A DNA stretch of 64,000 nucleotides from Muribaculaceae bacterium (GTDB lineage: Bacteria > Bacteroidota > Bacteroidia > Bacteroidales > Muribaculaceae): assembly GCA_029060725.1 (NCBI GenBank), contig JAIDTL010000104.1, forward strand, positions 1 to 64,000. Reading direction: 5' to 3'. Positions 1 through 64,000 of this stretch are shown piece after piece. The notes beneath the pieces were generated by a model. That model searched no databases and was not told the origin of the DNA. It saw nothing but the letters and a program-made list of their open reading frames with translations. Position numbers and translations under genes: made by a program. Positions within the stretch are counted from its first letter, which is position 1. The number at the start of each line of letters is the position of its first letter.

Positions 1-1
1 G

Positions 2-893
<892 letters not shown>

Positions 894-895
<2 letters not shown>

Positions 896-923
896 AAAAA
901 GCGCCTTGAAAGGCGCTTTTTTT
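894..923. terminator. Bidirectional intrinsic terminator between convergent ABC-F gene and recQ
   Basis: GCGCCTT (901-907) pairs with AAGGCGC (910-916). An A-run lies on the left (894-900) and a T-run on the right (917-923), so the hairpin can end transcription from both sides. It overlaps the recQ stop codon region. Confidence 0.85.
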
Positions 924-3102
924 AATTTCCCATATCAGAAAGAAATTTTATTCTTACGAGTCGGATTTCCTCTTCTGTATAGTCCTCACCCAAATCTTGT
1001 ATTGCTTCTTCAAGATTGTCTTCTTCTGTCTCTTGAAAATAATCTATTATATCTTCTTCCACTCCCTCTTCAAGCACATCTTTGAGGAAATAGTCTATAT
1101 TTATCTTGATTCCTGCTTCCACTATGGCTTCAAGTTCAGTCAAGAGTTCGTCAAAGTCAAGACCTTTCCCTTCAGCTAATTCGTCGAGCGCTATCTTTCG
1201 GTCTATTCCCGTGATAAGATACACTTTCAGCTTCGACTTGTTGGGCATCATCCTCACCTTGAAGTCTTCCGGACGGACAATGTCGTTTTCTTCTACGTAT
1301 TCCTTGATAGTTTTCAAGAAATCATCGCCAAATCTCTTGGCTTTCCCGGTTCCTACTCCCGGAATGAAAGACAACTCTTCCATTGTGATAGGATAAGTAG
1401 TGGCCATAGCCTCAAGAGATGGTTCTTGGAAAACGACGTAAGGTGGAACATCATTTTTCCTTGCAATCTTCTTCCGAAGGTCTAAAAGGATATTATAGAG
1501 CACCTCGTCAGCAGCCCCTGATCCGGCGACTTGCTGAGGGTCCGGCTCTTGATCAGAGAATTCAGAATCTTCTACAATCTTAAACTGAGGCGATGGATGC
1601 TTTAAATATTTTTTTCCTTTCGCTGTCACTTTAAGAATGCCATAATTCTCAATGTCTCTTGTGATGAAACCTGCTATTTCAGCCTGTCTGATTACGGCTG
1701 CCAGTATTCTGTCGTCAGTATTTGGCATACATCCAAACCATTCGATTTCATCATGACCATTCTCGCGGATCTCATCTGTAGCGCGTCCTATCATGACGCA
1801 TGTGATGTATTCCGACTTGTATTTTTCCTTAAGTGCGAGTGCCGTTTCCATCACGGCACATAGTTCTTCTGTAGCTTCCACTAATTTTTTGGGGTGTTTG
1901 CAATTGTCGCAGTTGCCGCAATTGTCATTTTCATAGTTTTCACCGAAATAATGCAGAAGTATTCGTCGACGGCAAACCGACGATTCGGCGTAGGCAGCTG
2001 TCTCTGCGAGAAGCTGACGCCCGATCTCCTGTTCGGCCGGGGTTTTGGAGAGCATAAGTTTGTCAAGTTTCTGAAGATCCTTTCTTGCGTAAAAAGCTAT
2101 ACACCTGCCTTCTCCACCATCGCGACCGGCTCTACCGGTCTCTTGATAATAACCTTCCAGACTTTTCGGTATATCATAGTGTATCACATACCTCACGTCA
2201 GGCTTGTCAATACCCATTCCAAAGGCGATTGTAGCCACGATGACATCTACTTCCTCATTTAAGAAAGCATCTTGGTTTTCACTTCTCACTGTCGCTTCCA
2301 TACCTGCATGGTATGGCAACGCCTTTACATTATTGACCTTCAGAAGCTCAGCCATTTCTTCCACTTTTTTTCTGCTCAGGCAATAGATTATGCCGCTTTT
2401 GCCTTTCTGTTGCTTCACATAGCGGATGATGTTGGCATCAATGTCTTTTGTCTTAGGTCTTACTTCATAATAAAGATTTTCTCTGTTGAAACTCGATTTA
2501 TATACTTTTGCCTCAAGCATCCCGAGATTCTTCTGGATATCATGCTGAACTTTTGGAGTGGCGGTAGCCGTCAGTGCAATCACAGGCCTATTTCCTACTC
2601 TCGAGATGATTGGGCGTATCTTCCTATATTCCGGGCGGAAGTCATGCCCCCATTCCGATATGCAATGAGCTTCATCCACTGCAAAGAATGAGATCTTGAC
2701 ACTACGCAAGAAATCTACATTATCTTCCTTTGTCAATGATTCCGGCGCTACATAAAGAAGCTTCGTGCGTCCCTCTGCAACGTCGTTCTTAACATTCTCA
2801 ATTGCCGCTTTTGATAATGTAGAATTTAGAAAATGTGCTACTCCATCATTTTCTGCAAAATTGCGTATGGCATCCACCTGATTCTTCATCAGTGCTATGA
2901 GAGGAGAGATAACTATTGCCGTCCCTTCCGACATCAATGCCGGAAGCTGATAACACAGAGACTTTCCACCCCCCGTAGGCATAAGCACAAAGACATCGTT
3001 GCCGTCAAGGAGCGACTCGATGATCTCTTGCTGCTGACCTTTGAAGGTGTCGAACCCAAAATGAAGTTTTAGGGCTGTTTTTAGGATTTCTGTCTCTGCC
3101 AT
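922..3102 (-). CDS. recQ: ATP-dependent DNA helicase RecQ
   Basis: A 3'-5' superfamily 2 DNA helicase for recombination and replication-fork repair. The 726 residues show Walker A in PTGGGKSLCYQ (about residues 42-52), the DEAH box in AVDEAHCISEWGHDFRPEYR, motif VI in QETGRAGRDG, a RecQ zinc-binding domain with CRRR and CGNCDNCKHP, a winged-helix region, and an HRDC-like domain (about 530-610). An acidic tail of about 110 residues makes it longer than the E. coli protein (about 609). The start is supported by a Bacteroidetes promoter just upstream. The gene is convergent with the ABC-F gene and shares its terminator. Confidence 0.96.
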   Translation of the reverse strand: MAETEILKTALKLHFGFDTFKGQQQEIIESLLDGNDVFVLMPTGGGKSLCYQLPALMSEGTAIVISPLIALMKNQVDAIRNFAENDGVAHFLNSTLSKAAIENVKNDVAEGRTKLLYVAPESLTKEDNVDFLRSVKISFFAVDEAHCISEWGHDFRPEYRKIRPIISRVGNRPVIALTATATPKVQHDIQKNLGMLEAKVYKSSFNRENLYYEVRPKTKDIDANIIRYVKQQKGKSGIIYCLSRKKVEEMAELLKVNNVKALPYHAGMEATVRSENQDAFLNEEVDVIVATIAFGMGIDKPDVRYVIHYDIPKSLEGYYQETGRAGRDGGEGRCIAFYARKDLQKLDKLMLSKTPAEQEIGRQLLAETAAYAESSVCRRRILLHYFGENYENDNCGNCDNCKHPKKLVEATEELCAVMETALALKEKYKSEYITCVMIGRATDEIRENGHDEIEWFGCMPNTDDRILAAVIRQAEIAGFITRDIENYGILKVTAKGKKYLKHPSPQFKIVEDSEFSDQEPDPQQVAGSGAADEVLYNILLDLRKKIARKNDVPPYVVFQEPSLEAMATTYPITMEELSFIPGVGTGKAKRFGDDFLKTIKEYVEENDIVRPEDFKVRMMPNKSKLKVYLITGIDRKIALDELAEGKGLDFDELLTELEAIVEAGIKINIDYFLKDVLEEGVEEDIIDYFQETEEDNLEEAIQDLGEDYTEEEIRLVRIKFLSDMGN

Positions 3103-3151
3103 TGTTGTTAAGGATTGAGGAGCGGTTGTGCCGCTTGGGTGGATAGATACA

Positions 3152-3182
3152 CAAAATTAATGATTTTTTTTGTAACTGCAAA
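3152..3182 (-). promoter_or_regulatory. Bacteroidetes-type promoter of recQ
   Basis: On the minus strand, TTTG (3182-3179), 19 bp, then TAATTTTG (3159-3152), matching TTTG-N19-21-TAnnTTTG. The leader to the recQ ATG is about 45 nt. Confidence 0.8.
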
Positions 3183-3216
3183 TATTTTTTTTTAAAATTA
3201 CGATATTTTTTTTCAT

Positions 3217-4149
3217 TTATTGCTGTTTTCCCTTAGGGAACATCTTCCGCATGCGCAATATTGCCTTATCTACAGGACCTGCACATATCACTATTGTCGT
3301 GGCAACAACTATCAGAGAGCCTCCTATAATATCTTGAACAGTTATCTGTTGACCCAACACAACGACACTCAATATCACTGCCGACACCGGCTCGAGAGCC
3401 CCCAATATGGCTGTCGGTGTAGATCCGATGAGCTGTATGGCTCTGGTGGTGAATCCAAGAGATATCATAGTCGGTATGACTGCCAATGCAAGAAGATTGA
3501 TCCATCCCCAACCCTTTTCAGGAACAGTCAAATCGCTTCCACATGCTATCATGATCACATATACCAGACTCCCCCATGCAAGAACATAGAAAAGTAACTT
3601 GGTAGTGGGAATATTTTTCACCCCTTTTGATACATTCACCATTACTATGTATAATGCGTAAGTCAGAGCTGACAGCATTACAAGCAGACATCCAAACAAA
3701 CTTAGCGACGTCTCACCCTGTGGCTTCATCAGCATCATAAGTCCTGCTCCCATGACGACAAGGCATATTACTGTAGAAATACTGAACTTCTCATGAAAGA
3801 ACATGATCATCATGACAGCTACCATCACCGGATAGACAAACAGCAATGTAGACGCTACTCCGGAGTTCATATAATTGTAACTCTCAAATAGCGTCAACGA
3901 CGACAAAGCCATCAGCACTCCCAATATCATTGTAGGCACTATCTCATCCTTTTTCAGAGAAAACGATTTCCCTCTTATAGCCATAATGGCGGCAAGAATA
4001 GGAAGTCCCATCAAATATCTAAAAAGAAGCACAGACACCGGATTCATGCCATCTCCATACAATGGCACGGCAAAAGCCGGATTCGTACCATAAGCCGCAG
4101 CAGCAAGCGCTGCAAGCGAATATCCCTTTATTTTCAATGCATAATTCAT
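3217..4149 (-). CDS. EamA-family (DMT superfamily) permease
   Basis: A predicted inner-membrane exporter or permease of 310 residues. About ten hydrophobic helices are arranged as two five-helix EamA repeats (roughly residues 12-145 and 155-290). It starts with a short basic segment followed by SLAALAAAAYGTNPAFAVPL, typical of the first DMT helix, and LGALEPVSAVILSVVVLG matches the second-repeat signature helix. Substrate unknown; relatives export amino acids, nucleosides or drugs. It lies 48 bp downstream of the AspT-like gene on the same strand, so the two may be cotranscribed. A second, unrelated-copy EamA protein lies at 7490-8404. Confidence 0.88.
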   Translation of the reverse strand: MNYALKIKGYSLAALAAAAYGTNPAFAVPLYGDGMNPVSVLLFRYLMGLPILAAIMAIRGKSFSLKKDEIVPTMILGVLMALSSLTLFESYNYMNSGVASTLLFVYPVMVAVMMIMFFHEKFSISTVICLVVMGAGLMMLMKPQGETSLSLFGCLLVMLSALTYALYIVMVNVSKGVKNIPTTKLLFYVLAWGSLVYVIMIACGSDLTVPEKGWGWINLLALAVIPTMISLGFTTRAIQLIGSTPTAILGALEPVSAVILSVVVLGQQITVQDIIGGSLIVVATTIVICAGPVDKAILRMRKMFPKGKQQ

Positions 4150-4197
4150 AACTCATAATAATTCTTCACAACTCCACAACCCCACAACTCCACAACC

Positions 4198-5898
4198 CTA
4201 AACCAATAGCGCCACGGCAATGCCACCGAATATTAGCACGAAGTTGCTGACTGCATACGTCACTGTATACCCCATTGCCGGCAAGGTACTGTCAAGGTTG
4301 TCTTGGATTGCACCAAGAGCCGCAACTGCATTTCGCCCACCGGCTACACATCCCAATGTCACTGCAATAGGAAAGCGGAATATATAGTGCCCGATGAATA
4401 TGGATATTATGAGTGGAAGAGTCGTGCATAACAGACCTATAAAGAAAAGACCTATACCTGCTTGCTGAAGACCTGAAATGAAGGTCGGGCCGGCAGCGAG
4501 ACCTACTATGGCTATGAATAGATTAAGACCTACATTATCAAGTACCCACACGACTGAAGATGGGATACGCCCCAAAGTCGGACGACGATTACGCAACCAC
4601 CCGAAGAAGAGTCCTGCAAGCAATGCGCCTCCACTTGTGGTAAGAGAAATTGGAACACCTTTGAAATGATAGCAAAGTGCCCCTATGAAGCAACCGATCG
4701 CCACACCAAAACTAAGGAAGGCTACATCTGTAGTCTCAGTCTTCCGGTCAGGATATCCAATCTCGCCTATTGCTTCTTCGACATCTTTTTGCAATCCTAC
4801 GAGTGTCAGCACATCTCCGGCTTCAAGCACAGTGCGGCTATGAAGAGGAATTTTTACGCCATCTCGAACAAGACTTTTCACCAAAACTCCACTCATGAAG
4901 TCTGATTTACGAAGTTCGCCGAATGTCATTCCGGTAGCTCCATGTTTAGAGACAGTCACAGGAAGATTTTCTGCTTCAAAGTTCAAAAGATCATGATCCA
5001 CTACTTCCTGACCAATAATTCCGGCTTCATTGACAACAGTCTCACGTCTTCCTCCTATAACTATGATATCACCTCGCCTTACCATTACATCAGGCTCAAC
5101 ATCAACTACTTCTCCTCCTACCCTAAGGCGTTCTACGAAGAGACGATGTCCGAGACCCGCCAGTGCTTCTTCAATCTCAGACACCGTACGCGGACGCTTG
5201 AAAAATATTGATTCTGCCTTATATGCACGGAATGACACGGGACGATTTGCGACTATCAGACCCGGTTGAGCGGAAAACTCTCCTTCTTCCATTTCAGCCT
5301 CAATTTCAGCTATCTGCTTCTTTGCCTTATCAAGTCCGCCACATAGTTTCGGACCAAGGTTTGCTACTATCCATGCAGCTCCGATAGTGCCAAATATATA
5401 AGTGACAGCGTATGCCGATGGAATCATTCCTATAAGGGATTTCTTTGTCTCTGCATCTATCTTCATTGAAGAAATCATATCCGAACCAACACCTATAGAT
5501 GCTGAAATAGTCTGCGAACCGGCAAATAGTCCTATGGCTGTTCCGGTATTATATCCCATCACTCGGGCAGCGACGATACATACAGCTATACAAATGATAC
5601 ATTCCACTACCGCAAAAAGCATCTGCTTTACTCCATCGCCCTTGAGCCCTCTGAAAAATTGAGGACCAACACGATAGCCTATGGCAAAAAGGAAGAGCAG
5701 AAAGCTCACTGTCTTCAATGGCTCTGCTATGGGAATGTCGAGTTGACCGATGAGGACACCTACAAGCAATGTGGCTGTCACCGGACCTAATGAAAAACTC
5801 TTTATCTTCAGATTTCCAAGCCAAAAACCAATGCCGAGCGTAAGGAATAGCGGTATGGTTGGATTATCCCGAAGAAGATCAATCAAAAAATTTATCAT
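4198..5898 (-). CDS. Putative transporter of the AspT/YidE/YbjL antiporter family with two RCK_C (TrkA_C) domains
   Basis: 566 residues, the usual length for the family. Two membrane blocks (about 1-175 and 385-566) carry the internal duplication of this family. They flank a cytosolic middle that holds two RCK_C-type domains, with motifs VDVEPDVMVRRGDIIVIGG and LEAGDVLTLVGL near residues 255 and 365. AspT is an aspartate:alanine exchanger; most relatives, including E. coli YidE and YbjL, have no proven substrate, so only transport of a small solute is inferred. It lies between pncB and the EamA gene on the same strand. No clear promoter could be placed in the 77-bp gap to pncB, which is filled with simple repeats. 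Confidence 0.88.
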   Translation of the reverse strand: MINFLIDLLRDNPTIPLFLTLGIGFWLGNLKIKSFSLGPVTATLLVGVLIGQLDIPIAEPLKTVSFLLFLFAIGYRVGPQFFRGLKGDGVKQMLFAVVECIICIAVCIVAARVMGYNTGTAIGLFAGSQTISASIGVGSDMISSMKIDAETKKSLIGMIPSAYAVTYIFGTIGAAWIVANLGPKLCGGLDKAKKQIAEIEAEMEEGEFSAQPGLIVANRPVSFRAYKAESIFFKRPRTVSEIEEALAGLGHRLFVERLRVGGEVVDVEPDVMVRRGDIIVIGGRRETVVNEAGIIGQEVVDHDLLNFEAENLPVTVSKHGATGMTFGELRKSDFMSGVLVKSLVRDGVKIPLHSRTVLEAGDVLTLVGLQKDVEEAIGEIGYPDRKTETTDVAFLSFGVAIGCFIGALCYHFKGVPISLTTSGGALLAGLFFGWLRNRRPTLGRIPSSVVWVLDNVGLNLFIAIVGLAAGPTFISGLQQAGIGLFFIGLLCTTLPLIISIFIGHYIFRFPIAVTLGCVAGGRNAVAALGAIQDNLDSTLPAMGYTVTYAVSNFVLIFGGIAVALLV

Positions 5899-5913
5899 AG
5901 AATGATTAAGAAC

Positions 5914-5981
5914 TAACCGTTTATAGTTTATAGTTTATCGTTAATCGTTTATCGTTGATAATTAATAGTTTATCGTTAATC
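5914..5981. repeat. Simple repeat of TTTATCGTTAATCG type
   Basis: An AT-rich tract of degenerate 7-10 bp units (TTTATAG, TTTATCG, TTAATCG) fills the gap between the AspT-like gene and pncB. Similar tracts occur at 21051-21093 and 25845-25894. Confidence 0.75.
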
Positions 5982-7178
5982 CAAATGTAACGCTTCACGG
6001 AATCGCTTAACAGTGGCTATATCGCCCGAATATTTGCCGTGGTCTTCGCTTAGCTTGCAAGTGTCGCAAAAGAAGGGCCAAGATTCCGTGATTTTGACTG
6101 CAAGCAACTTGATAACGATATTCATCGATTTCACACCCGGGAAATCATTGGTGAAATGTGTCCCTATTCCAAATGACGGGATGCACTTGTCGACAGCATA
6201 ACGCTGGATTTCTATTGCTTCATCTACATTCAGACCGTTGCTGAAGATAACCTGCTTAGTACGAGGGTCAATATTGAGACTCCGATATTTTTCTACTATC
6301 AAGCTAAGTTGCTCAAAGTTGTCGCCACTGTCCACACGCAATCCCTTGAACATGTTGGCGTAATCCTCGGAGAAATTCAGACTGAAGATTCGCCATCCGT
6401 ACGTGTCGTAGAGGAAGGTGCCTAAGGCTCCCCTATAGGTATTAGACCACACTTTCATCGCAAGATGATTAGCCATTTGCGGACCATACATACCGGCTAT
6501 GGCGCTTACCATCTCATGTGCCATTGTCCCGATAGGCATCACATCGTATTTCATGGCCAGATAGACGTTGCTTGTACCTACGAATCGCCCCTGATATTCT
6601 TTGGCTCGGTCACAATCTGCCATCGCACGAACCACTGTATCCTGTGCCTCAAAAGATGCGCGTCTACGAGTGCCCATATCGCTGAATGAGCATCCCGCCT
6701 CAAGAAGCCTTTCACCTTTCTTATATGTATAGGAGTAATATGCATCATAATCGAGGGATTCTGACTGCCCGGTCATAATATAATATAATTCTGAAATGAT
6801 GGCAAGTACCTTCACTTCAAGAAGTATGGTATCACTCCAATTTCCTTCAAATTCTATGCTGAGATGCCCTTCTTCATCCTGATCTACCTTCACCCAACTG
6901 CTGTCGTAGCGGAAACCTTTGAGGAAAGTGTAAAACCAATCCGGAATATAATAGCAACGGCGACGCATAAACGCCACTTCTTCATCAGTAATGACAAGAT
7001 TCTCGAGATACTTTATCTGCTGGCGCAGTTCATCAGCGAAACCTTCAGGATACACCGTTTTGTTTCTATCTATAAAGCGGTAGCGCACCTGAGTGCGTGG
7101 ATAGTTATCGATGACGGCACAACACATTGTGAACTTATAGAGGTCATCGTCCGTAAAATGGTTTATTATCTGGCGCAT
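5976..7178 (-). CDS. pncB: Nicotinate phosphoribosyltransferase
   Basis: Converts nicotinate, PRPP and ATP to nicotinate mononucleotide, the entry step of the Preiss-Handler NAD salvage route. With a start at 7178 the product is 400 residues, the usual PncB length, and begins MRQIINHFTDDDLYKFTM, the conserved N-terminus. The longer frame from 7208 adds ten residues with no family support. Phosphoribosyl-binding regions are visible (RVDSGDNFEQL and FGIGTHFTNDFPG) together with SNGLNVDEAI. Two ADP-ribosylglycohydrolases and a NUDIX protein elsewhere in the window also concern NAD-derived metabolites, but there is no operon link. Confidence 0.95.
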   Translation of the reverse strand: MRQIINHFTDDDLYKFTMCCAVIDNYPRTQVRYRFIDRNKTVYPEGFADELRQQIKYLENLVITDEEVAFMRRRCYYIPDWFYTFLKGFRYDSSWVKVDQDEEGHLSIEFEGNWSDTILLEVKVLAIISELYYIMTGQSESLDYDAYYSYTYKKGERLLEAGCSFSDMGTRRRASFEAQDTVVRAMADCDRAKEYQGRFVGTSNVYLAMKYDVMPIGTMAHEMVSAIAGMYGPQMANHLAMKVWSNTYRGALGTFLYDTYGWRIFSLNFSEDYANMFKGLRVDSGDNFEQLSLIVEKYRSLNIDPRTKQVIFSNGLNVDEAIEIQRYAVDKCIPSFGIGTHFTNDFPGVKSMNIVIKLLAVKITESWPFFCDTCKLSEDHGKYSGDIATVKRFREALHLD

Positions 7179-7281
7179 ACTTAAGATTAATTTAGAATTG
7201 AAAGCCAATTGACAATTTAAATTGAGGGAAGAATTTAGTAAGATGTTAAGTTTTATGTTCCGATTTTAGAAGCTGACTTAT

Positions 7282-7377
7282 CAGCTCGGAGAGCTGGCTT
7301 TATGCCCAAACCCCGGACTTCAGTCCGGGGCATTCCAGACAAAAACTCAATAGCCTCGGAGAGGCGCTTTATGATAT
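7282..7377. repeat. Composite hairpin module, copy 1
   Basis: This module occupies the 311-bp gap between pncB and the next gene. It has three hairpins in fixed order: CAGCTC-GGA-GAGCTG (7282-7296), CCCCGGAC-TTCA-GTCCGGGG (7311-7330), then GCCTC-GGA-GAGGC (7353-7365) followed by GCTTTATGATAT. The same module recurs at 20920-21014 and, decayed, at 28098-28232. The rest of the gap is AT-rich with nothing else recognised. Confidence 0.85.
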
Positions 7378-7489
7378 AGTCATTTTTTTGGCGCATTGAA
7401 CTGAACACCTTATCAAAATATTTACAAATCCTAACATATAAACCACCTAAAAGCAGAATAGTTTGATAATGTGGATGAAAATGCCATTC

Positions 7490-8404
7490 TTAAGACGATT
7501 TATTGACGAAATAGATGCCGATGAAGATGAGGGCTGTGGCTGCGACTTTGCCCCAACCGAAATCTCCTACTGACATCATAACGGCTACGATGGCGGCGAA
7601 GACAGGTTGCAGATAGCTGTAGGCGCTGACTACGGTCGGTCGCAGACTGCGCTGTGCCAACGGAATCATAAGATATCCGAAAAAGGTTGGAATCGTGATG
7701 ATAAATGCTAATCCTGCCCATACTTCCCAAGGCAAGGCTGAATAATCAACCTTCACCATATCTGGCAGACAGAATGGAACATACGTGAGAACGGAGATGA
7801 AAAACATCCATTTCATCAATACGTAAGGGGAATATTTCTTGATGATTCCTTCAAATCCAACATAATATATGGCTGCACATAGTTGTGCCCCTAAGCAAAG
7901 TAAATTGCCGAGTACTGGATTGACAGCTATCGCGCTCTCTGACGAACCGGATACAAGGATTATTACACCCGCCAATCCCATCAGCACTCCCCCCACCTTA
8001 AGCCACGTCATACGGAAATGAAGGAATATTGCTGCAAGAAGCATCGTAAGTACCGGAGTCAGCGAGCACATTACTGCGGAATCAACAGGATCCGTCAATC
8101 CAACACCTATAATATATAGACCTTGATTTGCACTTATGATCAAAGTTGCGCATAGTATCAGTTTCCAGATGTCTTTATGATCGATACGTTGTCTTGTCTC
8201 AAATGATTTGGGCAGTATACATGTAAATATTAGGAAAAGCAAAGCTCCCCCTGTTATTCTTATGCCGGAAAGGGCAAGTGACGTTATGACACCTGATAGA
8301 AGCACCATCTTCGATACCGGTGCTATCACTCCCCACCCTATGTTGGCGAGAAGGAGCGCAAGATGCGCAGTGCGCACATCGCGCCTATTGTCTGATTGTT
8401 TCAT
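7490..8404 (-). CDS. EamA-family (DMT superfamily) permease
   Basis: 304 residues with about ten transmembrane helices in two EamA repeats; the N-terminal LLANIGWGVIAPVSKMVLL is a typical first DMT helix. The second repeat contains LGAQLCAAIYYVGFEGII and the C-terminal half carries SAYSYLQPVFAAIVAV, the signature helix of the family. Substrate unknown. It is transcribed divergently from the alpha-galactosidase. Its likely -7 element (8416-8409) lies only four bases from the ATG, so the message may be leaderless. Confidence 0.88.
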   Translation of the reverse strand: MKQSDNRRDVRTAHLALLLANIGWGVIAPVSKMVLLSGVITSLALSGIRITGGALLFLIFTCILPKSFETRQRIDHKDIWKLILCATLIISANQGLYIIGVGLTDPVDSAVMCSLTPVLTMLLAAIFLHFRMTWLKVGGVLMGLAGVIILVSGSSESAIAVNPVLGNLLCLGAQLCAAIYYVGFEGIIKKYSPYVLMKWMFFISVLTYVPFCLPDMVKVDYSALPWEVWAGLAFIITIPTFFGYLMIPLAQRSLRPTVVSAYSYLQPVFAAIVAVMMSVGDFGWGKVAATALIFIGIYFVNKSS

Positions 8405-8408
8405 GGCG

Positions 8409-8416
8409 CAAAATTA
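8409..8416 (-). promoter_or_regulatory. Candidate -7 element of the EamA gene, implying a nearly leaderless transcript
   Basis: TAATTTTG on the minus strand, ending four bases before the start codon. No good TTTG -33 partner at the usual distance was found, so confidence is moderate. Confidence 0.45.
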
Positions 8417-8438
8417 CTATTTTTTTTCATAAAAATTA

Positions 8439-8468
8439 TTTGAATTTCAAAATAAAAATGTAACTTTG
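8439..8468 (+). promoter_or_regulatory. Bacteroidetes-type promoter of the alpha-galactosidase gene
   Basis: TTTG (8439-8442), 18 bp, TAACTTTG (8461-8468), about 26 bp ahead of the ATG. Confidence 0.75.
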
Positions 8469-8494
8469 CACCAAACTATCACCATCTATCTATT

Positions 8495-11203
8495 ATGAAC
8501 AGAACACTGACATCACTTATATCTCTCACGCTTCTTCCTCTCTCATCCTTGGCATGGGACGCTCCCACTATGGGATGGAGCTCGTGGAACGCTTTCGGAC
8601 ACCGTATTAATGAAGAGATCATACGGTCGCAAGCCGACGCACTCGTTTCAAAAGGGCTCAAAGATGCAGGTTTCGTCTACGTCAACATCGACGACGGCGC
8701 TTGGTGCGGACGTGACTCGGAGGGACATCTCGTAATCCATCCGACCCGCTTCCCCAATGGACTCAAACCTCTCATCGACCATATCCATGATTCAGGTTTA
8801 AAGGCTGGTACTTACTCCGATGCCGGACACAACACATGCGCTTCATTTTGGGGTGGGGACCGCGACGGAATCGGCACTGGTCTTTATGAGCATGATGAAG
8901 AAGACGCCGGATTCATGTTTGGGGAACTTGGTTTCGACTTCATAAAGGTCGATTTCTGTGGCGGAGACGGTCCGCAAAACTCCGAGCATCTCGAGCTTGA
9001 CGAACGCGAACGATACACAGCGATTTCAAATGCCATAAAAGCTACCGGACGTACAGATGTAAGATACAACGTATGCCGTTGGGCTTACCCGGGAACATGG
9101 GTGGAGGAGGTAGCAACATCGTGGCGTATGTCGCAAGATATATACCTTGGATGGGAATCCGTAAAGGACATTATCCATCAGAACCTATATCTTTCAGCAT
9201 ATGCAACAAAGGGGCGATTCAACGACATGGATATGCTTGAGGTTGGCAGAGGAATGACCGATGAGGAAGACAAAACTCATTTCGGAATGTGGTGCATGAT
9301 GAGTTCTCCCCTCCTCATAGGTTGCGACCTCCGGGAAATTGACGATAAAGCCGTTGCCCTTCTTTCAAATCCTGAACTCATTGCCCTTAATCAGGATCCG
9401 CTCGCCCTTCAAGCATCTGTTGTCAAAAGAGAAAACAATTGCTATGTGCTCGTTAAGGATGTGGATGAGCTCCGTGGTACGACCCGAGCTGTGGCTCTAT
9501 ATAATCCAAACGACAAGGCTATGAATATGGGCATCGATTTCTTCGACATCGACCTCGGTGAGGAAGCTGAGATTCGTGATCTTTTCGAAAGAAAAGACTT
9601 AGGGCATTTCTCAGGCTCTTTCAAAACTACTGTCCCTGCACACGGAACACGCATCTACCGCATATCTGCCGATCGCCGACTTGAACGTCGGGTATATGAG
9701 GCTGAGACTGCCTTCAACCCTTCTTATCAGGAACTCGACAACAATCAAGTGGTGAAATCAGGAGTTTATGAGGAAATGGATGTTTGTTCCGGAGGTGCTA
9801 AAGCATCGTGGCTCGGGGCGAGAGAAGATAATTATATTGTATGGCACGATGTATGGAGCTACGATGGCGGCGAATATGAATTGGAAATACGCTTCATCAC
9901 AGGTGCAGACCGAAACATAACAGTAACAGTCAACGGAGAAGTAATAGACAATCTCAAGGTCAATTCAGGCGGTTGGGGCACCATCGGTGCAAAAAAACTT
10001 AAAATCAACCTCATGAAAGGTGAAAACGAGATAATCCTCTCCAACCCTTCTGACTGGATGCCGGATCTCGACTGCATAATATTGACTCGAGAAGGAGACC
10101 TTGACCTCTTACGTCACCGTCATCAGCAAGCATTACGCAACGTGTTGGAAATCGATAAGTCTGCGCTTCCTATTAAGATGGCTCGGCATTTCGATGAGCT
10201 CACTGTAATCAATTCAGAGCCTGATGAAAACCAAGAGTCTTTTGAAGCAGCCATATCTGCACTTGAGGCTATTGCATCAGATATCCGGAATGCTCTGACA
10301 TTGCAGCAGACGTTTGGGAAAGCTCTTGACAGCGCACTCCAAAATTCTAAAGCATCAGAAGAATCAGAAGCACTCACCATTTTTGACAACTCTATTGATT
10401 TGGCTGTTGCTATGGTAGAAAATGCGGAGCAGCCTGACGAGTTTATCGAAGCTGCCGACATTGTGGAGTCTGCGATGAAAGAATATCTTTCTGATGAAAG
10501 TGCAATATTGAGAGATGGTTCGGTGTGGGATATGACATGCTTCATCGAGAATCCCGATTTTGACTCAGACTCTCATGGATGGAAAGGAGATCCTGTATGG
10601 GGTAGCCACGTGGCTGAATACTGGAACCGCACATTCGAAGCCTCCCAGACAATTGAAGGATTGCGCAACGGATTCTACACCCTTAATGTCCAGGCACTCT
10701 ACAGGGTCAAGGCGAATGATGGCGGAGCAGCTTACCGGTCAGGAAGCGAAGTGATTCCGGCAAAGATTTACGCCAACGACAGCAGTATGCCGATTTCATC
10801 GCTTTATAGTCATAAAGTATCTGATTCGGCATTGCTTGAGGCCGAACTATCCGGCACACACGTACTCAATGGCTACGTAAACTCCATGCATGGTGCGGAA
10901 ATGGCGTTTAACTCAGGATTTTATTGGAATATATTGCCCACGACCGTCACAAACGGAACTTTACGCATAGCCATCGCGTCTGATACTTCGCAAGCCGACT
11001 GCTGGTGTTGCTTCGACAACTTCACCCTCTACTTCCAAGGATCTGATGATAACGCAGTAGATGTGAATATTGATATTGCTGACAAAGTAGACGTATATAC
11101 TCCTTCAGGTATTTGTGTAGCCAGAGGCATAACCAAAGCCGAAGTGAATCAACTCCCATCCGGAATTTACATAGTGAACGGAGAGAAAATGATAATCCGC
11201 TAA
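8495..11203 (+). CDS. Secreted GH27 alpha-galactosidase with C-terminal accessory modules
   Basis: Hydrolyses terminal alpha-galactosides (or alpha-N-acetylgalactosaminides; the sequence alone does not separate them). A signal peptide ends near residue 20 (SSLAWDAP). The GH27 barrel starts with MGWSSWNAFG. The likely nucleophile is D153 in IKVDFCGGDG and the acid/base D215 in WRMSQDI. A beta-sandwich follows to about residue 395. Next comes a carbohydrate-binding-like beta module (about 400-535, starting YEAETAFNPSYQELDNN), an alpha-helical stretch (about 545-680), and another beta-rich region (about 690-850). The last 40 residues (VDVYTPSGICVARGI and GIYIVNGEKMIIR) resemble the short C-terminal beta signature common on secreted Bacteroidales proteins. 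No SusCD pair is adjacent. Confidence 0.9.
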   Translation: MNRTLTSLISLTLLPLSSLAWDAPTMGWSSWNAFGHRINEEIIRSQADALVSKGLKDAGFVYVNIDDGAWCGRDSEGHLVIHPTRFPNGLKPLIDHIHDSGLKAGTYSDAGHNTCASFWGGDRDGIGTGLYEHDEEDAGFMFGELGFDFIKVDFCGGDGPQNSEHLELDERERYTAISNAIKATGRTDVRYNVCRWAYPGTWVEEVATSWRMSQDIYLGWESVKDIIHQNLYLSAYATKGRFNDMDMLEVGRGMTDEEDKTHFGMWCMMSSPLLIGCDLREIDDKAVALLSNPELIALNQDPLALQASVVKRENNCYVLVKDVDELRGTTRAVALYNPNDKAMNMGIDFFDIDLGEEAEIRDLFERKDLGHFSGSFKTTVPAHGTRIYRISADRRLERRVYEAETAFNPSYQELDNNQVVKSGVYEEMDVCSGGAKASWLGAREDNYIVWHDVWSYDGGEYELEIRFITGADRNITVTVNGEVIDNLKVNSGGWGTIGAKKLKINLMKGENEIILSNPSDWMPDLDCIILTREGDLDLLRHRHQQALRNVLEIDKSALPIKMARHFDELTVINSEPDENQESFEAAISALEAIASDIRNALTLQQTFGKALDSALQNSKASEESEALTIFDNSIDLAVAMVENAEQPDEFIEAADIVESAMKEYLSDESAILRDGSVWDMTCFIENPDFDSDSHGWKGDPVWGSHVAEYWNRTFEASQTIEGLRNGFYTLNVQALYRVKANDGGAAYRSGSEVIPAKIYANDSSMPISSLYSHKVSDSALLEAELSGTHVLNGYVNSMHGAEMAFNSGFYWNILPTTVTNGTLRIAIASDTSQADCWCCFDNFTLYFQGSDDNAVDVNIDIADKVDVYTPSGICVARGITKAEVNQLPSGIYIVNGEKMIIR

Positions 11204-11216
11204 ACCTCCCCCAAGA

Positions 11217-11250
11217 ATCCTCATCCCATTTTTGAGATGAGGATTTTTTT
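11217..11250 (+). terminator. Intrinsic terminator after the alpha-galactosidase gene
   Basis: ATCCTCATC (11217-11225) pairs with GATGAGGAT (11236-11244), followed by a run of T to 11250. Confidence 0.9.
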
Positions 11251-11327
11251 ATAATGAAATATTTGAAAATATGTGCAGTGTCGTAAGGTTTGTTCTCCGT
11301 TGCGGTACTTGTGCCGCAATCAACTCA

Positions 11328-11729
11328 TTACGCCTTGACAAAACACTCTGTCACATCCAACCAATTGTCATCCCTTCCTCGCCAGACATAACGCTCTCCT
11401 TGCTTGAAAATATGTATCGGATATCCATTGTTGGCATACCGGCTTTTATAGTTAAAGTCATAGAAAGATAGGAGCAATTGTCTTGAAAGTATCAACATTC
11501 CTTCGTATCCTACAGCAAATAAGACATAATCAATATCCTTACGTATCTCTTCCTCCGGATGGCTGGTTTTCCACCCTTCATCTCTTAGCTGTGAAGACTG
11601 ATGAAATGCCATAACTCCCTTAGAAGTCTGAATGAGCTTCTTTCCACCTTCAAGCTTATTAGCTGGACGGAATGTTTCAGGAAGCAGGTCTTTTGCTTGC
11701 TCGATTGTTAGGGCTTTTGCAGATCTCAT
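11328..11729 (-). CDS. Small protein of unknown function next to the nuclease-like gene
   Basis: 133 residues, no signal peptide or membrane segment, and no domain I recognise. The N-terminal half is helical and basic (SAKALTIEQAKDLLPETF); the C-terminal half alternates beta-like segments with aromatic residues (GERYVWRGRDDNWLDVTECF). It follows the PD-(D/E)XK-type gene on the same strand after 30 bp, so cotranscription is likely and a role in the same system is inferred. Its codon use is AT-rich like the rest of the island and unlike the GH27 gene upstream. Confidence 0.7.
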   Translation of the reverse strand: MRSAKALTIEQAKDLLPETFRPANKLEGGKKLIQTSKGVMAFHQSSQLRDEGWKTSHPEEEIRKDIDYVLFAVGYEGMLILSRQLLLSFYDFNYKSRYANNGYPIHIFKQGERYVWRGRDDNWLDVTECFVKA

Positions 11730-11759
11730 ATCATTATATCTTGGTTTTATAGATAAAAA

Positions 11760-12797
11760 TTAATCCGGTAGAGTCGCATCAATATCAAATTTTTCCGCTA
11801 TACTACGGAGAAGATCCATCTTCGGCTTACTGTTATTATTGAACCCCCACTGATTAGAAATGGCAACCTTAGTTCCATCTGATAGCGTTATGATTTCATC
11901 CGGAAGCAGAAACCATCTGCCCATTCTCTTTTCATCTATAGTAGCTACTTCCTCAACATAATTTCTCTTCTTGAATAAGGCATACAAATCTCCGAAACTT
12001 AGATTACGGTTTTTCTCAATAATTTTCCTCATCAAATTATAGGCAAATGGGCGTGCACCAACGCTCCTTCTACTTCTGCTTTGGTAAGAAAACTCCATTG
12101 GGATGCCATGTCGCAAGATTGCTCTATCTGTATCCTCTTCTCCACGTTTATCAGAAATACACAACTGTACTTTACTCATTACCGTTTTAACTACATCCTC
12201 ATCAATTCCCCTATCAAGAAAATAATTACTAATCAATCCCTTCACCGTTTCATTAAACTCAGTAGCAGTGACTTCCTCCAACAAGTTGTTCACCTCAGAA
12301 TCAAATTTCTTTTTTGTCTCACACTCCTCTTTGAACGCTCTCATGGCATCAAGACTGTAATTCACTTCGGAGAAAAGCGACACAAAGGAATGGCCATCTT
12401 CACAAAGAACATTGAAATTCAAATTTAACAATAATATTGGAGCTGAACCATCACCTATCGTTTTCCAATAAACCTCCACCTCATCTCCCCAATATATGCC
12501 GACTGGAATCTCCATTTGCTTCATATAGGACAACAACTGCTCTATATCACCATTAGTTTTCTTGTGGCCAGGTTTCTTCACCTCTATAATAAAGCTATTC
12601 CTTTCATCCTTTTGTACAAGAATATCAGGAACAAGACGCTCCGTGGATCCGAGTTGCAACGATAGCTGCTCAGTAATTTGCTCACTATTCCAACCTAATC
12701 CAACCTCAAGAATCATCTCCTTTATGCCCCTTTGATAAGCAATCTCACTTTGTTTGTCAATATTTCTTATTATTTTGCAAATAAAATTCCAGTCCAT
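11760..12797 (-). CDS. Stand-alone PD-(D/E)XK-type protein (type I restriction R-subunit N-terminal-like)
   Basis: 345 residues. The N-terminal 130 residues carry a nuclease-like fold signature: a helical start, then PDILVQ (Asp), then SFIIEVKKPGHKK (E-x-K), the PD-(D/E)XK arrangement seen in the HsdR N-terminal domain family. No helicase motor follows, so this is not a full restriction subunit. The C-terminal part is charged and helical and ends in a region resembling a small DNA-binding or specificity domain (WFLLPDEIITLSDGTKVAISNQWG). Own promoter at 12842-12873. It is divergent from the TcmP/three-Cys pair, an arrangement typical of accessory or defence loci. Nuclease activity is inferred. 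Confidence 0.75.
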   Translation of the reverse strand: MDWNFICKIIRNIDKQSEIAYQRGIKEMILEVGLGWNSEQITEQLSLQLGSTERLVPDILVQKDERNSFIIEVKKPGHKKTNGDIEQLLSYMKQMEIPVGIYWGDEVEVYWKTIGDGSAPILLLNLNFNVLCEDGHSFVSLFSEVNYSLDAMRAFKEECETKKKFDSEVNNLLEEVTATEFNETVKGLISNYFLDRGIDEDVVKTVMSKVQLCISDKRGEEDTDRAILRHGIPMEFSYQSRSRRSVGARPFAYNLMRKIIEKNRNLSFGDLYALFKKRNYVEEVATIDEKRMGRWFLLPDEIITLSDGTKVAISNQWGFNNNSKPKMDLLRSIAEKFDIDATLPD

Positions 12798-12841
12798 TGT
12801 ATTATTTCATTTTCTATTTAGGTATCAAGTTTCTTTCTTTG

Positions 12842-12873
12842 CAAAATTAAAAAAATAATATCGTATATGCAAA
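12842..12873 (-). promoter_or_regulatory. Promoter of the PD-(D/E)XK-type gene
   Basis: Minus strand: TTTG (12873-12870), 20 bp, TAATTTTG (12849-12842). Confidence 0.8.
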
Positions 12874-12943
12874 TTATACAACCAATATCACATTTATCAC
12901 GAATTTTGACACGTTTGATTTCTCAATTCCTGAAAACAAAATA

Positions 12944-12975
12944 TTTGGTCTTTCTAGGATTTTGTATTAACTTTG
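12944..12975 (+). promoter_or_regulatory. Promoter of the TcmP/three-Cys pair
   Basis: TTTG (12944-12947), 20 bp, TAACTTTG (12968-12975). The leader to the ATG at 13051 is about 70 nt. Confidence 0.8.
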
Positions 12976-13050
12976 TTTTCTGAATAGGATTATCTTTTCT
13001 TATACAGAAATTTTTCATCATCCTTAAATTATTTTTTTACAAACAAAAAT

Positions 13051-14010
13051 ATGACTGAAGAATATCCCATTTCATTAAATGAATCAGAAGATGTAGCCTA
13101 CGAAGCTATGCCTGCATGGGGTGGATTGTGGACTGAAGAAAAGCTTGAAGCATTTGCTAAATACGTAAAGGCATATCTCACCATCTTAAATAAGTATCGA
13201 GACAGATTCAATTGGGAACTGATTTATTTTGATGGTTTTGCAGGAAGTGGCTCACGCGGAGAGAACGACGATATTGAAGAAAATCACCCAAGTCTATTTG
13301 ATGACTCAGAAATAGAGATATCAGAACACGAATATAATGTATATGTTGGAGCAGCAGAAAGAGTGCTTAAATTGGACATTCGCGGATTTGACTACTACTA
13401 TTTTAACGAGAAAGATTTACAATCCCGCAAAGCATTGGAAGAGAAACTCCTGCCCTATAAGAAAGAGGAGGCAAGATATGTTTTCAGAAGCAATGATGCT
13501 AATGAGGAATTAAGAAAATTATCAGCGGCGCTGTTTGAAAACAAAAAATATAAAGCGCTGGTTTTACTTGATCCTTTTGGCATGCAATTAGACTGGGAAT
13601 CCATTTCATCTTTGAAAGGTTGTAGTGCAGATATTTGGATTTTAGTTCCTACAGGAGTCATTATAACACGTCTTCTTGATAAACAAGGTAAGCTCATGCT
13701 AAGCGATAAGCTACAGAAATTCTTTGGTATGAACATTGAAGAGATTAAACAATTCTTTTATGAAACAAAAATAGAAAACACTTTATTCGGTGAAGAATTG
13801 ACATTCAATAAACTACCCAATACCGTACAACGAATTGCTGAACTTTATGTCAGTAGACTAAAGCAAATATTTAATTATGTTACAGAGAAGCCTCTTGTTT
13901 TGAACAATACCCGAGGAGTACCAATATTCCATTTTGTGTTTGCATCCAATAATGACAATGCCGTGAAAATAGCTAATCATATTGTTGGGAATAAAAATAA
14001 AAAACAATGA
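13051..14010 (+). CDS. tcmP: Three-Cys-motif partner protein TcmP
   Basis: 319 residues matching the TcmP family, known for always pairing with a three-Cys-motif (phage Gp37/Gp68-like) protein. Recognisable parts are the N-terminal WGGLWTEEKLEAFAKYVKAY, followed by IYFDGFAGSGSRGE, a methyltransferase-like GxGxG loop, and ALVLLDPFGMQLDW, which resembles the D-P-P-F/Y-like motif IV of methyltransferases. A nucleotide or SAM-dependent activity is therefore plausible but unproven. The stop codon overlaps the next start by four bases, implying translational coupling and a joint function. AT-rich base composition suggests horizontal acquisition. Confidence 0.9.
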   Translation: MTEEYPISLNESEDVAYEAMPAWGGLWTEEKLEAFAKYVKAYLTILNKYRDRFNWELIYFDGFAGSGSRGENDDIEENHPSLFDDSEIEISEHEYNVYVGAAERVLKLDIRGFDYYYFNEKDLQSRKALEEKLLPYKKEEARYVFRSNDANEELRKLSAALFENKKYKALVLLDPFGMQLDWESISSLKGCSADIWILVPTGVIITRLLDKQGKLMLSDKLQKFFGMNIEEIKQFFYETKIENTLFGEELTFNKLPNTVQRIAELYVSRLKQIFNYVTEKPLVLNNTRGVPIFHFVFASNNDNAVKIANHIVGNKNKKQ

Positions 14011-14735
14011 AGACAACGAAAATTGAATGGACTGACAAGACATGGAACCCAATTACCGGATGCACGAAAAAGTCAACCGGCTGTCTCAATTGTTATGCGG
14101 AAGTTATGACTCGACGACTTAAGGCGATGGGACTTGATAAATACTCCAATGGTTTTAATGTCACTATTCATGAAGATTGTTTATTAGAACCATTAACTTG
14201 GAAGAAACCAAACAATATCTTTGTTTGCTCAATGAGTGATATTTTCCATGAAAATGTGCCATTTGAATTTATCGATAAAATGTTTGAGGTTATAAAAGCT
14301 ACCCCTCAGCATAGATATCAGATTCTTACAAAACGGGCTGAACGCATGGCTGAGTACTTTTTGTCACATGAAGTTCCCACCAACGTATGGCTTGGAGTAA
14401 CAGTAGAAGCCAAAGAAACAAAATTTAGAATCGATTTGCTTAGAAATCTGGAAGTTTCGGTTAAATTCCTTTCATGTGAACCACTTGTTGAGGATTTGGG
14501 TAAGTTAGATCTTACAGGAATCGATTGGGTTATCGTAGGAGGAGAAAGCGGATCTAAAGCCCGCCCTATGCAAGAACAGTGGGTATTGAATATTCAACTA
14601 CAAGTAGAAGCGCAAGGCGCACGTTTCTTCTTCAAGCAATGGGGCACATGGGGTTCTGACGGTATTAAACGTAATAAGCATGCCAATGGAAAAATGCTGA
14701 GAGGGACCATCGTACAGCAAATGCCAGTGGGATAA
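14007..14735 (+). CDS. Three-Cys-motif protein (phage Gp37/Gp68-like, DUF5131)
   Basis: 242 residues starting MKTTKIEWTDKTWNPITGC. The three-Cys signature is GCTKKSTGCLNCYAEVMTRR (about residues 18-37), resembling a radical-SAM-like iron-sulfur cluster loop. Further conserved parts are FVCSMSDIFHENVP, RYQILTKRAERM, VWLGVTVEA, FLSCEPLVEDLG and WVIVGGESG. The family is common on phages and plasmids and is mostly uncharacterised. The gene overlaps tcmP by four bases. The reaction is unknown; a radical-SAM-type modification of nucleic acid or nucleotide is an inference from the Cys motif. Confidence 0.9.
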   Translation: MKTTKIEWTDKTWNPITGCTKKSTGCLNCYAEVMTRRLKAMGLDKYSNGFNVTIHEDCLLEPLTWKKPNNIFVCSMSDIFHENVPFEFIDKMFEVIKATPQHRYQILTKRAERMAEYFLSHEVPTNVWLGVTVEAKETKFRIDLLRNLEVSVKFLSCEPLVEDLGKLDLTGIDWVIVGGESGSKARPMQEQWVLNIQLQVEAQGARFFFKQWGTWGSDGIKRNKHANGKMLRGTIVQQMPVG

Positions 14736-14752
14736 ATATCGGGCTATTTCAT

Positions 14753-14840
14753 CTATTCCCTCATAAAAATGTAGTCTTACAACAACTATTCCCCCATAAA
14801 AATGTATGTATACCACATTTATTCCCTCATAAAAATGTAG
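14753..14840. repeat. Three direct repeats spaced exactly 33 bp
   Basis: A 21-bp core, TATTCCCTCATAAAAATGTA with few changes, occurs at 14753-14774, 14786-14806 and 14819-14840, separated by about 12 bp of variable sequence. The block sits in the 315-bp gap between the three-Cys gene and the NUDIX gene. The remainder of the gap holds the NUDIX promoter. Confidence 0.85.
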
Positions 14841-14934
14841 ATATTTGTATATCTTATTATTATTTAACAACATACATCTTTGCGATCCCTGCTCCCCTGC
14901 AATCTCTGCGTGAATTTGAATTTTTCCAATATTT

Positions 14935-14966
14935 TTTGGCAGTTTCAAAAACTTTTCTTACCTTTG
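14935..14966 (+). promoter_or_regulatory. Promoter of the NUDIX gene
   Basis: TTTG (14935-14938), 20 bp, TACCTTTG (14959-14966). The leader is about 80 nt and ends in CACAACC-type repeats. Confidence 0.8.
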
Positions 14967-15050
14967 CAGTGTAATATTTACACAATACAATTTTATAACC
15001 TCAAAACCTAACAACCCCACAACCTCACAACCTCACAACCATTACTGACT

Positions 15051-15743
15051 ATGGAAGAAAAACAATACTGCTACAAATACCCGCATCCGGCCGTCACTAC
15101 CGATTGCGTAATATTCGGTTTTGATGGAGAGGAACTGAAGGTGCTTCTTATCGAAAGAGGTATTGACCCATACAAGGGTCACTGGGCCTTCCCGGGCGGT
15201 TTCCTCAACCCCGATGAGTCGGCAGAAACAGGTGCGCTCCGCGAACTTAAAGAAGAAACCGGAATCGAATCCGCTTACATAGAGCAATTTCATGCATACT
15301 CTGCCCCGGACCGCGACCCGAGGGAACGAGTCATCACAATTGCATATATGGCTTTGGTCAAAATTCAGGAAGCACGTGGAGGTGACGATGCCGCCGATGC
15401 CAAGTGGTTTCCAATAGGCAAAACTCCGAGTCTTGCATTCGACCACGATTTGATCCTCAGGGACGCACTTACACGTCTTCGCGAAAGAATCCACTTCCAC
15501 CCTATCGGATACGATCTTTTGCCGGAAAAATTCACCATGAAGGAACTCCAGACTCTCTATGAAGCCGTGCTTGGAGTTCACTTCGACCGACGCAATTTCG
15601 CAAAGAAGATGCAACATCTCGACATTCTCACCCAACTCGACGAGAAAATCTGGCCTACCCCAAAACGCGAAGCTTTCCTCTATAAATTCAATCTTGAAAA
15701 ATACAACGAATTGAAAAGACGAGGTTTCAGACTGGAATTCTAA
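15051..15743 (+). CDS. NUDIX hydrolase with C-terminal winged helix (NrtR-like architecture)
   Basis: 230 residues. The NUDIX box G-x5-E-x7-REUxEExGU is complete: GGFLNPDESAETGALRELKE continuing ETGI (about residues 46-69). The C-terminal 85 residues, from about LLPEKFTMKELQTLYEAVLG, form a winged helix-turn-helix ending RRGFRLEF. This layout is shared by ADP-ribose pyrophosphatases and by NrtR, a repressor of NAD genes that binds ADP-ribose through its NUDIX domain. Because the catalytic box is intact, an active ADP-ribose or sugar-nucleotide pyrophosphatase, possibly also a regulator, is more likely than a pure repressor. Own promoter upstream. Confidence 0.9.
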   Translation: MEEKQYCYKYPHPAVTTDCVIFGFDGEELKVLLIERGIDPYKGHWAFPGGFLNPDESAETGALRELKEETGIESAYIEQFHAYSAPDRDPRERVITIAYMALVKIQEARGGDDAADAKWFPIGKTPSLAFDHDLILRDALTRLRERIHFHPIGYDLLPEKFTMKELQTLYEAVLGVHFDRRNFAKKMQHLDILTQLDEKIWPTPKREAFLYKFNLEKYNELKRRGFRLEF

Positions 15744-15959
15744 TGAACTCAACTTTCAGATTTAGACTTCTTTCTCTGCATCTTTGCTTTCTCCCGGACG
15801 AGCGAAGCAAGTCCGACCTCTATATAACCGAGTCTTATATGTAAGTATCTTCTGAATCCAATCCCAAAAGGATAGATTTTTGCACTCAGCGAGCCCTTTG
15901 CCCCTCTGCGAGATATAATTTACAATGAAGCAAAAACTTAGCAATTCCAAACTTAAGCA

Positions 15960-16310
15960 ATGAAGAAAAAACCAATAATCATAAAGAGCCGATTGATGCC
16001 AAAACACTATTGCATGAATCTCTTCGGCACGTTTTGGGCTCGCGACACATCATGGATTGACCGCGATGTAATCAACCATGAGCGTATCCATACTGCACAG
16101 ATGCGTGAACTGCTCTTCATTCCCTTCTATATTGTATATGTACTGGAATGGCTGTTCAGGATAATCCAATACCGTGACATCCACAAGGCTTATCTCAACA
16201 TCTCATTTGAACGCGAAGCTTACACTCACGGACACGACCACACCTACCTGAAAAATCGAAAACCCTACTCCTTCCTCAAATACCTCAAATCAAATTTAAC
16301 TCCCTTATAA
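15960..16310 (+). CDS. Small HExxH-motif protein, M56/BlaR1-peptidase-like fragment
   Basis: 116 residues. Shows NHERIHTAQMRELLFIPFYI: an H-E-x-x-H zinc-site motif followed directly by a hydrophobic helix, then FEREAYTHGHDHTYL with a possible third ligand glutamate. This is the geometry of integral-membrane M56-type metallopeptidases, but the protein is far shorter than a full one. Homologous-looking small proteins are widespread in Bacteroidales, so it is probably a complete gene. Peptidase activity is inferred only from the motif. It stands alone between the NUDIX gene and the ADP-ribosylglycohydrolase fusion. Confidence 0.75.
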   Translation: MKKKPIIIKSRLMPKHYCMNLFGTFWARDTSWIDRDVINHERIHTAQMRELLFIPFYIVYVLEWLFRIIQYRDIHKAYLNISFEREAYTHGHDHTYLKNRKPYSFLKYLKSNLTPL

Positions 16311-16386
16311 TATAATCTTATAAATCTTATACATCTTATAAATCAAAAAAAAACATTAAACCCATTTAAACCCCATAACCCCCCCA

Positions 16387-17895
16387 ATGAAAGATATATT
16401 AATCGATAAAGCAAGAGGATGCCTGATAGGAGGCGCGGCCGGCGACGCCCTTGGCTATGCCGTGGAATTCTCATCTCTCAACAGCATAATCACAAAATAC
16501 GGCAAGTCCGGCATCTCAAATTTCACTCTTGATTCAACCGGAATAGCACGTTTCTCAGACGACACTCAGATGACTCTTTTCACCGCTGAAGGACTCCTTT
16601 CAGCATACGCAGAAGAGCATGACCCATCGCCTGAGATAATTCTCAAACATATAGAAGAAGCCTATCTCGCATGGTTTGCAACCCAGACTGCCTTTCAGCT
16701 TCCTCTTCCTACATCGTGGCTTTCCCACGTCAGAGATCTATGGGCTCGTCGCGCACCTGGCAATACATGCCTGACTGCTCTTTCTGCTCTTCAAAACGGC
16801 AAACCGGTGCATAATGACTCAAAAGGGTGCGGATCTGTGATGAGAATAGCTCCTATAGGTATCTATTATGGAGCACATTCCGAACAATGCATTATTAATC
16901 TTTGTGGCAAAGTGGCTGCCGACACTGCGCTTATCACTCACCGTCACGACTTGAGCACGCTTTCTTCTGTATTTGTTGCCCTTGTCATTTTCGAATGTAT
17001 GAGAACACACCTCATTGAACGCCTCACATTTCGCTCTATTATATCGCGAGCCTTAAACAAGACCCTTGAGATTGTCAAAGATAGTAAGGATACGGAGAAG
17101 TTTGTAGCTATTATCCAGAAATCCCTTGACCTTGCAAATTCATCTTTGACCGACTGTGATGCTATCGCCAAACTTGGTGAAGGATGGGTAGCGGAGGAGA
17201 CTGTTGCGATTGCTATCTTCTGCGTGATGCGCCATATTCGTGATTTTGAGGGTTGTATTGTGGCTTCAGTAAATCATGATGGCGACAGTGATTCTACCGG
17301 AGCTGTGGCAGGAAATATAATCGGTGCTATCCTTGGATATACGGGTATTCCGGAAAAATATAGAACCAACCTTGAGCTACATGACTTGATACTCTCAGTT
17401 GCCGACGACCTCGTTGGAGCGTCAACTGAGACGCAAATGCTTGAACGCTACGCCAGCCATCATCCCTACGGAATTGAAGAAAGCCTGAAATTCATTAGTG
17501 GAATGAAGTTTACTCCTGAGAATATTACCGAGCTTGGAGAAGACGACATCTTCGTATTCGGAAGCAATCTTGCCGGCAACCATGCAGGAGGAGCTGCGCG
17601 AATTGCAAGGCAAAAATTCGGAGCTATTCAAGGTCAAGGTGTCGGACTCCAGGGCCAATCCTATGCTATCCCTACTATGCAAGGAGGAGTAGAGACTATA
17701 AAACCATACGTCGACGACTTCATCGAGTTTGCAAGCAATTGCGATCAGAACACTTTCTATGTCACACGCATCGGATGTGGCATCGCAGGCTTCAAAGATG
17801 AAGAAATTGCTCCCCTCTTCAAAGACGCACTAAAGCTCTACAATGTCCGCCTCCCCGAATCCTTCGTACGCATTCTACTTAACTCAAGTTTTTGA
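16387..17895 (+). CDS. ADP-ribosylglycohydrolase fused to a macro-like (A1S_2505-type) domain
   Basis: 502 residues with two modules. Residues about 1-365 are an ADP-ribosylglycohydrolase of the DraG/ARH type: GGAAGDALGYAVEF, the metal-site motif FSDDTQMTLFTAEGLL, and a second metal motif DGDSDSTGAVAGNIIGA. Such enzymes remove ADP-ribose from proteins or cleave O-acetyl-ADP-ribose. Residues about 388-500 (DDIFVFGSNLAGNHAGGAA and FYVTRIGCGIAGFKDEEI) resemble a phage-associated, macro-like domain that may bind or process ADP-ribose. The fusion suggests a two-step handling of ADP-ribosylated targets or NAD-derived signals. A second, single-domain family member lies at 43896-44693. Confidence 0.9.
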   Translation: MKDILIDKARGCLIGGAAGDALGYAVEFSSLNSIITKYGKSGISNFTLDSTGIARFSDDTQMTLFTAEGLLSAYAEEHDPSPEIILKHIEEAYLAWFATQTAFQLPLPTSWLSHVRDLWARRAPGNTCLTALSALQNGKPVHNDSKGCGSVMRIAPIGIYYGAHSEQCIINLCGKVAADTALITHRHDLSTLSSVFVALVIFECMRTHLIERLTFRSIISRALNKTLEIVKDSKDTEKFVAIIQKSLDLANSSLTDCDAIAKLGEGWVAEETVAIAIFCVMRHIRDFEGCIVASVNHDGDSDSTGAVAGNIIGAILGYTGIPEKYRTNLELHDLILSVADDLVGASTETQMLERYASHHPYGIEESLKFISGMKFTPENITELGEDDIFVFGSNLAGNHAGGAARIARQKFGAIQGQGVGLQGQSYAIPTMQGGVETIKPYVDDFIEFASNCDQNTFYVTRIGCGIAGFKDEEIAPLFKDALKLYNVRLPESFVRILLNSSF

Positions 17896-17916
17896 TTAAG
17901 CAAACAACGCAATAAA

Positions 17917-18015
17917 GCATGCTCCGCATGCGCCCCCGAGTCAAACAGAGTAGTTAGCACTCTCCGAGTGCGTCCCCGCGGGTCAAGCCAACGTAATAAA
18001 GCATGCTCCGCATGC
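17917..18015. repeat. TCC-loop hairpins in order B-A-B
   Basis: GCATGC-TCC-GCATGC (17917-17931), GCACTC-TCC-GAGTGC (17958-17972) and GCATGC-TCC-GCATGC again (18001-18015), spaced 41 and 43 bp. They belong to the family described at 25406-25770. The rest of the 241-bp gap is AT-rich. Confidence 0.9.
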
Positions 18016-18136
18016 GCCCCACCAAGGATGTTAAAATATTCTAAAAGCAAAATTCATCCTTAAACCATTCTTTTCTCAAAGAGTCAAAAAATCGTAAACA
18101 ATAAAAAACAGTTATAAACTTTAACACCAAAAAACG

Positions 18137-18739
18137 ATGAAGAAACTTCTCATGACTCTCACACTCGCCATGGCGGCGATGATAGCTATACCAACTGCTG
18201 CAAACGCACAGGATAACAAATCATCTCAAGCAAAAGAATGCTGCAAGGATAAGAAGGATTGCAAGGATGAAAATTGCCAGAATGCAGATTGCAAGAATGC
18301 GGATTGCAAGAAAGAAGGTGTCAAACATTCTATGAAAAAGGGCAAAGGCAAAAAAGCCATGAGAGCCAAGTCCGGACAAGCAATGCGCGCCGACGGCAGA
18401 AAGATGAAAGCTCATAAAGAAGGCCGCATGCATAAAGGGATGCGTCGCGCTGGCGGTGAAAACCCGATGTTCAAAGGAATCACACTTTCAGATGAGCAAA
18501 AAACCAAAATGAAAGCTCTTAGGGAGAAGAACATGGCTGCTGAAAAGAAAACGAAAGCCGACATGAAAGCCAAGAGCAAAGAAGAGATGCAGAAACTCCG
18601 TGCCGACTTCGACAAAGAAGTGGAGAAAATCCTCGACAAAGACCAGCTCAAGCAATTTAAAGCCAACAAAGCTGAAATGGAAGCACGCCGCGCTGCCAAG
18701 CAGGATAAACTGCCTAAGATTGAAAAGAAAGACAAATAA
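18137..18739 (+). CDS. Secreted Cys-rich, Lys/Met-rich protein with Spy/CpxP (LTXXQ)-like C-terminus
   Basis: 200 residues. Signal peptide to about residue 25 (IPTAANAQDN). The mature N-terminus carries seven cysteines in a degenerate repeat, ECCKDKKDCKDENCQNADCK and onward, then a Lys/Met/His-rich linker, then a helical domain (about 115-185, GITLSDEQKTKMKALREKNM) that resembles the LTXXQ/DUF4890 domain of Spy-type periplasmic chaperones. Metal binding through the Cys and Met/His residues is plausible. Periplasmic, monocistronic, with a strong terminator after it. Confidence 0.8.
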   Translation: MKKLLMTLTLAMAAMIAIPTAANAQDNKSSQAKECCKDKKDCKDENCQNADCKNADCKKEGVKHSMKKGKGKKAMRAKSGQAMRADGRKMKAHKEGRMHKGMRRAGGENPMFKGITLSDEQKTKMKALREKNMAAEKKTKADMKAKSKEEMQKLRADFDKEVEKILDKDQLKQFKANKAEMEARRAAKQDKLPKIEKKDK

Positions 18740-18763
18740 TAAAACCCGCTTTACAAAAACGGA

Positions 18764-18801
18764 AAACGGCTAATCCCCGAGGGGATAAAGCCGTTTCTTT
18801 T
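18764..18801 (+). terminator. Strong two-part hairpin terminator
   Basis: AAACGGCT (18764-18771) pairs with AGCCGTTT (18789-18796), with an inner ATCCCC/GGGGAT stem, then T-rich sequence to 18801. Confidence 0.85.
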
Positions 18802-18882
18802 ATTAGCCCTATTAGACTAATCAGCCCAATTAGACCAATTAGACTAATCAGCCCAATTAGACTAATCATCCCAATCAGCCCA
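18802..18882. repeat. Nine tandem 9-bp units
   Basis: Nine consecutive 9-mers alternate between forms such as ATTAGACTA and ATCAGCCCA without any insertion or deletion. The tract ends two bases before the stop of the DUF3037 gene. Confidence 0.9.
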
Positions 18883-18884
18883 AC

Positions 18885-19268
18885 TTATAGCACCAACTCC
18901 TCAAATAGCCGAGAAAAAGTGGCATCAAGATCTTCACAAACCCCTGGATGAGGTCGGGAAGTCTGAATCACACTGCTCTTTACTGCCGATATCCATCTAA
19001 ATCGCTCCTCAACCGGATATTGCGCCACGGGACCTGCTCCTCTGCCTCCTTCAGCAATGTCGACGAAAGCCTGCAACTGACGCGAAAGAATTTCTTTATC
19101 CGTATCAGGACATAGAGCACAAAGTTTTCCTTCAGGAATACTGATACCTACCTTTATCCATCGACGCCTTTTGCACATCATTGCCAAACCGACATTGATG
19201 AATTCCTCTCTCTCTACTCGAGGCACATATCGCACCACAGCATATTCATATTTGTTTAGCTCTTGCAT
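18885..19268 (-). CDS. DUF3037 protein
   Basis: 127 residues starting MQELNKYEYAVVRYVPRVER, the DUF3037 hallmark, followed by EEFINVGLAMMC. Function unknown. The start lies inside the 3' end of the HipA-like gene (23-bp overlap), so the two are translated from one message. The DUF3037/HipA-like pairing recurs in many bacteria, which suggests a kinase with its partner or antitoxin-like subunit, but this is not shown for this pair. Confidence 0.9.
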   Translation of the reverse strand: MQELNKYEYAVVRYVPRVEREEFINVGLAMMCKRRRWIKVGISIPEGKLCALCPDTDKEILSRQLQAFVDIAEGGRGAGPVAQYPVEERFRWISAVKSSVIQTSRPHPGVCEDLDATFSRLFEELVL

Positions 19269-20028
19269 CTTCCACAGCTTTTACTATGTCCACTTCCTGA
19301 AGTCTCTTCATCAGAAACTTTCTATATACCTCTCGCCTCTCTTCCCCTTCTTCTTCCGAAGCCTCATCCCAGCGAAGCCAATCGGAAGGGATTGCATCCA
19401 CTATTTCCGATATCTTTTCCAAAGTAATCTTCTGACGCATAAAAGAATCTGCCTCCTTCATTCGGGTCGCTTTATGAAGAAGAGCATGATCTTTAATATA
19501 TGGGAATGTAGTAAGAGCACTCTTTTCCCAGTCGCTCCATGCATGATGGAAATAGAACGCGGCTCCGTGGTCTATGAGCCAGGTCTCCGCATGCCATACA
19601 AGCATATTGGTGTTCTTGACAGTCCTGTCTACATTGGTGATAAAAGTGTCAAGCCATACTATCTTTGATGCAAGCAATTCATCTACGGGGTTTACGTATG
19701 GATCAAGCGTCATTGCGCCCTGAAGATAATGCACTCCAAGATTAAGACCTTGACTCCATTTAAGCAAATCTTGTATCTCCTCATCTCCCTCTGCTTGACC
19801 AAAATATTCATCGAGGTTCAAAAATACTTGCTCCGGTACAAGCAGTCCCGCGGCTCGGGCTATTTCACCGCCCATGAAGTCAGCGATGAGTGCTTTCTCC
19901 CGATGTCCGGCGCCACGAAATTTGACCACATACTTAAATCCATCATCAGCTTCTGCGAGTGCCGGGAGCGACCCTCCCTCACGAAGCGGAATAATATACC
20001 TTGTAAGATTTTGATTCCTTATTTCCAT
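19246..20028 (-). CDS. HipA-like kinase (HipA_2 family)
   Basis: 260 residues, shorter than classic HipA (about 440) and without its N-terminal HipB-contact domain. Seen: a nucleotide-binding lysine region DGFKYVVKFRGAG, a catalytic-loop region LDTFITNVDRTVKNTNMLVW with Asp and Asn residues placed as in HipA-type kinases, and the metal-site WLIDHGAAFYF. Probably a Ser/Thr kinase of unknown target. It is first in a two-gene unit with DUF3037. No HipB-type antitoxin is nearby, so it should not be called a proven toxin. Confidence 0.88.
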   Translation of the reverse strand: MEIRNQNLTRYIIPLREGGSLPALAEADDGFKYVVKFRGAGHREKALIADFMGGEIARAAGLLVPEQVFLNLDEYFGQAEGDEEIQDLLKWSQGLNLGVHYLQGAMTLDPYVNPVDELLASKIVWLDTFITNVDRTVKNTNMLVWHAETWLIDHGAAFYFHHAWSDWEKSALTTFPYIKDHALLHKATRMKEADSFMRQKITLEKISEIVDAIPSDWLRWDEASEEEGEERREVYRKFLMKRLQEVDIVKAVEDARAKQI

Positions 20029-20115
20029 TTAATTTCCTTTCAGGTTTGTTTGATCCTGTCTATTAATCATAACCTTCCCATGACATCAGTTGTTCAATTT
20101 AACCCTTGACTTACG

Positions 20116-20147
20116 TTTGCGTAAGTTGAATTTTATTACTAATTTTG
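20116..20147 (+). promoter_or_regulatory. Promoter of folA
   Basis: TTTG (20116-20119), 20 bp, TAATTTTG (20140-20147). Its position rules out the longer reading frame start at 20090. Confidence 0.85.
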
Positions 20148-20173
20148 CACTCTATCAAAAAAAATATTCAATA

Positions 20174-20689
20174 ATGAAAAATTCTAAACATCAAATATGT
20201 GCAATTGTCGCTATGGGCGATGATTTTGAAATCGGCTTCAACGGAGATTTGATTTGGCACATCAAAGAAGACCTCAAAAGATTTAAGAGTCTGACTATGG
20301 GCCATCCTATCATCATGGGGCGTAAGACCCGAGAATCTCTTCCGAAAGCCCTCCCCGGACGCACAAACATTGTGATCACTCGCAACCCGGATTATTCTTC
20401 GTCAGACTCCCTGATAGCCCATTCCCTCGACGAAGCCATCGAAATGGCAAAAAAGGCTGAAGGCTCTGATAAGATTTTTATCATAGGAGGTGGTCAAATC
20501 TACGAAGAAGCATTCCCATTGCTCGATTCTCTGGAAATCACTCACGTTTACGATTCTCCATACGACGTAGATACATTTTTCCCTGAAGTGAAAATGGACG
20601 ACTGGGAACTGACCGCAAAGACTGATATGTTTGAAACTCCTGACGGCTTGAGATACGATTTCGAATCCTTCAACCGTATAATTAAATAG
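20174..20689 (+). CDS. folA: Dihydrofolate reductase
   Basis: Reduces dihydrofolate to tetrahydrofolate with NADPH. 171 residues, normal length. Conserved parts: ICAIVAMGDDFEIGFNGDLI (substrate entrance), DLKRFKSLTMGHPIIMGRKT (NADPH loop), RTNIVITRN, and IFIIGGGQIYEEAFP. The start at 20174 is chosen because the promoter lies between 20090 and it and because residues upstream have no family match. thyA, the usual neighbour, is not in the window. Confidence 0.95.
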   Translation: MKNSKHQICAIVAMGDDFEIGFNGDLIWHIKEDLKRFKSLTMGHPIIMGRKTRESLPKALPGRTNIVITRNPDYSSSDSLIAHSLDEAIEMAKKAEGSDKIFIIGGGQIYEEAFPLLDSLEITHVYDSPYDVDTFFPEVKMDDWELTAKTDMFETPDGLRYDFESFNRIIK

Positions 20690-20727
20690 TATTCAGTTTT
20701 AGTTTCAATTTTTAAGTCTCATTTTTT

Positions 20728-20925
20728 GAATTTGGATTTAAGAATTTGACATATCCACTCAGATTTAAATTTAAGAATTTGACTTAGCAGCTCGAATTTG
20801 GATTTAAGAATCTGACTTAGCAGCTCGAATTTGGATTTAAGAATCTGACTTAGCAGCTCGGATTTGGATTTAAGAATCTGACTTAGCAGCTCGAATTTGT
20901 ATTTAAGAATCTGACTTAGCAGCTC
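20728..20925. repeat. Six tandem 33-bp repeats
   Basis: Units begin at 20728, 20761, 20794, 20827, 20860 and 20893, all exactly 33 bp. The consensus starts GAATTTGGATTTAAGAATCT and ends GACTTAGCAGCTC. The last unit runs straight into the CAGCTC-GGA-GAGCTG hairpin of the following module. This fills half of the 412-bp gap between folA and the TonB-receptor gene. Confidence 0.95.
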
Positions 20926-21014
20926 GGAGAGCTGCCATTATGCCAAAACCCCGGACTTCAGTCCGGGGCATCCTGACATAAGCTCAGTAGCCTCGGAGAG
21001 GCGCTTTATGATAT
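20920..21014. repeat. Composite hairpin module, copy 2
   Basis: CAGCTC-GGA-GAGCTG (20920-20934), CCCCGGAC-TTCA-GTCCGGGG (20949-20968), GCCTC-GGA-GAGGC (20990-21002) followed by GCTTTATGATAT. Spacings match copy 1 within one base. Confidence 0.9.
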
Positions 21015-21050
21015 TGTCTTGATTATTTGTTGCGCAGCTCTCTTGCGCAA

Positions 21051-21093
21051 TTAATCGTTAATCGTTAATCGTTGATAGTTAATCGTTGATAGT
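21051..21093. repeat. Simple repeat of TTAATCG / TTGATAG units
   Basis: Tandem 7-10 bp units directly before the TonB-receptor gene, like those at 5914 and 25845. Confidence 0.75.
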
Positions 21094-21101
21094 GATAAAT
21101 C

Positions 21102-23165
21102 ATGATTAAAAAGATTGCAGGCATTCTGATTAGTTTCTTCTGTTTTATTGTTCATTTATCAGCCCAGACACCTGAAGATTCCATCCCGGAGACGACGTTG
21201 AATGAGGTGACGGTCACCGGGAACTCTGCTCGCCAGCGTATCGAGAACACTCGTATCGGTGCGGAGCGCCTTGAACTTGCACGCCTTTCACAGCTCCCGT
21301 CGTTCGGTGGAGAAAACGACATTATCAAGTCTCTGTCTCTTCTTCCCGGTGTCAGAAGCGAAGGCGACGGTGGAGGCGGTTTTGAGGTCCGTGGTGGAAG
21401 CGCTTATCAAAATCTTGTCCTTCTCGACGGAATATCCCTCTACAATCCCTCCCACGTCATGGGCATCTTCTCAACTTTCAACGACGATGCTCTTGGCAGT
21501 GCCACCCTATTCAAAGGTCCGATGCCTGCCATGTATGGCGATGCTACTTCTTCAGTACTTGAGACAACTCTAATGCCGGGCGATATGGAATCTTTCCATG
21601 CCTCAGCCACGATAGGCATACTTGCAGCCAAAATCAAGGCTGAAGGTCCTATAGTCAAAGATAAACTCTCTTTTGCTGTCACTGCACGACGCTCCTACGT
21701 AGATGCTTTTCTGAAGATGGTGCCAAAATATAGAAGCACCATCATGAATTTTTACGACATCACTGCAAAAATCCGTTATACTCCTCGCTCAGGGCATATA
21801 ATTGACGGTTCATTTTTCATGAGTCATGACAATATGGCAATCAGCAATCTCATGGGGCTTTATTGGGGAAATCTTGGCGCATCAATCAATTGGACTGCTA
21901 AGGCTTCAGACAAAGTGACCTTTACTACTACGGGCTCCTTCACCCATTTTGAACCTAAGATGGAGATGAATATCATGGCTCTTGATCAGGCTATGTTGAC
22001 TTATATTCACAATTATTCTCTAAATGAGAAGATGCGCTGGCAGATCTCCGAGTATCATGGCTTGGAATTTGGACTTCGCTCCTGTCTCACCGGTGTCAAG
22101 TCGGCAGAATGGCTCATCAATTCTGCAAAGGAAAAAGAGATACGCTCATTGTGGCAGAACTCTGCCTGGATTGACTATTCGGGGGCATTCTCCGAAAGAT
22201 TTTATATCACTGGTGGAGTAAGACTCGACGTGGCTTCTGTGCTCTCTCAGAATAGATTTCATGAATTTCTGTCATCGTTTGGAGTGCCTAATCAGTTTGA
22301 TAGCAAAACCTATATTGAAGTGGATCCAAGAATCAATCTCAAGTATAATATCACTGACCTTCACAACATTAAGGCTGGTGTAGGCACTTCATCACAAAAT
22401 CTTCATGCCATCCGCTCTACCACCACATCCTTTCCTTTCGACCGTTATGCCCTTACATCTGCCATTGTACATCCGGAAACTGCCATTCACTATGCCATAG
22501 GATATGCCGGAATGACTGAGAATGGCGACTACGACTGGTCGGCTGAGACATATTATAGGGATATCCATAACGTATACGACTACAAGGATGGGAAGACTTC
22601 TTTTTCTGATATCGCTCTCGAAAGCATCATCTTAGGTGGCAAAGGAAGAAGCTATGGGGCTGAATTTATGCTGCGTAAGAATTCAGGGCGGTTGACAGGT
22701 TGGATAGCTTACACGATTTCACATACTCAGACTAAGATACCGGGTATCAACGATGGTCAGTGGTATAATGCCTCAAATGACAGAAGGCACGACCTTGCCG
22801 TCACTGCCATCTTCAAACTTACTGACAGATGGAACCTTTCAGGCTCTTGGATTTTCCTTTCCGGTCAACCACTTACTGCCCCTGACGTGAAATATGAAGT
22901 AGCCGGAGAGACATGTTATTATTATTCAAGCCGAAACTCATATAAGGCCCCTCCTACTCATAGACTCGACCTCTCCGCTACATATACCCACGTAGGCAGA
23001 AAATTCACATACGAATGGGCTTTCGGCATCTATAATGCTTATTGTCGCTATAATCCGTATGTAGTTTATTTTCGTGACGATCCGGAGAAACCATCCGGCA
23101 CACAGGCTGTGCAGCAAGCTATGTATGGTCTTGTGCCCTCTGTCTCCTATACCCTCAAATTTTAA
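21102..23165 (+). CDS. TonB-dependent outer-membrane receptor
   Basis: 687 residues. Signal peptide to about residue 22 (IVHLSAQTPED). A plug domain follows (about 30-150: TTLNEVTVTGNSARQ, LPSFGGENDIIKSLSLLPGV, GGGGFEVRGGSAYQNLVLLD), then an outer-membrane beta-barrel that ends in an aromatic residue (VSYTLKF), as barrels do. It lacks the N-terminal carboxypeptidase-like domain of SusC proteins. The DUF4249 lipoprotein gene starts 44 bp downstream, a pairing common in Bacteroidetes, so the two probably form one uptake unit. Substrate unknown; no sigma/anti-sigma pair is adjacent. Confidence 0.92.
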   Translation: MIKKIAGILISFFCFIVHLSAQTPEDSIPETTLNEVTVTGNSARQRIENTRIGAERLELARLSQLPSFGGENDIIKSLSLLPGVRSEGDGGGGFEVRGGSAYQNLVLLDGISLYNPSHVMGIFSTFNDDALGSATLFKGPMPAMYGDATSSVLETTLMPGDMESFHASATIGILAAKIKAEGPIVKDKLSFAVTARRSYVDAFLKMVPKYRSTIMNFYDITAKIRYTPRSGHIIDGSFFMSHDNMAISNLMGLYWGNLGASINWTAKASDKVTFTTTGSFTHFEPKMEMNIMALDQAMLTYIHNYSLNEKMRWQISEYHGLEFGLRSCLTGVKSAEWLINSAKEKEIRSLWQNSAWIDYSGAFSERFYITGGVRLDVASVLSQNRFHEFLSSFGVPNQFDSKTYIEVDPRINLKYNITDLHNIKAGVGTSSQNLHAIRSTTTSFPFDRYALTSAIVHPETAIHYAIGYAGMTENGDYDWSAETYYRDIHNVYDYKDGKTSFSDIALESIILGGKGRSYGAEFMLRKNSGRLTGWIAYTISHTQTKIPGINDGQWYNASNDRRHDLAVTAIFKLTDRWNLSGSWIFLSGQPLTAPDVKYEVAGETCYYYSSRNSYKAPPTHRLDLSATYTHVGRKFTYEWAFGIYNAYCRYNPYVVYFRDDPEKPSGTQAVQQAMYGLVPSVSYTLKF

Positions 23166-23209
23166 GTAGCTGGTCAAATTAAACGTATATTATCCGCGCC
23201 GAATAGAAT

Positions 23210-24070
23210 ATGTCAACACCCATCTTCCATATATCTTTTTCGCAATCTGCATTTAAGTTGAGATCCCTTAACTTATGCTTTTTCTTTGTCATTTTCATTC
23301 TTTTATTGCCAAGCTGTGAGAAAGATCTTGATTTCAAATATCATGACATTGATCCTCTCACTGTGATCGAAGCAGAACTCACGCCGGAAGGAGCACGAGT
23401 GGCGATAACTCTCACTACTCCAATGGACGAGCCGATGGACCGTAGCCGGCTTACGGATGCAATAGTGACACTTTACGACATTACCGATGGCATCCAATTC
23501 TCACTTACAGCCAACAATCAAGGTTACTTCCGGAATCCTACTCCGGGTATCGCCGGACATGACTATAGGCTTACAGTGGAAAGAAATGGAACGATCTATG
23601 AATCGTTCACTCACATGTACCCACCCACTGAGATAGTGAGTCTTGAATTCAATTGGATCAATATGCCCTACGACCAGGTAGCCGTATTGCAGGCTCAGTA
23701 TCTTGACAATCCGGCTACCGACCAAGAATGCTATTGGGTGAAACTATATCGCAATGGTGAGATTTATTCATGGCAAGAGCAAGACGATCGTGGAGCCATC
23801 GATGGCGTAGCCACTTTCTTCACAATGACTTCAAGACGAGACACGGATGAAGAAGATGACGAAGATGTGCTTTTTGACGGTGACGTCATGACTTTCTATG
23901 TCACCCAGATCTCTAAAGAAATGCATGATTATCTCGAAGCTCTCCAGAATGACAGCAACGGACCATCCCTGTTCACCGGTCCGCGAGTACTCGGCTATTT
24001 CTTAGCCTCCTCTCCCACCTCAAGTTCCATCACCTTCCACCCCGACCAAATCCCCACTTTTGGCCAATAA
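23210..24070 (+). CDS. DUF4249 lipoprotein, partner of the TonB receptor
   Basis: 286 residues. An unusually long N-terminus precedes the hydrophobic helix and lipobox LLPSC (Cys at about residue 36), consistent with an outer-membrane lipoprotein. The mature part is beta-rich (DPLTVIEAELTPEGARVAIT, YRLTVERNGTIYESFT), typical of DUF4249. An acidic loop DTDEEDDEDVLFDGD is notable. It follows the receptor gene in the same direction and likely serves as its surface-exposed subunit. Confidence 0.88.
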   Translation: MSTPIFHISFSQSAFKLRSLNLCFFFVIFILLLPSCEKDLDFKYHDIDPLTVIEAELTPEGARVAITLTTPMDEPMDRSRLTDAIVTLYDITDGIQFSLTANNQGYFRNPTPGIAGHDYRLTVERNGTIYESFTHMYPPTEIVSLEFNWINMPYDQVAVLQAQYLDNPATDQECYWVKLYRNGEIYSWQEQDDRGAIDGVATFFTMTSRRDTDEEDDEDVLFDGDVMTFYVTQISKEMHDYLEALQNDSNGPSLFTGPRVLGYFLASSPTSSSITFHPDQIPTFGQ

Positions 24071-24189
24071 TAATAACCCGGCGTCCTCAGCCCCTCCGCT
24101 GCTCTGCGTAAACCTCAATTGCATCCTTTCTTCGCAGCCACGTAGACCTCTGCGTCCCCACCCTCCCAGCGCTCCCAGCGTGAACTGAT

Positions 24190-24220
24190 TTTGATTTATC
24201 ATAAAAATTGACTAAATTTG
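24190..24220 (+). promoter_or_regulatory. Promoter of the DUF2027-Smr gene
   Basis: TTTG (24190-24193), 19 bp, TAAATTTG (24213-24220), 27 bp ahead of the ATG. Confidence 0.8.
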
Positions 24221-24247
24221 CACCTTGAATAAAAAGCAATTGAAATC

Positions 24248-25357
24248 ATGATAAAAATAGGCGATACGGTAAGATATCTCAATGCTGTCGGTGGCGGCAT
24301 TGTAAGAAAAATTGAAGGCAAAGTGGCATACGTAGATGAAGACGGCTTCGAGACTCCGGTTCTTGTCAACGAGTTGGTGGTGGTGCTACCTGCCGGACAT
24401 GAGAAGAAAACAGGGGGTCCGAACCTTTTCTTCGATCAGAAAGCATTTGACGCTGCAAAAAACCGTCAGAACCAACCTTCAAAGGAAATCCCCGCTCCTT
24501 CCGCTGCAGCTCCGCAGCCGGAGAAAATAGTAGAGACCGGATATGGCGACAAACTTAACATCGCCATAGCTTTTGAACCAATATCTATCCGTGATCTCAG
24601 CAAGTCAGACTTCAATGCAGTGCTTGTAAATGACTCCAACTATTTCCTTTATTTCTCTTTCCTCCGCCGCAACGCCGACGAAAGAGGTTGGCATACCGTT
24701 TATGCCGGTGAAGTGGCTCCCAACGAAGTTATTGATATGGCTGTGATCAGACAAGGAGAGTTAAACGATTATGAGAAAATAGCTGTGCAATACTTCGCGT
24801 ATAAAAAAGACAAGGAATTTGAGATGAAACCGGCTGCCACAATTAGCCGCAAGCTCGACCTCTCTAAATTTTTCAAACTTCATTGTTTCCGCCCCGGAAT
24901 CTATTTCGAATCTCCCGTGATGGAAATTTCTCTTGTCAAAGAAGACAAAGCTCAAGCTGACGCGGCTGCCATGATCTCAGACTACGCTGCTTCAATGGCG
25001 AAAGCGGAATCCAAAGACACTGCATCAAAAAAGCAAAACCGAGGCAAGGAACTGAGTCCTTATAAACTTCTCCCCTTGTTAGAAATCGATCTTCATATCG
25101 ATTCTCTTGTTGACACCACTGCAGGGATGGAAAACAAAGACATGCTCCAGCTTCAGCTCGACACCGTACGCAAGACAATGAAAGAAAACTCAAAACGAAA
25201 AGGACAAAAGATAGTCTTCATCCACGGCAAAGGGGATGGAGTATTACGCAAGGCAGTCCGCGACCTCCTAAAGAAGGAATATCCCAAATGCGAACTGCAA
25301 GACGCCTCCTTCCAGGAGTACGGCTTCGGCGCCACCCTCGTCACCATCCACTCCTAA
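24248..25357 (+). CDS. DUF2027 protein with C-terminal Smr domain
   Basis: 369 residues. The N-terminal segment, IKIGDTVRYLNAVGGGIVRK, is a small beta-barrel-like domain also seen in MutS2-related proteins. The centre (about 95-230) is the DUF2027 region. The last 90 residues are an Smr domain: LLEIDLHIDSLV (the LDLH-type motif) and KIVFIHGKGDGVLRKAVRDL (the HGxGxG motif), usually associated with nucleic-acid nicking or with ribosome rescue in MutS2-type proteins. No MutS ATPase is present. A Bacteroidetes-typical protein whose exact role is unknown. Confidence 0.9.
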   Translation: MIKIGDTVRYLNAVGGGIVRKIEGKVAYVDEDGFETPVLVNELVVVLPAGHEKKTGGPNLFFDQKAFDAAKNRQNQPSKEIPAPSAAAPQPEKIVETGYGDKLNIAIAFEPISIRDLSKSDFNAVLVNDSNYFLYFSFLRRNADERGWHTVYAGEVAPNEVIDMAVIRQGELNDYEKIAVQYFAYKKDKEFEMKPAATISRKLDLSKFFKLHCFRPGIYFESPVMEISLVKEDKAQADAAAMISDYAASMAKAESKDTASKKQNRGKELSPYKLLPLLEIDLHIDSLVDTTAGMENKDMLQLQLDTVRKTMKENSKRKGQKIVFIHGKGDGVLRKAVRDLLKKEYPKCELQDASFQEYGFGATLVTIHS

Positions 25358-25405
25358 TATGGAAGGGAGGCTTTCCAGCCTCCCCTCAAAACCCTCATCA
25401 GGTTG

Positions 25406-25770
25406 GCGTACTCCGCATGCGCCCCTCCAAGTCAAAAAGAGTAGTTAGCACTCTCCGAGTGCGTCAAGCCGAGTCAAGCAACGTAATAAAGCATGCTCCG
25501 CATGCGCCCCACCAAGTCAAAAAGAGTAGCTAGCACTCTCCGAGTGCGCCCCTCCGAGTCAATCAACGTAATAAAGCATGCTCCGCATGCGCCCCACCGA
25601 GTCAAAAAGAGTAGCTAGCACTCTCCGAGTGCGTCCCCCCGCGTCAAACCAACGTAATAAAGCATGCTCCGCATGCGCCCCACCAAGTCAAAAAGAGTTG
25701 TTAGCACTCTCCGAGTGCGTCAAGCCGAGTCAAGCAACGTAATAAAGCATGCTCCGCATGCGTCCCCGCG
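25406..25770. repeat. 85-bp alternating array of TCC-loop hairpins
   Basis: A hairpins GCACTC-TCC-GAGTGC at 25448, 25533, 25618 and 25704 alternate with B hairpins GCATGC-TCC-GCATGC at 25491, 25576, 25662 and 25747; a decayed B copy lies at 25406. The A-to-A and B-to-B periods are 85-86 bp and the A-to-B distance is 43-44 bp. Flanks are conserved: GTAGTTAGC or GTAGCTAGC before A, GTAATAAAGC before B. The 668-bp gap 25358-26025 holds this array, a simple repeat and the promoter of the ATPase gene. Confidence 0.95.
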
Positions 25771-25844
25771 CGTCCATTGGGTAACCTACAATGCGAAGCA
25801 AGCCAGCCACCGCACTTTCCTACCAAGTAGAGTAATAATCCTTC

Positions 25845-25894
25845 ATCGTTAATAGTTTATCGTTAATCATTGATCGTTCATCGTTTATCGTTGA
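25845..25894. repeat. Simple repeat of TTTATCGTTAATCA type
   Basis: Degenerate 7-10 bp units (TTAATAG, TTTATCG, TTGATCG, TTCATCG) right after the hairpin array. Confidence 0.7.
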
Positions 25895-25993
25895 AAAAAA
25901 ACCTTTGCTCCGTGTGCCCTCTGTGCGAGATTGTTAAAGCATACGAAAGTAGAGTTATTTTATATTTTTAGATGTAAATTCCAAATTTTTAAT

Positions 25994-26001
25994 TAATTTT
26001 G
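25994..26001 (+). promoter_or_regulatory. -7 element of the ATPase gene pair
   Basis: TAATTTTG, 24 bp ahead of the ATG. Only a weak TTTAG-like -33 element is visible. Confidence 0.6.
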
Positions 26002-26025
26002 CATTTGAAAAAATAAGATATTATC

Positions 26026-27195
26026 ATGAAAGAAAGCATTCGAATTAAAAATATGGGGCCTCTTCGCGACGTATATATAGAAGATATACGTCCTATGACT
26101 ATACTTATAGGCGAATCAGGAAGTGGAAAGAGTCTGCTGATGAAGACTCTCATTCTCTTTCGCTATATATATAAGATGCTCAACATCAGATGGTATCTTA
26201 AAAACTCCAATGTTAACAAGAGTCGTTTTAAATTAACTATAGGGAATCTGCTATCGCCTGAATTAAAGCACTATTTTAAAGATAATAAGCAACTGGAAGT
26301 AGAATACACTGTAGAAATCAATGGTAATAAGCACTCGGTTGCATTTAGAAACGGTTCCATAGATAGGAATACGACAGATAAGGCTATCTCAAATGAAGAT
26401 CTCATATTTCTTAAAGAAAGCTGGATCTCTGAGATGAGAAATATCATTCCTGACTGGGATTCTTTCACTCATAATATTAAGAAAAGAAACCTTAATTATT
26501 ATTTTCAGGAGACCCTTAACGATTTCTTGGATGCATCTGACAAGTTAAAAAACATTCCTCTAAGCTATCTTGGACTATCTCTTGATGTTGAAAAGAAAGG
26601 AGAGGCTAAAAAATACTTCATTAAGCCTATTGATGATTCATATCTTCCAATAGAATGGAAATATGCTTCATCAGGCATCCAAACTTCTTCATCTATCCCC
26701 ACTATTGTAGATTATTTTGCAAATTCATTCTCTTTCAAAGAAGCCATTGGCCGTTCAATAATAAGTTATCTATACGAAACGGATACTCTCAGGTTATATA
26801 AGCCTGAACTCGAACCTATGGATATGAAAAGAATGGTGCATATTCATATTGAAGAACCTGAGTTAAATCTATACCCCACTGCACAATGTCTTCTTATGGA
26901 TAGCATCACAAAGGAAGCATTTATGTCAGTTGCGGCTGACCGAGAACTTCGTTTGATTATTGCAACACATAGCCCATATATCATCAACTACTTAAATGTT
27001 CTTATAAACCGAAAAGGAAGCAACCAAGCTAAAATAGATAAAGCTAATCTTGCAGTATATCGAATATATGACGGCATGCTTCAGAATCTTATTGCGACAG
27101 ACGATGAAGGACGTATATTTGTTGACACTCAAGACCTTACAGAGCAAATGGAAAATATCATGTCTGAGTATGAATTTCTAACTAACCATCAATAA
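26026..27195 (+). CDS. SMC/OLD-like ATPase of a two-gene accessory system
   Basis: 389 residues. Walker A is GESGSGKS (residues 29-36) in the phrase PMTILIGESGSGKSLLM. A middle helical insertion follows (about 45-240). The ABC-type second half has SSGIQTSSS in the signature position, Walker B HIHIEEPELNLYPTAQ, and an H-loop IATHSPYIINYLN. This is the OLD/AAA_15-like arrangement used by the ATPase subunits of many phage-defence systems, but no TOPRIM nuclease domain is attached. The stop codon shares one base with the next start (TAATG), indicating tight coupling. AT-rich codon use suggests transfer. Confidence 0.85.
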   Translation: MKESIRIKNMGPLRDVYIEDIRPMTILIGESGSGKSLLMKTLILFRYIYKMLNIRWYLKNSNVNKSRFKLTIGNLLSPELKHYFKDNKQLEVEYTVEINGNKHSVAFRNGSIDRNTTDKAISNEDLIFLKESWISEMRNIIPDWDSFTHNIKKRNLNYYFQETLNDFLDASDKLKNIPLSYLGLSLDVEKKGEAKKYFIKPIDDSYLPIEWKYASSGIQTSSSIPTIVDYFANSFSFKEAIGRSIISYLYETDTLRLYKPELEPMDMKRMVHIHIEEPELNLYPTAQCLLMDSITKEAFMSVAADRELRLIIATHSPYIINYLNVLINRKGSNQAKIDKANLAVYRIYDGMLQNLIATDDEGRIFVDTQDLTEQMENIMSEYEFLTNHQ

Positions 27196-27824
27196 TGGAC
27201 ACTACTCAATTGAATTTGCTCTGGCGATGCTTTCCAAATGCAACTGATCCAACTGATTTCTCTTTTGAAGCAGTCGGCACATTCAGTTTGACCGATGATA
27301 AATCTTGCTACCAAGACAGGAATTCGAATCGATGTCCATCAGATTGTAGTAGAGAAATAATCATTATCCATTCAAATTCTCCACTGACAATTGTCGCTTT
27401 CGATGAATGGCTCAAAGATTTTCCTATTTCGACATGTGATTATTTGCTATATAATTCAGACACACAGAAAAAAATATTTGCGTTGTGTGAGTTGACATGT
27501 TCCTTACCACATTATGTAGAAGACCGAGTTGATAACGTTGGAAAGAGAGCAAAGGCATATTCTCAGATGATATCTTCATGGAAGCTTATAGCCGAAAGCG
27601 AGAATCCAGTGTTCAAAGCCCAAATCCTAAATTACGTAAGAAAAATCGGAATCTTTGGATGGCGTGATAGAAAATCAGACATCCAAGATGGAGCTATGAA
27701 ATCATTAAGATCATTTGTCAATACTCCCGGAAGCCAAGCAGGCATAAAGACATTCCATAATTATGTCTTTGGCGAAAACTTTGAATTTATCCAAGTAAAA
27801 TATCCCCATACACTACATTTATAG
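27195..27824 (+). CDS. Unknown protein coupled to the OLD-like ATPase
   Basis: 209 residues, no signal peptide or membrane helix. Not recognised. It contains several cysteines in the first half (DKSCYQD, RCPSDCSREI, STCDYLLY, FALCELTCSLPHY). The segment CDYLLYNSDTQKKIFALCEL has an Asp then E-L spacing faintly like a PD-(D/E)XK core, but the lysine is replaced, so no nuclease call is made. Because it starts on the last base of the ATPase gene, it is probably the effector or sensor subunit of the same system. Confidence 0.75.
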   Translation: MDTTQLNLLWRCFPNATDPTDFSFEAVGTFSLTDDKSCYQDRNSNRCPSDCSREIIIIHSNSPLTIVAFDEWLKDFPISTCDYLLYNSDTQKKIFALCELTCSLPHYVEDRVDNVGKRAKAYSQMISSWKLIAESENPVFKAQILNYVRKIGIFGWRDRKSDIQDGAMKSLRSFVNTPGSQAGIKTFHNYVFGENFEFIQVKYPHTLHL

Positions 27825-27859
27825 TCTTTCCAGTCTCCCTCCAAAGCCCCGTCAGGTTG

Positions 27860-27962
27860 GCATGCTCCGCATGCGCCCCTCCGCGTCAAACCAGCGTAAT
27901 AAAGCATGCTCCGCATGCGCCCCCCCGCGTCAAACCAACGTAATAAAGCATGCTCCGCATGC
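27860..27962. repeat. Three B-type TCC-loop hairpins, 44-bp period
   Basis: GCATGC-TCC-GCATGC at 27860-27874, 27904-27918 and 27948-27962, without A-type units between them. A decayed module with AATGCTCGGAGAGGTT and CAGGTTTTAACCTG follows at 27991-28062. Confidence 0.9.
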
Positions 27963-28097
27963 GCCCCTCCGCGTCAAACAACATAATAAAGAATGCTCGG
28001 AGAGGTTATCCCTGGTTGGTTAGCCTCAGGTTTTAACCTGTAGGAACAAGGAGATGCGCTTTATGATATTAGCATTCCCCTCCCCTCCAAAGCACCA

Positions 28098-28232
28098 GTC
28101 AGGTCGGAGACCTGACAATCATGTCAAAACCCCAGAATTCATTCTTTATCAGAACAACCTCGAAGAGGTTATCCTCTGGTTGGTTAGCCTCAGGTTTTAA
28201 CCTGTAGGAACAAGGAGAGGCGCTTTATGATA
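28098..28232. repeat. Composite hairpin module, copy 3, decayed and with an inserted inner hairpin
   Basis: GTCAGGTC-GGA-GACCTGAC (28098-28116) is followed 13 bp later by a decayed CCCC... hairpin. Then come AACCTC-GAA-GAGGTT (28156-28170) and a split GCCTC (28187-28191) ... GGA-GAGGC (28214-28221) in which a 22-bp segment with the hairpin CAGGTT-TT-AACCTG sits between the arms. GCTTTATGATAT follows as in the other copies. Confidence 0.8.
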
Positions 28233-28281
28233 TTGGCATCCACCTCCAAAAACTTTTTTTCAAAAAAATCACCCCAATCTC

Positions 28282-28312
28282 TTGCACAAAGCAAAAATTT
28301 ATCGTAAATTTG
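28282..28312 (+). promoter_or_regulatory. Promoter of the candidate structured RNA
   Basis: TTG (28282-28284), 20 bp, TAAATTTG (28305-28312). The expected start of transcription is about 28316-28320. Confidence 0.75.
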
Positions 28313-28315
28313 CAG

Positions 28316-28630
28316 TGACCTATCGCCGTGAGACTCCACATGGAGCCGGAACGTGGGAGGTCATTACATAATGAAAAGCGTTACTGCGCTTGATTCTTGG
28401 CTGTTTCTGAAATGTGGCAGTTTCATATTCATCGTCAAGAATGAAGTAACGGTGATGTCTTCGGGGTATGATTATGTACCCAAAGCTTTCGTACCCATAG
28501 GTATGAGTGCTTTGGTGTATCACATATCATACGGCGTAGGCTCTTCGTTACTCGTTCTACGATGAAACGGCGATGCCACATGCCTAGAGACAGCGGGACG
28601 AGTAACAGTACGGATCCTGCGCTTTTTTTG
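28316..28630 (+). ncRNA. Candidate structured noncoding RNA, about 315 nt, family not recognised
   Basis: No convincing reading frame, but promoter and terminator bracket a strongly foldable sequence. Hand-found helices: TGACCT/AGGTCA (28316-28321 with 28358-28363); CGTTACT/AGTAACG (28379-28385 with 28445-28451), extended by ATTCTT/AAGAAT (28393-28398 with 28437-28442). A long hairpin 28466-28532 has GTATGAT/ATCATAC, ATGT/ACAT, CCAAAGC/GCTTTGG and GTACC/GGTAT in order. A perfect nine-pair stem GTTACTCGT/ACGAGTAAC joins 28547-28555 with 28598-28606. It does not show the signatures of tmRNA, RNase P RNA, SRP RNA or a riboswitch class I know. It lies 50 bp before the Hsp70/TerB gene run, so it may be that system's RNA component or its regulatory leader. 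Confidence 0.7.
28592..28629 (+). terminator. Terminator of the candidate structured RNA
   Basis: AGCG and GGA (28592-28598) pair with TCC and CGCT (28615-28623), followed by seven T (28623-28629). The stem has a small bulge. Confidence 0.6.
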
Positions 28631-28656
28631 TTTTACAGATATATAGCCTAATTTGG
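28627..28656 (+). promoter_or_regulatory. Weak candidate promoter of the Hsp70/TerB gene run
   Basis: TTTG (28627-28630), 18 bp, TAATTTGG (28649-28656), an imperfect -7 element. The alternative is readthrough from the RNA promoter at 28282-28312. Confidence 0.35.
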
Positions 28657-28678
28657 ATCTAAGGCCTTAGCTAAATTA

Positions 28679-31600
28679 ATGATTGAGCTTATTACGCAAA
28701 ATCCATTTAGGACTCTAGGGGTTTACGTTAACTCAAATCTTAAGGAACGCCTGTCAAACGTTAATCGATTTAAGGCCTTCAACAAGGTCGGCAAATCGGT
28801 TAAAACTGATGTGGACTTCGATGAAGTCTTGGATGCCAGTCCAGATCGCTCTATAAGTAGCATTGAAAATGCATTGCAAGAATTGACTCTTCCTATTGAT
28901 CAACTCAAGCACGCATTATTTTGGTTTGCATCCAATATTCCAGCAGATGAAATAGCTATAAAAAATATTGCGGATTGCAAATTAGAAAAAGCAAGGACTA
29001 TTGAAAGTAAATTTTCTGTCTGGTCTTCTATTCTTAATTATCATACCATATCGTTGATAGTTGGGAATCTAAAAGGAGCTGTTGCAGCTTTCACTGAATT
29101 AGCATCTTACCACAAACAACAATTATTAATTGGACTTGGACTTAATACTCTTATTATCACCGAGGAAGAAATTGTTGAATTATATTATAATCAGATATCA
29201 AAAATTTTTACCACTAAAGAAATCTTTCGTGCTTTTAAATCTTTACCAGCTGAAAGAAATAAGGTATTTGATATTATAGTAAAAAGAATTAGTAGTGAAT
29301 GCATAGAAAAAATAAACTATCTAATTACTATTGCTAAAGAAACGTCAGAATCAGATTCCAACGCAAACCTCAAGGCCGGTTTTGATTTAAAAACAGCTTC
29401 ATATCCTATTTTAGTTGAACTCAAAGAATTATTAGATGGTAATTCTAACTATAATTTAATAGCAGATAAAGTCGCATTACAAGTTCTCCAGAATAGCATT
29501 TATTATTATAACGCTTCTGAAGAAGAGGAGGCAGCTCGTCATGCCTTTCCATTGATTGAATTTGCGAAAAAAACAGCTAAAGGACAAGTCGCTCAGGAAC
29601 GTTGTAATGACAACTATGAGATTTTACGGAAGGCATATGACCTATTGCCACCTATATCTATTCTATATTATCATCGACTTCTAACAAAAGTAATTAATGA
29701 ATACAATTCTAAGGCATCTACAATTGAAAGCGCTTCAGTATTCATAGACAAGTGCTTTCCCTATTTAATGTCGATAAGATCGTTGTTAGGTCCATCTAAC
29801 GCCTACTATAGGAGGAAATGTACCCAAATCGCAGATTATGCTTTAGAAGACGTAATAACAGACTATAACAAAAAAAGCGAGTCCTTCCATAAGTTATTGG
29901 AAAAAGTTTCAGGTTCTTTACAAAATAGAATAATATCGCAGATTCAAGAAATGATGAAGTCTGCTGTGATTACTATGTATCACATAAAGCACCTTGAATT
30001 AGAATCTAACTTCCGAAAAGAAAGATTTAATAAAAACTACGATATTATAGTAAAGCAAGCCCGCAATGCGCGTACATTAGGTGTTAATAGTGTTTCGGCA
30101 ATTCTCGGTGGAGTAGTGTCTGAGGAGAGCTTCAATACCGACTTAAAGAACTATGAGCCGGATTTAAGAGATGAAGCAGGATACTTCTCATCCATTAAGA
30201 ATCTTCAAGATTGCTACGATTATCGTAGAATTTTTCCAGGCGGTAAATTTACGGCGCAGGTAAATTCCAAAGTTGAAGAATATGAATATCAAGAATGTTC
30301 CTCATTAGAGGATTTGCAGAAATTTTCTATTCGCTATCCTTCGACTAAATTTGATATTCACTCGAAGCGTGAGGAAATTATATTTAAGTCATGTAAAACA
30401 ATCGAAGATTATAAATCATACATATCGAAATATTCCACCTATCGAAAAGAAGCGGAGAAAAGAATTGATGATCTAATCTTTGCAATGTGTCGTGAAAAGG
30501 CTGCATACGCCCATTATCTGGCAACCTATCCTTATGGAGGTCATCGATTAGAAGCTCAACATAAGATAGATGATTTTGACTATCGAGCTTGTAAAACTGC
30601 CGATGATTTTGAGAAGTATCTAAGCATATATCCGCAAGGTTGCCATGTTTCGGATGCTAAAAAACGTATGGATGAAGAAAGGTTTTGGGCATTATGTGTT
30701 AAGAAGGGCTCTTGGAAACTTTATAAGGAATACTTAAACAAGTACCCTTATGGGAAATATAGCTCAGAAGCAAAGAAGAAGTCAAAGAGTCCAAAAGAGA
30801 AATTTAGTGAATGGCGAAGTAATAATGGCTGCTTATTCACAATTATTATTATATTGCTCATTGTTCTCATAATAGCCGGCATAACCAACGGCATTGAGGG
30901 AATAGGTTATGTTTTCGCGGCAATTGGCGCAATTGGTGTTTTTGGATCAATTGGAAAAGGTGATTTAGGATGTGGTTTTAGAATCGCATCGTTAGGAATC
31001 GGTATTGTTGCTGGTGCTATAGGAATTGGTCTTATTATTGCTGGTGAAGAATTGAGTAAATCATCAAAGGCTGAAGATAGCTATAATTCACTAAGCAATC
31101 AATCTTCAATCGCTGATTACAGAAATGTAGTCAGAAATCACTATTCTAAACTCAATGCCACTCAACAAGAGGAACTTTTGAGTCGATATTATAAAATGTC
31201 GCTTGATTCTTGTACGGTAACTATTGATAAGTATTCCACCGGAGGGTATAATTCAAGAATATCAGGTCTGGGATACCTCATTGATTTTATTGAGTATTGT
31301 CCTAACTCAAAGTATAAAGGACAAGCAGAGACTAGAATTTCAGAATTGGTAGATTCGTTATACTATGAGGCTGACCGTAAAAACACCTATACCGGATGGG
31401 AGGAGTATCAGAATGCGGTGCCATCTGACGACTATAAGGATTCAGATGAAAGGAAAGATGCAGTAGATACTCATTGGAACAATGAAAGTAATGCATGGGC
31501 GACCGCTCAGTCGTTAAATAATATTGCTGGATACGAAAGATACTTGTCTCTTTTTCCGAATGGCAAGCACAGAAGTGCAGCAGATAAGAAGGTAATTGAT

Positions 31601-31936
31601 ATGACGGTTACTTCCACTTTTGCGGGGGAACACGGTTCATTACCTGAAATGGATCGCGTAGGATATGGAGGAGGCTCAATATCCTATGTATCTGTTACCA
31701 ATAACACATCATATACCCTTACTCTAATGTATAGTGGAAATGAAAGTAAACGTTTAGTACTCCAACCCAACAGCACTGGCTCAATAAGATTAAAAAATGG
31801 ATCGTATCGAATTGCCGCTTCAGTCAACGCCTCTAATGTTAGCAGATATGCCGGAACTGAATCACTAAATGGAGGTTCTTACGAAGTTGAATATTATATC
31901 TCCAATACTACAGCACCTTCTTATAGACATTATTAA
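28679..31936 (+). CDS. Large membrane protein with J-like N-terminal domain and YL-YP repeat units (system gene 1)
   Basis: 1085 residues, family not named with certainty. Residues 1-110 start MIELITQNPFRTLGVYVNSN; the N-P-F/Y-R-x-L-G-V phrase resembles helix I of J-domains, though no HPD tripeptide is seen. A long helical region follows (to about 530). Next come repeats of about 35 residues (about 530-710) with the pattern Y-x2-YL-x2-YP-x-G (for example FEKYLSIYPQGCHVSDAKKR). Two or three membrane helices lie at about 715-800 (CLFTIIIILLIVLIIAGI). Another YL-x-LFP-x-G repeat and a beta-rich C-terminal domain (about 985-1085) complete it. First gene of the run and the paralogue of the next gene in its N-terminal domain. 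Confidence 0.8.
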   Translation: MIELITQNPFRTLGVYVNSNLKERLSNVNRFKAFNKVGKSVKTDVDFDEVLDASPDRSISSIENALQELTLPIDQLKHALFWFASNIPADEIAIKNIADCKLEKARTIESKFSVWSSILNYHTISLIVGNLKGAVAAFTELASYHKQQLLIGLGLNTLIITEEEIVELYYNQISKIFTTKEIFRAFKSLPAERNKVFDIIVKRISSECIEKINYLITIAKETSESDSNANLKAGFDLKTASYPILVELKELLDGNSNYNLIADKVALQVLQNSIYYYNASEEEEAARHAFPLIEFAKKTAKGQVAQERCNDNYEILRKAYDLLPPISILYYHRLLTKVINEYNSKASTIESASVFIDKCFPYLMSIRSLLGPSNAYYRRKCTQIADYALEDVITDYNKKSESFHKLLEKVSGSLQNRIISQIQEMMKSAVITMYHIKHLELESNFRKERFNKNYDIIVKQARNARTLGVNSVSAILGGVVSEESFNTDLKNYEPDLRDEAGYFSSIKNLQDCYDYRRIFPGGKFTAQVNSKVEEYEYQECSSLEDLQKFSIRYPSTKFDIHSKREEIIFKSCKTIEDYKSYISKYSTYRKEAEKRIDDLIFAMCREKAAYAHYLATYPYGGHRLEAQHKIDDFDYRACKTADDFEKYLSIYPQGCHVSDAKKRMDEERFWALCVKKGSWKLYKEYLNKYPYGKYSSEAKKKSKSPKEKFSEWRSNNGCLFTIIIILLIVLIIAGITNGIEGIGYVFAAIGAIGVFGSIGKGDLGCGFRIASLGIGIVAGAIGIGLIIAGEELSKSSKAEDSYNSLSNQSSIADYRNVVRNHYSKLNATQQEELLSRYYKMSLDSCTVTIDKYSTGGYNSRISGLGYLIDFIEYCPNSKYKGQAETRISELVDSLYYEADRKNTYTGWEEYQNAVPSDDYKDSDERKDAVDTHWNNESNAWATAQSLNNIAGYERYLSLFPNGKHRSAADKKVIDMTVTSTFAGEHGSLPEMDRVGYGGGSISYVSVTNNTSYTLTLMYSGNESKRLVLQPNSTGSIRLKNGSYRIAASVNASNVSRYAGTESLNGGSYEVEYYISNTTAPSYRHY

Positions 31937-31938
31937 AC

Positions 31939-33615
31939 ATGATCACCAATCTATTATCACATAATCCATATAGAATCTTAGGTGTGTATAGTAACTCGCC
32001 TAAAAAAGATGTGCTTTCTAATCTGAACAAGATGAAGGCATTTCTTAAAGTTAGTAAAACTGTTTCATTCCCACTGGATCTACCACAGTTATTGCCTTCA
32101 ATAGAACGAGATGAAGCAATAGTGTCTTCTGCACAAACTTCTATTGAGTTACCAATGGATCAGATTAGACATACGCTTTTCTGGTTTATGAAAACAACTC
32201 AGCTTGATGATATTGCATTGAACCATCTGTTATCTGGCAACATGGCTCAGGCAAAAGAAATATGGAATAAAAAGGAAACAGTATCTTCTCTTCTTAATCT
32301 AATGGCTTGCGCAGTTATAGAAGGAGATTTGCATACGTTGGCTATTAAAGCAGACATTTTATTCCAGAAATACTCTAGAGATTTTTGTCTCGCCGTCAAT
32401 GAGACAATCAAGATTACTCCTACGGAACTAACAGAATTGTACATCGATTTACTCAAAAAAGATGGAAGTTATGATATAGCAAAGATGATGCAAATATCTG
32501 GTACTTCAAACGAATGGAGAAAAACTATCGGCGGAGTTCTTGTAAAGCCGATTATCGATGAAATAACGTTAGCAATTGCAGAAGCAAAAAGTGCAAAGGG
32601 AGCTTCCGCCAATTATCATGCAGGTGAAAAGCTGATGAACACCACCAAAAGACTTCTATCTAAACTTAGACGTCTTCTAGGTATAGCTGATATGCAATAT
32701 AAGATGATTGCTGATAAGTTGGCGACAACTATTCTGCAATGTGGAATTAATTATTTTAATGACATAGAGGAAGATGATGCCGTAGAGAAGGCAATGAAGC
32801 TTCAAAATTATGCCCTTTCAATTGCAGAAGGACAAATGGCAAAGGATCGTTGCAAGGAAAATGTTGATATTCTCAGAAAGATAGAACCAGAATTTGCTAT
32901 TCGTAAAGAAATGGCTTCAATAGGAAAGTCCTTGGAAAGATTTAATAGAATCGCCTCCAATGATCCTTTGTCTGTATTATCACATACATATGGATTATCA
33001 TCACCATTTAGTCAACAAACAAGCCGATATTCCGAATCAGATATTATTGATCTACTGAACGATACAAAGCCAGAACTCCAGAAAATTAAAAATAAATTAG
33101 GAAGTTCCAATGAAACTTATTTAAAAATTAGTTCAGTAATTGCTTCTGCTGCAATTAATGCTTTGGTTGATATTGTTAATAAAGCTCAAAAATCAGGAGA
33201 GTTCGTTCATGTTGTTCTCATTCGCCCTCTAATAGATAGTGCAGTAAACACCATGAGCATGATTGGTTCTCTAGATATGACGCCACAATGCCGAACGTAT
33301 TACAATAATAATAAAAATACATTGGACAGTATTAATCGGCAATTACAACCTAGACCTGCTCCATCTTCTGGTGGTTGCTATATTGCAACAATGGCCTATG
33401 GAGACTATGATCATCCTCAAGTGATGGTTCTGAGACAATTCAGAGATTCGTATCTATCTAATAGAGGCTGGGGACGGAAGTTTATTAACTTCTATTATGC
33501 AAACTCGCCTCATTGGGTGGAGGTGTTGAAAAGTCATAAGCATATCAACGCCCTTATAAGGAAAGTCCTTGATTCATTTGTATATCTTTGGAAGAAAACA
33601 TCGCACTATGAATAA
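31939..33615 (+). CDS. J-like N-terminal domain protein with CFI-box-like C-terminus (system gene 2)
   Basis: 558 residues. The first 350 residues align by eye with system gene 1: MITNLLSHNPYRILGVYSNS, then LPMDQIRHTLFWF matching LPIDQLKHALFWF. The C-terminus carries GGCYIATMAYGDYDHPQVMV followed by LRQFRDSYL, matching the CFI-box-type C-terminal domain found on many bacterial proteins of unknown role. It starts three bases after the stop of gene 1 and overlaps the next gene by eight, so it belongs to one operon. A divergent J-protein partner for the Hsp70 encoded downstream is the inference. Confidence 0.8.
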   Translation: MITNLLSHNPYRILGVYSNSPKKDVLSNLNKMKAFLKVSKTVSFPLDLPQLLPSIERDEAIVSSAQTSIELPMDQIRHTLFWFMKTTQLDDIALNHLLSGNMAQAKEIWNKKETVSSLLNLMACAVIEGDLHTLAIKADILFQKYSRDFCLAVNETIKITPTELTELYIDLLKKDGSYDIAKMMQISGTSNEWRKTIGGVLVKPIIDEITLAIAEAKSAKGASANYHAGEKLMNTTKRLLSKLRRLLGIADMQYKMIADKLATTILQCGINYFNDIEEDDAVEKAMKLQNYALSIAEGQMAKDRCKENVDILRKIEPEFAIRKEMASIGKSLERFNRIASNDPLSVLSHTYGLSSPFSQQTSRYSESDIIDLLNDTKPELQKIKNKLGSSNETYLKISSVIASAAINALVDIVNKAQKSGEFVHVVLIRPLIDSAVNTMSMIGSLDMTPQCRTYYNNNKNTLDSINRQLQPRPAPSSGGCYIATMAYGDYDHPQVMVLRQFRDSYLSNRGWGRKFINFYYANSPHWVEVLKSHKHINALIRKVLDSFVYLWKKTSHYE

Positions 33616-34528
33616 ATTTATTGTATCACTCTTTCTTCTCGCTGGACTGACCTGCCATGCTGAAGCCGACAACCCGGAAATACAAAGAGTAAACGAAAAG
33701 GTCGTTAGTTTGACAGAAAGAGTAGAATACCTTTCTAATGAAAACCAGTCATTGAAAGGGAATGTCTCAAAACTCATGAATGAAGTGGCTACCCTTCAAT
33801 CTCAACTAAGGTCAGTCGATGCGAAAAGTGATTCAATCGACAATGTCCTTATGAGCGGAGTTTCTTCAAATACCCAGCTCGCCAACAACAACCATGCGGT
33901 GGCAACTGAGAAAATACAGGTAGTTGAGACTGCATCCCAATCTAACATCCATCAGCTCACAGTCTGGGGTATTTGGGCTATTGTTGCATTGCTGATTGTA
34001 GCAATAGTGATTTACATTGTCTTGCACCGTGGTATTTCTAAGGGAACAGATGCAATTTCCTCTATACGCGCTGCACAGAGCAATCTTGAAGAAGAGTCTG
34101 TAAAACTTGATACCAAGCTTGTCGAACTCCTTGATAAACAATTGTCGATTGAGAAGAATCAGGCAAAAGCAGATACAAGTGTTGCTCAACAAGTTGCGGT
34201 CCCTGACCATTCACTTGCATTGAAAGTTGCAGACGAAATCACTCGAATTGAGAAGAATCTCTCTCGAATGGATACTTCTGTTAAGGGATATAAGCCGCTT
34301 GTAAAGGCTATCGACCGCATTAAGGACAATTTCAAGGCCAACGGCTATGAAATTGTTACTTACCTCGGTCAGGCTTATAATGAGGGAATGAGAATCAATC
34401 CAGAATTTGTGATTGATGAAACCCTGCCGGAAGGAACTCGCACTATCACATCTGTTTCAAAGCCACAAGTACATTTCAAAGGTGAACTTATCCAGAAAGC
34501 ATCAGTAACCGTCTCACAAAACATATAA
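33608..34528 (+). CDS. Membrane coiled-coil protein with signal sequence (system gene 3)
   Basis: 306 residues from the ATG at 33608; an upstream in-frame ATG at 33569 is less likely because the signal peptide MNKFIVSLFLLAGLTCHAEA begins at 33608. Residues about 25-100 form heptad-like coiled coil (VNEKVVSLTERVEYLSNENQ). One transmembrane helix lies at about 118-143 (WGIWAIVALLIVAIVIYIVL), and a second coiled coil and a soluble domain follow. Topology suggests a periplasmic sensor arm linked to a cytosolic part. No family recognised. Confidence 0.78.
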   Translation: MNKFIVSLFLLAGLTCHAEADNPEIQRVNEKVVSLTERVEYLSNENQSLKGNVSKLMNEVATLQSQLRSVDAKSDSIDNVLMSGVSSNTQLANNNHAVATEKIQVVETASQSNIHQLTVWGIWAIVALLIVAIVIYIVLHRGISKGTDAISSIRAAQSNLEEESVKLDTKLVELLDKQLSIEKNQAKADTSVAQQVAVPDHSLALKVADEITRIEKNLSRMDTSVKGYKPLVKAIDRIKDNFKANGYEIVTYLGQAYNEGMRINPEFVIDETLPEGTRTITSVSKPQVHFKGELIQKASVTVSQNI

Positions 34529-34536
34529 ACCACGTT

Positions 34537-37020
34537 ATGGCACAACTAAAAGTCAACTACGGCATCGACTTAGGTACCACCAACTCGGCAATAGCGAGGA
34601 TGGAGGCAGGTAAGCCGACCGTGAAAAAGATCGAAGTGACAGATGACACAATGCCGTCATGTGTTTACTTCCAGAAAAACAAGAGCTGTCATGTAGGCAA
34701 AAAAGCTTATAGCAGCATGAAGAGCGACAAACGTCGCGCTATGAAAAAAATGGATGCTGAAGCCTCCAATACCTATCTTGAGTTCAAACGAACAATGGGT
34801 ACGGATAAAAGGTATATAAGCGCAAACATGGATGGCAGAGGGTATTCTTCTGAAGAACTCTCGGCAGAAGTGCTTAAAGCATTAAAGTCATTCATCACCG
34901 ATGAGGACTTTAAGTCTGTTGTCATCACAGTACCGGCAAAATTCAATGCAAATCAAAAGACTGCGACCATCAAAGCCGCTAAACTTGCCGGCTTTAACCA
35001 TGTAGAGCTTCTGCAGGAACCTATTGCGGCAGCAATGGCCTATGGTTTGACCTCCGCCCAGAAAGATGGTTACTGGCTCGTGTTTGACTTCGGAGGAGGA
35101 ACTTTCGATGCTGCTCTCATAAAGGTTGAGGATGGTATTATTCAGGTGTTTGATACCGAAGGGGATAATTATCTCGGCGGTAAGAACCTTGATTATGCTA
35201 TAGTTGACAATATCCTGATGCCGTATCTTCAGGAGAACTACTCTATAGATGGCTTCCTTGAAGATACAACTAAGAAGGATATCCTGCGTGAGGCTATGAA
35301 AACCTATGCGGAGGAAATTAAGAACGAACTTTCTTTCAAAGACAGTTATAGCATTTACATCGATCCGGGTGACTTAGGAGAAGATGAAGATGGTGAGGAA
35401 TTTGAAATAGACCTTACTATCACAAAAGATGAGGTTTATAATGTGATCCGTCCTCTCTTCCAAAAGGCTGTTGACATCTGCAAAGACCTATTGAAACGAA
35501 ATAATCTGACGTCTCAGCAACTTGGCAAACTCATACTTGTAGGTGGTCCGACACACTCTCCTCTCGTTAGACAGATGCTGAAGGAGCAGGTATCTTCTAA
35601 TGTTGATAGCAGTATAAATCCGATGACAGCTGTTGCTGAAGGTGCCGCTCTCTATGCTTCAACAATTGATAATGAAATAAAAGAAGAAGACCTGCAATCT
35701 CAGGATGTAGTGCTTGAAATCAATTTCGACTCGATGACTGTTGACACTGATATTTGGGTGCCCGTTTCACTCAAATCGGGTGCCGATAGTGTGATGGTCC
35801 AGTTTGTCCGTAGTGACAACGCTTGGGATAGTGGCAAGACAGAGGTTGACCACAATGGTAATGTAGTCGAACTTAACCTTGTAGAAGGTCAACCCAACTC
35901 TTTCAGAGTGGAATGCTATGACCATCAGGGCAGTCGTCTGAATTGCTTCCCAAATGAGATTACAATCATACAGGGATCGAAAGTTGGTAATGCAACTTTA
36001 CCCTACGACATTTCTCTCGCCATATATGATGAGAAGAAAGAGCGTGACATAATCAAGCCCATTACAGGACTGGAAAGGAACAAAACTGTACCTGCTACAG
36101 GTATCGCAAATGGTCTGCATACGAATGTTCAGGTTCGTGCTGGTGTAGATTCAGACGTACTGCGTATTCCTTTGTATCAGGCAGACCAAGGGGGTGCAGG
36201 TAAAACCGCTCTGTTCTATGAGTTTGTTGGTGAGGTTGAAATAAATGGTGACGACGTTGATGTCACCATTCCCAAGAATGCGAATGTTGATGTTACCGTT
36301 AAGGTTGACCGCAACGAACAGATGACAGTTGAGGCATACTTCCCCGACCAAGACGTGACAGTTGAGAAGACAATTGACACATCTAAGGAACAATCTCTTG
36401 AAGATGCGAGAGAATTTGCTGATCGCGAGTTACCCAAGGCAAAAAGAGCCGTAAGGAATCTAAGTAATGAAGGTCATGATGTGGCAGACCTCGAAAGACA
36501 GCTTGACTCGGTAGAACAAGAACACGCCAACAGTTCGGAATCAAAGATGGTTATGCAACACCTCAAAGAGGTACTCCGAAAGATAGAGGACTTCGAGGAA
36601 GGAACCGAATGGGGCCGTGTTGAGACTGAATTACGCGATGAGTTCGACCGTCTTGAAAAGGCTAATGCCGACCTTGGCAACAACAAGACCAATCAGGCTG
36701 TAGAAGCACTTCGGGCTCAAATTGATGAAGTCATTCGTAAACAGGATGTGAAGATGGCTCGTGAGCTAAAAGAAATAGTAAACCACTTATTCTTCCAGTT
36801 GACCATGGTGTACCAGTGTAGATACCTAATCGAGGATATGAACCGTGACTTTAACACCATACAATGGAAAGATAGGAATCGTGCCCGTACACTCATCAAT
36901 CAAGGTATGGCTGAAATCAACAATCAACCAACCAGAGAGAAACTTCAACCCATAGCAGTCGCTCTGCTGGAACTTCTCCCCGAAGGAGAGAAAGCTCGTC
37001 GTGGAAGCGGCTTATCATAA
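34537..37020 (+). CDS. Hsp70 (DnaK-like) chaperone with long C-terminal extension (system gene 4)
   Basis: 827 residues, versus about 640 for DnaK. The nucleotide-binding domain (about 1-385) shows phosphate-1 motif YGIDLGTTNSAIARM, phosphate-2 motif WLVFDFGGGTFDAALI and adenosine motif LILVGGPTHSPLVRQML. A beta-rich substrate-binding-like domain (about 390-610) and a long helical lid region (about 615-827) follow. It differs from housekeeping DnaK in lacking a GGMP-type tail and in its context. It sits between membrane and kinase genes, so a dedicated client or signalling complex is likely. Chaperone class is firm; its client is unknown. Confidence 0.93.
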   Translation: MAQLKVNYGIDLGTTNSAIARMEAGKPTVKKIEVTDDTMPSCVYFQKNKSCHVGKKAYSSMKSDKRRAMKKMDAEASNTYLEFKRTMGTDKRYISANMDGRGYSSEELSAEVLKALKSFITDEDFKSVVITVPAKFNANQKTATIKAAKLAGFNHVELLQEPIAAAMAYGLTSAQKDGYWLVFDFGGGTFDAALIKVEDGIIQVFDTEGDNYLGGKNLDYAIVDNILMPYLQENYSIDGFLEDTTKKDILREAMKTYAEEIKNELSFKDSYSIYIDPGDLGEDEDGEEFEIDLTITKDEVYNVIRPLFQKAVDICKDLLKRNNLTSQQLGKLILVGGPTHSPLVRQMLKEQVSSNVDSSINPMTAVAEGAALYASTIDNEIKEEDLQSQDVVLEINFDSMTVDTDIWVPVSLKSGADSVMVQFVRSDNAWDSGKTEVDHNGNVVELNLVEGQPNSFRVECYDHQGSRLNCFPNEITIIQGSKVGNATLPYDISLAIYDEKKERDIIKPITGLERNKTVPATGIANGLHTNVQVRAGVDSDVLRIPLYQADQGGAGKTALFYEFVGEVEINGDDVDVTIPKNANVDVTVKVDRNEQMTVEAYFPDQDVTVEKTIDTSKEQSLEDAREFADRELPKAKRAVRNLSNEGHDVADLERQLDSVEQEHANSSESKMVMQHLKEVLRKIEDFEEGTEWGRVETELRDEFDRLEKANADLGNNKTNQAVEALRAQIDEVIRKQDVKMARELKEIVNHLFFQLTMVYQCRYLIEDMNRDFNTIQWKDRNRARTLINQGMAEINNQPTREKLQPIAVALLELLPEGEKARRGSGLS

Positions 37021-37027
37021 ATAATTG

Positions 37028-37059
37028 GTAGCGCAAGTTGATAACGTCACTTGCGCTAC
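37028..37059 (+). promoter_or_regulatory. Intercistronic hairpin after the Hsp70 gene
   Basis: GTAGCGCAAGT (37028-37038) pairs perfectly with ACTTGCGCTAC (37049-37059) with a 10-nt loop and no T-run. It may protect the upstream message end or partly attenuate downstream genes. Confidence 0.6.
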
Positions 37060-37075
37060 TTAATAAAAATATAAC

Positions 37076-38050
37076 ATGGCAGAAACAACCCAACATAACA
37101 GCGCAGATGAGGCTATTCTTATGGAGGCACAACGCGATGCGTTAGGACATTTCCAACTTAAACTGGGAATGCTAAACCCCGATATGCCAATCGAGGAGCA
37201 GCTTCAGAGTCTATCAAAGTATCATGATATACCTAATATTGATTCAATCAAGAATGGTGAGACACAACTTAAAGAAGGGTATATCAATGATTTCTTTTTG
37301 TCTCAAGTTAAAGATTTTTTAAAGAATTACCCAAAAGCCTATGACCTTTTGGGGCAACCGTCGGATAATATTTTGGCCGACTACGCAGCATTAGGTATTA
37401 AGTATCATCTTCTTAGCTCAGGAGAAAAAGATAAGAGTTTTAGAGAAAAATCCATACGAGCCTACTACGAATATTTGCCAAAATATGAGCAATATCTCTT
37501 GGACTATATTCGGAACAACGGGAATTATCAGTTAACTCAATCTACTCCAGAGGGTATTACCGCTTATATTGACCTTAATAAGCAACATGAGGAGATACTT
37601 AGTGGATTTGATGGACCATTGTCTTCAGGCAAGCTTATAAATGCTGTAATGGTCAACCTATTTCCTAAGATTAAAAATCTTAGAGAGACTGGTATTAGTG
37701 AGTATTACTATAATAGAGCCGTTTCCGATATGATTGTCGGTAAATTCAAGGCCTATGGGTTTCTTCTTGTTCATATGGCAAAAGGAGGAGCGATGGGTCT
37801 TCAAACCGTAATAGAACCGGCTTCTGAACCTCTTGGCATGAATGGCATTTACAATAAGCTATTAGAGGTGGAAGGCGCTCTTGATTTGGATGAAGATCAG
37901 AGAAAAGACGTTGCCGACATTAAAGCAGGCATTGAAGCTCTTAAAAAAAATAATATTGGTCAAAGCGGTGGCTCCGGTTGCTTTGGAACATTATTGTTAC
38001 TCGCAACTGCTGCTACAAGGTTGGTAGCTTCCTTGGTTATAATCCTCTAA
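37076..38050 (+). CDS. Tail-anchored protein of unknown function (system gene 5)
   Basis: 324 residues. Mostly helical and soluble, with no recognised domain. Notable segments are YPKAYDLLGQPSDNILADYA and YYNRAVSDMIVGKFKAYGFL. The last 25 residues are a single hydrophobic helix preceded by GQSGGSGCFGTLLLL, which suggests a C-terminal membrane anchor. Placed between the Hsp70 and kinase/AAA genes with short gaps (55 and 10 bp), so it is part of the same operon. Confidence 0.78.
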   Translation: MAETTQHNSADEAILMEAQRDALGHFQLKLGMLNPDMPIEEQLQSLSKYHDIPNIDSIKNGETQLKEGYINDFFLSQVKDFLKNYPKAYDLLGQPSDNILADYAALGIKYHLLSSGEKDKSFREKSIRAYYEYLPKYEQYLLDYIRNNGNYQLTQSTPEGITAYIDLNKQHEEILSGFDGPLSSGKLINAVMVNLFPKIKNLRETGISEYYYNRAVSDMIVGKFKAYGFLLVHMAKGGAMGLQTVIEPASEPLGMNGIYNKLLEVEGALDLDEDQRKDVADIKAGIEALKKNNIGQSGGSGCFGTLLLLATAATRLVASLVIIL

Positions 38051-38060
38051 TCAGAAATTT

Positions 38061-39836
38061 ATGCTGTTCAAACGAAATGACAAAATAGGGGCATATACCG
38101 TTATCTCACCTATTAAGCGAGGAACGTATGCTGAGACTTACCGCATAAAAGATGCTCAGGGGATTAAACGCTTCCTGAAGCTTATCTGTACGCCACAACT
38201 CAAGCACTGGCAAACAGATAAAACAGGTGCTATAATTGAGATGAAAGTAGCCAAAGAACTACACAATCACAATCTATGTGACAATATAGACTCCGGCATC
38301 ATGGTCATTGGTGGTCAGAAATATTCCTATCTTGTCAATGAGTTTGTTAATAGTGAGACATTAGCCGAGTCTATTACCCGTGGCAGGGAATATAGTATCT
38401 ACGAAATCAAGCAGATAGTCACTGCATTGTTGTCAGCTCTTAAATATCTGCATGGTCTTCCTCGTCCTGTAATTCATAATGAAGTCACAATCCAGAATAT
38501 CCTTTTGGATCTAAAGACAGATGACCTAAAGGATGTCAGGCTGATTGATTTCGGGTATGCTCGTTATCTTGATATGCCTAACAGTAAACCCGGACTTGAT
38601 GATTTGAATGTATTTTATCTTGCTCCTGAACGATTTGCCGGCGTTTCATGTGTACAAAGTGATTTGTATTCTGTAGGTGTCTGCCTATATACTCTCATCT
38701 ATAAGAGGTTACCATGGTTCTATGACCTTGGGCATTGTTCGGACAGCGAAAAAATAGAAAAAGTATCAAGACGTAGAGAACATCCTCTTGACATCCCTGA
38801 TATTGATATGTTTGAACTTGACGACCAACTTATCAATATTATCAAAAAGGCACTTCTCCCAGATGTTAACGACCGTTTTCAGTCGGCTGAGGAATTTATT
38901 GCAGCGATTAACGGTTCTCTAAAAGTTGATGATCCGGACTTATCTCGCCAGATGAAAGTGGGTGGCAATGAAAGGAAACAATCAAATGCCTGTCATAGAC
39001 CCGCAGATGGAGAAGGCTTTTCCGCGATTGCCGGAATGAAGAAATTGAAAGATTTAGTTAAAACAGAAGTAATAGAAGCCATCAACAATCGAGAAGAGTA
39101 TGAGCGATATGGTGTATCTATTCCTAATGGAATCTTATTGTATGGTCCTCCTGGATGCGGAAAAACCTTCTTTGCTAAACAGCTTGCCGCCGAAGTTGGA
39201 TTTAACTTTATGGAAAAGAAGCCCAGTGACCTACAAAGCCGTTGGGTAAATGCGACGCAAGAAAATATCGCAGCAATGTTTAAAGAGGCTGAAGAAAATG
39301 CACCAACAATTATCTTCATTGATGAAATGAATGAGTTGACACCTAATCGTGACAGTGGTAATGTTCATCAAATGCACCTCAGCGCAGTTAATGAATTGCT
39401 TGCAAACATGGATCGTCTTGGAGAAAAGGGCATTTTCGTTATTGGAGCCACTAATTATCCACACCTCATGGATCCTGCTATTTTGCGTTCCGGGCGTCTC
39501 GACAAAAAGTTCTATGTTGCACCACCTGATTATGAAGCTCGTAAGGCTATGTTTGAGATGCTTCTAAAAAAGCGACCATACGATTTCGGGTTGAATTATG
39601 ACAAACTTGCCAGAATGACCGAAAACTATGTTTTTTCAGACATTACGTTAATTATCAATGATGCTTCCCGTAAAGCTCTTTTAGCCAAGAGTAAGATTAC
39701 TATGTTAATCCTTGAAGAAACAATCAAAGAAACACAACCATCCCTTAGACCTGACGATATAGAAAAATATAATGAAATAAAAGCCATTATGGACGGCGAG
39801 AAAAATAATAAAACACGTCCACGTGTTGGATTCTAA
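38061..39836 (+). CDS. Protein-kinase/AAA+ ATPase fusion (system gene 6)
   Basis: 591 residues. Residues about 8-285 are an eukaryotic-like protein kinase: G-loop GTYAET (21-26), Lys at 40 in RFLKLI, DFG at 163-165, and LAPERFAG. The catalytic loop reads HNEVTIQN (139-146), with Glu in place of the catalytic Asp of HRD, so activity may be weak or lost. Residues about 320-560 are an AAA+ ATPase of the FtsH/CDC48 type: Walker A GPPGCGKT (362-369), Walker B IIFIDEMNEL, sensor 1 VIGATNYP, and the arginine-finger region LRSGRLDKKF. No protease domain. Possibly the motor or signalling hub of the Hsp70/TerB system. Confidence 0.92.
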   Translation: MLFKRNDKIGAYTVISPIKRGTYAETYRIKDAQGIKRFLKLICTPQLKHWQTDKTGAIIEMKVAKELHNHNLCDNIDSGIMVIGGQKYSYLVNEFVNSETLAESITRGREYSIYEIKQIVTALLSALKYLHGLPRPVIHNEVTIQNILLDLKTDDLKDVRLIDFGYARYLDMPNSKPGLDDLNVFYLAPERFAGVSCVQSDLYSVGVCLYTLIYKRLPWFYDLGHCSDSEKIEKVSRRREHPLDIPDIDMFELDDQLINIIKKALLPDVNDRFQSAEEFIAAINGSLKVDDPDLSRQMKVGGNERKQSNACHRPADGEGFSAIAGMKKLKDLVKTEVIEAINNREEYERYGVSIPNGILLYGPPGCGKTFFAKQLAAEVGFNFMEKKPSDLQSRWVNATQENIAAMFKEAEENAPTIIFIDEMNELTPNRDSGNVHQMHLSAVNELLANMDRLGEKGIFVIGATNYPHLMDPAILRSGRLDKKFYVAPPDYEARKAMFEMLLKKRPYDFGLNYDKLARMTENYVFSDITLIINDASRKALLAKSKITMLILEETIKETQPSLRPDDIEKYNEIKAIMDGEKNNKTRPRVGF

Positions 39837-39849
39837 AAACTATAAAAAT

Positions 39850-40329
39850 ATGAATATCTCAGAAATATATCTACTTACAGCATTTGTCTGTTCTGCTTGT
39901 GACGGAGATATTGCTCCCGAAGAAGTTGCTCTTGTTAAAAAGTGGAGCGAAAATAATAATCAATTTGGCGATATTGATGTTGAGTCTAAGTTAAATGATT
40001 ACGTGAGATCTATAAACAAAAATGGCAGCAGATTTTTACGTGATTATTTGCAACGTCTTAAAAGCAATGAGTTTTCAAAGGAAGAACAGATAGAGATTAT
40101 CAGAATAGCAATTGAAATGATAGAGGCTGATGGACAGATTCTTTACTCCGAAGTAAAGTTCTTCAAAAAACTCCGTCCTTGTCTAAGTTTAACAGATGAG
40201 GAAATACTCGAAGTAATGCCTGATAAGGAAGATTTCCTCCTTCCTGATATCAAAACTACAGAATTCTTTTTTGACGACGATATAAAATTTGAAGAAATTA
40301 ACTTTTCCAATATACTTAAAAACGAATAA
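39850..40329 (+). CDS. TerB-like protein (system gene 7)
   Basis: 159 residues from the ATG at 39850; a longer frame starting at 39823 would overlap the previous gene by 14 bases and has no extra family support. Two TerB-type acidic motifs are visible, CSACDGDIAPEEVALV and MIEADGQILYSEVKFF, each with D-G-x-I/L-x3-E. TerB-like domains are helical, often metal-binding, and occur in tellurite-resistance and phage-defence complexes linked to membranes. Last gene of the run. Confidence 0.85.
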   Translation: MNISEIYLLTAFVCSACDGDIAPEEVALVKKWSENNNQFGDIDVESKLNDYVRSINKNGSRFLRDYLQRLKSNEFSKEEQIEIIRIAIEMIEADGQILYSEVKFFKKLRPCLSLTDEEILEVMPDKEDFLLPDIKTTEFFFDDDIKFEEINFSNILKNE

Positions 40330-40365
40330 AATTGAATATATCTTAGGATTGGAATCAAATCTCAG

Positions 40366-40391
40366 TGGCCTATGTCATACGATATAGGCCA
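40366..40391 (+). terminator. Possible weak terminator after the TerB-like gene
   Basis: TGGCCTAT (40366-40373) pairs with ATAGGCCA (40384-40391). It is not followed by a clear T-run, so it may only be an mRNA-end stabilising hairpin. Confidence 0.4.
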
Positions 40392-40402
40392 TCTACATCT
40401 TA

Positions 40403-40510
40403 ATGGGAGGTTGGAAACATTCGTGGTATCGTGACGAATCCGGCAAAGCCGTCGACATCCACCCCTCACCTACCAAGTACGGTACCAACTGGATTACCTT
40501 TTATAAATAA
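40403..40510 (+). CDS. Possible small protein or gene remnant, 35 residues
   Basis: Frame MGGWKHSWYRDESGKAVDIH..., ending TNWITFYK and rich in Trp/Tyr/Gly. It looks like real protein sequence, not a random frame, but could be the surviving C-terminus of a decayed gene. It lies in the 341-bp gap between the TerB-like gene and the TPR gene; the rest of that gap is AT-rich with nothing recognised. Confidence 0.35.
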   Translation: MGGWKHSWYRDESGKAVDIHPSPTKYGTNWITFYK

Positions 40511-40670
40511 CTAATGCCATAAACCACATTCTTGAGACCACATGAAATCAAGAAGGAAATAAAATTATAAATTTTTCCTATGTTGGTTGTTTACTTTCTT
40601 TCTTGTTTTGGTATCTCTTTTTGTAGAGTAAAAATTATGTTTGAACTATTTTAAAATTTAGTTGATTATT

Positions 40671-42737
40671 ATGAAATTAAGAAATATTCTTATTGCCTCA
40701 GCTGTTGTGGCTGGAATGGGAAATGTGTTGGCGAAGGAGGTGAAGCAACCGGATTCTTACGCATATACAAGGGGGATGGAGTGCCTTAATGAAGGGAAAT
40801 TTGAGGACGCTATGGACTGGATGCAGAAGGAAATCAGCGACCATCCTGACAATGGCTATGCTTACTTCATTATATCTACGATCCATGCTGCCAACAATCA
40901 GAATGGAAGTGCACTGTCTGCTATCAATGATGCGATAAAGAAACTTCCCTCCAAGGATAAGGTTTGGAACTCCGCTGCCATGAAAGTACGCTCAGACATA
41001 TACCTTGCAATGCAGGATACCGTGAAAGCTTTCGAAGATATAGCTAAAGGGATGAAGATACAGCCGGATAATTCCGAACTGTACAAGTCTCGTGCACAAA
41101 TCTATTATGAGCAACAGAAATATGACCTCTCGGACACCGATTACAGACAGATGATCAAAATCGACCCGGGAGATACTATGGGGTATATGGGTATCGGAAG
41201 AAATGCTAATGCTGAGGAACGTTGGGATGATGCTATCGAGCAATTTGACTATGTGGTGAAAATGTCGCCGGATTATTCTTCGGCATATTCTTTTCGTGCG
41301 GATTCATACATCGGAAAGAAGGATTGGGCAAAAGCTACCGACGATATCGTAAAGGCTCTTGATATTGACGGAGACAACAAGGCTTTCTATCTTATGGAGA
41401 ATCTTCCTGAGGAAGCTTTCACTCAGATGAAAACCAAGCTAAAGATCATTAAGACAAAGCAACCGACAAACCGTTTCTGGCCATATACTCTCGGAAAATT
41501 TGCTATAGCCAACAAAAACTATCAAGAGGCTATTGATTATATGGAAGAGGCTAATTCACTTGATTCAAACTCCGCTTTTCTTGAGGATATCGCCAAATGC
41601 TATGCCGAGTTGAGAGATTTTGAGAAGGCTCTCCAATATGCCCAGAGAGCTATTTATATGGATACCCAAGATTACGACCTGGTGGATTTGAAAGCTGATA
41701 TCTTGAGCGATATGCAACGCTATGACGAGTGTATTGAAGAACGAGATAAGTATGTGGCTCAATATCCAGGCATGGCGTTTGCATACGTGACCAGGGCTGA
41801 AGATCTGATGGCTGCTCATAGGTTTGATAAGGCTCTTGAGGATTATACTACGGCTGGGGTGATTGTTCCTTCTTTAGAAGAATCCGCTTATTTTCTAATG
41901 AAAAAAGGTGATGCCTATCGTTTGTCTGGAAATATGAAAGATGCGGAAGATAATTATAATAAAATGCTTTTGCTTGAGAAGGATTCTGCGCTTAACAGCA
42001 AATCATGGACTCCTTTCGCTTATTCCGGCCTTGGAAACCGGGAAAAGGCTTTGGAGACAATGCAGTGTATTGTAGACAACGATACGACTGACATATCCGG
42101 CAACTTATACAATCAGGCTTGCGTCTATGCCAGACTTGGAATGAATGTGGAGGCTATGGAGACTTTGAAGAAAGCCGAGGAAAAGGGATATGACAACTAT
42201 GTACATATTCGTGAAGATTATGATCTCGACCCGTTGCATGATATGCCGGAATTTCAAGAGTTGATAAGAAGACTGGAAGGAAAATATGGTCCTAATAAAT
42301 TAAATGTCGAGGAAGATATTGACTTAGTATTTGAGACGGTGGAAGTGCCTTTCACCAAAGAAGGGGGTGTTACAAAGGTGAAGTGCTCGATAAATGATCT
42401 TCCTTTGCATTTTGTTTTCGATACCGGAGCCGCTGATGTTACGATGTCGATGGTTGAAGCCAACTTTATGCTTAAGAATGATTACATCAAACCCAATGAT
42501 ATAATAGGGTCTGCCAGATACATGGATGCTAATGGGGATATCAGCGAGGGCACTATTATCAATCTACGAAAAGTTGATTTCGGAGGCCTCGAACTCGACA
42601 ATGTACGCGCTTCAGTAGTGCGCAACCAGAAAGCCCCTCTCCTACTCGGACAGTCAGTGCTCGGCAGACTCGGCAAGATCGAAATCGACAATCCGGGTCA
42701 AAAACTTGTCATCTCACACAAAGTCAATAAAAGATAA
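40671..42737 (+). CDS. Secreted TPR-repeat protein with C-terminal retropepsin-like aspartyl protease domain
   Basis: 688 residues from the ATG at 40671 (a TTG at 40662 is possible but unlikely). Signal peptide to about residue 22 (AGMGNVLAKEV). A long array of tetratricopeptide repeats spans about 28-545 (for example NGYAYFIISTIHAANNQNGS, ALQYAQRAIYMDTQDYDLVD). The last 130 residues are a retropepsin-like domain: FVFDTGAADVTMS (the D-T-G active site) and the second-lobe motif LLLGQSVLGRLG. One lobe is present, so it would act as a dimer. Periplasmic processing of a partner protein is inferred. Confidence 0.88.
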   Translation: MKLRNILIASAVVAGMGNVLAKEVKQPDSYAYTRGMECLNEGKFEDAMDWMQKEISDHPDNGYAYFIISTIHAANNQNGSALSAINDAIKKLPSKDKVWNSAAMKVRSDIYLAMQDTVKAFEDIAKGMKIQPDNSELYKSRAQIYYEQQKYDLSDTDYRQMIKIDPGDTMGYMGIGRNANAEERWDDAIEQFDYVVKMSPDYSSAYSFRADSYIGKKDWAKATDDIVKALDIDGDNKAFYLMENLPEEAFTQMKTKLKIIKTKQPTNRFWPYTLGKFAIANKNYQEAIDYMEEANSLDSNSAFLEDIAKCYAELRDFEKALQYAQRAIYMDTQDYDLVDLKADILSDMQRYDECIEERDKYVAQYPGMAFAYVTRAEDLMAAHRFDKALEDYTTAGVIVPSLEESAYFLMKKGDAYRLSGNMKDAEDNYNKMLLLEKDSALNSKSWTPFAYSGLGNREKALETMQCIVDNDTTDISGNLYNQACVYARLGMNVEAMETLKKAEEKGYDNYVHIREDYDLDPLHDMPEFQELIRRLEGKYGPNKLNVEEDIDLVFETVEVPFTKEGGVTKVKCSINDLPLHFVFDTGAADVTMSMVEANFMLKNDYIKPNDIIGSARYMDANGDISEGTIINLRKVDFGGLELDNVRASVVRNQKAPLLLGQSVLGRLGKIEIDNPGQKLVISHKVNKR

Positions 42738-42805
42738 TTATGAAAATACCAGGATTATCATTCTCTTGGAAAAGAGCACTCGGAGTGACCCAAGCCAAAC
42801 AACAG
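42736..42805. repeat. 70-bp direct repeat, left copy
   Basis: Matches 43712-43781 with about five differences. Both copies encode the start of the same small protein, 976 bp apart. Confidence 0.9.
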
Positions 42806-42838
42806 AGTCCTCCTTTCCCCCGCAGTCAAGCAACGTAA
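42740..42838 (+). pseudogene. Truncated copy of the MKIPGLSFSWKRALG small protein
   Basis: The first 22 codons match the intact gene at 43716-43877. Then the sequence diverges (SPPFPRSQAT) and stops inside a TCC-loop hairpin repeat. Probably a broken duplicate. Confidence 0.75.
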
Positions 42839-42842
42839 TAAA

Positions 42843-42857
42843 GCATGCTCCGCATGC
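42843..42857. repeat. Single B-type TCC-loop hairpin
   Basis: GCATGC-TCC-GCATGC with the flank GCAACGTAATAAA, at the break point of the truncated small gene. Confidence 0.9.
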
Positions 42858-43013
42858 GCCCCACAGAGTCAATCATTCTGACCAAACCACTGACTCCAAC
42901 AATATAGAATGTCTAAATGAAAGAGCCATGTCGTTAACCACCCTCCTACCCCCTACGATATCAACTGAATTACTTTTTATAAATAGATTATTAGATCAAA
43001 TCTTGTTCAATGA

Positions 43014-43053
43014 ATCATCCTTGTTCAATCAAATTGAACAAAGATGATTTTTT
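43014..43053 (+). terminator. Intrinsic terminator before the DUF3791-like remnant
   Basis: ATCATC then TTGTTCAA (43014-43028) pairs with TTGAACAA then GATGAT (43034-43048), followed by T6. It has no intact gene directly upstream, in keeping with gene decay. Confidence 0.8.
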
Positions 43054-43072
43054 GAACAAAACAGCAATAAAA

Positions 43073-43104
43073 TTTGATAATGCTATAAGATTGTTGTATA
43101 TTTG
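43073..43104 (+). promoter_or_regulatory. Promoter of the DUF3791-like gene
   Basis: TTTG (43073-43076), 20 bp, TATATTTG (43097-43104), 26 bp ahead of the ATG. Confidence 0.8.
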
Positions 43105-43129
43105 TGTTCAAATATTATATGTATCAAAT

Positions 43130-43267
43130 ATGGATAAGAACACTCTTGAATTCATTACATATTGCATCAGCAAACTTGCCCATCAGCTTAACCTGTCTCA
43201 ACAGGATGTTTACTGCAGATTAAAATCATCCGGGATTCTCTACGATTATATGCATGATATATGCTGA
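43130..43267 (+). pseudogene. Truncated DUF3791-like (antitoxin-type) gene
   Basis: 45 residues: MDKNTLEFITYCISKLAHQL then SQQDVYCRLKSSGILYDYMH. This matches the N-terminal two-thirds of DUF3791 proteins, which are usually about 70-80 residues and often sit beside a DUF3990-type toxin. The reading frame stops where the conserved C-terminus should begin, and a TCC-loop hairpin follows 40 bp later. The promoter is intact, so a short product may still be made. Confidence 0.65.
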
Positions 43268-43306
43268 TTCTGATACTTATACACCAAAGTTAAGCAACGT
43301 AATAAA

Positions 43307-43362
43307 GCATGCTCCGCATGCGCCCCACCGAGTCCCAGAGTAGTTAGCACTCTCCGAGTGCG
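43307..43362. repeat. B and A TCC-loop hairpins
   Basis: GCATGC-TCC-GCATGC (43307-43321) and GCACTC-TCC-GAGTGC (43348-43362), 41 bp apart, followed by the same GCGCGTCC...TTGGG tail seen after the array at 25770. Confidence 0.9.
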
Positions 43363-43491
43363 TCCCCGCGCGTCCTTTGGGAATCATAGAATGCGTAGCG
43401 TAGCGAGCGAACCCTTTGCGCCTTTACGTGAGATAAACATTTACATAATAATAGATTGCAAAATAAAAAAAAAACTTTAGCATATACAATT

Positions 43492-43719
43492 ATGAGACAA
43501 GAAAGCATAACAGTATTGAGAGGTGAGAAAGTGGCAAAAATAATTGAAAATATTAGTGACCGCTACTCAGTTTCTCTTGATAAAGCATCGGATATATACT
43601 ATAATTCTGATACTTCAATTCTTATTGAAGAAGGCGTGGCAGACTTGCATTGCCGTAGTGAAAAATATCTTGCACAATGTGTTTGGGACGAATATACAGA
43701 AAACAAATTTCAATTATGA
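43492..43719 (+). CDS. Small protein of unknown function, possible antitoxin-like
   Basis: 75 residues starting MRQESITVLRGEKVAKIIEN; an upstream in-frame ATG at 43456 lies in a repeat-derived A-rich stretch and is less likely. Helical with an acidic second half (SILIEEGVADLHCRSEKYLA). It overlaps the following small gene by four bases. Similar small proteins occur beside toxin-like genes in Bacteroidales, but I cannot name the family with certainty. Confidence 0.65.
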   Translation: MRQESITVLRGEKVAKIIENISDRYSVSLDKASDIYYNSDTSILIEEGVADLHCRSEKYLAQCVWDEYTENKFQL

Positions 43720-43781
43720 AAATACCCGGATTGTCATTCTCTTGGAAAAGAGCACTCGGAATAACCCAAGCCAAACAACAG
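43712..43781. repeat. 70-bp direct repeat, right copy
   Basis: Partner of 42736-42805. Confidence 0.9.
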
Positions 43782-43877
43782 TTTTCCCGAAAGACCGGCA
43801 TCCCGACTTCACGCGCAGGGCTGGAACGGAAAATCGGCGGTGCAATCATAAATGCTGTTCTCGGCAAGAAGAAATAA
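43716..43877 (+). CDS. Small basic protein, intact copy of the MKIPGLSFSWKRALG family
   Basis: 53 residues, strongly basic: MKIPGLSFSWKRALGITQAK, SRKTGIPTSRAGLERKIGGA, ending AVLGKKK. The family occurs as small orphan genes in Bacteroidales; function unknown. Overlaps the preceding gene by four bases and ends 18 bp before the ADP-ribosylglycohydrolase start, so the three may form one unit. Confidence 0.7.
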   Translation: MKIPGLSFSWKRALGITQAKQQFSRKTGIPTSRAGLERKIGGAIINAVLGKKK

Positions 43878-43895
43878 TATGTGAGTAAGATTAAA

Positions 43896-44693
43896 ATGAA
43901 TTCAACTGATATGATAAAGATTGTTCCATTATTGGGAGCTATATGCGGTGATATTATTGGCTCTTGGTATGAATTCCGTCCTACTAAAGATAGGAATTTT
44001 GAGTTCTTCCGCTCCAGAAGTCAATTCACTGACGATACTGTGTGCTCTATCGCTATTGCCGACGCATTAATGAATGACAAAGATTTTATCGCCAAACTTC
44101 AATATTGGTGCAGAAAATATCCACGTGTTGGATACGGAGGAAACTTCAATAGATGGTTTCGACAAGAGAATCCTCAACCGTATAACAGCTGGGGAAATGG
44201 GTCGGCAATGCGTGTCAGTGCGGTGGGCGCCTATTCCAAATCCATTGAAGAAGTGCTTGAACTGGCTAAGCTTTCTGCTGAAGTCAGCCATAATCATCCG
44301 GAAGGCATCAAGGGTGCGCAAGCCACTGCTTTAGCCATTTTTCTGGCTAAAGAAGGTAAATCAAAAGAGGAAATCAAACTTGAAATTGAAAACCGTTTCG
44401 GATACGATCTTGACCGCAAATACGAAGATATTCAGCCATCATATTGGTTTGACGTAAGTTGTCAAGGCTCAGTTCCCGAAGCTATCATTGCTTTCCTGGA
44501 AAGTGACGATTATGAATCAGCAATTCGCATGGCTGTTGCATACGGCGGCGATGCCGACACTCAGGCTGCAATCACCGGCGGCATAGCAGCCGCTTATTAT
44601 GGTGAAATTCCGGATTTCATTCTTAAGGAATGTCTTAAACGTCTTCCCCTTGACATAAAGGAAGCTATTGCAAAATTCAATCAAGCGTTATAA
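43896..44693 (+). CDS. ADP-ribosylglycohydrolase family protein, single domain
   Basis: 265 residues from the ATG at 43896; a GTG at 43881 would add five residues and cannot be excluded. Family motifs: LLGAICGDIIGSWYEFRP, first metal motif SQFTDDTVCSIAIADAL, and second metal motif AYGGDADTQAAITGGIAAAY. Probably removes ADP-ribose from a modified protein, nucleic acid or small molecule. The residue set (DDT and D-x-D-T) is complete. Follows two small antitoxin-like genes, suggesting a possible antidote role against an ADP-ribosylating activity, which is speculative. Confidence 0.88.
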   Translation: MNSTDMIKIVPLLGAICGDIIGSWYEFRPTKDRNFEFFRSRSQFTDDTVCSIAIADALMNDKDFIAKLQYWCRKYPRVGYGGNFNRWFRQENPQPYNSWGNGSAMRVSAVGAYSKSIEEVLELAKLSAEVSHNHPEGIKGAQATALAIFLAKEGKSKEEIKLEIENRFGYDLDRKYEDIQPSYWFDVSCQGSVPEAIIAFLESDDYESAIRMAVAYGGDADTQAAITGGIAAAYYGEIPDFILKECLKRLPLDIKEAIAKFNQAL

Positions 44694-44741
44694 TATAGTT
44701 TGTGGGTATCAAAATCCATAACACGTGTGATTATCTTAAAA

Positions 44742-44773
44742 TTTGGATATTTCGGAATTTAAAGTTAATTTTG
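44742..44773 (+). promoter_or_regulatory. Promoter of the AAA/PD-(D/E)XK gene
   Basis: TTTG (44742-44745), 20 bp, TAATTTTG (44766-44773), 17 bp ahead of the ATG. Confidence 0.85.
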
Positions 44774-44790
44774 CATTAAAATATTAGTTT

Positions 44791-46350
44791 ATGGATAATT
44801 CACGCTTATACCCAATAGGACAGCAGGACTTTCGAAAGTTACGTGAAAGCGGCTCTTTATACATCGACAAGACCTCTTTTGTGGAGAAAATTGCGCGTAA
44901 TAGCAGTATGTATTTTTTCCTTGCTCGTCCACGCCGATTCGGCAAGAGCCTATTCCTATCTACCTTACAATACTTTTTTGAGGGACAGCGTGAACTCTTC
45001 AAGGGTTTATATATTGACTCCATCAACTGGGACTGGGAGCATTATCCTGTTCTTCGTATTGACCTCAATGTAGAGAAATATGTCGAGTCCGGAATGCTCG
45101 ACAGTGTCCTTGACAACTATTTTAAAGATTGGGAGAAGAAATATGGAGTCGAGACCATCGCAGATTCTCTTTCAACAAGATTTGGGAACATCATAAAGGC
45201 TGCCCATGAAATGACAGGACATGGCGTCGTAATACTTGTAGATGAATACGACAAACCTCTTGTCGGAAATCTCAACAAAGATGAAAACTTTGAGCATTAC
45301 CGCGCGAAGCTGGCTTCTGTTTACTCCAACTTCAAGAGTTCTGCAGCTCACATACGTCTTGTGTTCCTCACAGGGGTTAGCCGTTTCAGCAAACTTAGTA
45401 TCTTCTCTGATCTCAATAATCTGCGGGATATTACATTCTCAGAGGAGTTTGCCGATGTATGTGGAATTACCGAGCAAGAACTTAAAGAATGCTTACATAA
45501 CGGCATCACCGCTCTTGCCAAGTACAATGAGATATCATATCTCGAGGCTTGCAATGAGCTTAAAAACAACTATGATGGATATCGTTTTACAAAAAGAGGA
45601 TCTGAAATTTATAATCCTTGGTCCGTTCTCAATGCAATGGCAGAGAAAAACATATCTGACTATTGGAGCATGACAGGTAAACCCACCCTTATAGCCGAAG
45701 CCATGCACAGATTCGATCAAGATATCGAAAGTTTGCTCAATACACAATGCGATGAGTCAACACTCTTAGGTTTCGATCTAAGGAACTCGTCTCCTCTCGC
45801 CATGCTGTTTCAAACCGGATATCTCACAATAAAGGATTACGACAGACATTCTCAACTCTACACTTTAGGCGTTCCTAACCGAGAGGTGACAAACAGTCTC
45901 TTCAAGGAGTTGCTACCTCAATATGTAAAGGTAAAAAGCGGGGGCGATTCTGAGACTGTGGTACGTAATATTATCAATAATATTCTACTCGGCCAACCGG
46001 AAAAACTGGTAAGGAACCTCGACATTTTTCTCGCAGGAATTCCTTACGATATGAAGATGGAAAATGAGAACAATCTCCATAATGCTATCTATATTCTACT
46101 GACTCTTATTGGAGTCAAGGCGGAGACGGAAGTCCGAAACTCTGACGGACGCATTGATCTTGTCGTGAAGACAAACCGTTTTATCTACATCATTGAACTG
46201 AAATTCAACCGCTCGTCTCAGGAAGCGATGGAGCAAATAGAGGAGAAACAGTATGCACTACCATACGCTAATGATCCACGTCGCATATTCAAGATCGGAA
46301 TCAACTTTTCCACCTCTACCAGGCATCTTGATACGCCTATCATACGTTAG
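44791..46350 (+). CDS. AAA-ATPase-like protein with C-terminal PD-(D/E)XK domain
   Basis: 519 residues. The N-terminus LYPIGQQDFRKLRESGSLYI begins the AAA-ATPase-like domain. The Walker A region is PRRFGKSLFLSTLQ, the atypical P-R-R-F-G-K-S form of this family, and Walker B is HGVVILVDEYDKPL. The C-terminal domain (about 415-510) has GRIDLVVKTNRFIYIIELKF, a PD-(D/E)XK-like D...E-x-K. This family is abundant and often multicopy in Bacteroidetes and anaerobic gut bacteria; function unresolved. It has its own promoter and stands alone. Confidence 0.92.
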   Translation: MDNSRLYPIGQQDFRKLRESGSLYIDKTSFVEKIARNSSMYFFLARPRRFGKSLFLSTLQYFFEGQRELFKGLYIDSINWDWEHYPVLRIDLNVEKYVESGMLDSVLDNYFKDWEKKYGVETIADSLSTRFGNIIKAAHEMTGHGVVILVDEYDKPLVGNLNKDENFEHYRAKLASVYSNFKSSAAHIRLVFLTGVSRFSKLSIFSDLNNLRDITFSEEFADVCGITEQELKECLHNGITALAKYNEISYLEACNELKNNYDGYRFTKRGSEIYNPWSVLNAMAEKNISDYWSMTGKPTLIAEAMHRFDQDIESLLNTQCDESTLLGFDLRNSSPLAMLFQTGYLTIKDYDRHSQLYTLGVPNREVTNSLFKELLPQYVKVKSGGDSETVVRNIINNILLGQPEKLVRNLDIFLAGIPYDMKMENENNLHNAIYILLTLIGVKAETEVRNSDGRIDLVVKTNRFIYIIELKFNRSSQEAMEQIEEKQYALPYANDPRRIFKIGINFSTSTRHLDTPIIR

Positions 46351-46424
46351 CGATTGATAGGAACACCTTGGTCTGATCTCCTATAGCCCCGGGCAAAGAA
46401 TGAAAACGTCGAAAACGCATCATA

Positions 46425-46456
46425 TTTGGCTATTTCAGATTTTTTTGTTAATTTTG
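46425..46456 (+). promoter_or_regulatory. Promoter of the tig-clpPX cluster
   Basis: TTTG (46425-46428), 20 bp, TAATTTTG (46449-46456). The leader to the tig ATG is about 115 nt. Confidence 0.75.
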
Positions 46457-46573
46457 CCAAATAATCCAAAAATCGCTTAAAATAGCATAATCTTGTCGGA
46501 AATTTTTGGCACGGTTATTGTTATTAGAGTGTAGAACATACGTCAAATATAGAAATAAACATCAAATACAGAA

Positions 46574-47929
46574 ATGAACGTAACGTTTGAAAAAATCGAC
46601 GACGTAAACGGTATCGTTACCGTTGAGCTCGCTGCAGCTGACTACGCTGACAACGTAAAGAAAGCCTTGAAGAATATCGCGAAAAATCGCCCGGAACCCG
46701 GTTTTCGCCCTGGCAAGACTCCTACAGCCCTTATTCAGAAAAAATATGGTGAGGCTGTAAAATATGATGAAGTAAATAAAGCTACTTCTGAGGCGCTTTA
46801 TAACTATATTAAGGATAATAACCTCCGTGTCCTTGGCAATCCGGTGCCTGAAGCAAGTGAAACATTCGATATCAAGAATGATGATTTCACTTTCAAGTTC
46901 CGCGTTGGTCTCGCTCCTGAAATCACTTCTCCTGTCAGCAAGGATATGACTGTTCCTTACTATAACATCGAAGTTACCGATGAAATGGTGACTACACAGG
47001 ATCAAAACCTTCGCCGTCGTTTTGGAAAGCAAGAGTCTGGCGACACTGTAGAAAGCAATGCCGTAGTTAAAGGCATCATCACAGAACTCAATGAAGATGG
47101 CTCTGTAAAAGAAGGTGGCATCGTGGTTGAAAACGGTATCGTTGGTCCGGAGCACTTCAAGAGCGAAGAGCAGAAAGCTAATTTCGTTGGCAAGAAAGTA
47201 GGCGACAAGTTCACTTTCAACCCCTGGGCTGCTGCTGACGGAAATGCCGTAGAACTCGCTTCTATGCTCCACATTGAAAAAGACGACGTCGAGAACCATA
47301 AAGGTGACTTCCAATTTGAAGTAACTGATTCGATTGTGCTCCGTCCGGCAGAACTCGGACAAGAATTCTATGATCAGCTCTTCGGCAAAGACAATGTTAA
47401 AGACGAGGAAGAATACAAGAAGAGCGTCAAGGAAATGATTGAAGCTCAGCTTAGCAATGACAGCGACTTCCGCTTCACTATCGACTCTAAGGATGCTATT
47501 CTCAAAGCTGTGGGTGAGATCGTTCTCCCCGATGCTGTTCTCAAAGATTATCTCATGCAGGCAAATGAGACCCTCAACGATGAGAATATCGAAGAGGAAT
47601 ACGCTAAGGCTCGTCCTCAGCTCGTATGGCAGCTCGTCAGCGACCAAATCGCTAAGGCCCTCGATGTGAAAGTAGAACGTGAAGATGTTCTTGAGCTCGC
47701 CAAGGCTATAGCTCAAAACCAGTTCGCTCAATATGGCATGCCAAGCGTTCCTGATGACATCCTCGAAAAATATGCTCAGGAAATCGTCAATGGCAAGCAA
47801 GGAGACCAGGTTCGCCAGCAAGCTTTTGAAAGCAAACTCTATGGTGCTATCAAGAATGCAGTTACTCTCGACGAAAAGAACGTCAGCGTAGAGGATTTCA
47901 ACAAACTCTTCGCTCCCGCAGAAGCTTAA
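46574..47929 (+). CDS. tig: Trigger factor
   Basis: Ribosome-bound chaperone for nascent chains. 451 residues, normal length. The N-terminal ribosome-binding domain has the signature GFRPGKTPTALIQKKYGEAV (E. coli: GFRKGKVP...). The middle region (about 150-250) stands in the position of the FKBP-like PPIase domain and is divergent, as in other Bacteroidetes. The C-terminal helical chaperone domain runs to ASP-rich DEKNVSVEDFNKLFAPAEA. First gene of the tig-clpP-clpX cluster. Confidence 0.96.
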   Translation: MNVTFEKIDDVNGIVTVELAAADYADNVKKALKNIAKNRPEPGFRPGKTPTALIQKKYGEAVKYDEVNKATSEALYNYIKDNNLRVLGNPVPEASETFDIKNDDFTFKFRVGLAPEITSPVSKDMTVPYYNIEVTDEMVTTQDQNLRRRFGKQESGDTVESNAVVKGIITELNEDGSVKEGGIVVENGIVGPEHFKSEEQKANFVGKKVGDKFTFNPWAAADGNAVELASMLHIEKDDVENHKGDFQFEVTDSIVLRPAELGQEFYDQLFGKDNVKDEEEYKKSVKEMIEAQLSNDSDFRFTIDSKDAILKAVGEIVLPDAVLKDYLMQANETLNDENIEEEYAKARPQLVWQLVSDQIAKALDVKVEREDVLELAKAIAQNQFAQYGMPSVPDDILEKYAQEIVNGKQGDQVRQQAFESKLYGAIKNAVTLDEKNVSVEDFNKLFAPAEA

Positions 47930-48075
47930 TCTAAATGATTAATTATTTTATAAAATGCATAATTCATAATGCATAATGCATGATTATTTATCGCAAAATT
48001 AGAGCGAAAAAAATATGCTTATGATATTATACATTAGTTAAGGCTAAAGACTTATAATTAATCAATAAAGATATT

Positions 48076-48111
48076 ATAGACGGCGATGCGGACTTCTGTA
48101 TCGCCGTCTAT
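48076..48111 (+). terminator. Strong hairpin between tig and clpP
   Basis: ATAGACGGCGAT (48076-48087) pairs perfectly with ATCGCCGTCTAT (48100-48111). No T-run, so it may be a partial terminator or processing signal. It is enclosed by inverted copies of a TGCATTATGAATT-type sequence at 47956-47982 and 48114-48147. Confidence 0.55.
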
Positions 48112-48151
48112 ATAATTATGCATTATGAATTTTGCATTATGAATTAAATAT

Positions 48152-48862
48152 ATGACTATGAATGATTTTGAAAAATACGCCGTGAAACATCTCGGCATCA
48201 ACAGCAATATGCTCGACGGCTATCAGAAAGCCGTCAACCGCCAGGCAGGTGCTGTCACCGTGCCTCACGCTGACTACATGAACCCTTACATCCTCGAGGA
48301 GCGTCAACTCAACGTAACGCAGATGGACGTTTTCTCTCGCCTTATGATGGACCGCATCATCTTCCTCGGCACTCAGGTGACTGATCAAAGCGCAAACATC
48401 ATCCAGGCTCAGCTTCTTTATCTTGACTCTGTAGATCCTGATAAAGATATATCTCTCTACATCAACTCTCCCGGTGGATCCGTATATGCAGGTCTTGGTA
48501 TCTACGACACCATGCAGTACGTAAATAGCGATGTCTCCACCATCTGTACAGGTATGGCTGCTTCTATGGCTGCAGTGCTTCTCGTAGCCGGCGAAAAGGG
48601 AAAGCGCTTTGCACTCCCCCACAGCCGTGTGATGATCCATCAGCCGATGGGAGGCATTCAGGGACAGGCTTCAGATATCGAAATCACTGCCCGCGAGATC
48701 CTCAAACTCAAAGATGAGCTTTACCGCATCATCTCCGAACACAGCGGCATGAGTCTTGAGAAAGTGGCTGCAGACAGTGACCGTGACTACTGGATGATAG
48801 CTTCTGAAGCTAAGGAATATGGCATGATCGACCGAATTCTAATCAACGAAAAGAAGAAATAA
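48152..48862 (+). CDS. clpP: ATP-dependent Clp protease proteolytic subunit
   Basis: Serine peptidase that forms the double-ring chamber fed by ClpX. 236 residues (or 234 if translation starts at the second ATG), somewhat longer at the N-terminus than E. coli ClpP, as usual in Bacteroidetes. The catalytic Ser is S138 in [11 protein letters not shown] and the His is H163 in [11 protein letters not shown]; the Asp lies in the C-terminal [18 protein letters not shown] region. Nine bases separate it from clpX, so the two are cotranscribed. Confidence 0.97.
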
Positions 48863-48871
48863 TCTTTAATC

Positions 48872-50131
48872 ATGGCAAAAAAGACTCAGGGATCGGGGTT
48901 GCAGTGCGCAATGTGCGGGGTGTTAGACTCTGATGCGAATCCGGTAGTAGAAATAATTCCCGGACTGGCACTTTGCTCCGATTGCGTTTCATATATTGAG
49001 ACTACTGCTCATGCGGAACTCGCCCAGAGGAATTCAGAAAAGCCCAAGAAAAAAGGGAAGAATTCCATCCCTAAACCGAAGGAGATAAAGGAGTTTCTCG
49101 ATCAGTATATCATTGGCCAGGATGAAGCAAAAAAATATATGGCTGTAGCTGTCTACAACCACTATAAGCGAATCCAACGCCTTGACGAAGGAAAGCAAGA
49201 TGCTGAAGATGTGGATATCGAAAAGTCTAACGTTATCCTCGTCGGACCCACAGGAACCGGCAAGACTCTGCTTGCCAAGACAATCGCTAAACTTCTTGAC
49301 GTGCCTTTCACCATCGTTGATGCTACGGTCTTGACAGAAGCCGGCTATGTTGGCGAAGATATCGAATCGCTCCTGACACGTCTGCTCCAGGCTTGCGACT
49401 ACGACGTGAAAAAGGCAGAACGAGGAATTGTCTTCATTGACGAAATCGACAAGATTGCACGCAAGAGCGACAATCCTTCGATCACTCGCGATGTAAGCGG
49501 AGAAGGAGTGCAGCAAGGTCTTCTAAAACTATTGGAAGGCTCTACCGTGCTTGTTCCCCCTAATGGCGGACGAAAACATCCTGAGCAAAAGATGATTCCG
49601 GTAGATACGAAAAATATCCTTTTCGTATGCGGTGGTGCTTTCGACGGCATCGAGCGTAAGATAGCCAACCGTCTTAATACCCACACAGTGGGATACGGTC
49701 AGAACAGCAGCGATGCAAAGAAGAAACGTGAGAATCTAATGCGCTACGTGATGCCTCAGGATCTGAAATCGTTTGGACTCATACCTGAGATTATCGGACG
49801 TCTCCCTGTGCTCACAGCCCTTGATCCCCTCGACAGGGATGCTTTGCGAAGAATTCTTGTAGAGCCAAAGAATGCCATCATACGTCAATACAAGAAACTC
49901 TTTGAGATGGATGGCGTAGAGCTTGATTTCACCGACGAGGCACTCGACACAATCGTAGACAAAGCAATCGAATATAAACTTGGAGCCCGCGGCTTGAGAA
50001 GCATCGTTGAAACCGTAATGGTTGATGCCATGTATGAAGTTCCCTCTTCCAAGACCAAGAAATTCGAGGTTACGGCCCAATACGTGCTCGACAAACTCGC
50101 CCAAAACCCCGGCTTAAACCAAGCTGAATAA
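48872..50131 (+). CDS. clpX: ATP-dependent Clp protease ATP-binding subunit ClpX
   Basis: AAA+ unfoldase that delivers substrates to ClpP. 419 residues. N-terminal zinc-binding domain with C-x2-C (LQCAMCG) and CSDC. Walker A VGPTGTGKTLLAKTIA, Walker B GIVFIDEIDKI, the pore-loop region DATVLTEAGYVGED, and sensor 2 ARGLRSIVE are all present. Followed by a good terminator. Confidence 0.97.
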   Translation: MAKKTQGSGLQCAMCGVLDSDANPVVEIIPGLALCSDCVSYIETTAHAELAQRNSEKPKKKGKNSIPKPKEIKEFLDQYIIGQDEAKKYMAVAVYNHYKRIQRLDEGKQDAEDVDIEKSNVILVGPTGTGKTLLAKTIAKLLDVPFTIVDATVLTEAGYVGEDIESLLTRLLQACDYDVKKAERGIVFIDEIDKIARKSDNPSITRDVSGEGVQQGLLKLLEGSTVLVPPNGGRKHPEQKMIPVDTKNILFVCGGAFDGIERKIANRLNTHTVGYGQNSSDAKKKRENLMRYVMPQDLKSFGLIPEIIGRLPVLTALDPLDRDALRRILVEPKNAIIRQYKKLFEMDGVELDFTDEALDTIVDKAIEYKLGARGLRSIVETVMVDAMYEVPSSKTKKFEVTAQYVLDKLAQNPGLNQAE

Positions 50132-50159
50132 AAGAAGACATCGCCTCTTACATATTATT

Positions 50160-50191
50160 AAAGTGCGCACCTCCAAAGATGCGCACTTTTT
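50160..50191 (+). terminator. Intrinsic terminator after clpX
   Basis: AAAGTGCGCA (50160-50169) pairs with TGCGCACTTT (50180-50189), followed by T-rich sequence. Confidence 0.88.
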
Positions 50192-50305
50192 ATATTTTTA
50201 ATCTCCCTTATACAATTTTACACCATTTTATTCGTTAATGAAAAAGTGAAGCCTCATGGCTTACCCATTTATATCATATCGATCTATTCAATATCGACAA
50301 CGAAA

Positions 50306-52033
50306 ATGAAAACAAAGCACATAGCTGCATTAGCCTTGATTGCAGGATCAACTCTCTTCGCTTTGGCGAAAGATGAAATCATCATGACTGTCAACGGTGT
50401 GGACGTCCCACGCTCTGAATTCGAATACCTATACCACAAAAACCAGCAACAGCAGGTGGATCCTCAATCGCTTGACGAATACGCCGAGATGTTTAAGGTA
50501 TACAAACTCAAAGTGGCGGATGCCCTCAACCAACAACTCGACACAATGTCGTCATTCAAAAAGGAGATGGATCAGTATAAAGCTGATCTCGCAACTCCTT
50601 ATATGACTGATTCTATCTTCCTAAATTCCCTTGTCAAGGAAGCATACGACCTCAGCAAGGAAGAAGTTGAGGCATTCCACATCATGCTTGCCAAAAGCCC
50701 CTCCGATGAAGAGACCCTTGCCTCGAAGGCTCAGGCAGATTCAATCAGGCAAGTGCTTCTAAATGGTGGAGACTTCAGCGAACTCGCTGCTAAATATTCA
50801 GTAGACCGCGCAAGTTCTAACCAAGGAGGCAGAATGGGATATATAATCTCAGGAAGATTCCCGTATGCGTTCGAGAAAGCTGCTTTCACACTGGCTCCAG
50901 GGGAGATTTCTGAAATAGTGGAGTCTCCACAAGGATATCATATCCTTAAAGGAGGCAAACATCGTCCTGCACGCGGAACGGTCTTGGTAGAGCACATAAT
51001 GAAAATGGTACCCCCCACTGCTACAGCGGAACAACAAGCGGCTGCAAAAGCAAGCATCGACAGCATTTATAATGTGGTAGTGGCTAATCCTGAAAAATTT
51101 GAAGATCTTGCACGCGAACTCAGCGACGACAAAGGGTCCGGCAGACAAGGAGGCAAACTCAATTGGTTTGGCGCAGGTATGATGGTTGAGCCATTCGATT
51201 CCGCTTCTTTCGCTATCGCAGTCAATGAAATTTCCACTCCGGTAAAAAGCCAATATGGTTGGCACATCATCCGCAAACTTGATGCAAAGGGTCCGGCATC
51301 GCTACAGGAAATCAAACCGACGGTGCTCAAACGTATAGCAAACCCTCAAGACGAACGCTATAAGCTCGTAGAGCAAAACCTCATAAACAATCTCCGCAAG
51401 AAGCACAAGAAGATCCTTCAAAAACAAGATCTTGATGATGAAGCACTTATGGAGGTTGAATACGAATGGCTTTATGCCAACGAGCCCGACTATAGAAACC
51501 TTCTCAAAGAATACCGCGAAGGTTCTCTACTCTATGAGGCAAGTCTTCGTGAGGTTTGGGACAAAGCAGCTAAAGACAATGATGGTCTCACCAATTATTT
51601 CAATGCCCATCGTGATGACTACAAATGGACAAAACCACACGTAAAAGGTATCCTTGTCCAGGCCACCAATGACTCAGTAGCCGGTCTTGTAAGAGCAGCT
51701 CTTAGAGAGGCATCTGACGACAACGGCATAAAGGCAATAAGAAAGCAATTTGTAGGAAAAGCTTCTTTAGACCGAATCCTTATGGAACAGGGTCAGAATG
51801 CGATGGTAGATAATGTCATGTTTGGTGGTGAACCAGTGAAACCAAACAACAAGAAATATACAGTCTACTTCATCTACGATCCCAAACTTCTTGATGCCCC
51901 GGAGACTATGACAGATGTAAAGAGCCTCGTGACAAGCGACTACCAGAATCAGCTCGAACACGACTGGGTTGAATCTTTGAAATCACGCTACCCTGTCAAG
52001 GTCAATGATAAGGTACTGAAAAAAGTGAAATGA
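50306..52033 (+). CDS. Periplasmic peptidyl-prolyl isomerase with two parvulin domains (SurA/PpiD-like)
   Basis: 575 residues from the ATG at 50306, where the signal peptide MKTKHIAALALIAGSTLFAL begins; the frame upstream has no support. A chaperone-like helical N-terminus is followed by two parvulin-type rotamase domains (about 110-215 and 220-320). Typical second-half motifs are visible in each: GQ-like FEKAAFTLAPGEISEIVES then YHILK, and DSASFAIAVNEISTPVKS then WHIIRK. The C-terminal 230 residues are helical. Acts on outer-membrane protein folding. Ends in a terminator, so it is separate from the next SurA-like genes. Confidence 0.9.
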   Translation: MKTKHIAALALIAGSTLFALAKDEIIMTVNGVDVPRSEFEYLYHKNQQQQVDPQSLDEYAEMFKVYKLKVADALNQQLDTMSSFKKEMDQYKADLATPYMTDSIFLNSLVKEAYDLSKEEVEAFHIMLAKSPSDEETLASKAQADSIRQVLLNGGDFSELAAKYSVDRASSNQGGRMGYIISGRFPYAFEKAAFTLAPGEISEIVESPQGYHILKGGKHRPARGTVLVEHIMKMVPPTATAEQQAAAKASIDSIYNVVVANPEKFEDLARELSDDKGSGRQGGKLNWFGAGMMVEPFDSASFAIAVNEISTPVKSQYGWHIIRKLDAKGPASLQEIKPTVLKRIANPQDERYKLVEQNLINNLRKKHKKILQKQDLDDEALMEVEYEWLYANEPDYRNLLKEYREGSLLYEASLREVWDKAAKDNDGLTNYFNAHRDDYKWTKPHVKGILVQATNDSVAGLVRAALREASDDNGIKAIRKQFVGKASLDRILMEQGQNAMVDNVMFGGEPVKPNNKKYTVYFIYDPKLLDAPETMTDVKSLVTSDYQNQLEHDWVESLKSRYPVKVNDKVLKKVK

Positions 52034-52059
52034 TAAATTGCTTCTATTCGACAAATATT

Positions 52060-52087
52060 AAAACCTCGGCTTAAAACCGGGGTTTTT
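52060..52087 (+). terminator. Intrinsic terminator after the first SurA-like gene
   Basis: AAAACCTCGG (52060-52069) pairs with CCGGGGTTTT (52077-52086) with one T-G wobble, then T-rich sequence. Confidence 0.85.
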
Positions 52088-52102
52088 GTCTTTAAGTGTT
52101 TT

Positions 52103-52137
52103 TTTGTTGCACGTATACAATTTTTTTTGTAATTTTG
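52103..52137 (+). promoter_or_regulatory. Promoter of the envelope-biogenesis run
   Basis: TAATTTTG (52130-52137) preceded by TTTG (52103-52106, spacing 23) or TTG (52107-52109, spacing 20). The ATG at 52146 is only eight bases beyond the -7 element, implying an almost leaderless message. Confidence 0.65.
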
Positions 52138-52145
52138 CTGATTAG

Positions 52146-53018
52146 ATGAGAAAGACCGCTATAATACTTCTGACATGTGTCGGAATGGCAGCCGGTTGCG
52201 AAAGAGGTAATAAATCCCCTGAGGTGACAGACAGCGACATCGTGGCACAATACCGCGATTCAGTGCTTTTGTTGTCTGACATCATCAGAAAGCTTCCTCC
52301 AGCCATCAGCTCAGCCGACAGCGCAGCTCTCATCAAAAAAATTGCCGACCAATGGATCGAGGGTTTCCTGATAGAAGACCTTGCAGCAAGCCAAATCGAC
52401 GATATGGACCGTATAAACTCACTCACCGCCGACTATAAAAGAAGTCTCATCGCAGATTCATATCGAAGGAAAATGAGGCGTAAAGGTGTGCAGCCGGTAG
52501 ATATGGATGCCGTCAAGGAATACTACAAAGGGCATACAAACGAACTTCGTCTTGAACGCCCTATTGTAAAAGGATTATTTATAAGAGTCCCCGCTTCTTC
52601 AAGATACATTGACGATATACGCCATTGGATGAAGAATTCAGACCCTGACTCATTCGACAAATTGGAGAATACCGGTCGACACGAAGCAACGGCTTTCCGC
52701 TATTTTGCCGATCAATGGGTTGATTTTGATGCCATTGCGGGTGAAATCCCTCAGAAGCTCGGTGATGGTGACAAGTTTGTAGAGAACACCATTGACTTTG
52801 AGACGGAACTTAACGGAACTGTCTACATCCTTCACCTGACCGACTTTAGGAAAAGGGGCTCCATAATGCCGCAAGAATATGCAGCTCCGATCATTGAAGA
52901 CAGAATGAAGGCTCTCCACCTTGCCGACTACGAGAAAGGACTTATCAAGGCTCTCAGAGCAACGGCTATTGAAAAAGATATTTTGAAAGAAGGATCATAC
53001 TTTATACAAAGCAAATGA
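52146..53018 (+). CDS. SurA-like lipoprotein without an obvious isomerase domain
   Basis: 290 residues. Lipobox GMAAGC places the lipidated Cys at residue 18. The mature protein has helices resembling the SurA/PpiD N-terminal chaperone domain (DSDIVAQYRDSVLLLSDIIR, IADQWIEGFLIEDLAASQID). The region where the parvulin domain would lie (about 145-240) lacks the usual motifs, so it is probably a chaperone-only member. Four-base overlap (ATGA) with the following surA-type gene indicates translational coupling. Confidence 0.82.
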   Translation: MRKTAIILLTCVGMAAGCERGNKSPEVTDSDIVAQYRDSVLLLSDIIRKLPPAISSADSAALIKKIADQWIEGFLIEDLAASQIDDMDRINSLTADYKRSLIADSYRRKMRRKGVQPVDMDAVKEYYKGHTNELRLERPIVKGLFIRVPASSRYIDDIRHWMKNSDPDSFDKLENTGRHEATAFRYFADQWVDFDAIAGEIPQKLGDGDKFVENTIDFETELNGTVYILHLTDFRKRGSIMPQEYAAPIIEDRMKALHLADYEKGLIKALRATAIEKDILKEGSYFIQSK

Positions 53019-54421
53019 AAAAGAAAACTACCATAGGCCTTGTGGCAGCAGCCGCATTTTCAATAGGAATCACTGCATTCGCAGATTCCACTTCAGGCCC
53101 CAAAAAGAATGTAATCGATGAAGTGGCTTGGATTGTAGGCGACAACGCCATATACAAGTCAGAAATTGAGGAAGAATATGCCTCAATGCGAAGCATGGGT
53201 GTGAGCCCAAGCGGCGACCCTTATTGTGTGATCCCTGAACAACTTGCAGTTGAAAAGCTTTACCTCCACCAAGGCAAACTCGATACTATCGAAGCCCCTG
53301 TCGGACAACTCTCGCCACGGGCGGAAATGCAGATGAACTATTATGTCAAGATGTTAGGTAGCCGAGAAAAAGTGGAAGAAATGTTCCGCAAACCCTGGAA
53401 TTCTATTCGCGACGAGGTGATTGAAAAGATGAAGACCAACTACATTAAGGAGACAGTGCAAGATAATCTGACAAAGAATGTGAAGGCGACTCCTAACGAT
53501 GTAAAAAAATATTTTGCAAAGCTCCCTGCCGACAGCATTCCATACGTCCCGATGCAAGTAGAGGTGCAGATTATGCAACTTAATCCAATCATCCCTAAGC
53601 AAGAAATAGAGAATGTCAAGGCTCGACTACGTGAATTTACCGACCGTGTCAATAAGGGAGAATCGGAATTCTCCACTCTTGCCATATTTTACAGCGAAGA
53701 CCCCGGAAGCGCTCCCAAAGGTGGAGAACTGGGATATGCGACACGCTCTACTTACGTCCCTGAATTTGCTAATGTGGCTTTCAATCTCAACGACCCAAAG
53801 AAAGTCAGCCGTATCGTGGAAACTGAATTCGGTTACCATATAATCCAGTTTATCGATCGAAAGGGTGAAGAGGTGAATGTTCGCCATATTCTTCTCAAGC
53901 CAAAGGTCAATGAAAAAGATCTCCGTGATGCTACAATGCGCCTTGACTCAATAAGAAAGGAAATAGTAGCCGGTTCGTTTTCTTTTGATGAAAACGTTCG
54001 CTTCATTAGCCAAGACAAGGATTCCCGCAACAATAAGGGTATCATGATCAATAGCAATCAAGAAAGCGAAAGATTTGGCACCACTCGCTTTGAGATGCAG
54101 GATCTTCCGCCTGAGATCGCTCAACGCATTGAGAAGATGCAACCCGGAGACTTGAGCGAACCTTTCATCATGACAGATCCTAAGAAAAATCAGGAGGTAG
54201 CCGTCATGGTGAAGCTTAAAGAAAGAATCCCGGGGCACTCTGCCAACCTTGCTGAAGACTACAATATGCTTAAGCGTATGTATGAAAACTATACAAAGGA
54301 GCAGATCATCAAAGACTGGGTAGAGAAAAAAATCAAAGACACGTACGTGCATATTTCCGAAGGTTGGAACAATTGTGAGTTCCACTACGACGGATGGGAG
54401 AAAGAGAAGGCAGAGAAATAA
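53015..54421 (+). CDS. Periplasmic peptidyl-prolyl isomerase SurA-type
   Basis: 468 residues. Signal peptide to about residue 23 (GITAFADSTSG). N-terminal chaperone domain starts VIDEVAWIVGDNAIYKSEIE, the canonical SurA opening. Two parvulin domains follow (about 175-285 and 290-400), with FSTLAIFYSEDPGSAPKGGE and LGYATRSTYVPEFANVAFNL in the first and VNVRHILLKPKV opening the second. Catalyses prolyl isomerisation and escorts beta-barrel proteins to the BAM complex. Directly followed, without a gap, by the OstA-like gene. Confidence 0.93.
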   Translation: MKKKTTIGLVAAAAFSIGITAFADSTSGPKKNVIDEVAWIVGDNAIYKSEIEEEYASMRSMGVSPSGDPYCVIPEQLAVEKLYLHQGKLDTIEAPVGQLSPRAEMQMNYYVKMLGSREKVEEMFRKPWNSIRDEVIEKMKTNYIKETVQDNLTKNVKATPNDVKKYFAKLPADSIPYVPMQVEVQIMQLNPIIPKQEIENVKARLREFTDRVNKGESEFSTLAIFYSEDPGSAPKGGELGYATRSTYVPEFANVAFNLNDPKKVSRIVETEFGYHIIQFIDRKGEEVNVRHILLKPKVNEKDLRDATMRLDSIRKEIVAGSFSFDENVRFISQDKDSRNNKGIMINSNQESERFGTTRFEMQDLPPEIAQRIEKMQPGDLSEPFIMTDPKKNQEVAVMVKLKERIPGHSANLAEDYNMLKRMYENYTKEQIIKDWVEKKIKDTYVHISEGWNNCEFHYDGWEKEKAEK

Positions 54422-56602
54422 ATGACTCGGTATCAAAAGGGACTTTTAGGATTTATTGGAGTGATGTTGCTGACTTTCTTCGGCAACATCGCTTTCTGTG
54501 CATTTGCTCAGCAAGTGAAGAAAAAGGAAGCTCGGAAAAAAGAGGAAACTTATACCCGCCCGGCTCCTTCAAAGCCAATTAAACCCATCATACCTTCTCA
54601 AAACCGCTATCAAAGCGACAAGGTTTTCCTCGAATATGCCGATAGCCTTTATAAACTACAACCGGCTTGGAACGACACCACAGAACGACAAATAGTGACC
54701 GGAAATGTCAAATTCCGTCAAGGATCGCTATGGATGTTCTGTGACTCTGCATACTACTATCCGGAAATCAACTCGCTTGATGCTTTCGGACATATACGTA
54801 TGGAACAAGGAGATACCCTTTTCGTTTGGGCTGACCAACTTTATTACAATGGTGATGCCAAACTCGCAAAACTCACAAAGGGTCCTTCCGAACCGAAAGT
54901 AAGGCTCAAAGATCCCGGCGGAGAACTTCTCACGGACACTCTCGATTATGACGTGGAACTCGAAACGGGTTTCTACGGTTGCGGCGGTCTTCTGAAAGAT
55001 GATGTCAACACTTTGACTTCCATTTTCGGACAATATAACAGCAGGACAAAAGACGCTGAGTTCTTTTATGATGTAGAACTAATCAACCATAAGGATAACT
55101 TCACCCTTCTCAGCGACACTCTTTACTACAATACTGCCACTCACATGGCACGCATTGATAGCCCTACCGATATTTATGGTCCGAACGATACGATCTATAC
55201 TTCCAAAGGATGGTATAACACTCAACTAAATAATCTTGAGATGCTACATCGATCCACAATCATTCATAAGGATTCGCTCGGTAGAGCTACTGTTCTGGAA
55301 GGTGATTCTATCATTTACGACAACGCTACCCGAATAAGTTGGGCATACCAGTATCGTGACATCACGAAACTTTCACAGCCCACTATCATTACCGATACTG
55401 CCAATAAAATCATTCTTATCAGTGCTTTCGGGATGTATAATGATTCCACTAAGGAGGCATTTGCAACCGGATATCCGCTACTTAAGGAATACTCTCGTCC
55501 TGACACTCTTTTCCTTAGAGCAGACTCAATATTCACGTATATACGCCAAGATACGATAAGAGTGCCAAAATTCTATCCTGAAAAATTTGTGATGGAACCT
55601 TTCAGTGCCGACAACTTTGAATATCTTGAATTGCAATATAGCGAAGATTCTGAATTTATGCCTCCTATCTCAAAAGAAGAAATGAAAGGCCTTCTGATAT
55701 CTATGCTTGGTATTATAAAAGAGGTGAATTCACCTAAAATTGAAGTTGAAGTAGATTCTATATCAATTCCGGATTCCATAGAAATTTCCGATAGCATCAA
55801 CATTTCAGACAACTCTGAAATATCAGAAATATCAGAACCTTCTGAAAAATCTGAATCGATTGAACCATCAGATTCTTCCATTATCTCAAATATTCCCAAT
55901 CGTCAAATCCCCGGGAAACAGCCTCCTGTGCAAGAGGAGATAAAGGAAGAAATTGAGATGGTCATAAAAGAAATCAGAGACTATCATATTGCCAAAGCCT
56001 ATCCGAGAGCTCGCTTCTTCAATCAAGACATACAGGGGGTGGCAGATACGTTAGAGATATATGAAAACGACTCTTTGATGTATATGAAAAGGAAGCCGGT
56101 AGTGTGGAATGATGAGCGTCAAGTGAACGGCGAAGAAATAATCCTTCATTTCAACGACACCACAGTAGACTATGCTAATCTCCCTAAATCCGGATTTATG
56201 GCTGAACACGTTGACGAGGATTTCTACAATCAACTCTCGGGCAAAAAGATGGAAGCTTGGTTTGAAGACAGCTATCTGAAACGCCTCTACGTCGACGGGA
56301 ATGTCCAAGTGATCATGCTTCCGATGGAGAATGACTCTTCCTTCAATAAACTCGTGGATGCCGAGAGCAGTTACATGACAGTCGACTTAGAAAATAAGCA
56401 AGTTCAGAAGATCAAGATGTGGCCCGAAGTGACCGGCAACGCCACCCCTATCTTCCTTATTAAGAAGGCTCAAAAATACCTTCCCAATTTCCGTTGGCTC
56501 GATGCCATTCGTCCTAAACGCACTGTCATCGATGGCGTTGTACGCTGGGACGACGAACTCGGCGAAATTCCCGAAGAACTTGAAATGTACTTCTTAGAAT
56601 AA
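54422..56602 (+). CDS. OstA-like (LptA/LptD N-domain type) envelope protein
   Basis: 726 residues. An N-terminal membrane or signal segment (GLLGFIGVMLLTFFGNIAFC) precedes a basic linker, then a long beta-jellyroll-type region in repeated strands (VTGNVKFRQGSLWMFCDSAY, RMEQGDTLFVWADQLYYNGD) typical of OstA_2-like proteins that carry LPS through the periplasm. An Asp/Glu-Ser-Ile low-complexity insertion lies at about residues 445-495 (SISIPDSIEISDSINISDNS). Starts on the base after the surA stop. A role in LPS transport is inferred from the family. Confidence 0.88.
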   Translation: MTRYQKGLLGFIGVMLLTFFGNIAFCAFAQQVKKKEARKKEETYTRPAPSKPIKPIIPSQNRYQSDKVFLEYADSLYKLQPAWNDTTERQIVTGNVKFRQGSLWMFCDSAYYYPEINSLDAFGHIRMEQGDTLFVWADQLYYNGDAKLAKLTKGPSEPKVRLKDPGGELLTDTLDYDVELETGFYGCGGLLKDDVNTLTSIFGQYNSRTKDAEFFYDVELINHKDNFTLLSDTLYYNTATHMARIDSPTDIYGPNDTIYTSKGWYNTQLNNLEMLHRSTIIHKDSLGRATVLEGDSIIYDNATRISWAYQYRDITKLSQPTIITDTANKIILISAFGMYNDSTKEAFATGYPLLKEYSRPDTLFLRADSIFTYIRQDTIRVPKFYPEKFVMEPFSADNFEYLELQYSEDSEFMPPISKEEMKGLLISMLGIIKEVNSPKIEVEVDSISIPDSIEISDSINISDNSEISEISEPSEKSESIEPSDSSIISNIPNRQIPGKQPPVQEEIKEEIEMVIKEIRDYHIAKAYPRARFFNQDIQGVADTLEIYENDSLMYMKRKPVVWNDERQVNGEEIILHFNDTTVDYANLPKSGFMAEHVDEDFYNQLSGKKMEAWFEDSYLKRLYVDGNVQVIMLPMENDSSFNKLVDAESSYMTVDLENKQVQKIKMWPEVTGNATPIFLIKKAQKYLPNFRWLDAIRPKRTVIDGVVRWDDELGEIPEELEMYFLE

Positions 56603-56623
56603 ACCTTTCTTAAATATTTATCT

Positions 56624-58540
56624 ATGGACATCATCCGTCTCTTACCTGACTCAGTAGCCAATCAGATTGCCGCCGGCGAAGTGATACAACGCCCAGCATC
56701 GGTGATCAAGGAGCTCGTGGAAAATGCTGCGGATGCCGGAGCCTCCGACATTAAAATTTTCATAAAGGATGCCGGTAAAACTCTTATCCAAGTTGTCGAC
56801 AACGGTAAGGGAATGTCTGAGACTGATGCCCGTATGGCTTTCGAACGCCACGCCACTTCAAAAATTAAAAGTGCCGAGGATCTTTTTTCACTTCACACAA
56901 TGGGCTTCCGCGGCGAGGCTCTCCCTTCAATATGCGCAATCTCACAAGTGGAACTTCGCACCCGCACAGAAGATTCACAGATGGGCACTCGTCTGATCAT
57001 CAATGGGTCTAAAGTGGAAAGCCAGGAGCCTTGCATGTGCGATAAAGGCACTTCTATAAGTATCAGAAATCTTTTCTTCAATTTCCCGGCACGCCGAAAA
57101 TTTCTGAAGTCTGATGCCGGAGAGCTTGGTCACATCATGCGAGAGTTTGAGCGAATGGCTCTTGTAAACAACAATCTGCGCATAAGCATCGACACTGGCA
57201 ACCGTGTTATCGACCTTCGTCCAGGCTCAATGCTTCAGCGCATCAACGATATTTGGAAAAACAACCTCAATATGCAGTTGATTCCAATCGACGTTGACAC
57301 AGATCTTGTAAAGATCCAAGGATTTGTCTCGCGTCCGGAATTTGCGCGAAGAAGGAATGCACTATGGCATCTGATAGCTAATGGCAGACACATCAACCAT
57401 CTGAAGATGCACAAAGTGATTACCGGCTGCTTTGATAATCTTATAGCCTCCGATACCCAACCATGCTACTTCATAAAAATTCAAGTTGATCCTTCTGAAA
57501 TTGACATCAACATCCATCCAAGCAAAAATGAAGTGAAACTCGAACGGGAAAAAGAAATCCTTAGCATATTGGGTGCAAGCATAAAGGCTGCCCTCGGCAA
57601 ATTTGCCGCTACGCCACAGATTGATTTCGATACCGACCTTGTGCCTATACAGGCTCCGAGTGAAGGATCTCCGGAAAATCCTACCATCCAAGTCCCTTCC
57701 GATTATAATCCATTCGAGATTCAAACCGGAAATGGCTTCATTCCTAACGAAGAGGAAGGTATATATTCGAGTTCAAACACAGGTTCAAAATTCGGAGGAA
57801 GCTTCGGATCAAGCTATTACGGAAATAGAGAGAATCGAAGCAATGTCAGAAATTGGGATTCTCTCTACAATCGATTTATGAATCGCCAGGAAGAATCTGC
57901 TCTCGAAAAGGCTCCTATTGAAGGCGTCCTCCCTGCCATCGAAGAAAATATAAGCATGCCGGTAAGGGAATGCTTCCAATATGCTGATAAATATATCATC
58001 ACGTCTACTCGCGATGGAGTAATGATCATCGACCAGCATAGGGCACATCTTAAAATTCTCTTTGAAGATTGCCTCCGGAGCATCCGACGCATGGAGGTGA
58101 CGAGCCAACATGTTCTCTTCCCGGAGAATATATCCCTCGATTTTGAGCAGCAAGATGCCCTTGCACGTATCCAGACAGAACTATCCGCTATCGGTTTTTC
58201 CCTCGAATACGAAGAAGATAATAGATGGCAAATTGCAGCAGTCCCTACTATGATAAGCCAAAGCGATGCTAAAGAAACTGTCCTTAGGATCCTTGAATCA
58301 GTCAGAGAAGACTCAGACTCTTTCGGGACATCTGCCGATCCTATCGACGACATCATGGAACGCATGGCTCTAATTATGGCAAGGAGCGCTGCCATTACTC
58401 GAGGACGTCGCCTCTCCCCCTCCGAAATGGAAAATCTCGTGGGCCAACTGATGTCGCTACCGGATCCTTCACTGACCCCCAATGGCAAACTTATCTTCAC
58501 CATCCTCGACGAAGAGCGCCTGAAATCATTTCTTAGTTAA
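56624..58540 (+). CDS. mutL: DNA mismatch repair protein MutL
   Basis: 638 residues. GHKL ATPase motifs: VIKELVENAADAGASDIKIF (with the catalytic Glu and metal Asn), VDNGKGM, and HTMGFRGEALPSI. The transducer domain runs to about residue 330 and the C-terminal dimerisation domain from about 445. The region of the endonuclease motif reads IIDQHRAHLKILFEDCL, which does not give the full DQHAx2Ex4E pattern, so metal-dependent nicking activity is uncertain. The linker (about 340-430) is Gly/Ser/Asn-rich. It closes the envelope gene run after a 21-bp gap. Confidence 0.95.
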   Translation: MDIIRLLPDSVANQIAAGEVIQRPASVIKELVENAADAGASDIKIFIKDAGKTLIQVVDNGKGMSETDARMAFERHATSKIKSAEDLFSLHTMGFRGEALPSICAISQVELRTRTEDSQMGTRLIINGSKVESQEPCMCDKGTSISIRNLFFNFPARRKFLKSDAGELGHIMREFERMALVNNNLRISIDTGNRVIDLRPGSMLQRINDIWKNNLNMQLIPIDVDTDLVKIQGFVSRPEFARRRNALWHLIANGRHINHLKMHKVITGCFDNLIASDTQPCYFIKIQVDPSEIDINIHPSKNEVKLEREKEILSILGASIKAALGKFAATPQIDFDTDLVPIQAPSEGSPENPTIQVPSDYNPFEIQTGNGFIPNEEEGIYSSSNTGSKFGGSFGSSYYGNRENRSNVRNWDSLYNRFMNRQEESALEKAPIEGVLPAIEENISMPVRECFQYADKYIITSTRDGVMIIDQHRAHLKILFEDCLRSIRRMEVTSQHVLFPENISLDFEQQDALARIQTELSAIGFSLEYEEDNRWQIAAVPTMISQSDAKETVLRILESVREDSDSFGTSADPIDDIMERMALIMARSAAITRGRRLSPSEMENLVGQLMSLPDPSLTPNGKLIFTILDEERLKSFLS

Positions 58541-58835
58541 CTATTAACTATGAACAACTATTAAGGATATATGACTCACGAGCCATGTGTCCCTACAAGG
58601 TAAATGTGAATTTACCGGAGATTACATATCGCTAATAAATATGCAAGGCTTTACCAAACTTAATTAATTGGGCAATTATTATTGTTGACAGATTTTATAG
58701 ATATCTAAGCATTAGATATTTATATTAAAATTGTGGAAATTTTAGTAAAAATTCGCATCAAAAAGTTTATGATTTTCGGAAAATTTTTACGAACTTTGCA
58801 TCCAAATATCAAACAACTTTTACAGCTTTAACGAA

Positions 58836-61376
58836 ATGTCTGACCAAGCAAAACGATACACAAGCGATGAGGCTTACCAAGGGGCCCTCGAATACTTCAA
58901 AGGCGACGAACTCGCCGCACGCGTCTGGGCAAGCAAATACGCTCTTAAAGACTCATACGGCAATCTCTATGAACGCACTCCCGACGATATGCACCATCGC
59001 ATAGCTTCAGAGATAGCTCGCATTGAAAACAAATATCCAAATCCGATGAGCGAAGAGGAAATCTACGATCTAATCAAAGATTTCCGCTACATTGTCCCCC
59101 AGGGAAGCCCAATGGCTGGTATCGGTAATAATTTCCAAGTCGGCTCTCTATCCAACTGCTTCGTAATAGGACTTGATGGACATCCCGACTCCTACGGCGG
59201 AATAATCCGTGAAGATGAAGAGCAAGTGCAGCTCATGAAACGTCGTGGTGGTGTGGGTCACGACCTGAGCCACCTGCGTCCCAAAGGAACTCCCGTGAAG
59301 AATTCCGCCATAACTTCCACCGGTCTCGTGCCTTTCATGGAGCGCTACAGTAATTCCACTCGTGAAGTGGCGCAAGACGGCCGTCGTGGGGCTCTTATGC
59401 TTACTGTCAGCATCAAGCACCCCGATTCCGAAGGGTTTATCGATGCCAAGATGGAGCAAGGGAAAGTGACCGGAGCCAACGTCTCTGTCAGAATCGACGA
59501 TACTTTCATGCTTTGCGCTGAAAGTGGCACACCATACGTCCAGAAATTCCCTGTAAATTCTGATGATCCTATCTATTCTAAGGAAATAGACGCTTCTGCC
59601 CTCTGGAAAAAAATAGTGCATAATGCATGGAAAAGCGCCGAACCGGGTGTGCTCTTCTGGGACACCATAATCAAGGAGAGTGTACCGGATTGCTATGATG
59701 ATCTTGGCTTTGAGACAATCTCTACAAATCCTTGTGGAGAAATTCCGCTCTGCCCATACGACAGTTGCCGACTGACTGCTATCAACCTCTATAGCTATGT
59801 CAAAAATCCATTCACTCCGGAAGCAACTTTCGACTTCGAACTCTTCAAGAAGCACGTTGGCAAAGCTCAACGAATCATGGACGACATAATCGACCTTGAA
59901 ATGGAAAAGATCGAAAAGATAATCTCCAAGATCAAGGAAGATCCTGAAACTGAAGAAGTGAAATCCACAGAACTGCATCTTTGGGAGAAAATCAGAGACA
60001 AAACTCTTCTCGGCAGACGCACCGGCTGCGGCACTACAGGAGAAGGAGACATGCTTGCTGCTCTCGGACTCCGTTACGGCACTCCTGAAGCCACGGCATT
60101 CTCTACTGAAGTGCATAAGCAACTTGCACTCGCCTACTATTCAGCATCAGTGGATGCTGCAGAAGAACGTGGCGCTTTCGAAATTTATGATGCAGAGAGA
60201 GAAAAGAGCAATCCGTTCATCCTACGTATCAAAGAAGCTGATCCGAAGCTTTATGAGCGGATGGTGGAGCATGGGCGCCGAAACATCGCTTGCCTCACAA
60301 TCGCTCCGACAGGCACCACATCTCTCATGACCCGGACCACTTCCGGACTTGAACCGGTGTTCCTCCCCGTCTACAAACGCCGTCGCAAAATTGTGCCGGG
60401 TGATGAAAACGTATCTGTAGATTTTGTGGATGAAGTGGGCGAAGCATACGAAGAATTTCTCGTATATCATCCCAAATTCATCGAATGGATGCGCTTAAAC
60501 GGAATGGAGACTAAGAAAAATATGAGTCAAGAGGAAGTAGATGAACTCGTAAAGAAATCTCCTTACTATAAAGCCACATCCAACGACATAGACTGGATGG
60601 AAAAGGTCAGAATGCAAGGTGCTGTGCAAAAATGGGTCGACCATTCAATATCTGTGACAATCAATCTTCCATCTGACGTCACTGAAGAACTCGTAGGTCA
60701 GCTCTATATGGAAGCTTGGAAAGCCGGTTGCAAGGGTTGCACTGTCTATCGCGACGGTTCCCGCAACAATGTGCTGGAAGCTGTGAAGAAGAAAGAAGAC
60801 AATAAAGCCCCTCTTATCCATACTCCTGATCATGTCGCTAAGCGACCTACCGAACTGGAAGCCGACGTTGTCCGCTTCCAGAACAATAAGGAAAAATGGA
60901 TAGCCTTTGTCGGTTTGGTCGACGGCAAACCTTACGAAATTTTCACAGGTCTCGCCGATGATGAAGATGGCATATTCTGCCCGAAGAGCATCAACCACGG
61001 AAAGATCATCAAGCAAACTCTTCCTGATGGACGCAAGCGCTACGATTTCCAATTCATCAACAAGCGAGGTTATAAGACGACTATCGAAGGTCTCAGCGAA
61101 AAATTTAAACCCGAATTCTGGAATTATGCAAAATTAATTTCTGGCGTTCTTCGCTATGGAATGCCCATAGATCAGGTGATCAAACTCGTTCAGGGACTGG
61201 AACTTGACTCCAACAGCATCAATACATGGAAGAACGGCGTTGAGCGTGCTCTGAAAAAATATGTGCCAAATGGGACCGCCGGAAGTGGAAAATGTCCGAA
61301 CTGTGGAGCCGAGTCACTTGTTTATCAAGAAGGATGCCTTATCTGCACTTCGTGTGGCAACTCCCGTTGCGGATAA
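58836..61376 (+). CDS. nrdJ: Adenosylcobalamin-dependent (class II) ribonucleotide reductase
   Basis: Reduces ribonucleotides to deoxyribonucleotides with B12 as radical source. 846 residues. Class II signatures: SLSNCFVIGL (N-terminal active-site Cys), STNPCGEIPLCPYDSCRLT (radical Cys and catalytic Glu), and APTGTTSLMTRTTSGLEPVF. C-terminal TSCPD-like domain (about 690-790) and a terminal zinc ribbon CPNCG...CTSCGNSRCG. The 295-bp gap upstream shows only a short hairpin (58599-58616) and a poor -7 element GAACTTTG (58791-58798). No cobalamin riboswitch box was found there. Confidence 0.95.
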   Translation: MSDQAKRYTSDEAYQGALEYFKGDELAARVWASKYALKDSYGNLYERTPDDMHHRIASEIARIENKYPNPMSEEEIYDLIKDFRYIVPQGSPMAGIGNNFQVGSLSNCFVIGLDGHPDSYGGIIREDEEQVQLMKRRGGVGHDLSHLRPKGTPVKNSAITSTGLVPFMERYSNSTREVAQDGRRGALMLTVSIKHPDSEGFIDAKMEQGKVTGANVSVRIDDTFMLCAESGTPYVQKFPVNSDDPIYSKEIDASALWKKIVHNAWKSAEPGVLFWDTIIKESVPDCYDDLGFETISTNPCGEIPLCPYDSCRLTAINLYSYVKNPFTPEATFDFELFKKHVGKAQRIMDDIIDLEMEKIEKIISKIKEDPETEEVKSTELHLWEKIRDKTLLGRRTGCGTTGEGDMLAALGLRYGTPEATAFSTEVHKQLALAYYSASVDAAEERGAFEIYDAEREKSNPFILRIKEADPKLYERMVEHGRRNIACLTIAPTGTTSLMTRTTSGLEPVFLPVYKRRRKIVPGDENVSVDFVDEVGEAYEEFLVYHPKFIEWMRLNGMETKKNMSQEEVDELVKKSPYYKATSNDIDWMEKVRMQGAVQKWVDHSISVTINLPSDVTEELVGQLYMEAWKAGCKGCTVYRDGSRNNVLEAVKKKEDNKAPLIHTPDHVAKRPTELEADVVRFQNNKEKWIAFVGLVDGKPYEIFTGLADDEDGIFCPKSINHGKIIKQTLPDGRKRYDFQFINKRGYKTTIEGLSEKFKPEFWNYAKLISGVLRYGMPIDQVIKLVQGLELDSNSINTWKNGVERALKKYVPNGTAGSGKCPNCGAESLVYQEGCLICTSCGNSRCG

Positions 61377-61426
61377 AATGTCTTGAAAACCTGAAAAAGC
61401 GAAAACCTGAAAAACTTGATAGACAA

Positions 61427-64000
61427 ATGAAAATTAAGATTCATATCGACTACCACACCCAATGGGGTGAAGCCCTCTACATCTGCGGGTCAATCCCGCA
61501 GCTCGGTGCCGACGACCCGCTGAAAGCACTTTTACTTGAAATGACTGCTCCCGATGTGTGGACAGCATCTATCGACGTGCCTGCTTCTGTCAAAAACTTC
61601 ACTTATCGATTCATCGTTAAGGCTGAAGGCAAAGAGTGGCGTGAGGAATGGGGTGCTCCTCACCGTTTCGAAGCTGGAAAGGACATTACTAAGTATGATA
61701 TTCATGCGTCTTGGCAAGATGTCCCCAACGACAAGCCCTATTACTCATCGGCTTTTGTCGATGGCATGCTGAGCCGAAACTTCCGCGACCAACAGATCAC
61801 TCCCAAAGCCGGCTCTGTGCTTTTCAAGGTGACAGCTCCGATGGTGAAGCCCGACGAGGTGCTTGCTATCAGCGGCGAACCCCGCTCGCTTGGTGGCTGG
61901 AATCCGGAAAAGGCACTCACTTTCAACGATGCCAACTATCCAATTTGGGAAGTAGCTCTTGATATGAAGGATGTCAAATTGCCTTTTGAATATAAATTTC
62001 TCATCCTCAATAAAAAGACCCGCAAGGTAGTAGAATGGGAAGCTCGCGACAACCGACGTCTCGATTTTTTCCCAAAAGAAAAGGGTACTGCCCTTATTTT
62101 CGACGGCTTGCGATTTGAGAATCCTCGCAAATCATGGAAAGGTGCAGGAACGGCAATCCCTGTGTTCTCTCTTCGCTCTCATGAAGATGCCGGCGTAGGA
62201 GATTTCTACGATCTTAAGAAAATGGTAGACTGGTGCGTGCTGACAGGTCAAAAAATTGTCCAAGTGCTTCCTATCAACGACACGACAAAGACAGAGACCT
62301 GGACAGACTCTTACCCCTATAGCGCAAACTCTACTTTTGCCCTTCATCCTATGTATCTGAGGCTGAAAGCTGTAGGTGCCATCAAGGATAAGGAGCGTAG
62401 AGACTATTACACTGCCGAAATAGCCAAACTCAATGAACTGCCACAGATTGACTATGAAGCTGTCAACAATCTCAAGAATGCATATCTCCATGAGATTTAT
62501 GCCGAGCAAGGGAAAGCCACCGGAAACACTGCAGAATATAAAGCATTTGTAGGCAAAAACGAATATTGGTTGCGTTCATACGCTGCTTGGTCTGTGCTTC
62601 GCGATCATTTTCACACTGCTGATAATTCACAGTGGGGAGAATATGCTGTCTATGATGAAAAGAAGGTGGAGGATTTCATCTCAACGCATCAAGATGAAAT
62701 CCTTTACTACTACTATGTGCAGTATCATCTCGATCGTCAGCTTAAGGATGTTCGCGACTATGCACACCAGCACGGTATAGTCTTGAAAGGCGATATTCCA
62801 ATTGGCATCGGCCGACAGAGTGTCGACGCTTGGAAAGATCCCCGACTATTCAATATGGATTGCCAAGCCGGAGCTCCACCGGATGATTTCTCTGTTCTTG
62901 GACAAAACTGGGGATTCCCAACCTACAATTGGGATGAGATGGCAAAAGATGGTTTCCTTTGGTGGAAACGTCGCTTTGAGAAGATGGCGGAATACTTCGA
63001 TGCCTATCGAATCGACCATATACTTGGATTTTTCCGTATTTGGCAAATCCCAATGACTGCTGTCCATGGTCTTCTCGGATACTTCAACCCAGCCCTCCCC
63101 TTCTCCCCTGAAGAGCTGAAAAATAATTATGATTTCTGGATCAATCCTGACATTCAGGCTAATCCATACATAATGGAGTGGGTGCTTGGTGATTTCTTCG
63201 GAGAATATACCGAAGAAGTGAAGCATGAATATCTTGATGAGATCAGTGCCGGCCGCTATCGCCTTAAGGAATTCGTCGACAATCAGCGTAAGGTTGTTGA
63301 GCATTTCTCCCGTCTTGCTCCTGATGATAAAAATACGCGCATTAAGAATGCCCTTATGGGTCTGATCGACGATGTCCTCTTCATCGAGGATCCCTATCAG
63401 AAAGGACACTATCATCCCAGGATCTCGGCTCAGTTCACATATCAGTTCCGAGCCCTCACCGATTACGAACGTTGGTGTTTCAACCGTCTCTACAACGACT
63501 TCTTCTATCACCGTATGAACGATTTCTGGTATGGAAAAGCAATGTGGAAACTCCCTCCACTCCTTGACTCTACCGGCATGCTCACCTGTGCTGAAGACCT
63601 CGGAATGATTCCTGATTGCGTGCCCGAAGTGATGAAGCGTCTTCAGATTCTTTCTCTTGAGATTCAGCGTATGCCGAAAGATCCTAAGGTTGAATTTGGC
63701 GAGACTTGGAATTATCCTTACTATAGCGTATGCACCACTTCTACTCATGATATGGATGGCATCCGGGCTTGGTGGGAACAGGATCCGTCAGCTACCCAAC
63801 GTTTCTTCAACTATGTTCTGAAAGAACCGGGACAAGCTCCACAATATGCCGAGCCTTGGATATGCGGCAAGATAATCGACCTTCATCTGAAGTCGCCATC
63901 TATGCTCTGCATTCTTCCTCTTCAAGACTGGCTCAGCACCGACGGCAATCTGCGTAGAGACAATCCTCACGACGAGCTCATCAATATCCCGGCCAACTCA
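61427..64000 (+). CDS. malQ: 4-alpha-glucanotransferase with two N-terminal starch-binding modules (runs past the window)
   Basis: The first 858 codons are in the window and the frame is still open at the edge. Two CBM20-like modules come first (about 1-100, IKIHIDYHTQWGEALYICGS; about 125-240, VLFKVTAPMVKPDEVLAISG), then a GH77 barrel. The catalytic nucleophile lies in AYRIDHILGFFRIW, the acid/base in CAEDLGMIP, and the third acid in STHDMDGIRAWW. This is the DPE2/MalQ type that moves glucan chains between maltodextrins, glycogen or starch. The 50-bp gap to nrdJ contains CTGAAAAA-type direct repeats. Confidence 0.95.
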   Translation, partial: MKIKIHIDYHTQWGEALYICGSIPQLGADDPLKALLLEMTAPDVWTASIDVPASVKNFTYRFIVKAEGKEWREEWGAPHRFEAGKDITKYDIHASWQDVPNDKPYYSSAFVDGMLSRNFRDQQITPKAGSVLFKVTAPMVKPDEVLAISGEPRSLGGWNPEKALTFNDANYPIWEVALDMKDVKLPFEYKFLILNKKTRKVVEWEARDNRRLDFFPKEKGTALIFDGLRFENPRKSWKGAGTAIPVFSLRSHEDAGVGDFYDLKKMVDWCVLTGQKIVQVLPINDTTKTETWTDSYPYSANSTFALHPMYLRLKAVGAIKDKERRDYYTAEIAKLNELPQIDYEAVNNLKNAYLHEIYAEQGKATGNTAEYKAFVGKNEYWLRSYAAWSVLRDHFHTADNSQWGEYAVYDEKKVEDFISTHQDEILYYYYVQYHLDRQLKDVRDYAHQHGIVLKGDIPIGIGRQSVDAWKDPRLFNMDCQAGAPPDDFSVLGQNWGFPTYNWDEMAKDGFLWWKRRFEKMAEYFDAYRIDHILGFFRIWQIPMTAVHGLLGYFNPALPFSPEELKNNYDFWINPDIQANPYIMEWVLGDFFGEYTEEVKHEYLDEISAGRYRLKEFVDNQRKVVEHFSRLAPDDKNTRIKNALMGLIDDVLFIEDPYQKGHYHPRISAQFTYQFRALTDYERWCFNRLYNDFFYHRMNDFWYGKAMWKLPPLLDSTGMLTCAEDLGMIPDCVPEVMKRLQILSLEIQRMPKDPKVEFGETWNYPYYSVCTTSTHDMDGIRAWWEQDPSATQRFFNYVLKEPGQAPQYAEPWICGKIIDLHLKSPSMLCILPLQDWLSTDGNLRRDNPHDELINIPANS

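Follow-up and report, generated by a model that had tools for sequence, protein, structure and literature searches.

The window, that is, the whole stretch of 64,000 nt analysed here (contig JAIDTL010000104.1 of a Muribaculaceae bacterium), carries seven ORFs on one strand at 28679-40329, all of them open as the earlier note had stated, and directly upstream lies a structured RNA (28305-28634) which that note overlooked (Table 1). For gene 3, 33611 (MNKFIVSLF..., signal-like) is a likelier start than the TTG at 33569, which was set mechanically. A plain hydropathy scan places hydrophobic segments in gene 1 (two, residues 717-735 and 763-781), gene 3 (one, 120-138) and gene 5 (one at the C-terminus, 306-324), and gives none in genes 2, 4, 6 and 7.

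Table 1. Features of the seven-gene locus and its upstream leader (positions in the window)
Feature	Position	Strand	Description
Promoter-like box TAAATTTG, Bacteroidota-type	28305..28312	+	pattern match, start of RNA leader
Structured leader RNA	28313..28634	+	terminator-like hairpin and T run, ~50 nt before gene 1
Gene 1	28679..31936	+	NPFRTLGV N-terminal domain, two hydrophobic segments, gene 2 paralogue; accessory
Gene 2 (core)	31939..33615	+	NPYRILGV N-terminal domain, helical body, C-terminal CFI-box
Gene 3 (core)	33611..34528	+	signal-like start, coiled coil, hydrophobic segment, second coiled coil
Gene 4 (core)	34537..37020	+	Hsp70 nucleotide-binding domain, divergent C-terminal half
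Gene 5	37076..38050	+	variable-slot protein, GCFG membrane tail
Gene 6 (core)	38061..39836	+	protein kinase fused to classic AAA+ ATPase
Gene 7 (core)	39823..40329	+	TerB-like protein, YSE(V/I)KFF motif

Genes 1 and 2 had been described as J-like, and this description finds no backing in our analysis. The HPD motif is absent from the first 150 ORF residues in all 71 NP(F/Y)R proteins, and a profile search of PDB sequences lists no J protein among its four chains at E up to 10. The AlphaFold2 model of gene 2 is all helical with a mean pLDDT of 88.1, its N-terminal helices spanning residues 10-13, 22-37 and 59-68; in the fold comparison the matches are filled by residues 200-475, with the N-terminal domain outside their coverage. 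On the whole, 67 of the 71 gene 2-type proteins have NP(F/Y)R within their first 120 residues. Most such proteins end in either a CFI-box or a membrane segment: of 67 NP(F/Y)R proteins, a CFI-box is present in 19 and a hydrophobic segment in 46. The C-terminus of gene 2 itself belongs to the CFI-box-CTERM domain (NF041770, E 2.9e-24), which the earlier note left unnamed and for which no paper was found in a literature search outside subscription journals and bioRxiv. Of 67 homologues of the coiled-coil protein (gene 3), 65 have either one hydrophobic segment or two. Gene 4 is an Hsp70 as proposed (Pfam PF00012, E 3.8e-72), and the LGTTNS, D-GGGTFD and GG-T columns of its phosphate and adenosine motifs are invariant in 58 sequences, as in a genuine ATPase domain. 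Its extension is however larger than the 190 residues claimed, since the Pfam match stops at residue 392 of 827 and thus leaves about 435 residues beyond it. As to a canonical peptide-binding domain, the matches listed in a profile comparison with Hsp70 chains of known structure likewise stop early, at 371-411.

The fusion of a kinase with an AAA+ domain in gene 6 is borne out by Pfam (AAA, E 4.3e-36; Pkinase, E 5e-27), and the AAA+ domain is of the Cdc48/FtsH type. The Walker A Lys, the Walker B Glu, the arginine finger (R479) and an aromatic pore-loop residue at 395 are each present in 74 of 74 kinase-AAA proteins, the pattern of a classic AAA+ ATPase. In the kinase domain, Lys40 (VAIK-type) is kept in 74/74 and the DFG Asp in 73/74; the catalytic-loop position is Glu in 44, Asp in 29 and Ala in one of the 74 proteins, and the frequent Glu makes kinase activity uncertain. 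Gene 7 resembles TerB weakly: its score against PF05099 (E 1.3e-4, 22.7 bits) is below the 24.4 cut-off. The homologue in H. hydrossis carries a TerB family annotation, and no relatives of the TerB protein are found in IMG/VR viral contigs.

Gene order is conserved far beyond the source strain; its confinement to this strain is what the earlier note would have counted against its proposal. Writing J for the NP(F/Y)R protein, C for the coiled coil, H for Hsp70, K for kinase-AAA and T for TerB, all five core genes are present in 59 of 80 TerB-anchored Bacteroidota loci, and 52 of the 80 have the exact order J-C-H-K-T. In 14 of the 21 loci without all five, no more than 650 nt separate the first core ORF from the locus edge, and the cassette may be cut there. 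With the kinase-AAA as anchor instead, in a sample drawn evenly from the phylum (L211-L216), the exact core order is found in L211, L212 (a locus that also figures in the TerB set, as L129) and L213, four of the five core genes in order in L214, H-K-T-J on a 6.8-kb contig in L215, and the AAA part only in L216. The cassette is seen in many Bacteroidota taxa and on one plasmid, and a co-conserved, membrane-linked unit is supported. The claim that all seven genes form one unit stands for the five core genes and fails for gene 1, which occurs at few loci (J-J-C-H-K-T in 4/80; related proteins in L036, L037, L045 and L047), and for gene 5, which occupies an exchangeable slot. Judged by gene order, the system is a five-gene core with two optional genes.

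The slot lies mostly between Hsp70 and kinase-AAA, and its occupants vary, often being membrane or secreted proteins. Altogether 60 non-core ORFs are found within the cassette across 46 loci, including SH3_3, KilA-N and DUF6602 proteins. The search with gene 5 hits one of 101 genomes, its own, and one homologue was later found in L037. A GCFG tail is common to two families of protein bodies, gene 5/L057 and L056/L078/L059, which show no match to each other, and two subtypes of the tail look as if swapped between them.

The leader upstream of gene 1 has good support as a structured RNA, has no match in Rfam (4227 models, E up to 1) and occurs in as many as ten copies in one genome. It folds with a z of -8.4, and in the alignment 96.8% of 1449 cells are paired. 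The two-sided changes amount to 174 against 48.7 in shuffled alignments, a number reached in 0 of 500 shuffles. The long-range helix is strongly covarying, and in the structure a single position takes as many as five pair types. This covariation, like the phylum-wide synteny, puts the observation beyond chance. In 26 of 34 aligned leaders the initial 32 nt contain TANNTTTG, a putative promoter box; matches to the 8-mer box arise often by chance, 59 being present in the window as a whole against 49.6 expected. The leader precedes the cassette in 23 of 61 testable loci (22 besides the source locus) and was not found in the other 38; this count leaves out near-duplicates (L043, L056, L057, L062-L066, L078), five loci with less than 450 nt upstream, and loci lacking gene 2 or Hsp70. 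Elsewhere it heads operons for type III restriction, PLD-Snf2 helicase, ZorAB-like, GHKL and surface proteins, and also operons without sign of defence, which we count against a defence reading. PADLOC was run on other leader contexts chosen by eye for a restriction or conflict look, and on L048; together these amount to 8 of the 31 contexts and 20 proteins, four of the proteins lying elsewhere than downstream of the leader, so that no rate of defence genes is implied. Like the leader, the FopS sRNAs of Bacteroides thetaiotaomicron form an RNA family of many copies, equipped with a promoter and a terminator. They measure only about 65-70 nt, however, and their 5' part is single-stranded (PMC11697453), whereas the leader has about 325 nt and several helices and lies directly before genes; at the sequence level the two were compared through Rfam.

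The proposed location among defence genes is favoured weakly, and what speaks directly for defence is slight. The copy on plasmid pHALHY02 is flanked by SIR2/WD40 and BREX genes, and an AriA/PDC-M29A-like ATPase lies upstream of the cassette in the window. The excess of defence-like flank proteins is small, about 9/140 in the test against 3-4/140 in the control at E 1e-25; these counts are a reading of family lists (for the test, the best 25 of 42 families) with no significance value attached. PADLOC gives partial matches to the halves of gene 6 and none to the whole system.

No described system with the same gene set was found in the literature outside subscription journals and bioRxiv, and the known systems nearest to it each agree in part. 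For IetAS, the likeness is confined to the AAA+ half of gene 6, where IetA models score E 4.9e-38 (NF042959, E 1.7e-33) at about residues 335-579 of the kinase fusion. IetS is a protease, and no protease domain is matched by Pfam among the seven proteins (for gene 6, within the best 25 of 35 families). The kinase half matches PD-T4-6 (E 5.3e-28) and mad6 of MADS (E 2.8e-32) in PADLOC, whereas the matched stretch lacks the AAA+ domain and nothing among these matches corresponds to the remaining six genes. Ter stress modules share a TerB-like protein in a membrane-linked operon; however, the TerB here is sub-cut-off and no TerC, TerD or TerY-type Pfam match is present in the seven. Msp1/ATAD1, FtsH and Cdc48 are extractors of membrane proteins, and the cassette motor is like them in its classic AAA+ fold, aromatic pore loop and possible membrane clients, while unlike them it has a kinase fusion, an Hsp70 partner and no protease match. 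CoCoNuTs are type IV restriction systems built on a McrB-type GTPase and McrC homologues, sometimes sharing one superoperon with BREX (PMC11090510). Hsp70-like proteins and coiled coils occur in them as they do here, and kinase-bearing TerY-P triads are often found next to CoCoNuTs (PMC11090510). The cassette differs in its Cdc48/FtsH-type AAA+ and in having no McrB-type GTPase or McrC in Pfam; no McrB-type GTPase is seen in the seven proteins (for gene 6, within the best 25 of 35 Pfam and 25 of 40 PADLOC families).

The explanation that we favour, though with slightly less than even confidence, is a membrane-tethered Hsp70/AAA+ machine that would act on a swappable client or effector as a conflict or envelope-stress system, RNA-attenuated in many Bacteroidales. 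The NP(F/Y)R protein would recruit Hsp70 to the inner membrane, at which the coiled-coil protein may sense or scaffold, and the kinase domain would gate the AAA+ motor. Hsp70 and the motor might then keep the occupant of the slot, in many cases a tail-anchored or secreted protein or a lipoprotein, in an inactive state or extract it, the trigger possibly being a disturbed cell envelope, for example by phage. In many Bacteroidales the terminator-like hairpin of the leader appears to compete with an alternative pairing, so that expression of the operon is probably set by attenuation. If true, control of an effector by a chaperone and a motor would be a new principle in bacterial immunity or envelope stress.

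Two rivals are plausible, yet rather unlikely. In the first, the cassette is an accessory quality control for envelope proteins which, under stress, refolds damaged membrane and exported proteins or extracts them, has no conflict role and uses the slot proteins as adaptors. The membrane partners of its Hsp70 and AAA+ motor agree with this, as do slot proteins often judged by eye to be lipoprotein-like or secreted-looking, and three-gene relatives adjoin clpP-clpX-recQ in L049 and L051, a setting that looks like housekeeping and that we count against the favoured reading. The distribution is however patchy, with full-length kinase-AAA in at least 6 of 395 phylum genomes and homologues of gene 2 in 22 of the 247 genomes from the family, and the changing slot occupant and the BREX/SIR2 neighbourhood on pHALHY02 also speak against this rival. 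In the second, which we hold to be no more probable than the first, the machine is an anti-phage system that releases a toxic slot effector upon infection. The variable slot with its DUF6602 and KilA-N proteins, the neighbours on pHALHY02, the ATPase upstream in the window and a leader common to the cassette and restriction operons are in accordance with it; against it, some loci have no slot gene at all (e.g. L035, L039, L046), the flank difference is small, and the toxic effector is putative, no toxic activity being known for the slot proteins.

Our favoured machine also has a wider form, which we consider quite unlikely: a new conflict system, with a membrane-anchored Hsp70 and a kinase-gated AAA+ guarding a swappable membrane effector, together with a new Bacteroidales class of cis-acting leader (long-range helix, terminator/antiterminator) that would bring it under joint control, in a single defence-and-surface regulon, with operons for restriction, helicase, Zorya-like and surface proteins. 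If true, a single RNA leader would tie restriction systems to surface proteins in gut Bacteroidales. It is improbable that the upstream RNA is just a dispersed mobile repeat, a MITE-like hairpin near genes by happenstance, as might be thought from its 10 copies in the source genome, its presence in 29 of 295 order genomes, the match of the hairpin to its own minus strand, and a partial minus-strand copy (L079) with no 60-aa ORF in the sense direction over 700 nt. Among 31 other contexts (L202 left out as a near-twin of L201), the nearest sense ORF of at least 80 aa lies 2-207 nt downstream in 30 and 602 nt downstream in one; most leaders carry the promoter-like box, and a structure kept by two-sided changes is unexpected for decaying repeats.

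Finally, a chance operon of unrelated neighbours is extremely improbable because of the phylum-wide synteny, with the full core in most TerB-anchored loci, many taxa and a plasmid, even though in L050 and L055 NP(F/Y)R proteins occur without the rest of the core and TerB stands alone at 4/80 loci, some of these edge-cut.

The seven same-strand ORFs claimed by the earlier note are all found to be open. Among them, gene 4 has a Pfam HSP70 match (E 3.8e-72) stopping at residue 392 of 827, gene 6 combines AAA (4.3e-36) and Pkinase (5e-27) matches, and the TerB match of gene 7 stays below the Pfam threshold (22.7 bits vs 24.4). Genes 1 and 2 have a common N-terminal domain with 34% identity over gene 2 residues 3-315, gene 2 ends in a CFI-box-CTERM domain (NCBIfam, E 2.9e-24), gene 3 combines a signal-like start with a coiled coil and a single hydrophobic segment, and gene 5 carries a hydrophobic tail at its end. 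Among 67 gene-2-like proteins, 19 have the CFI-box and 46 at least one hydrophobic segment, often C-terminal, with both together in some and neither in others; we infer that the CFI-box substitutes for a membrane anchor.

Homologues of gene 2 are present in 22 of 247 same-family genomes, the source genome counted (E up to 1e-3), and regions were taken from 20 of the 22. By local comparison, the strong matches keep the order gene 2, gene 3, Hsp70, variable slot, kinase-AAA and TerB, the exceptions being L045, with no TerB call, and L047, which is interrupted; the weak matches (L048-L055) have only parts of the system or stand in different contexts. Scanning the TerB alignment against GTDB representative genomes gives 114 relatives, and the best 80 of them make up the locus set. 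Names assign 75 of these to Bacteroidota, and other labels stand on five MAG contigs (L068, L078, L089, L113 and L115), with the genome of L078 (G174) assigned to the window's own family by another tool. In these TerB-anchored loci all five core genes are found in 59 of the 80 and the exact core order in 52, and in 14 of the other 21 no more than 650 nt separate the first core ORF from the edge of the locus. A plasmid of Haliscomenobacter hydrossis carries a five-gene version flanked by SIR2/WD40 genes and by the brxL and pglZ genes of a BREX locus. The search with kinase-AAA in 395 evenly drawn phylum genomes gives matches at E 1e-60 in at least 18 genomes and full-length ones in at least six, both lower bounds as few candidates were scored per genome. 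Of the five full-length cases outside the window, three show the exact core order (L212 and L129 being one and the same place), one has four genes, correctly ordered, on a short contig, and one has Hsp70, kinase-AAA, TerB and gene 2, in that order, on a 6.8-kb contig; the one AAA-only case examined has no system at its locus. In addition, two loci (L067 and L073) have the four other core genes, and in both the stretch from Hsp70 to TerB shows no kinase-AAA; in L058 the TerB relative has 68% identity, yet no core gene, TerB included, is among the called ORFs.

The NP(F/Y)RxLGV start of the proteins that had been called J-like may resemble helix I of a J domain. The HPD motif is absent from all 71 NP(F/Y)R proteins, and a profile search against PDB chains lists four chains with no J protein among them. 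An AlphaFold2 model of gene 2, of good quality (pLDDT 88.1), is helical throughout, and its structural comparison covers mainly residues 200-475. A link of the NP(F/Y)R protein to Hsp70 is supported by the gene sets of three loci: L049 and L051 have it with a short gene-3 relative and an Hsp70 just after clpP-clpX-recQ-like genes (neighbours domain-scanned in L049), and L054 has it with an Hsp70 and an AAA protein having a weak kinase match. The three-gene set of L049 and L051 is a minimal relative of the system, possibly with a housekeeping role.

In 74 kinase-AAA proteins, the kinase half retains Lys40 in all 74 and the DFG Asp in 73, while the catalytic-loop position is Glu in 44, Asp in 29 and Ala in one; the AAA half has the Walker A Lys, Walker B Glu, arginine finger and aromatic pore residue (Y, W or F) in 74 of 74 each. 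The AAA+ motor looks active, and the kinase domain could have weak or unusual activity or serve a regulatory function. All 35 aligned sequences end in the same two residues, GF.

In 46 of the 83 loci surveyed, the cassette contains non-core ORFs, 60 in all, most of them placed between the Hsp70 and kinase-AAA genes. Among the occupants are a homologue of gene 5 (L057), a family of 196-217 residues (L056, L059 and L078), 307-residue proteins, secreted-looking proteins of 181 residues with an SH3_3 match, lipoprotein-like proteins and a KilA-N protein. A further ORF, for a DUF6602 protein, is inserted between the first two genes of the cassette; L035, L039 and L046 lack a slot gene. With tails removed, gene 5/L057 and L056/L059/L078 are two families with no mutual match up to E 10, and a GCFG hydrophobic tail is present on both. 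By eye, the L057 tail is nearly identical to that of L056 and the L059 tail resembles that of gene 5, and the tails look as if swapped between bodies.

The leader, a structured RNA just upstream of gene 1, folds with a z of -8.4. Besides the window, 22 non-redundant system loci have a similar element 5' of their first gene, which brings the count to 23 of 61 testable loci; it is not found in the other 38, and five loci with too little upstream sequence are left out. Every leader-bearing locus has a Bacteroidales-type name or comes from the window's family, except the Clostridia-labelled MAG contigs L068 and L115. Aligning 34 sequences (23 from system loci, 11 from other contexts) gives a 43-pair structure with 96.8% of 1449 cells paired, and pairing falls to 44.0% or less when partners are slid along the alignment. 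Two-sided changes are seen at 22 pairs and in 174 cells, where shuffles give 12.2 and 48.7 and none of 500 attains either figure. The choice of structure on the same alignment favours these figures, and the relatedness of the sequences inflates the shuffle test. Pairing is 100% in the long-range helix 143-146/423-426, with three to five pair types per position; RNAalifold unaided misses this helix and recovers both local hairpins, in which 14 of 34 pairs show two-sided changes. A T run follows the 3' hairpin, and a second conserved pairing, 191-196/378-383 (98.0% paired), competes in the manner of an antiterminator with the hairpin's 5' arm. The leader has no Rfam match at E up to 1. With a covariance model built on the 3' hairpin, matches at E 1e-6 occur in at least 29 of the 295 genomes of the order, a lower bound owing to strict filters, with up to ten copies per genome and ten in the source genome. 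A second, partial hairpin copy in L079 is followed by its first sense ORF (at least 60 aa) 717 nt further on.

In 31 other leader contexts, the next sense ORF (at least 80 aa) begins 2-207 nt downstream in 30 and 602 nt in one. PADLOC, covering proteins from 8 of the 31 selected by eye, detects a type III methyltransferase and restriction enzyme in L231, a type III methyltransferase in L204 (whose 1017-residue ORF is 72% identical to the L231 restriction enzyme), a type II methyltransferase encoded by the second gene of L228, a PLD-Snf2 protein (C3a139, E 2.2e-71) in L223, weak ZorA (9.3e-8) and ZorB (3.9e-8) matches in L203, and a weak mad8 match (3.4e-6) adjoining a Pfam GHKL ATPase in L189, a possible uncharacterised conflict operon; L222 and L048 have no PADLOC match. 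The L203 operon also encodes large proteins without PADLOC match, and the L189 operon, headed by a second leader copy of the source genome, encodes a protein of 389 residues along with its weakly mad8-like protein and its GHKL ATPase. Some remaining contexts encode secreted- or surface-looking proteins, and the leader is therefore not defence-specific. Proteins with at least two LRR_5-like motifs occur in 4 of 31 contexts vs 0 of 140 control proteins, the units being operons and single proteins respectively.

A membrane-tethered remodelling machine is the most likely mechanism, advanced in its full statement with a little less than even confidence. For such a machine, conflict and stress roles are about equally likely. 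The patchy distribution, the changing slot occupant, the plasmid copy near BREX, the AriA/PDC-M29A-like ATPase just upstream in the window and the leader common to the system and restriction operons all argue for conflict, but housekeeping-like relatives exist, the TerB protein has no copies in the IMG/VR viral contigs searched, and the flank difference is small (about 9 vs 3-4 of 140 proteins, test vs control, read from family lists among the matches listed). PADLOC 2023 has, among the matches listed, no model that spans gene 6 in both its halves, and none that covers the remaining core proteins together. The literature searched, preprints and subscription papers excepted, gives no description of the gene set or the leader RNA, and within it we regard both, with reservation, as new.

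Coordinates of the system, its leader and neighbouring or related features
Feature	Sequence	Position	Strand
Seven-gene system	window	28679-40329	+
Folded stretch with the leader RNA	window	28313-28645	
AAA_15/AAA_21 ATPase and 209-residue protein	window	26026-27824	
Intergenic repeat with GCATGCTCCGCATGCGCCCC	window	25411-25767, 27860-27998, 42816-42872, 43289-43367	
Near-identical starts of short ORF	window	~42740-42800, 43718-43877	
ADP-ribosylglycohydrolase genes	window	16387-17895, 43881-44693	
AAA-ATPase_like + PDDEXK_9 protein	window	44791-46350	
Partial leader-hairpin copy	L079	13768-14036	-
Leader-headed operon	L203	2184-11230	
Operon headed by second leader copy	L189	14507-19331	

As for the surroundings, the ATPase of the upstream two-gene unit has PDC-M29A (E 6.8e-26) and AriA-like matches in PADLOC, and the unit recurs in G014 (L175) at 94% and 90% identity. 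The intergenic repeat, tandem and dispersed, lies on both sides of the system and also near contig ends of relatives. By eye, the two short-ORF starts are about 1 kb apart, the second copy being longer. The ADP-ribosylglycohydrolase genes flank the system on either side. The AAA-ATPase_like protein is 42% identical to the first gene product after another leader copy in the source genome (L222).
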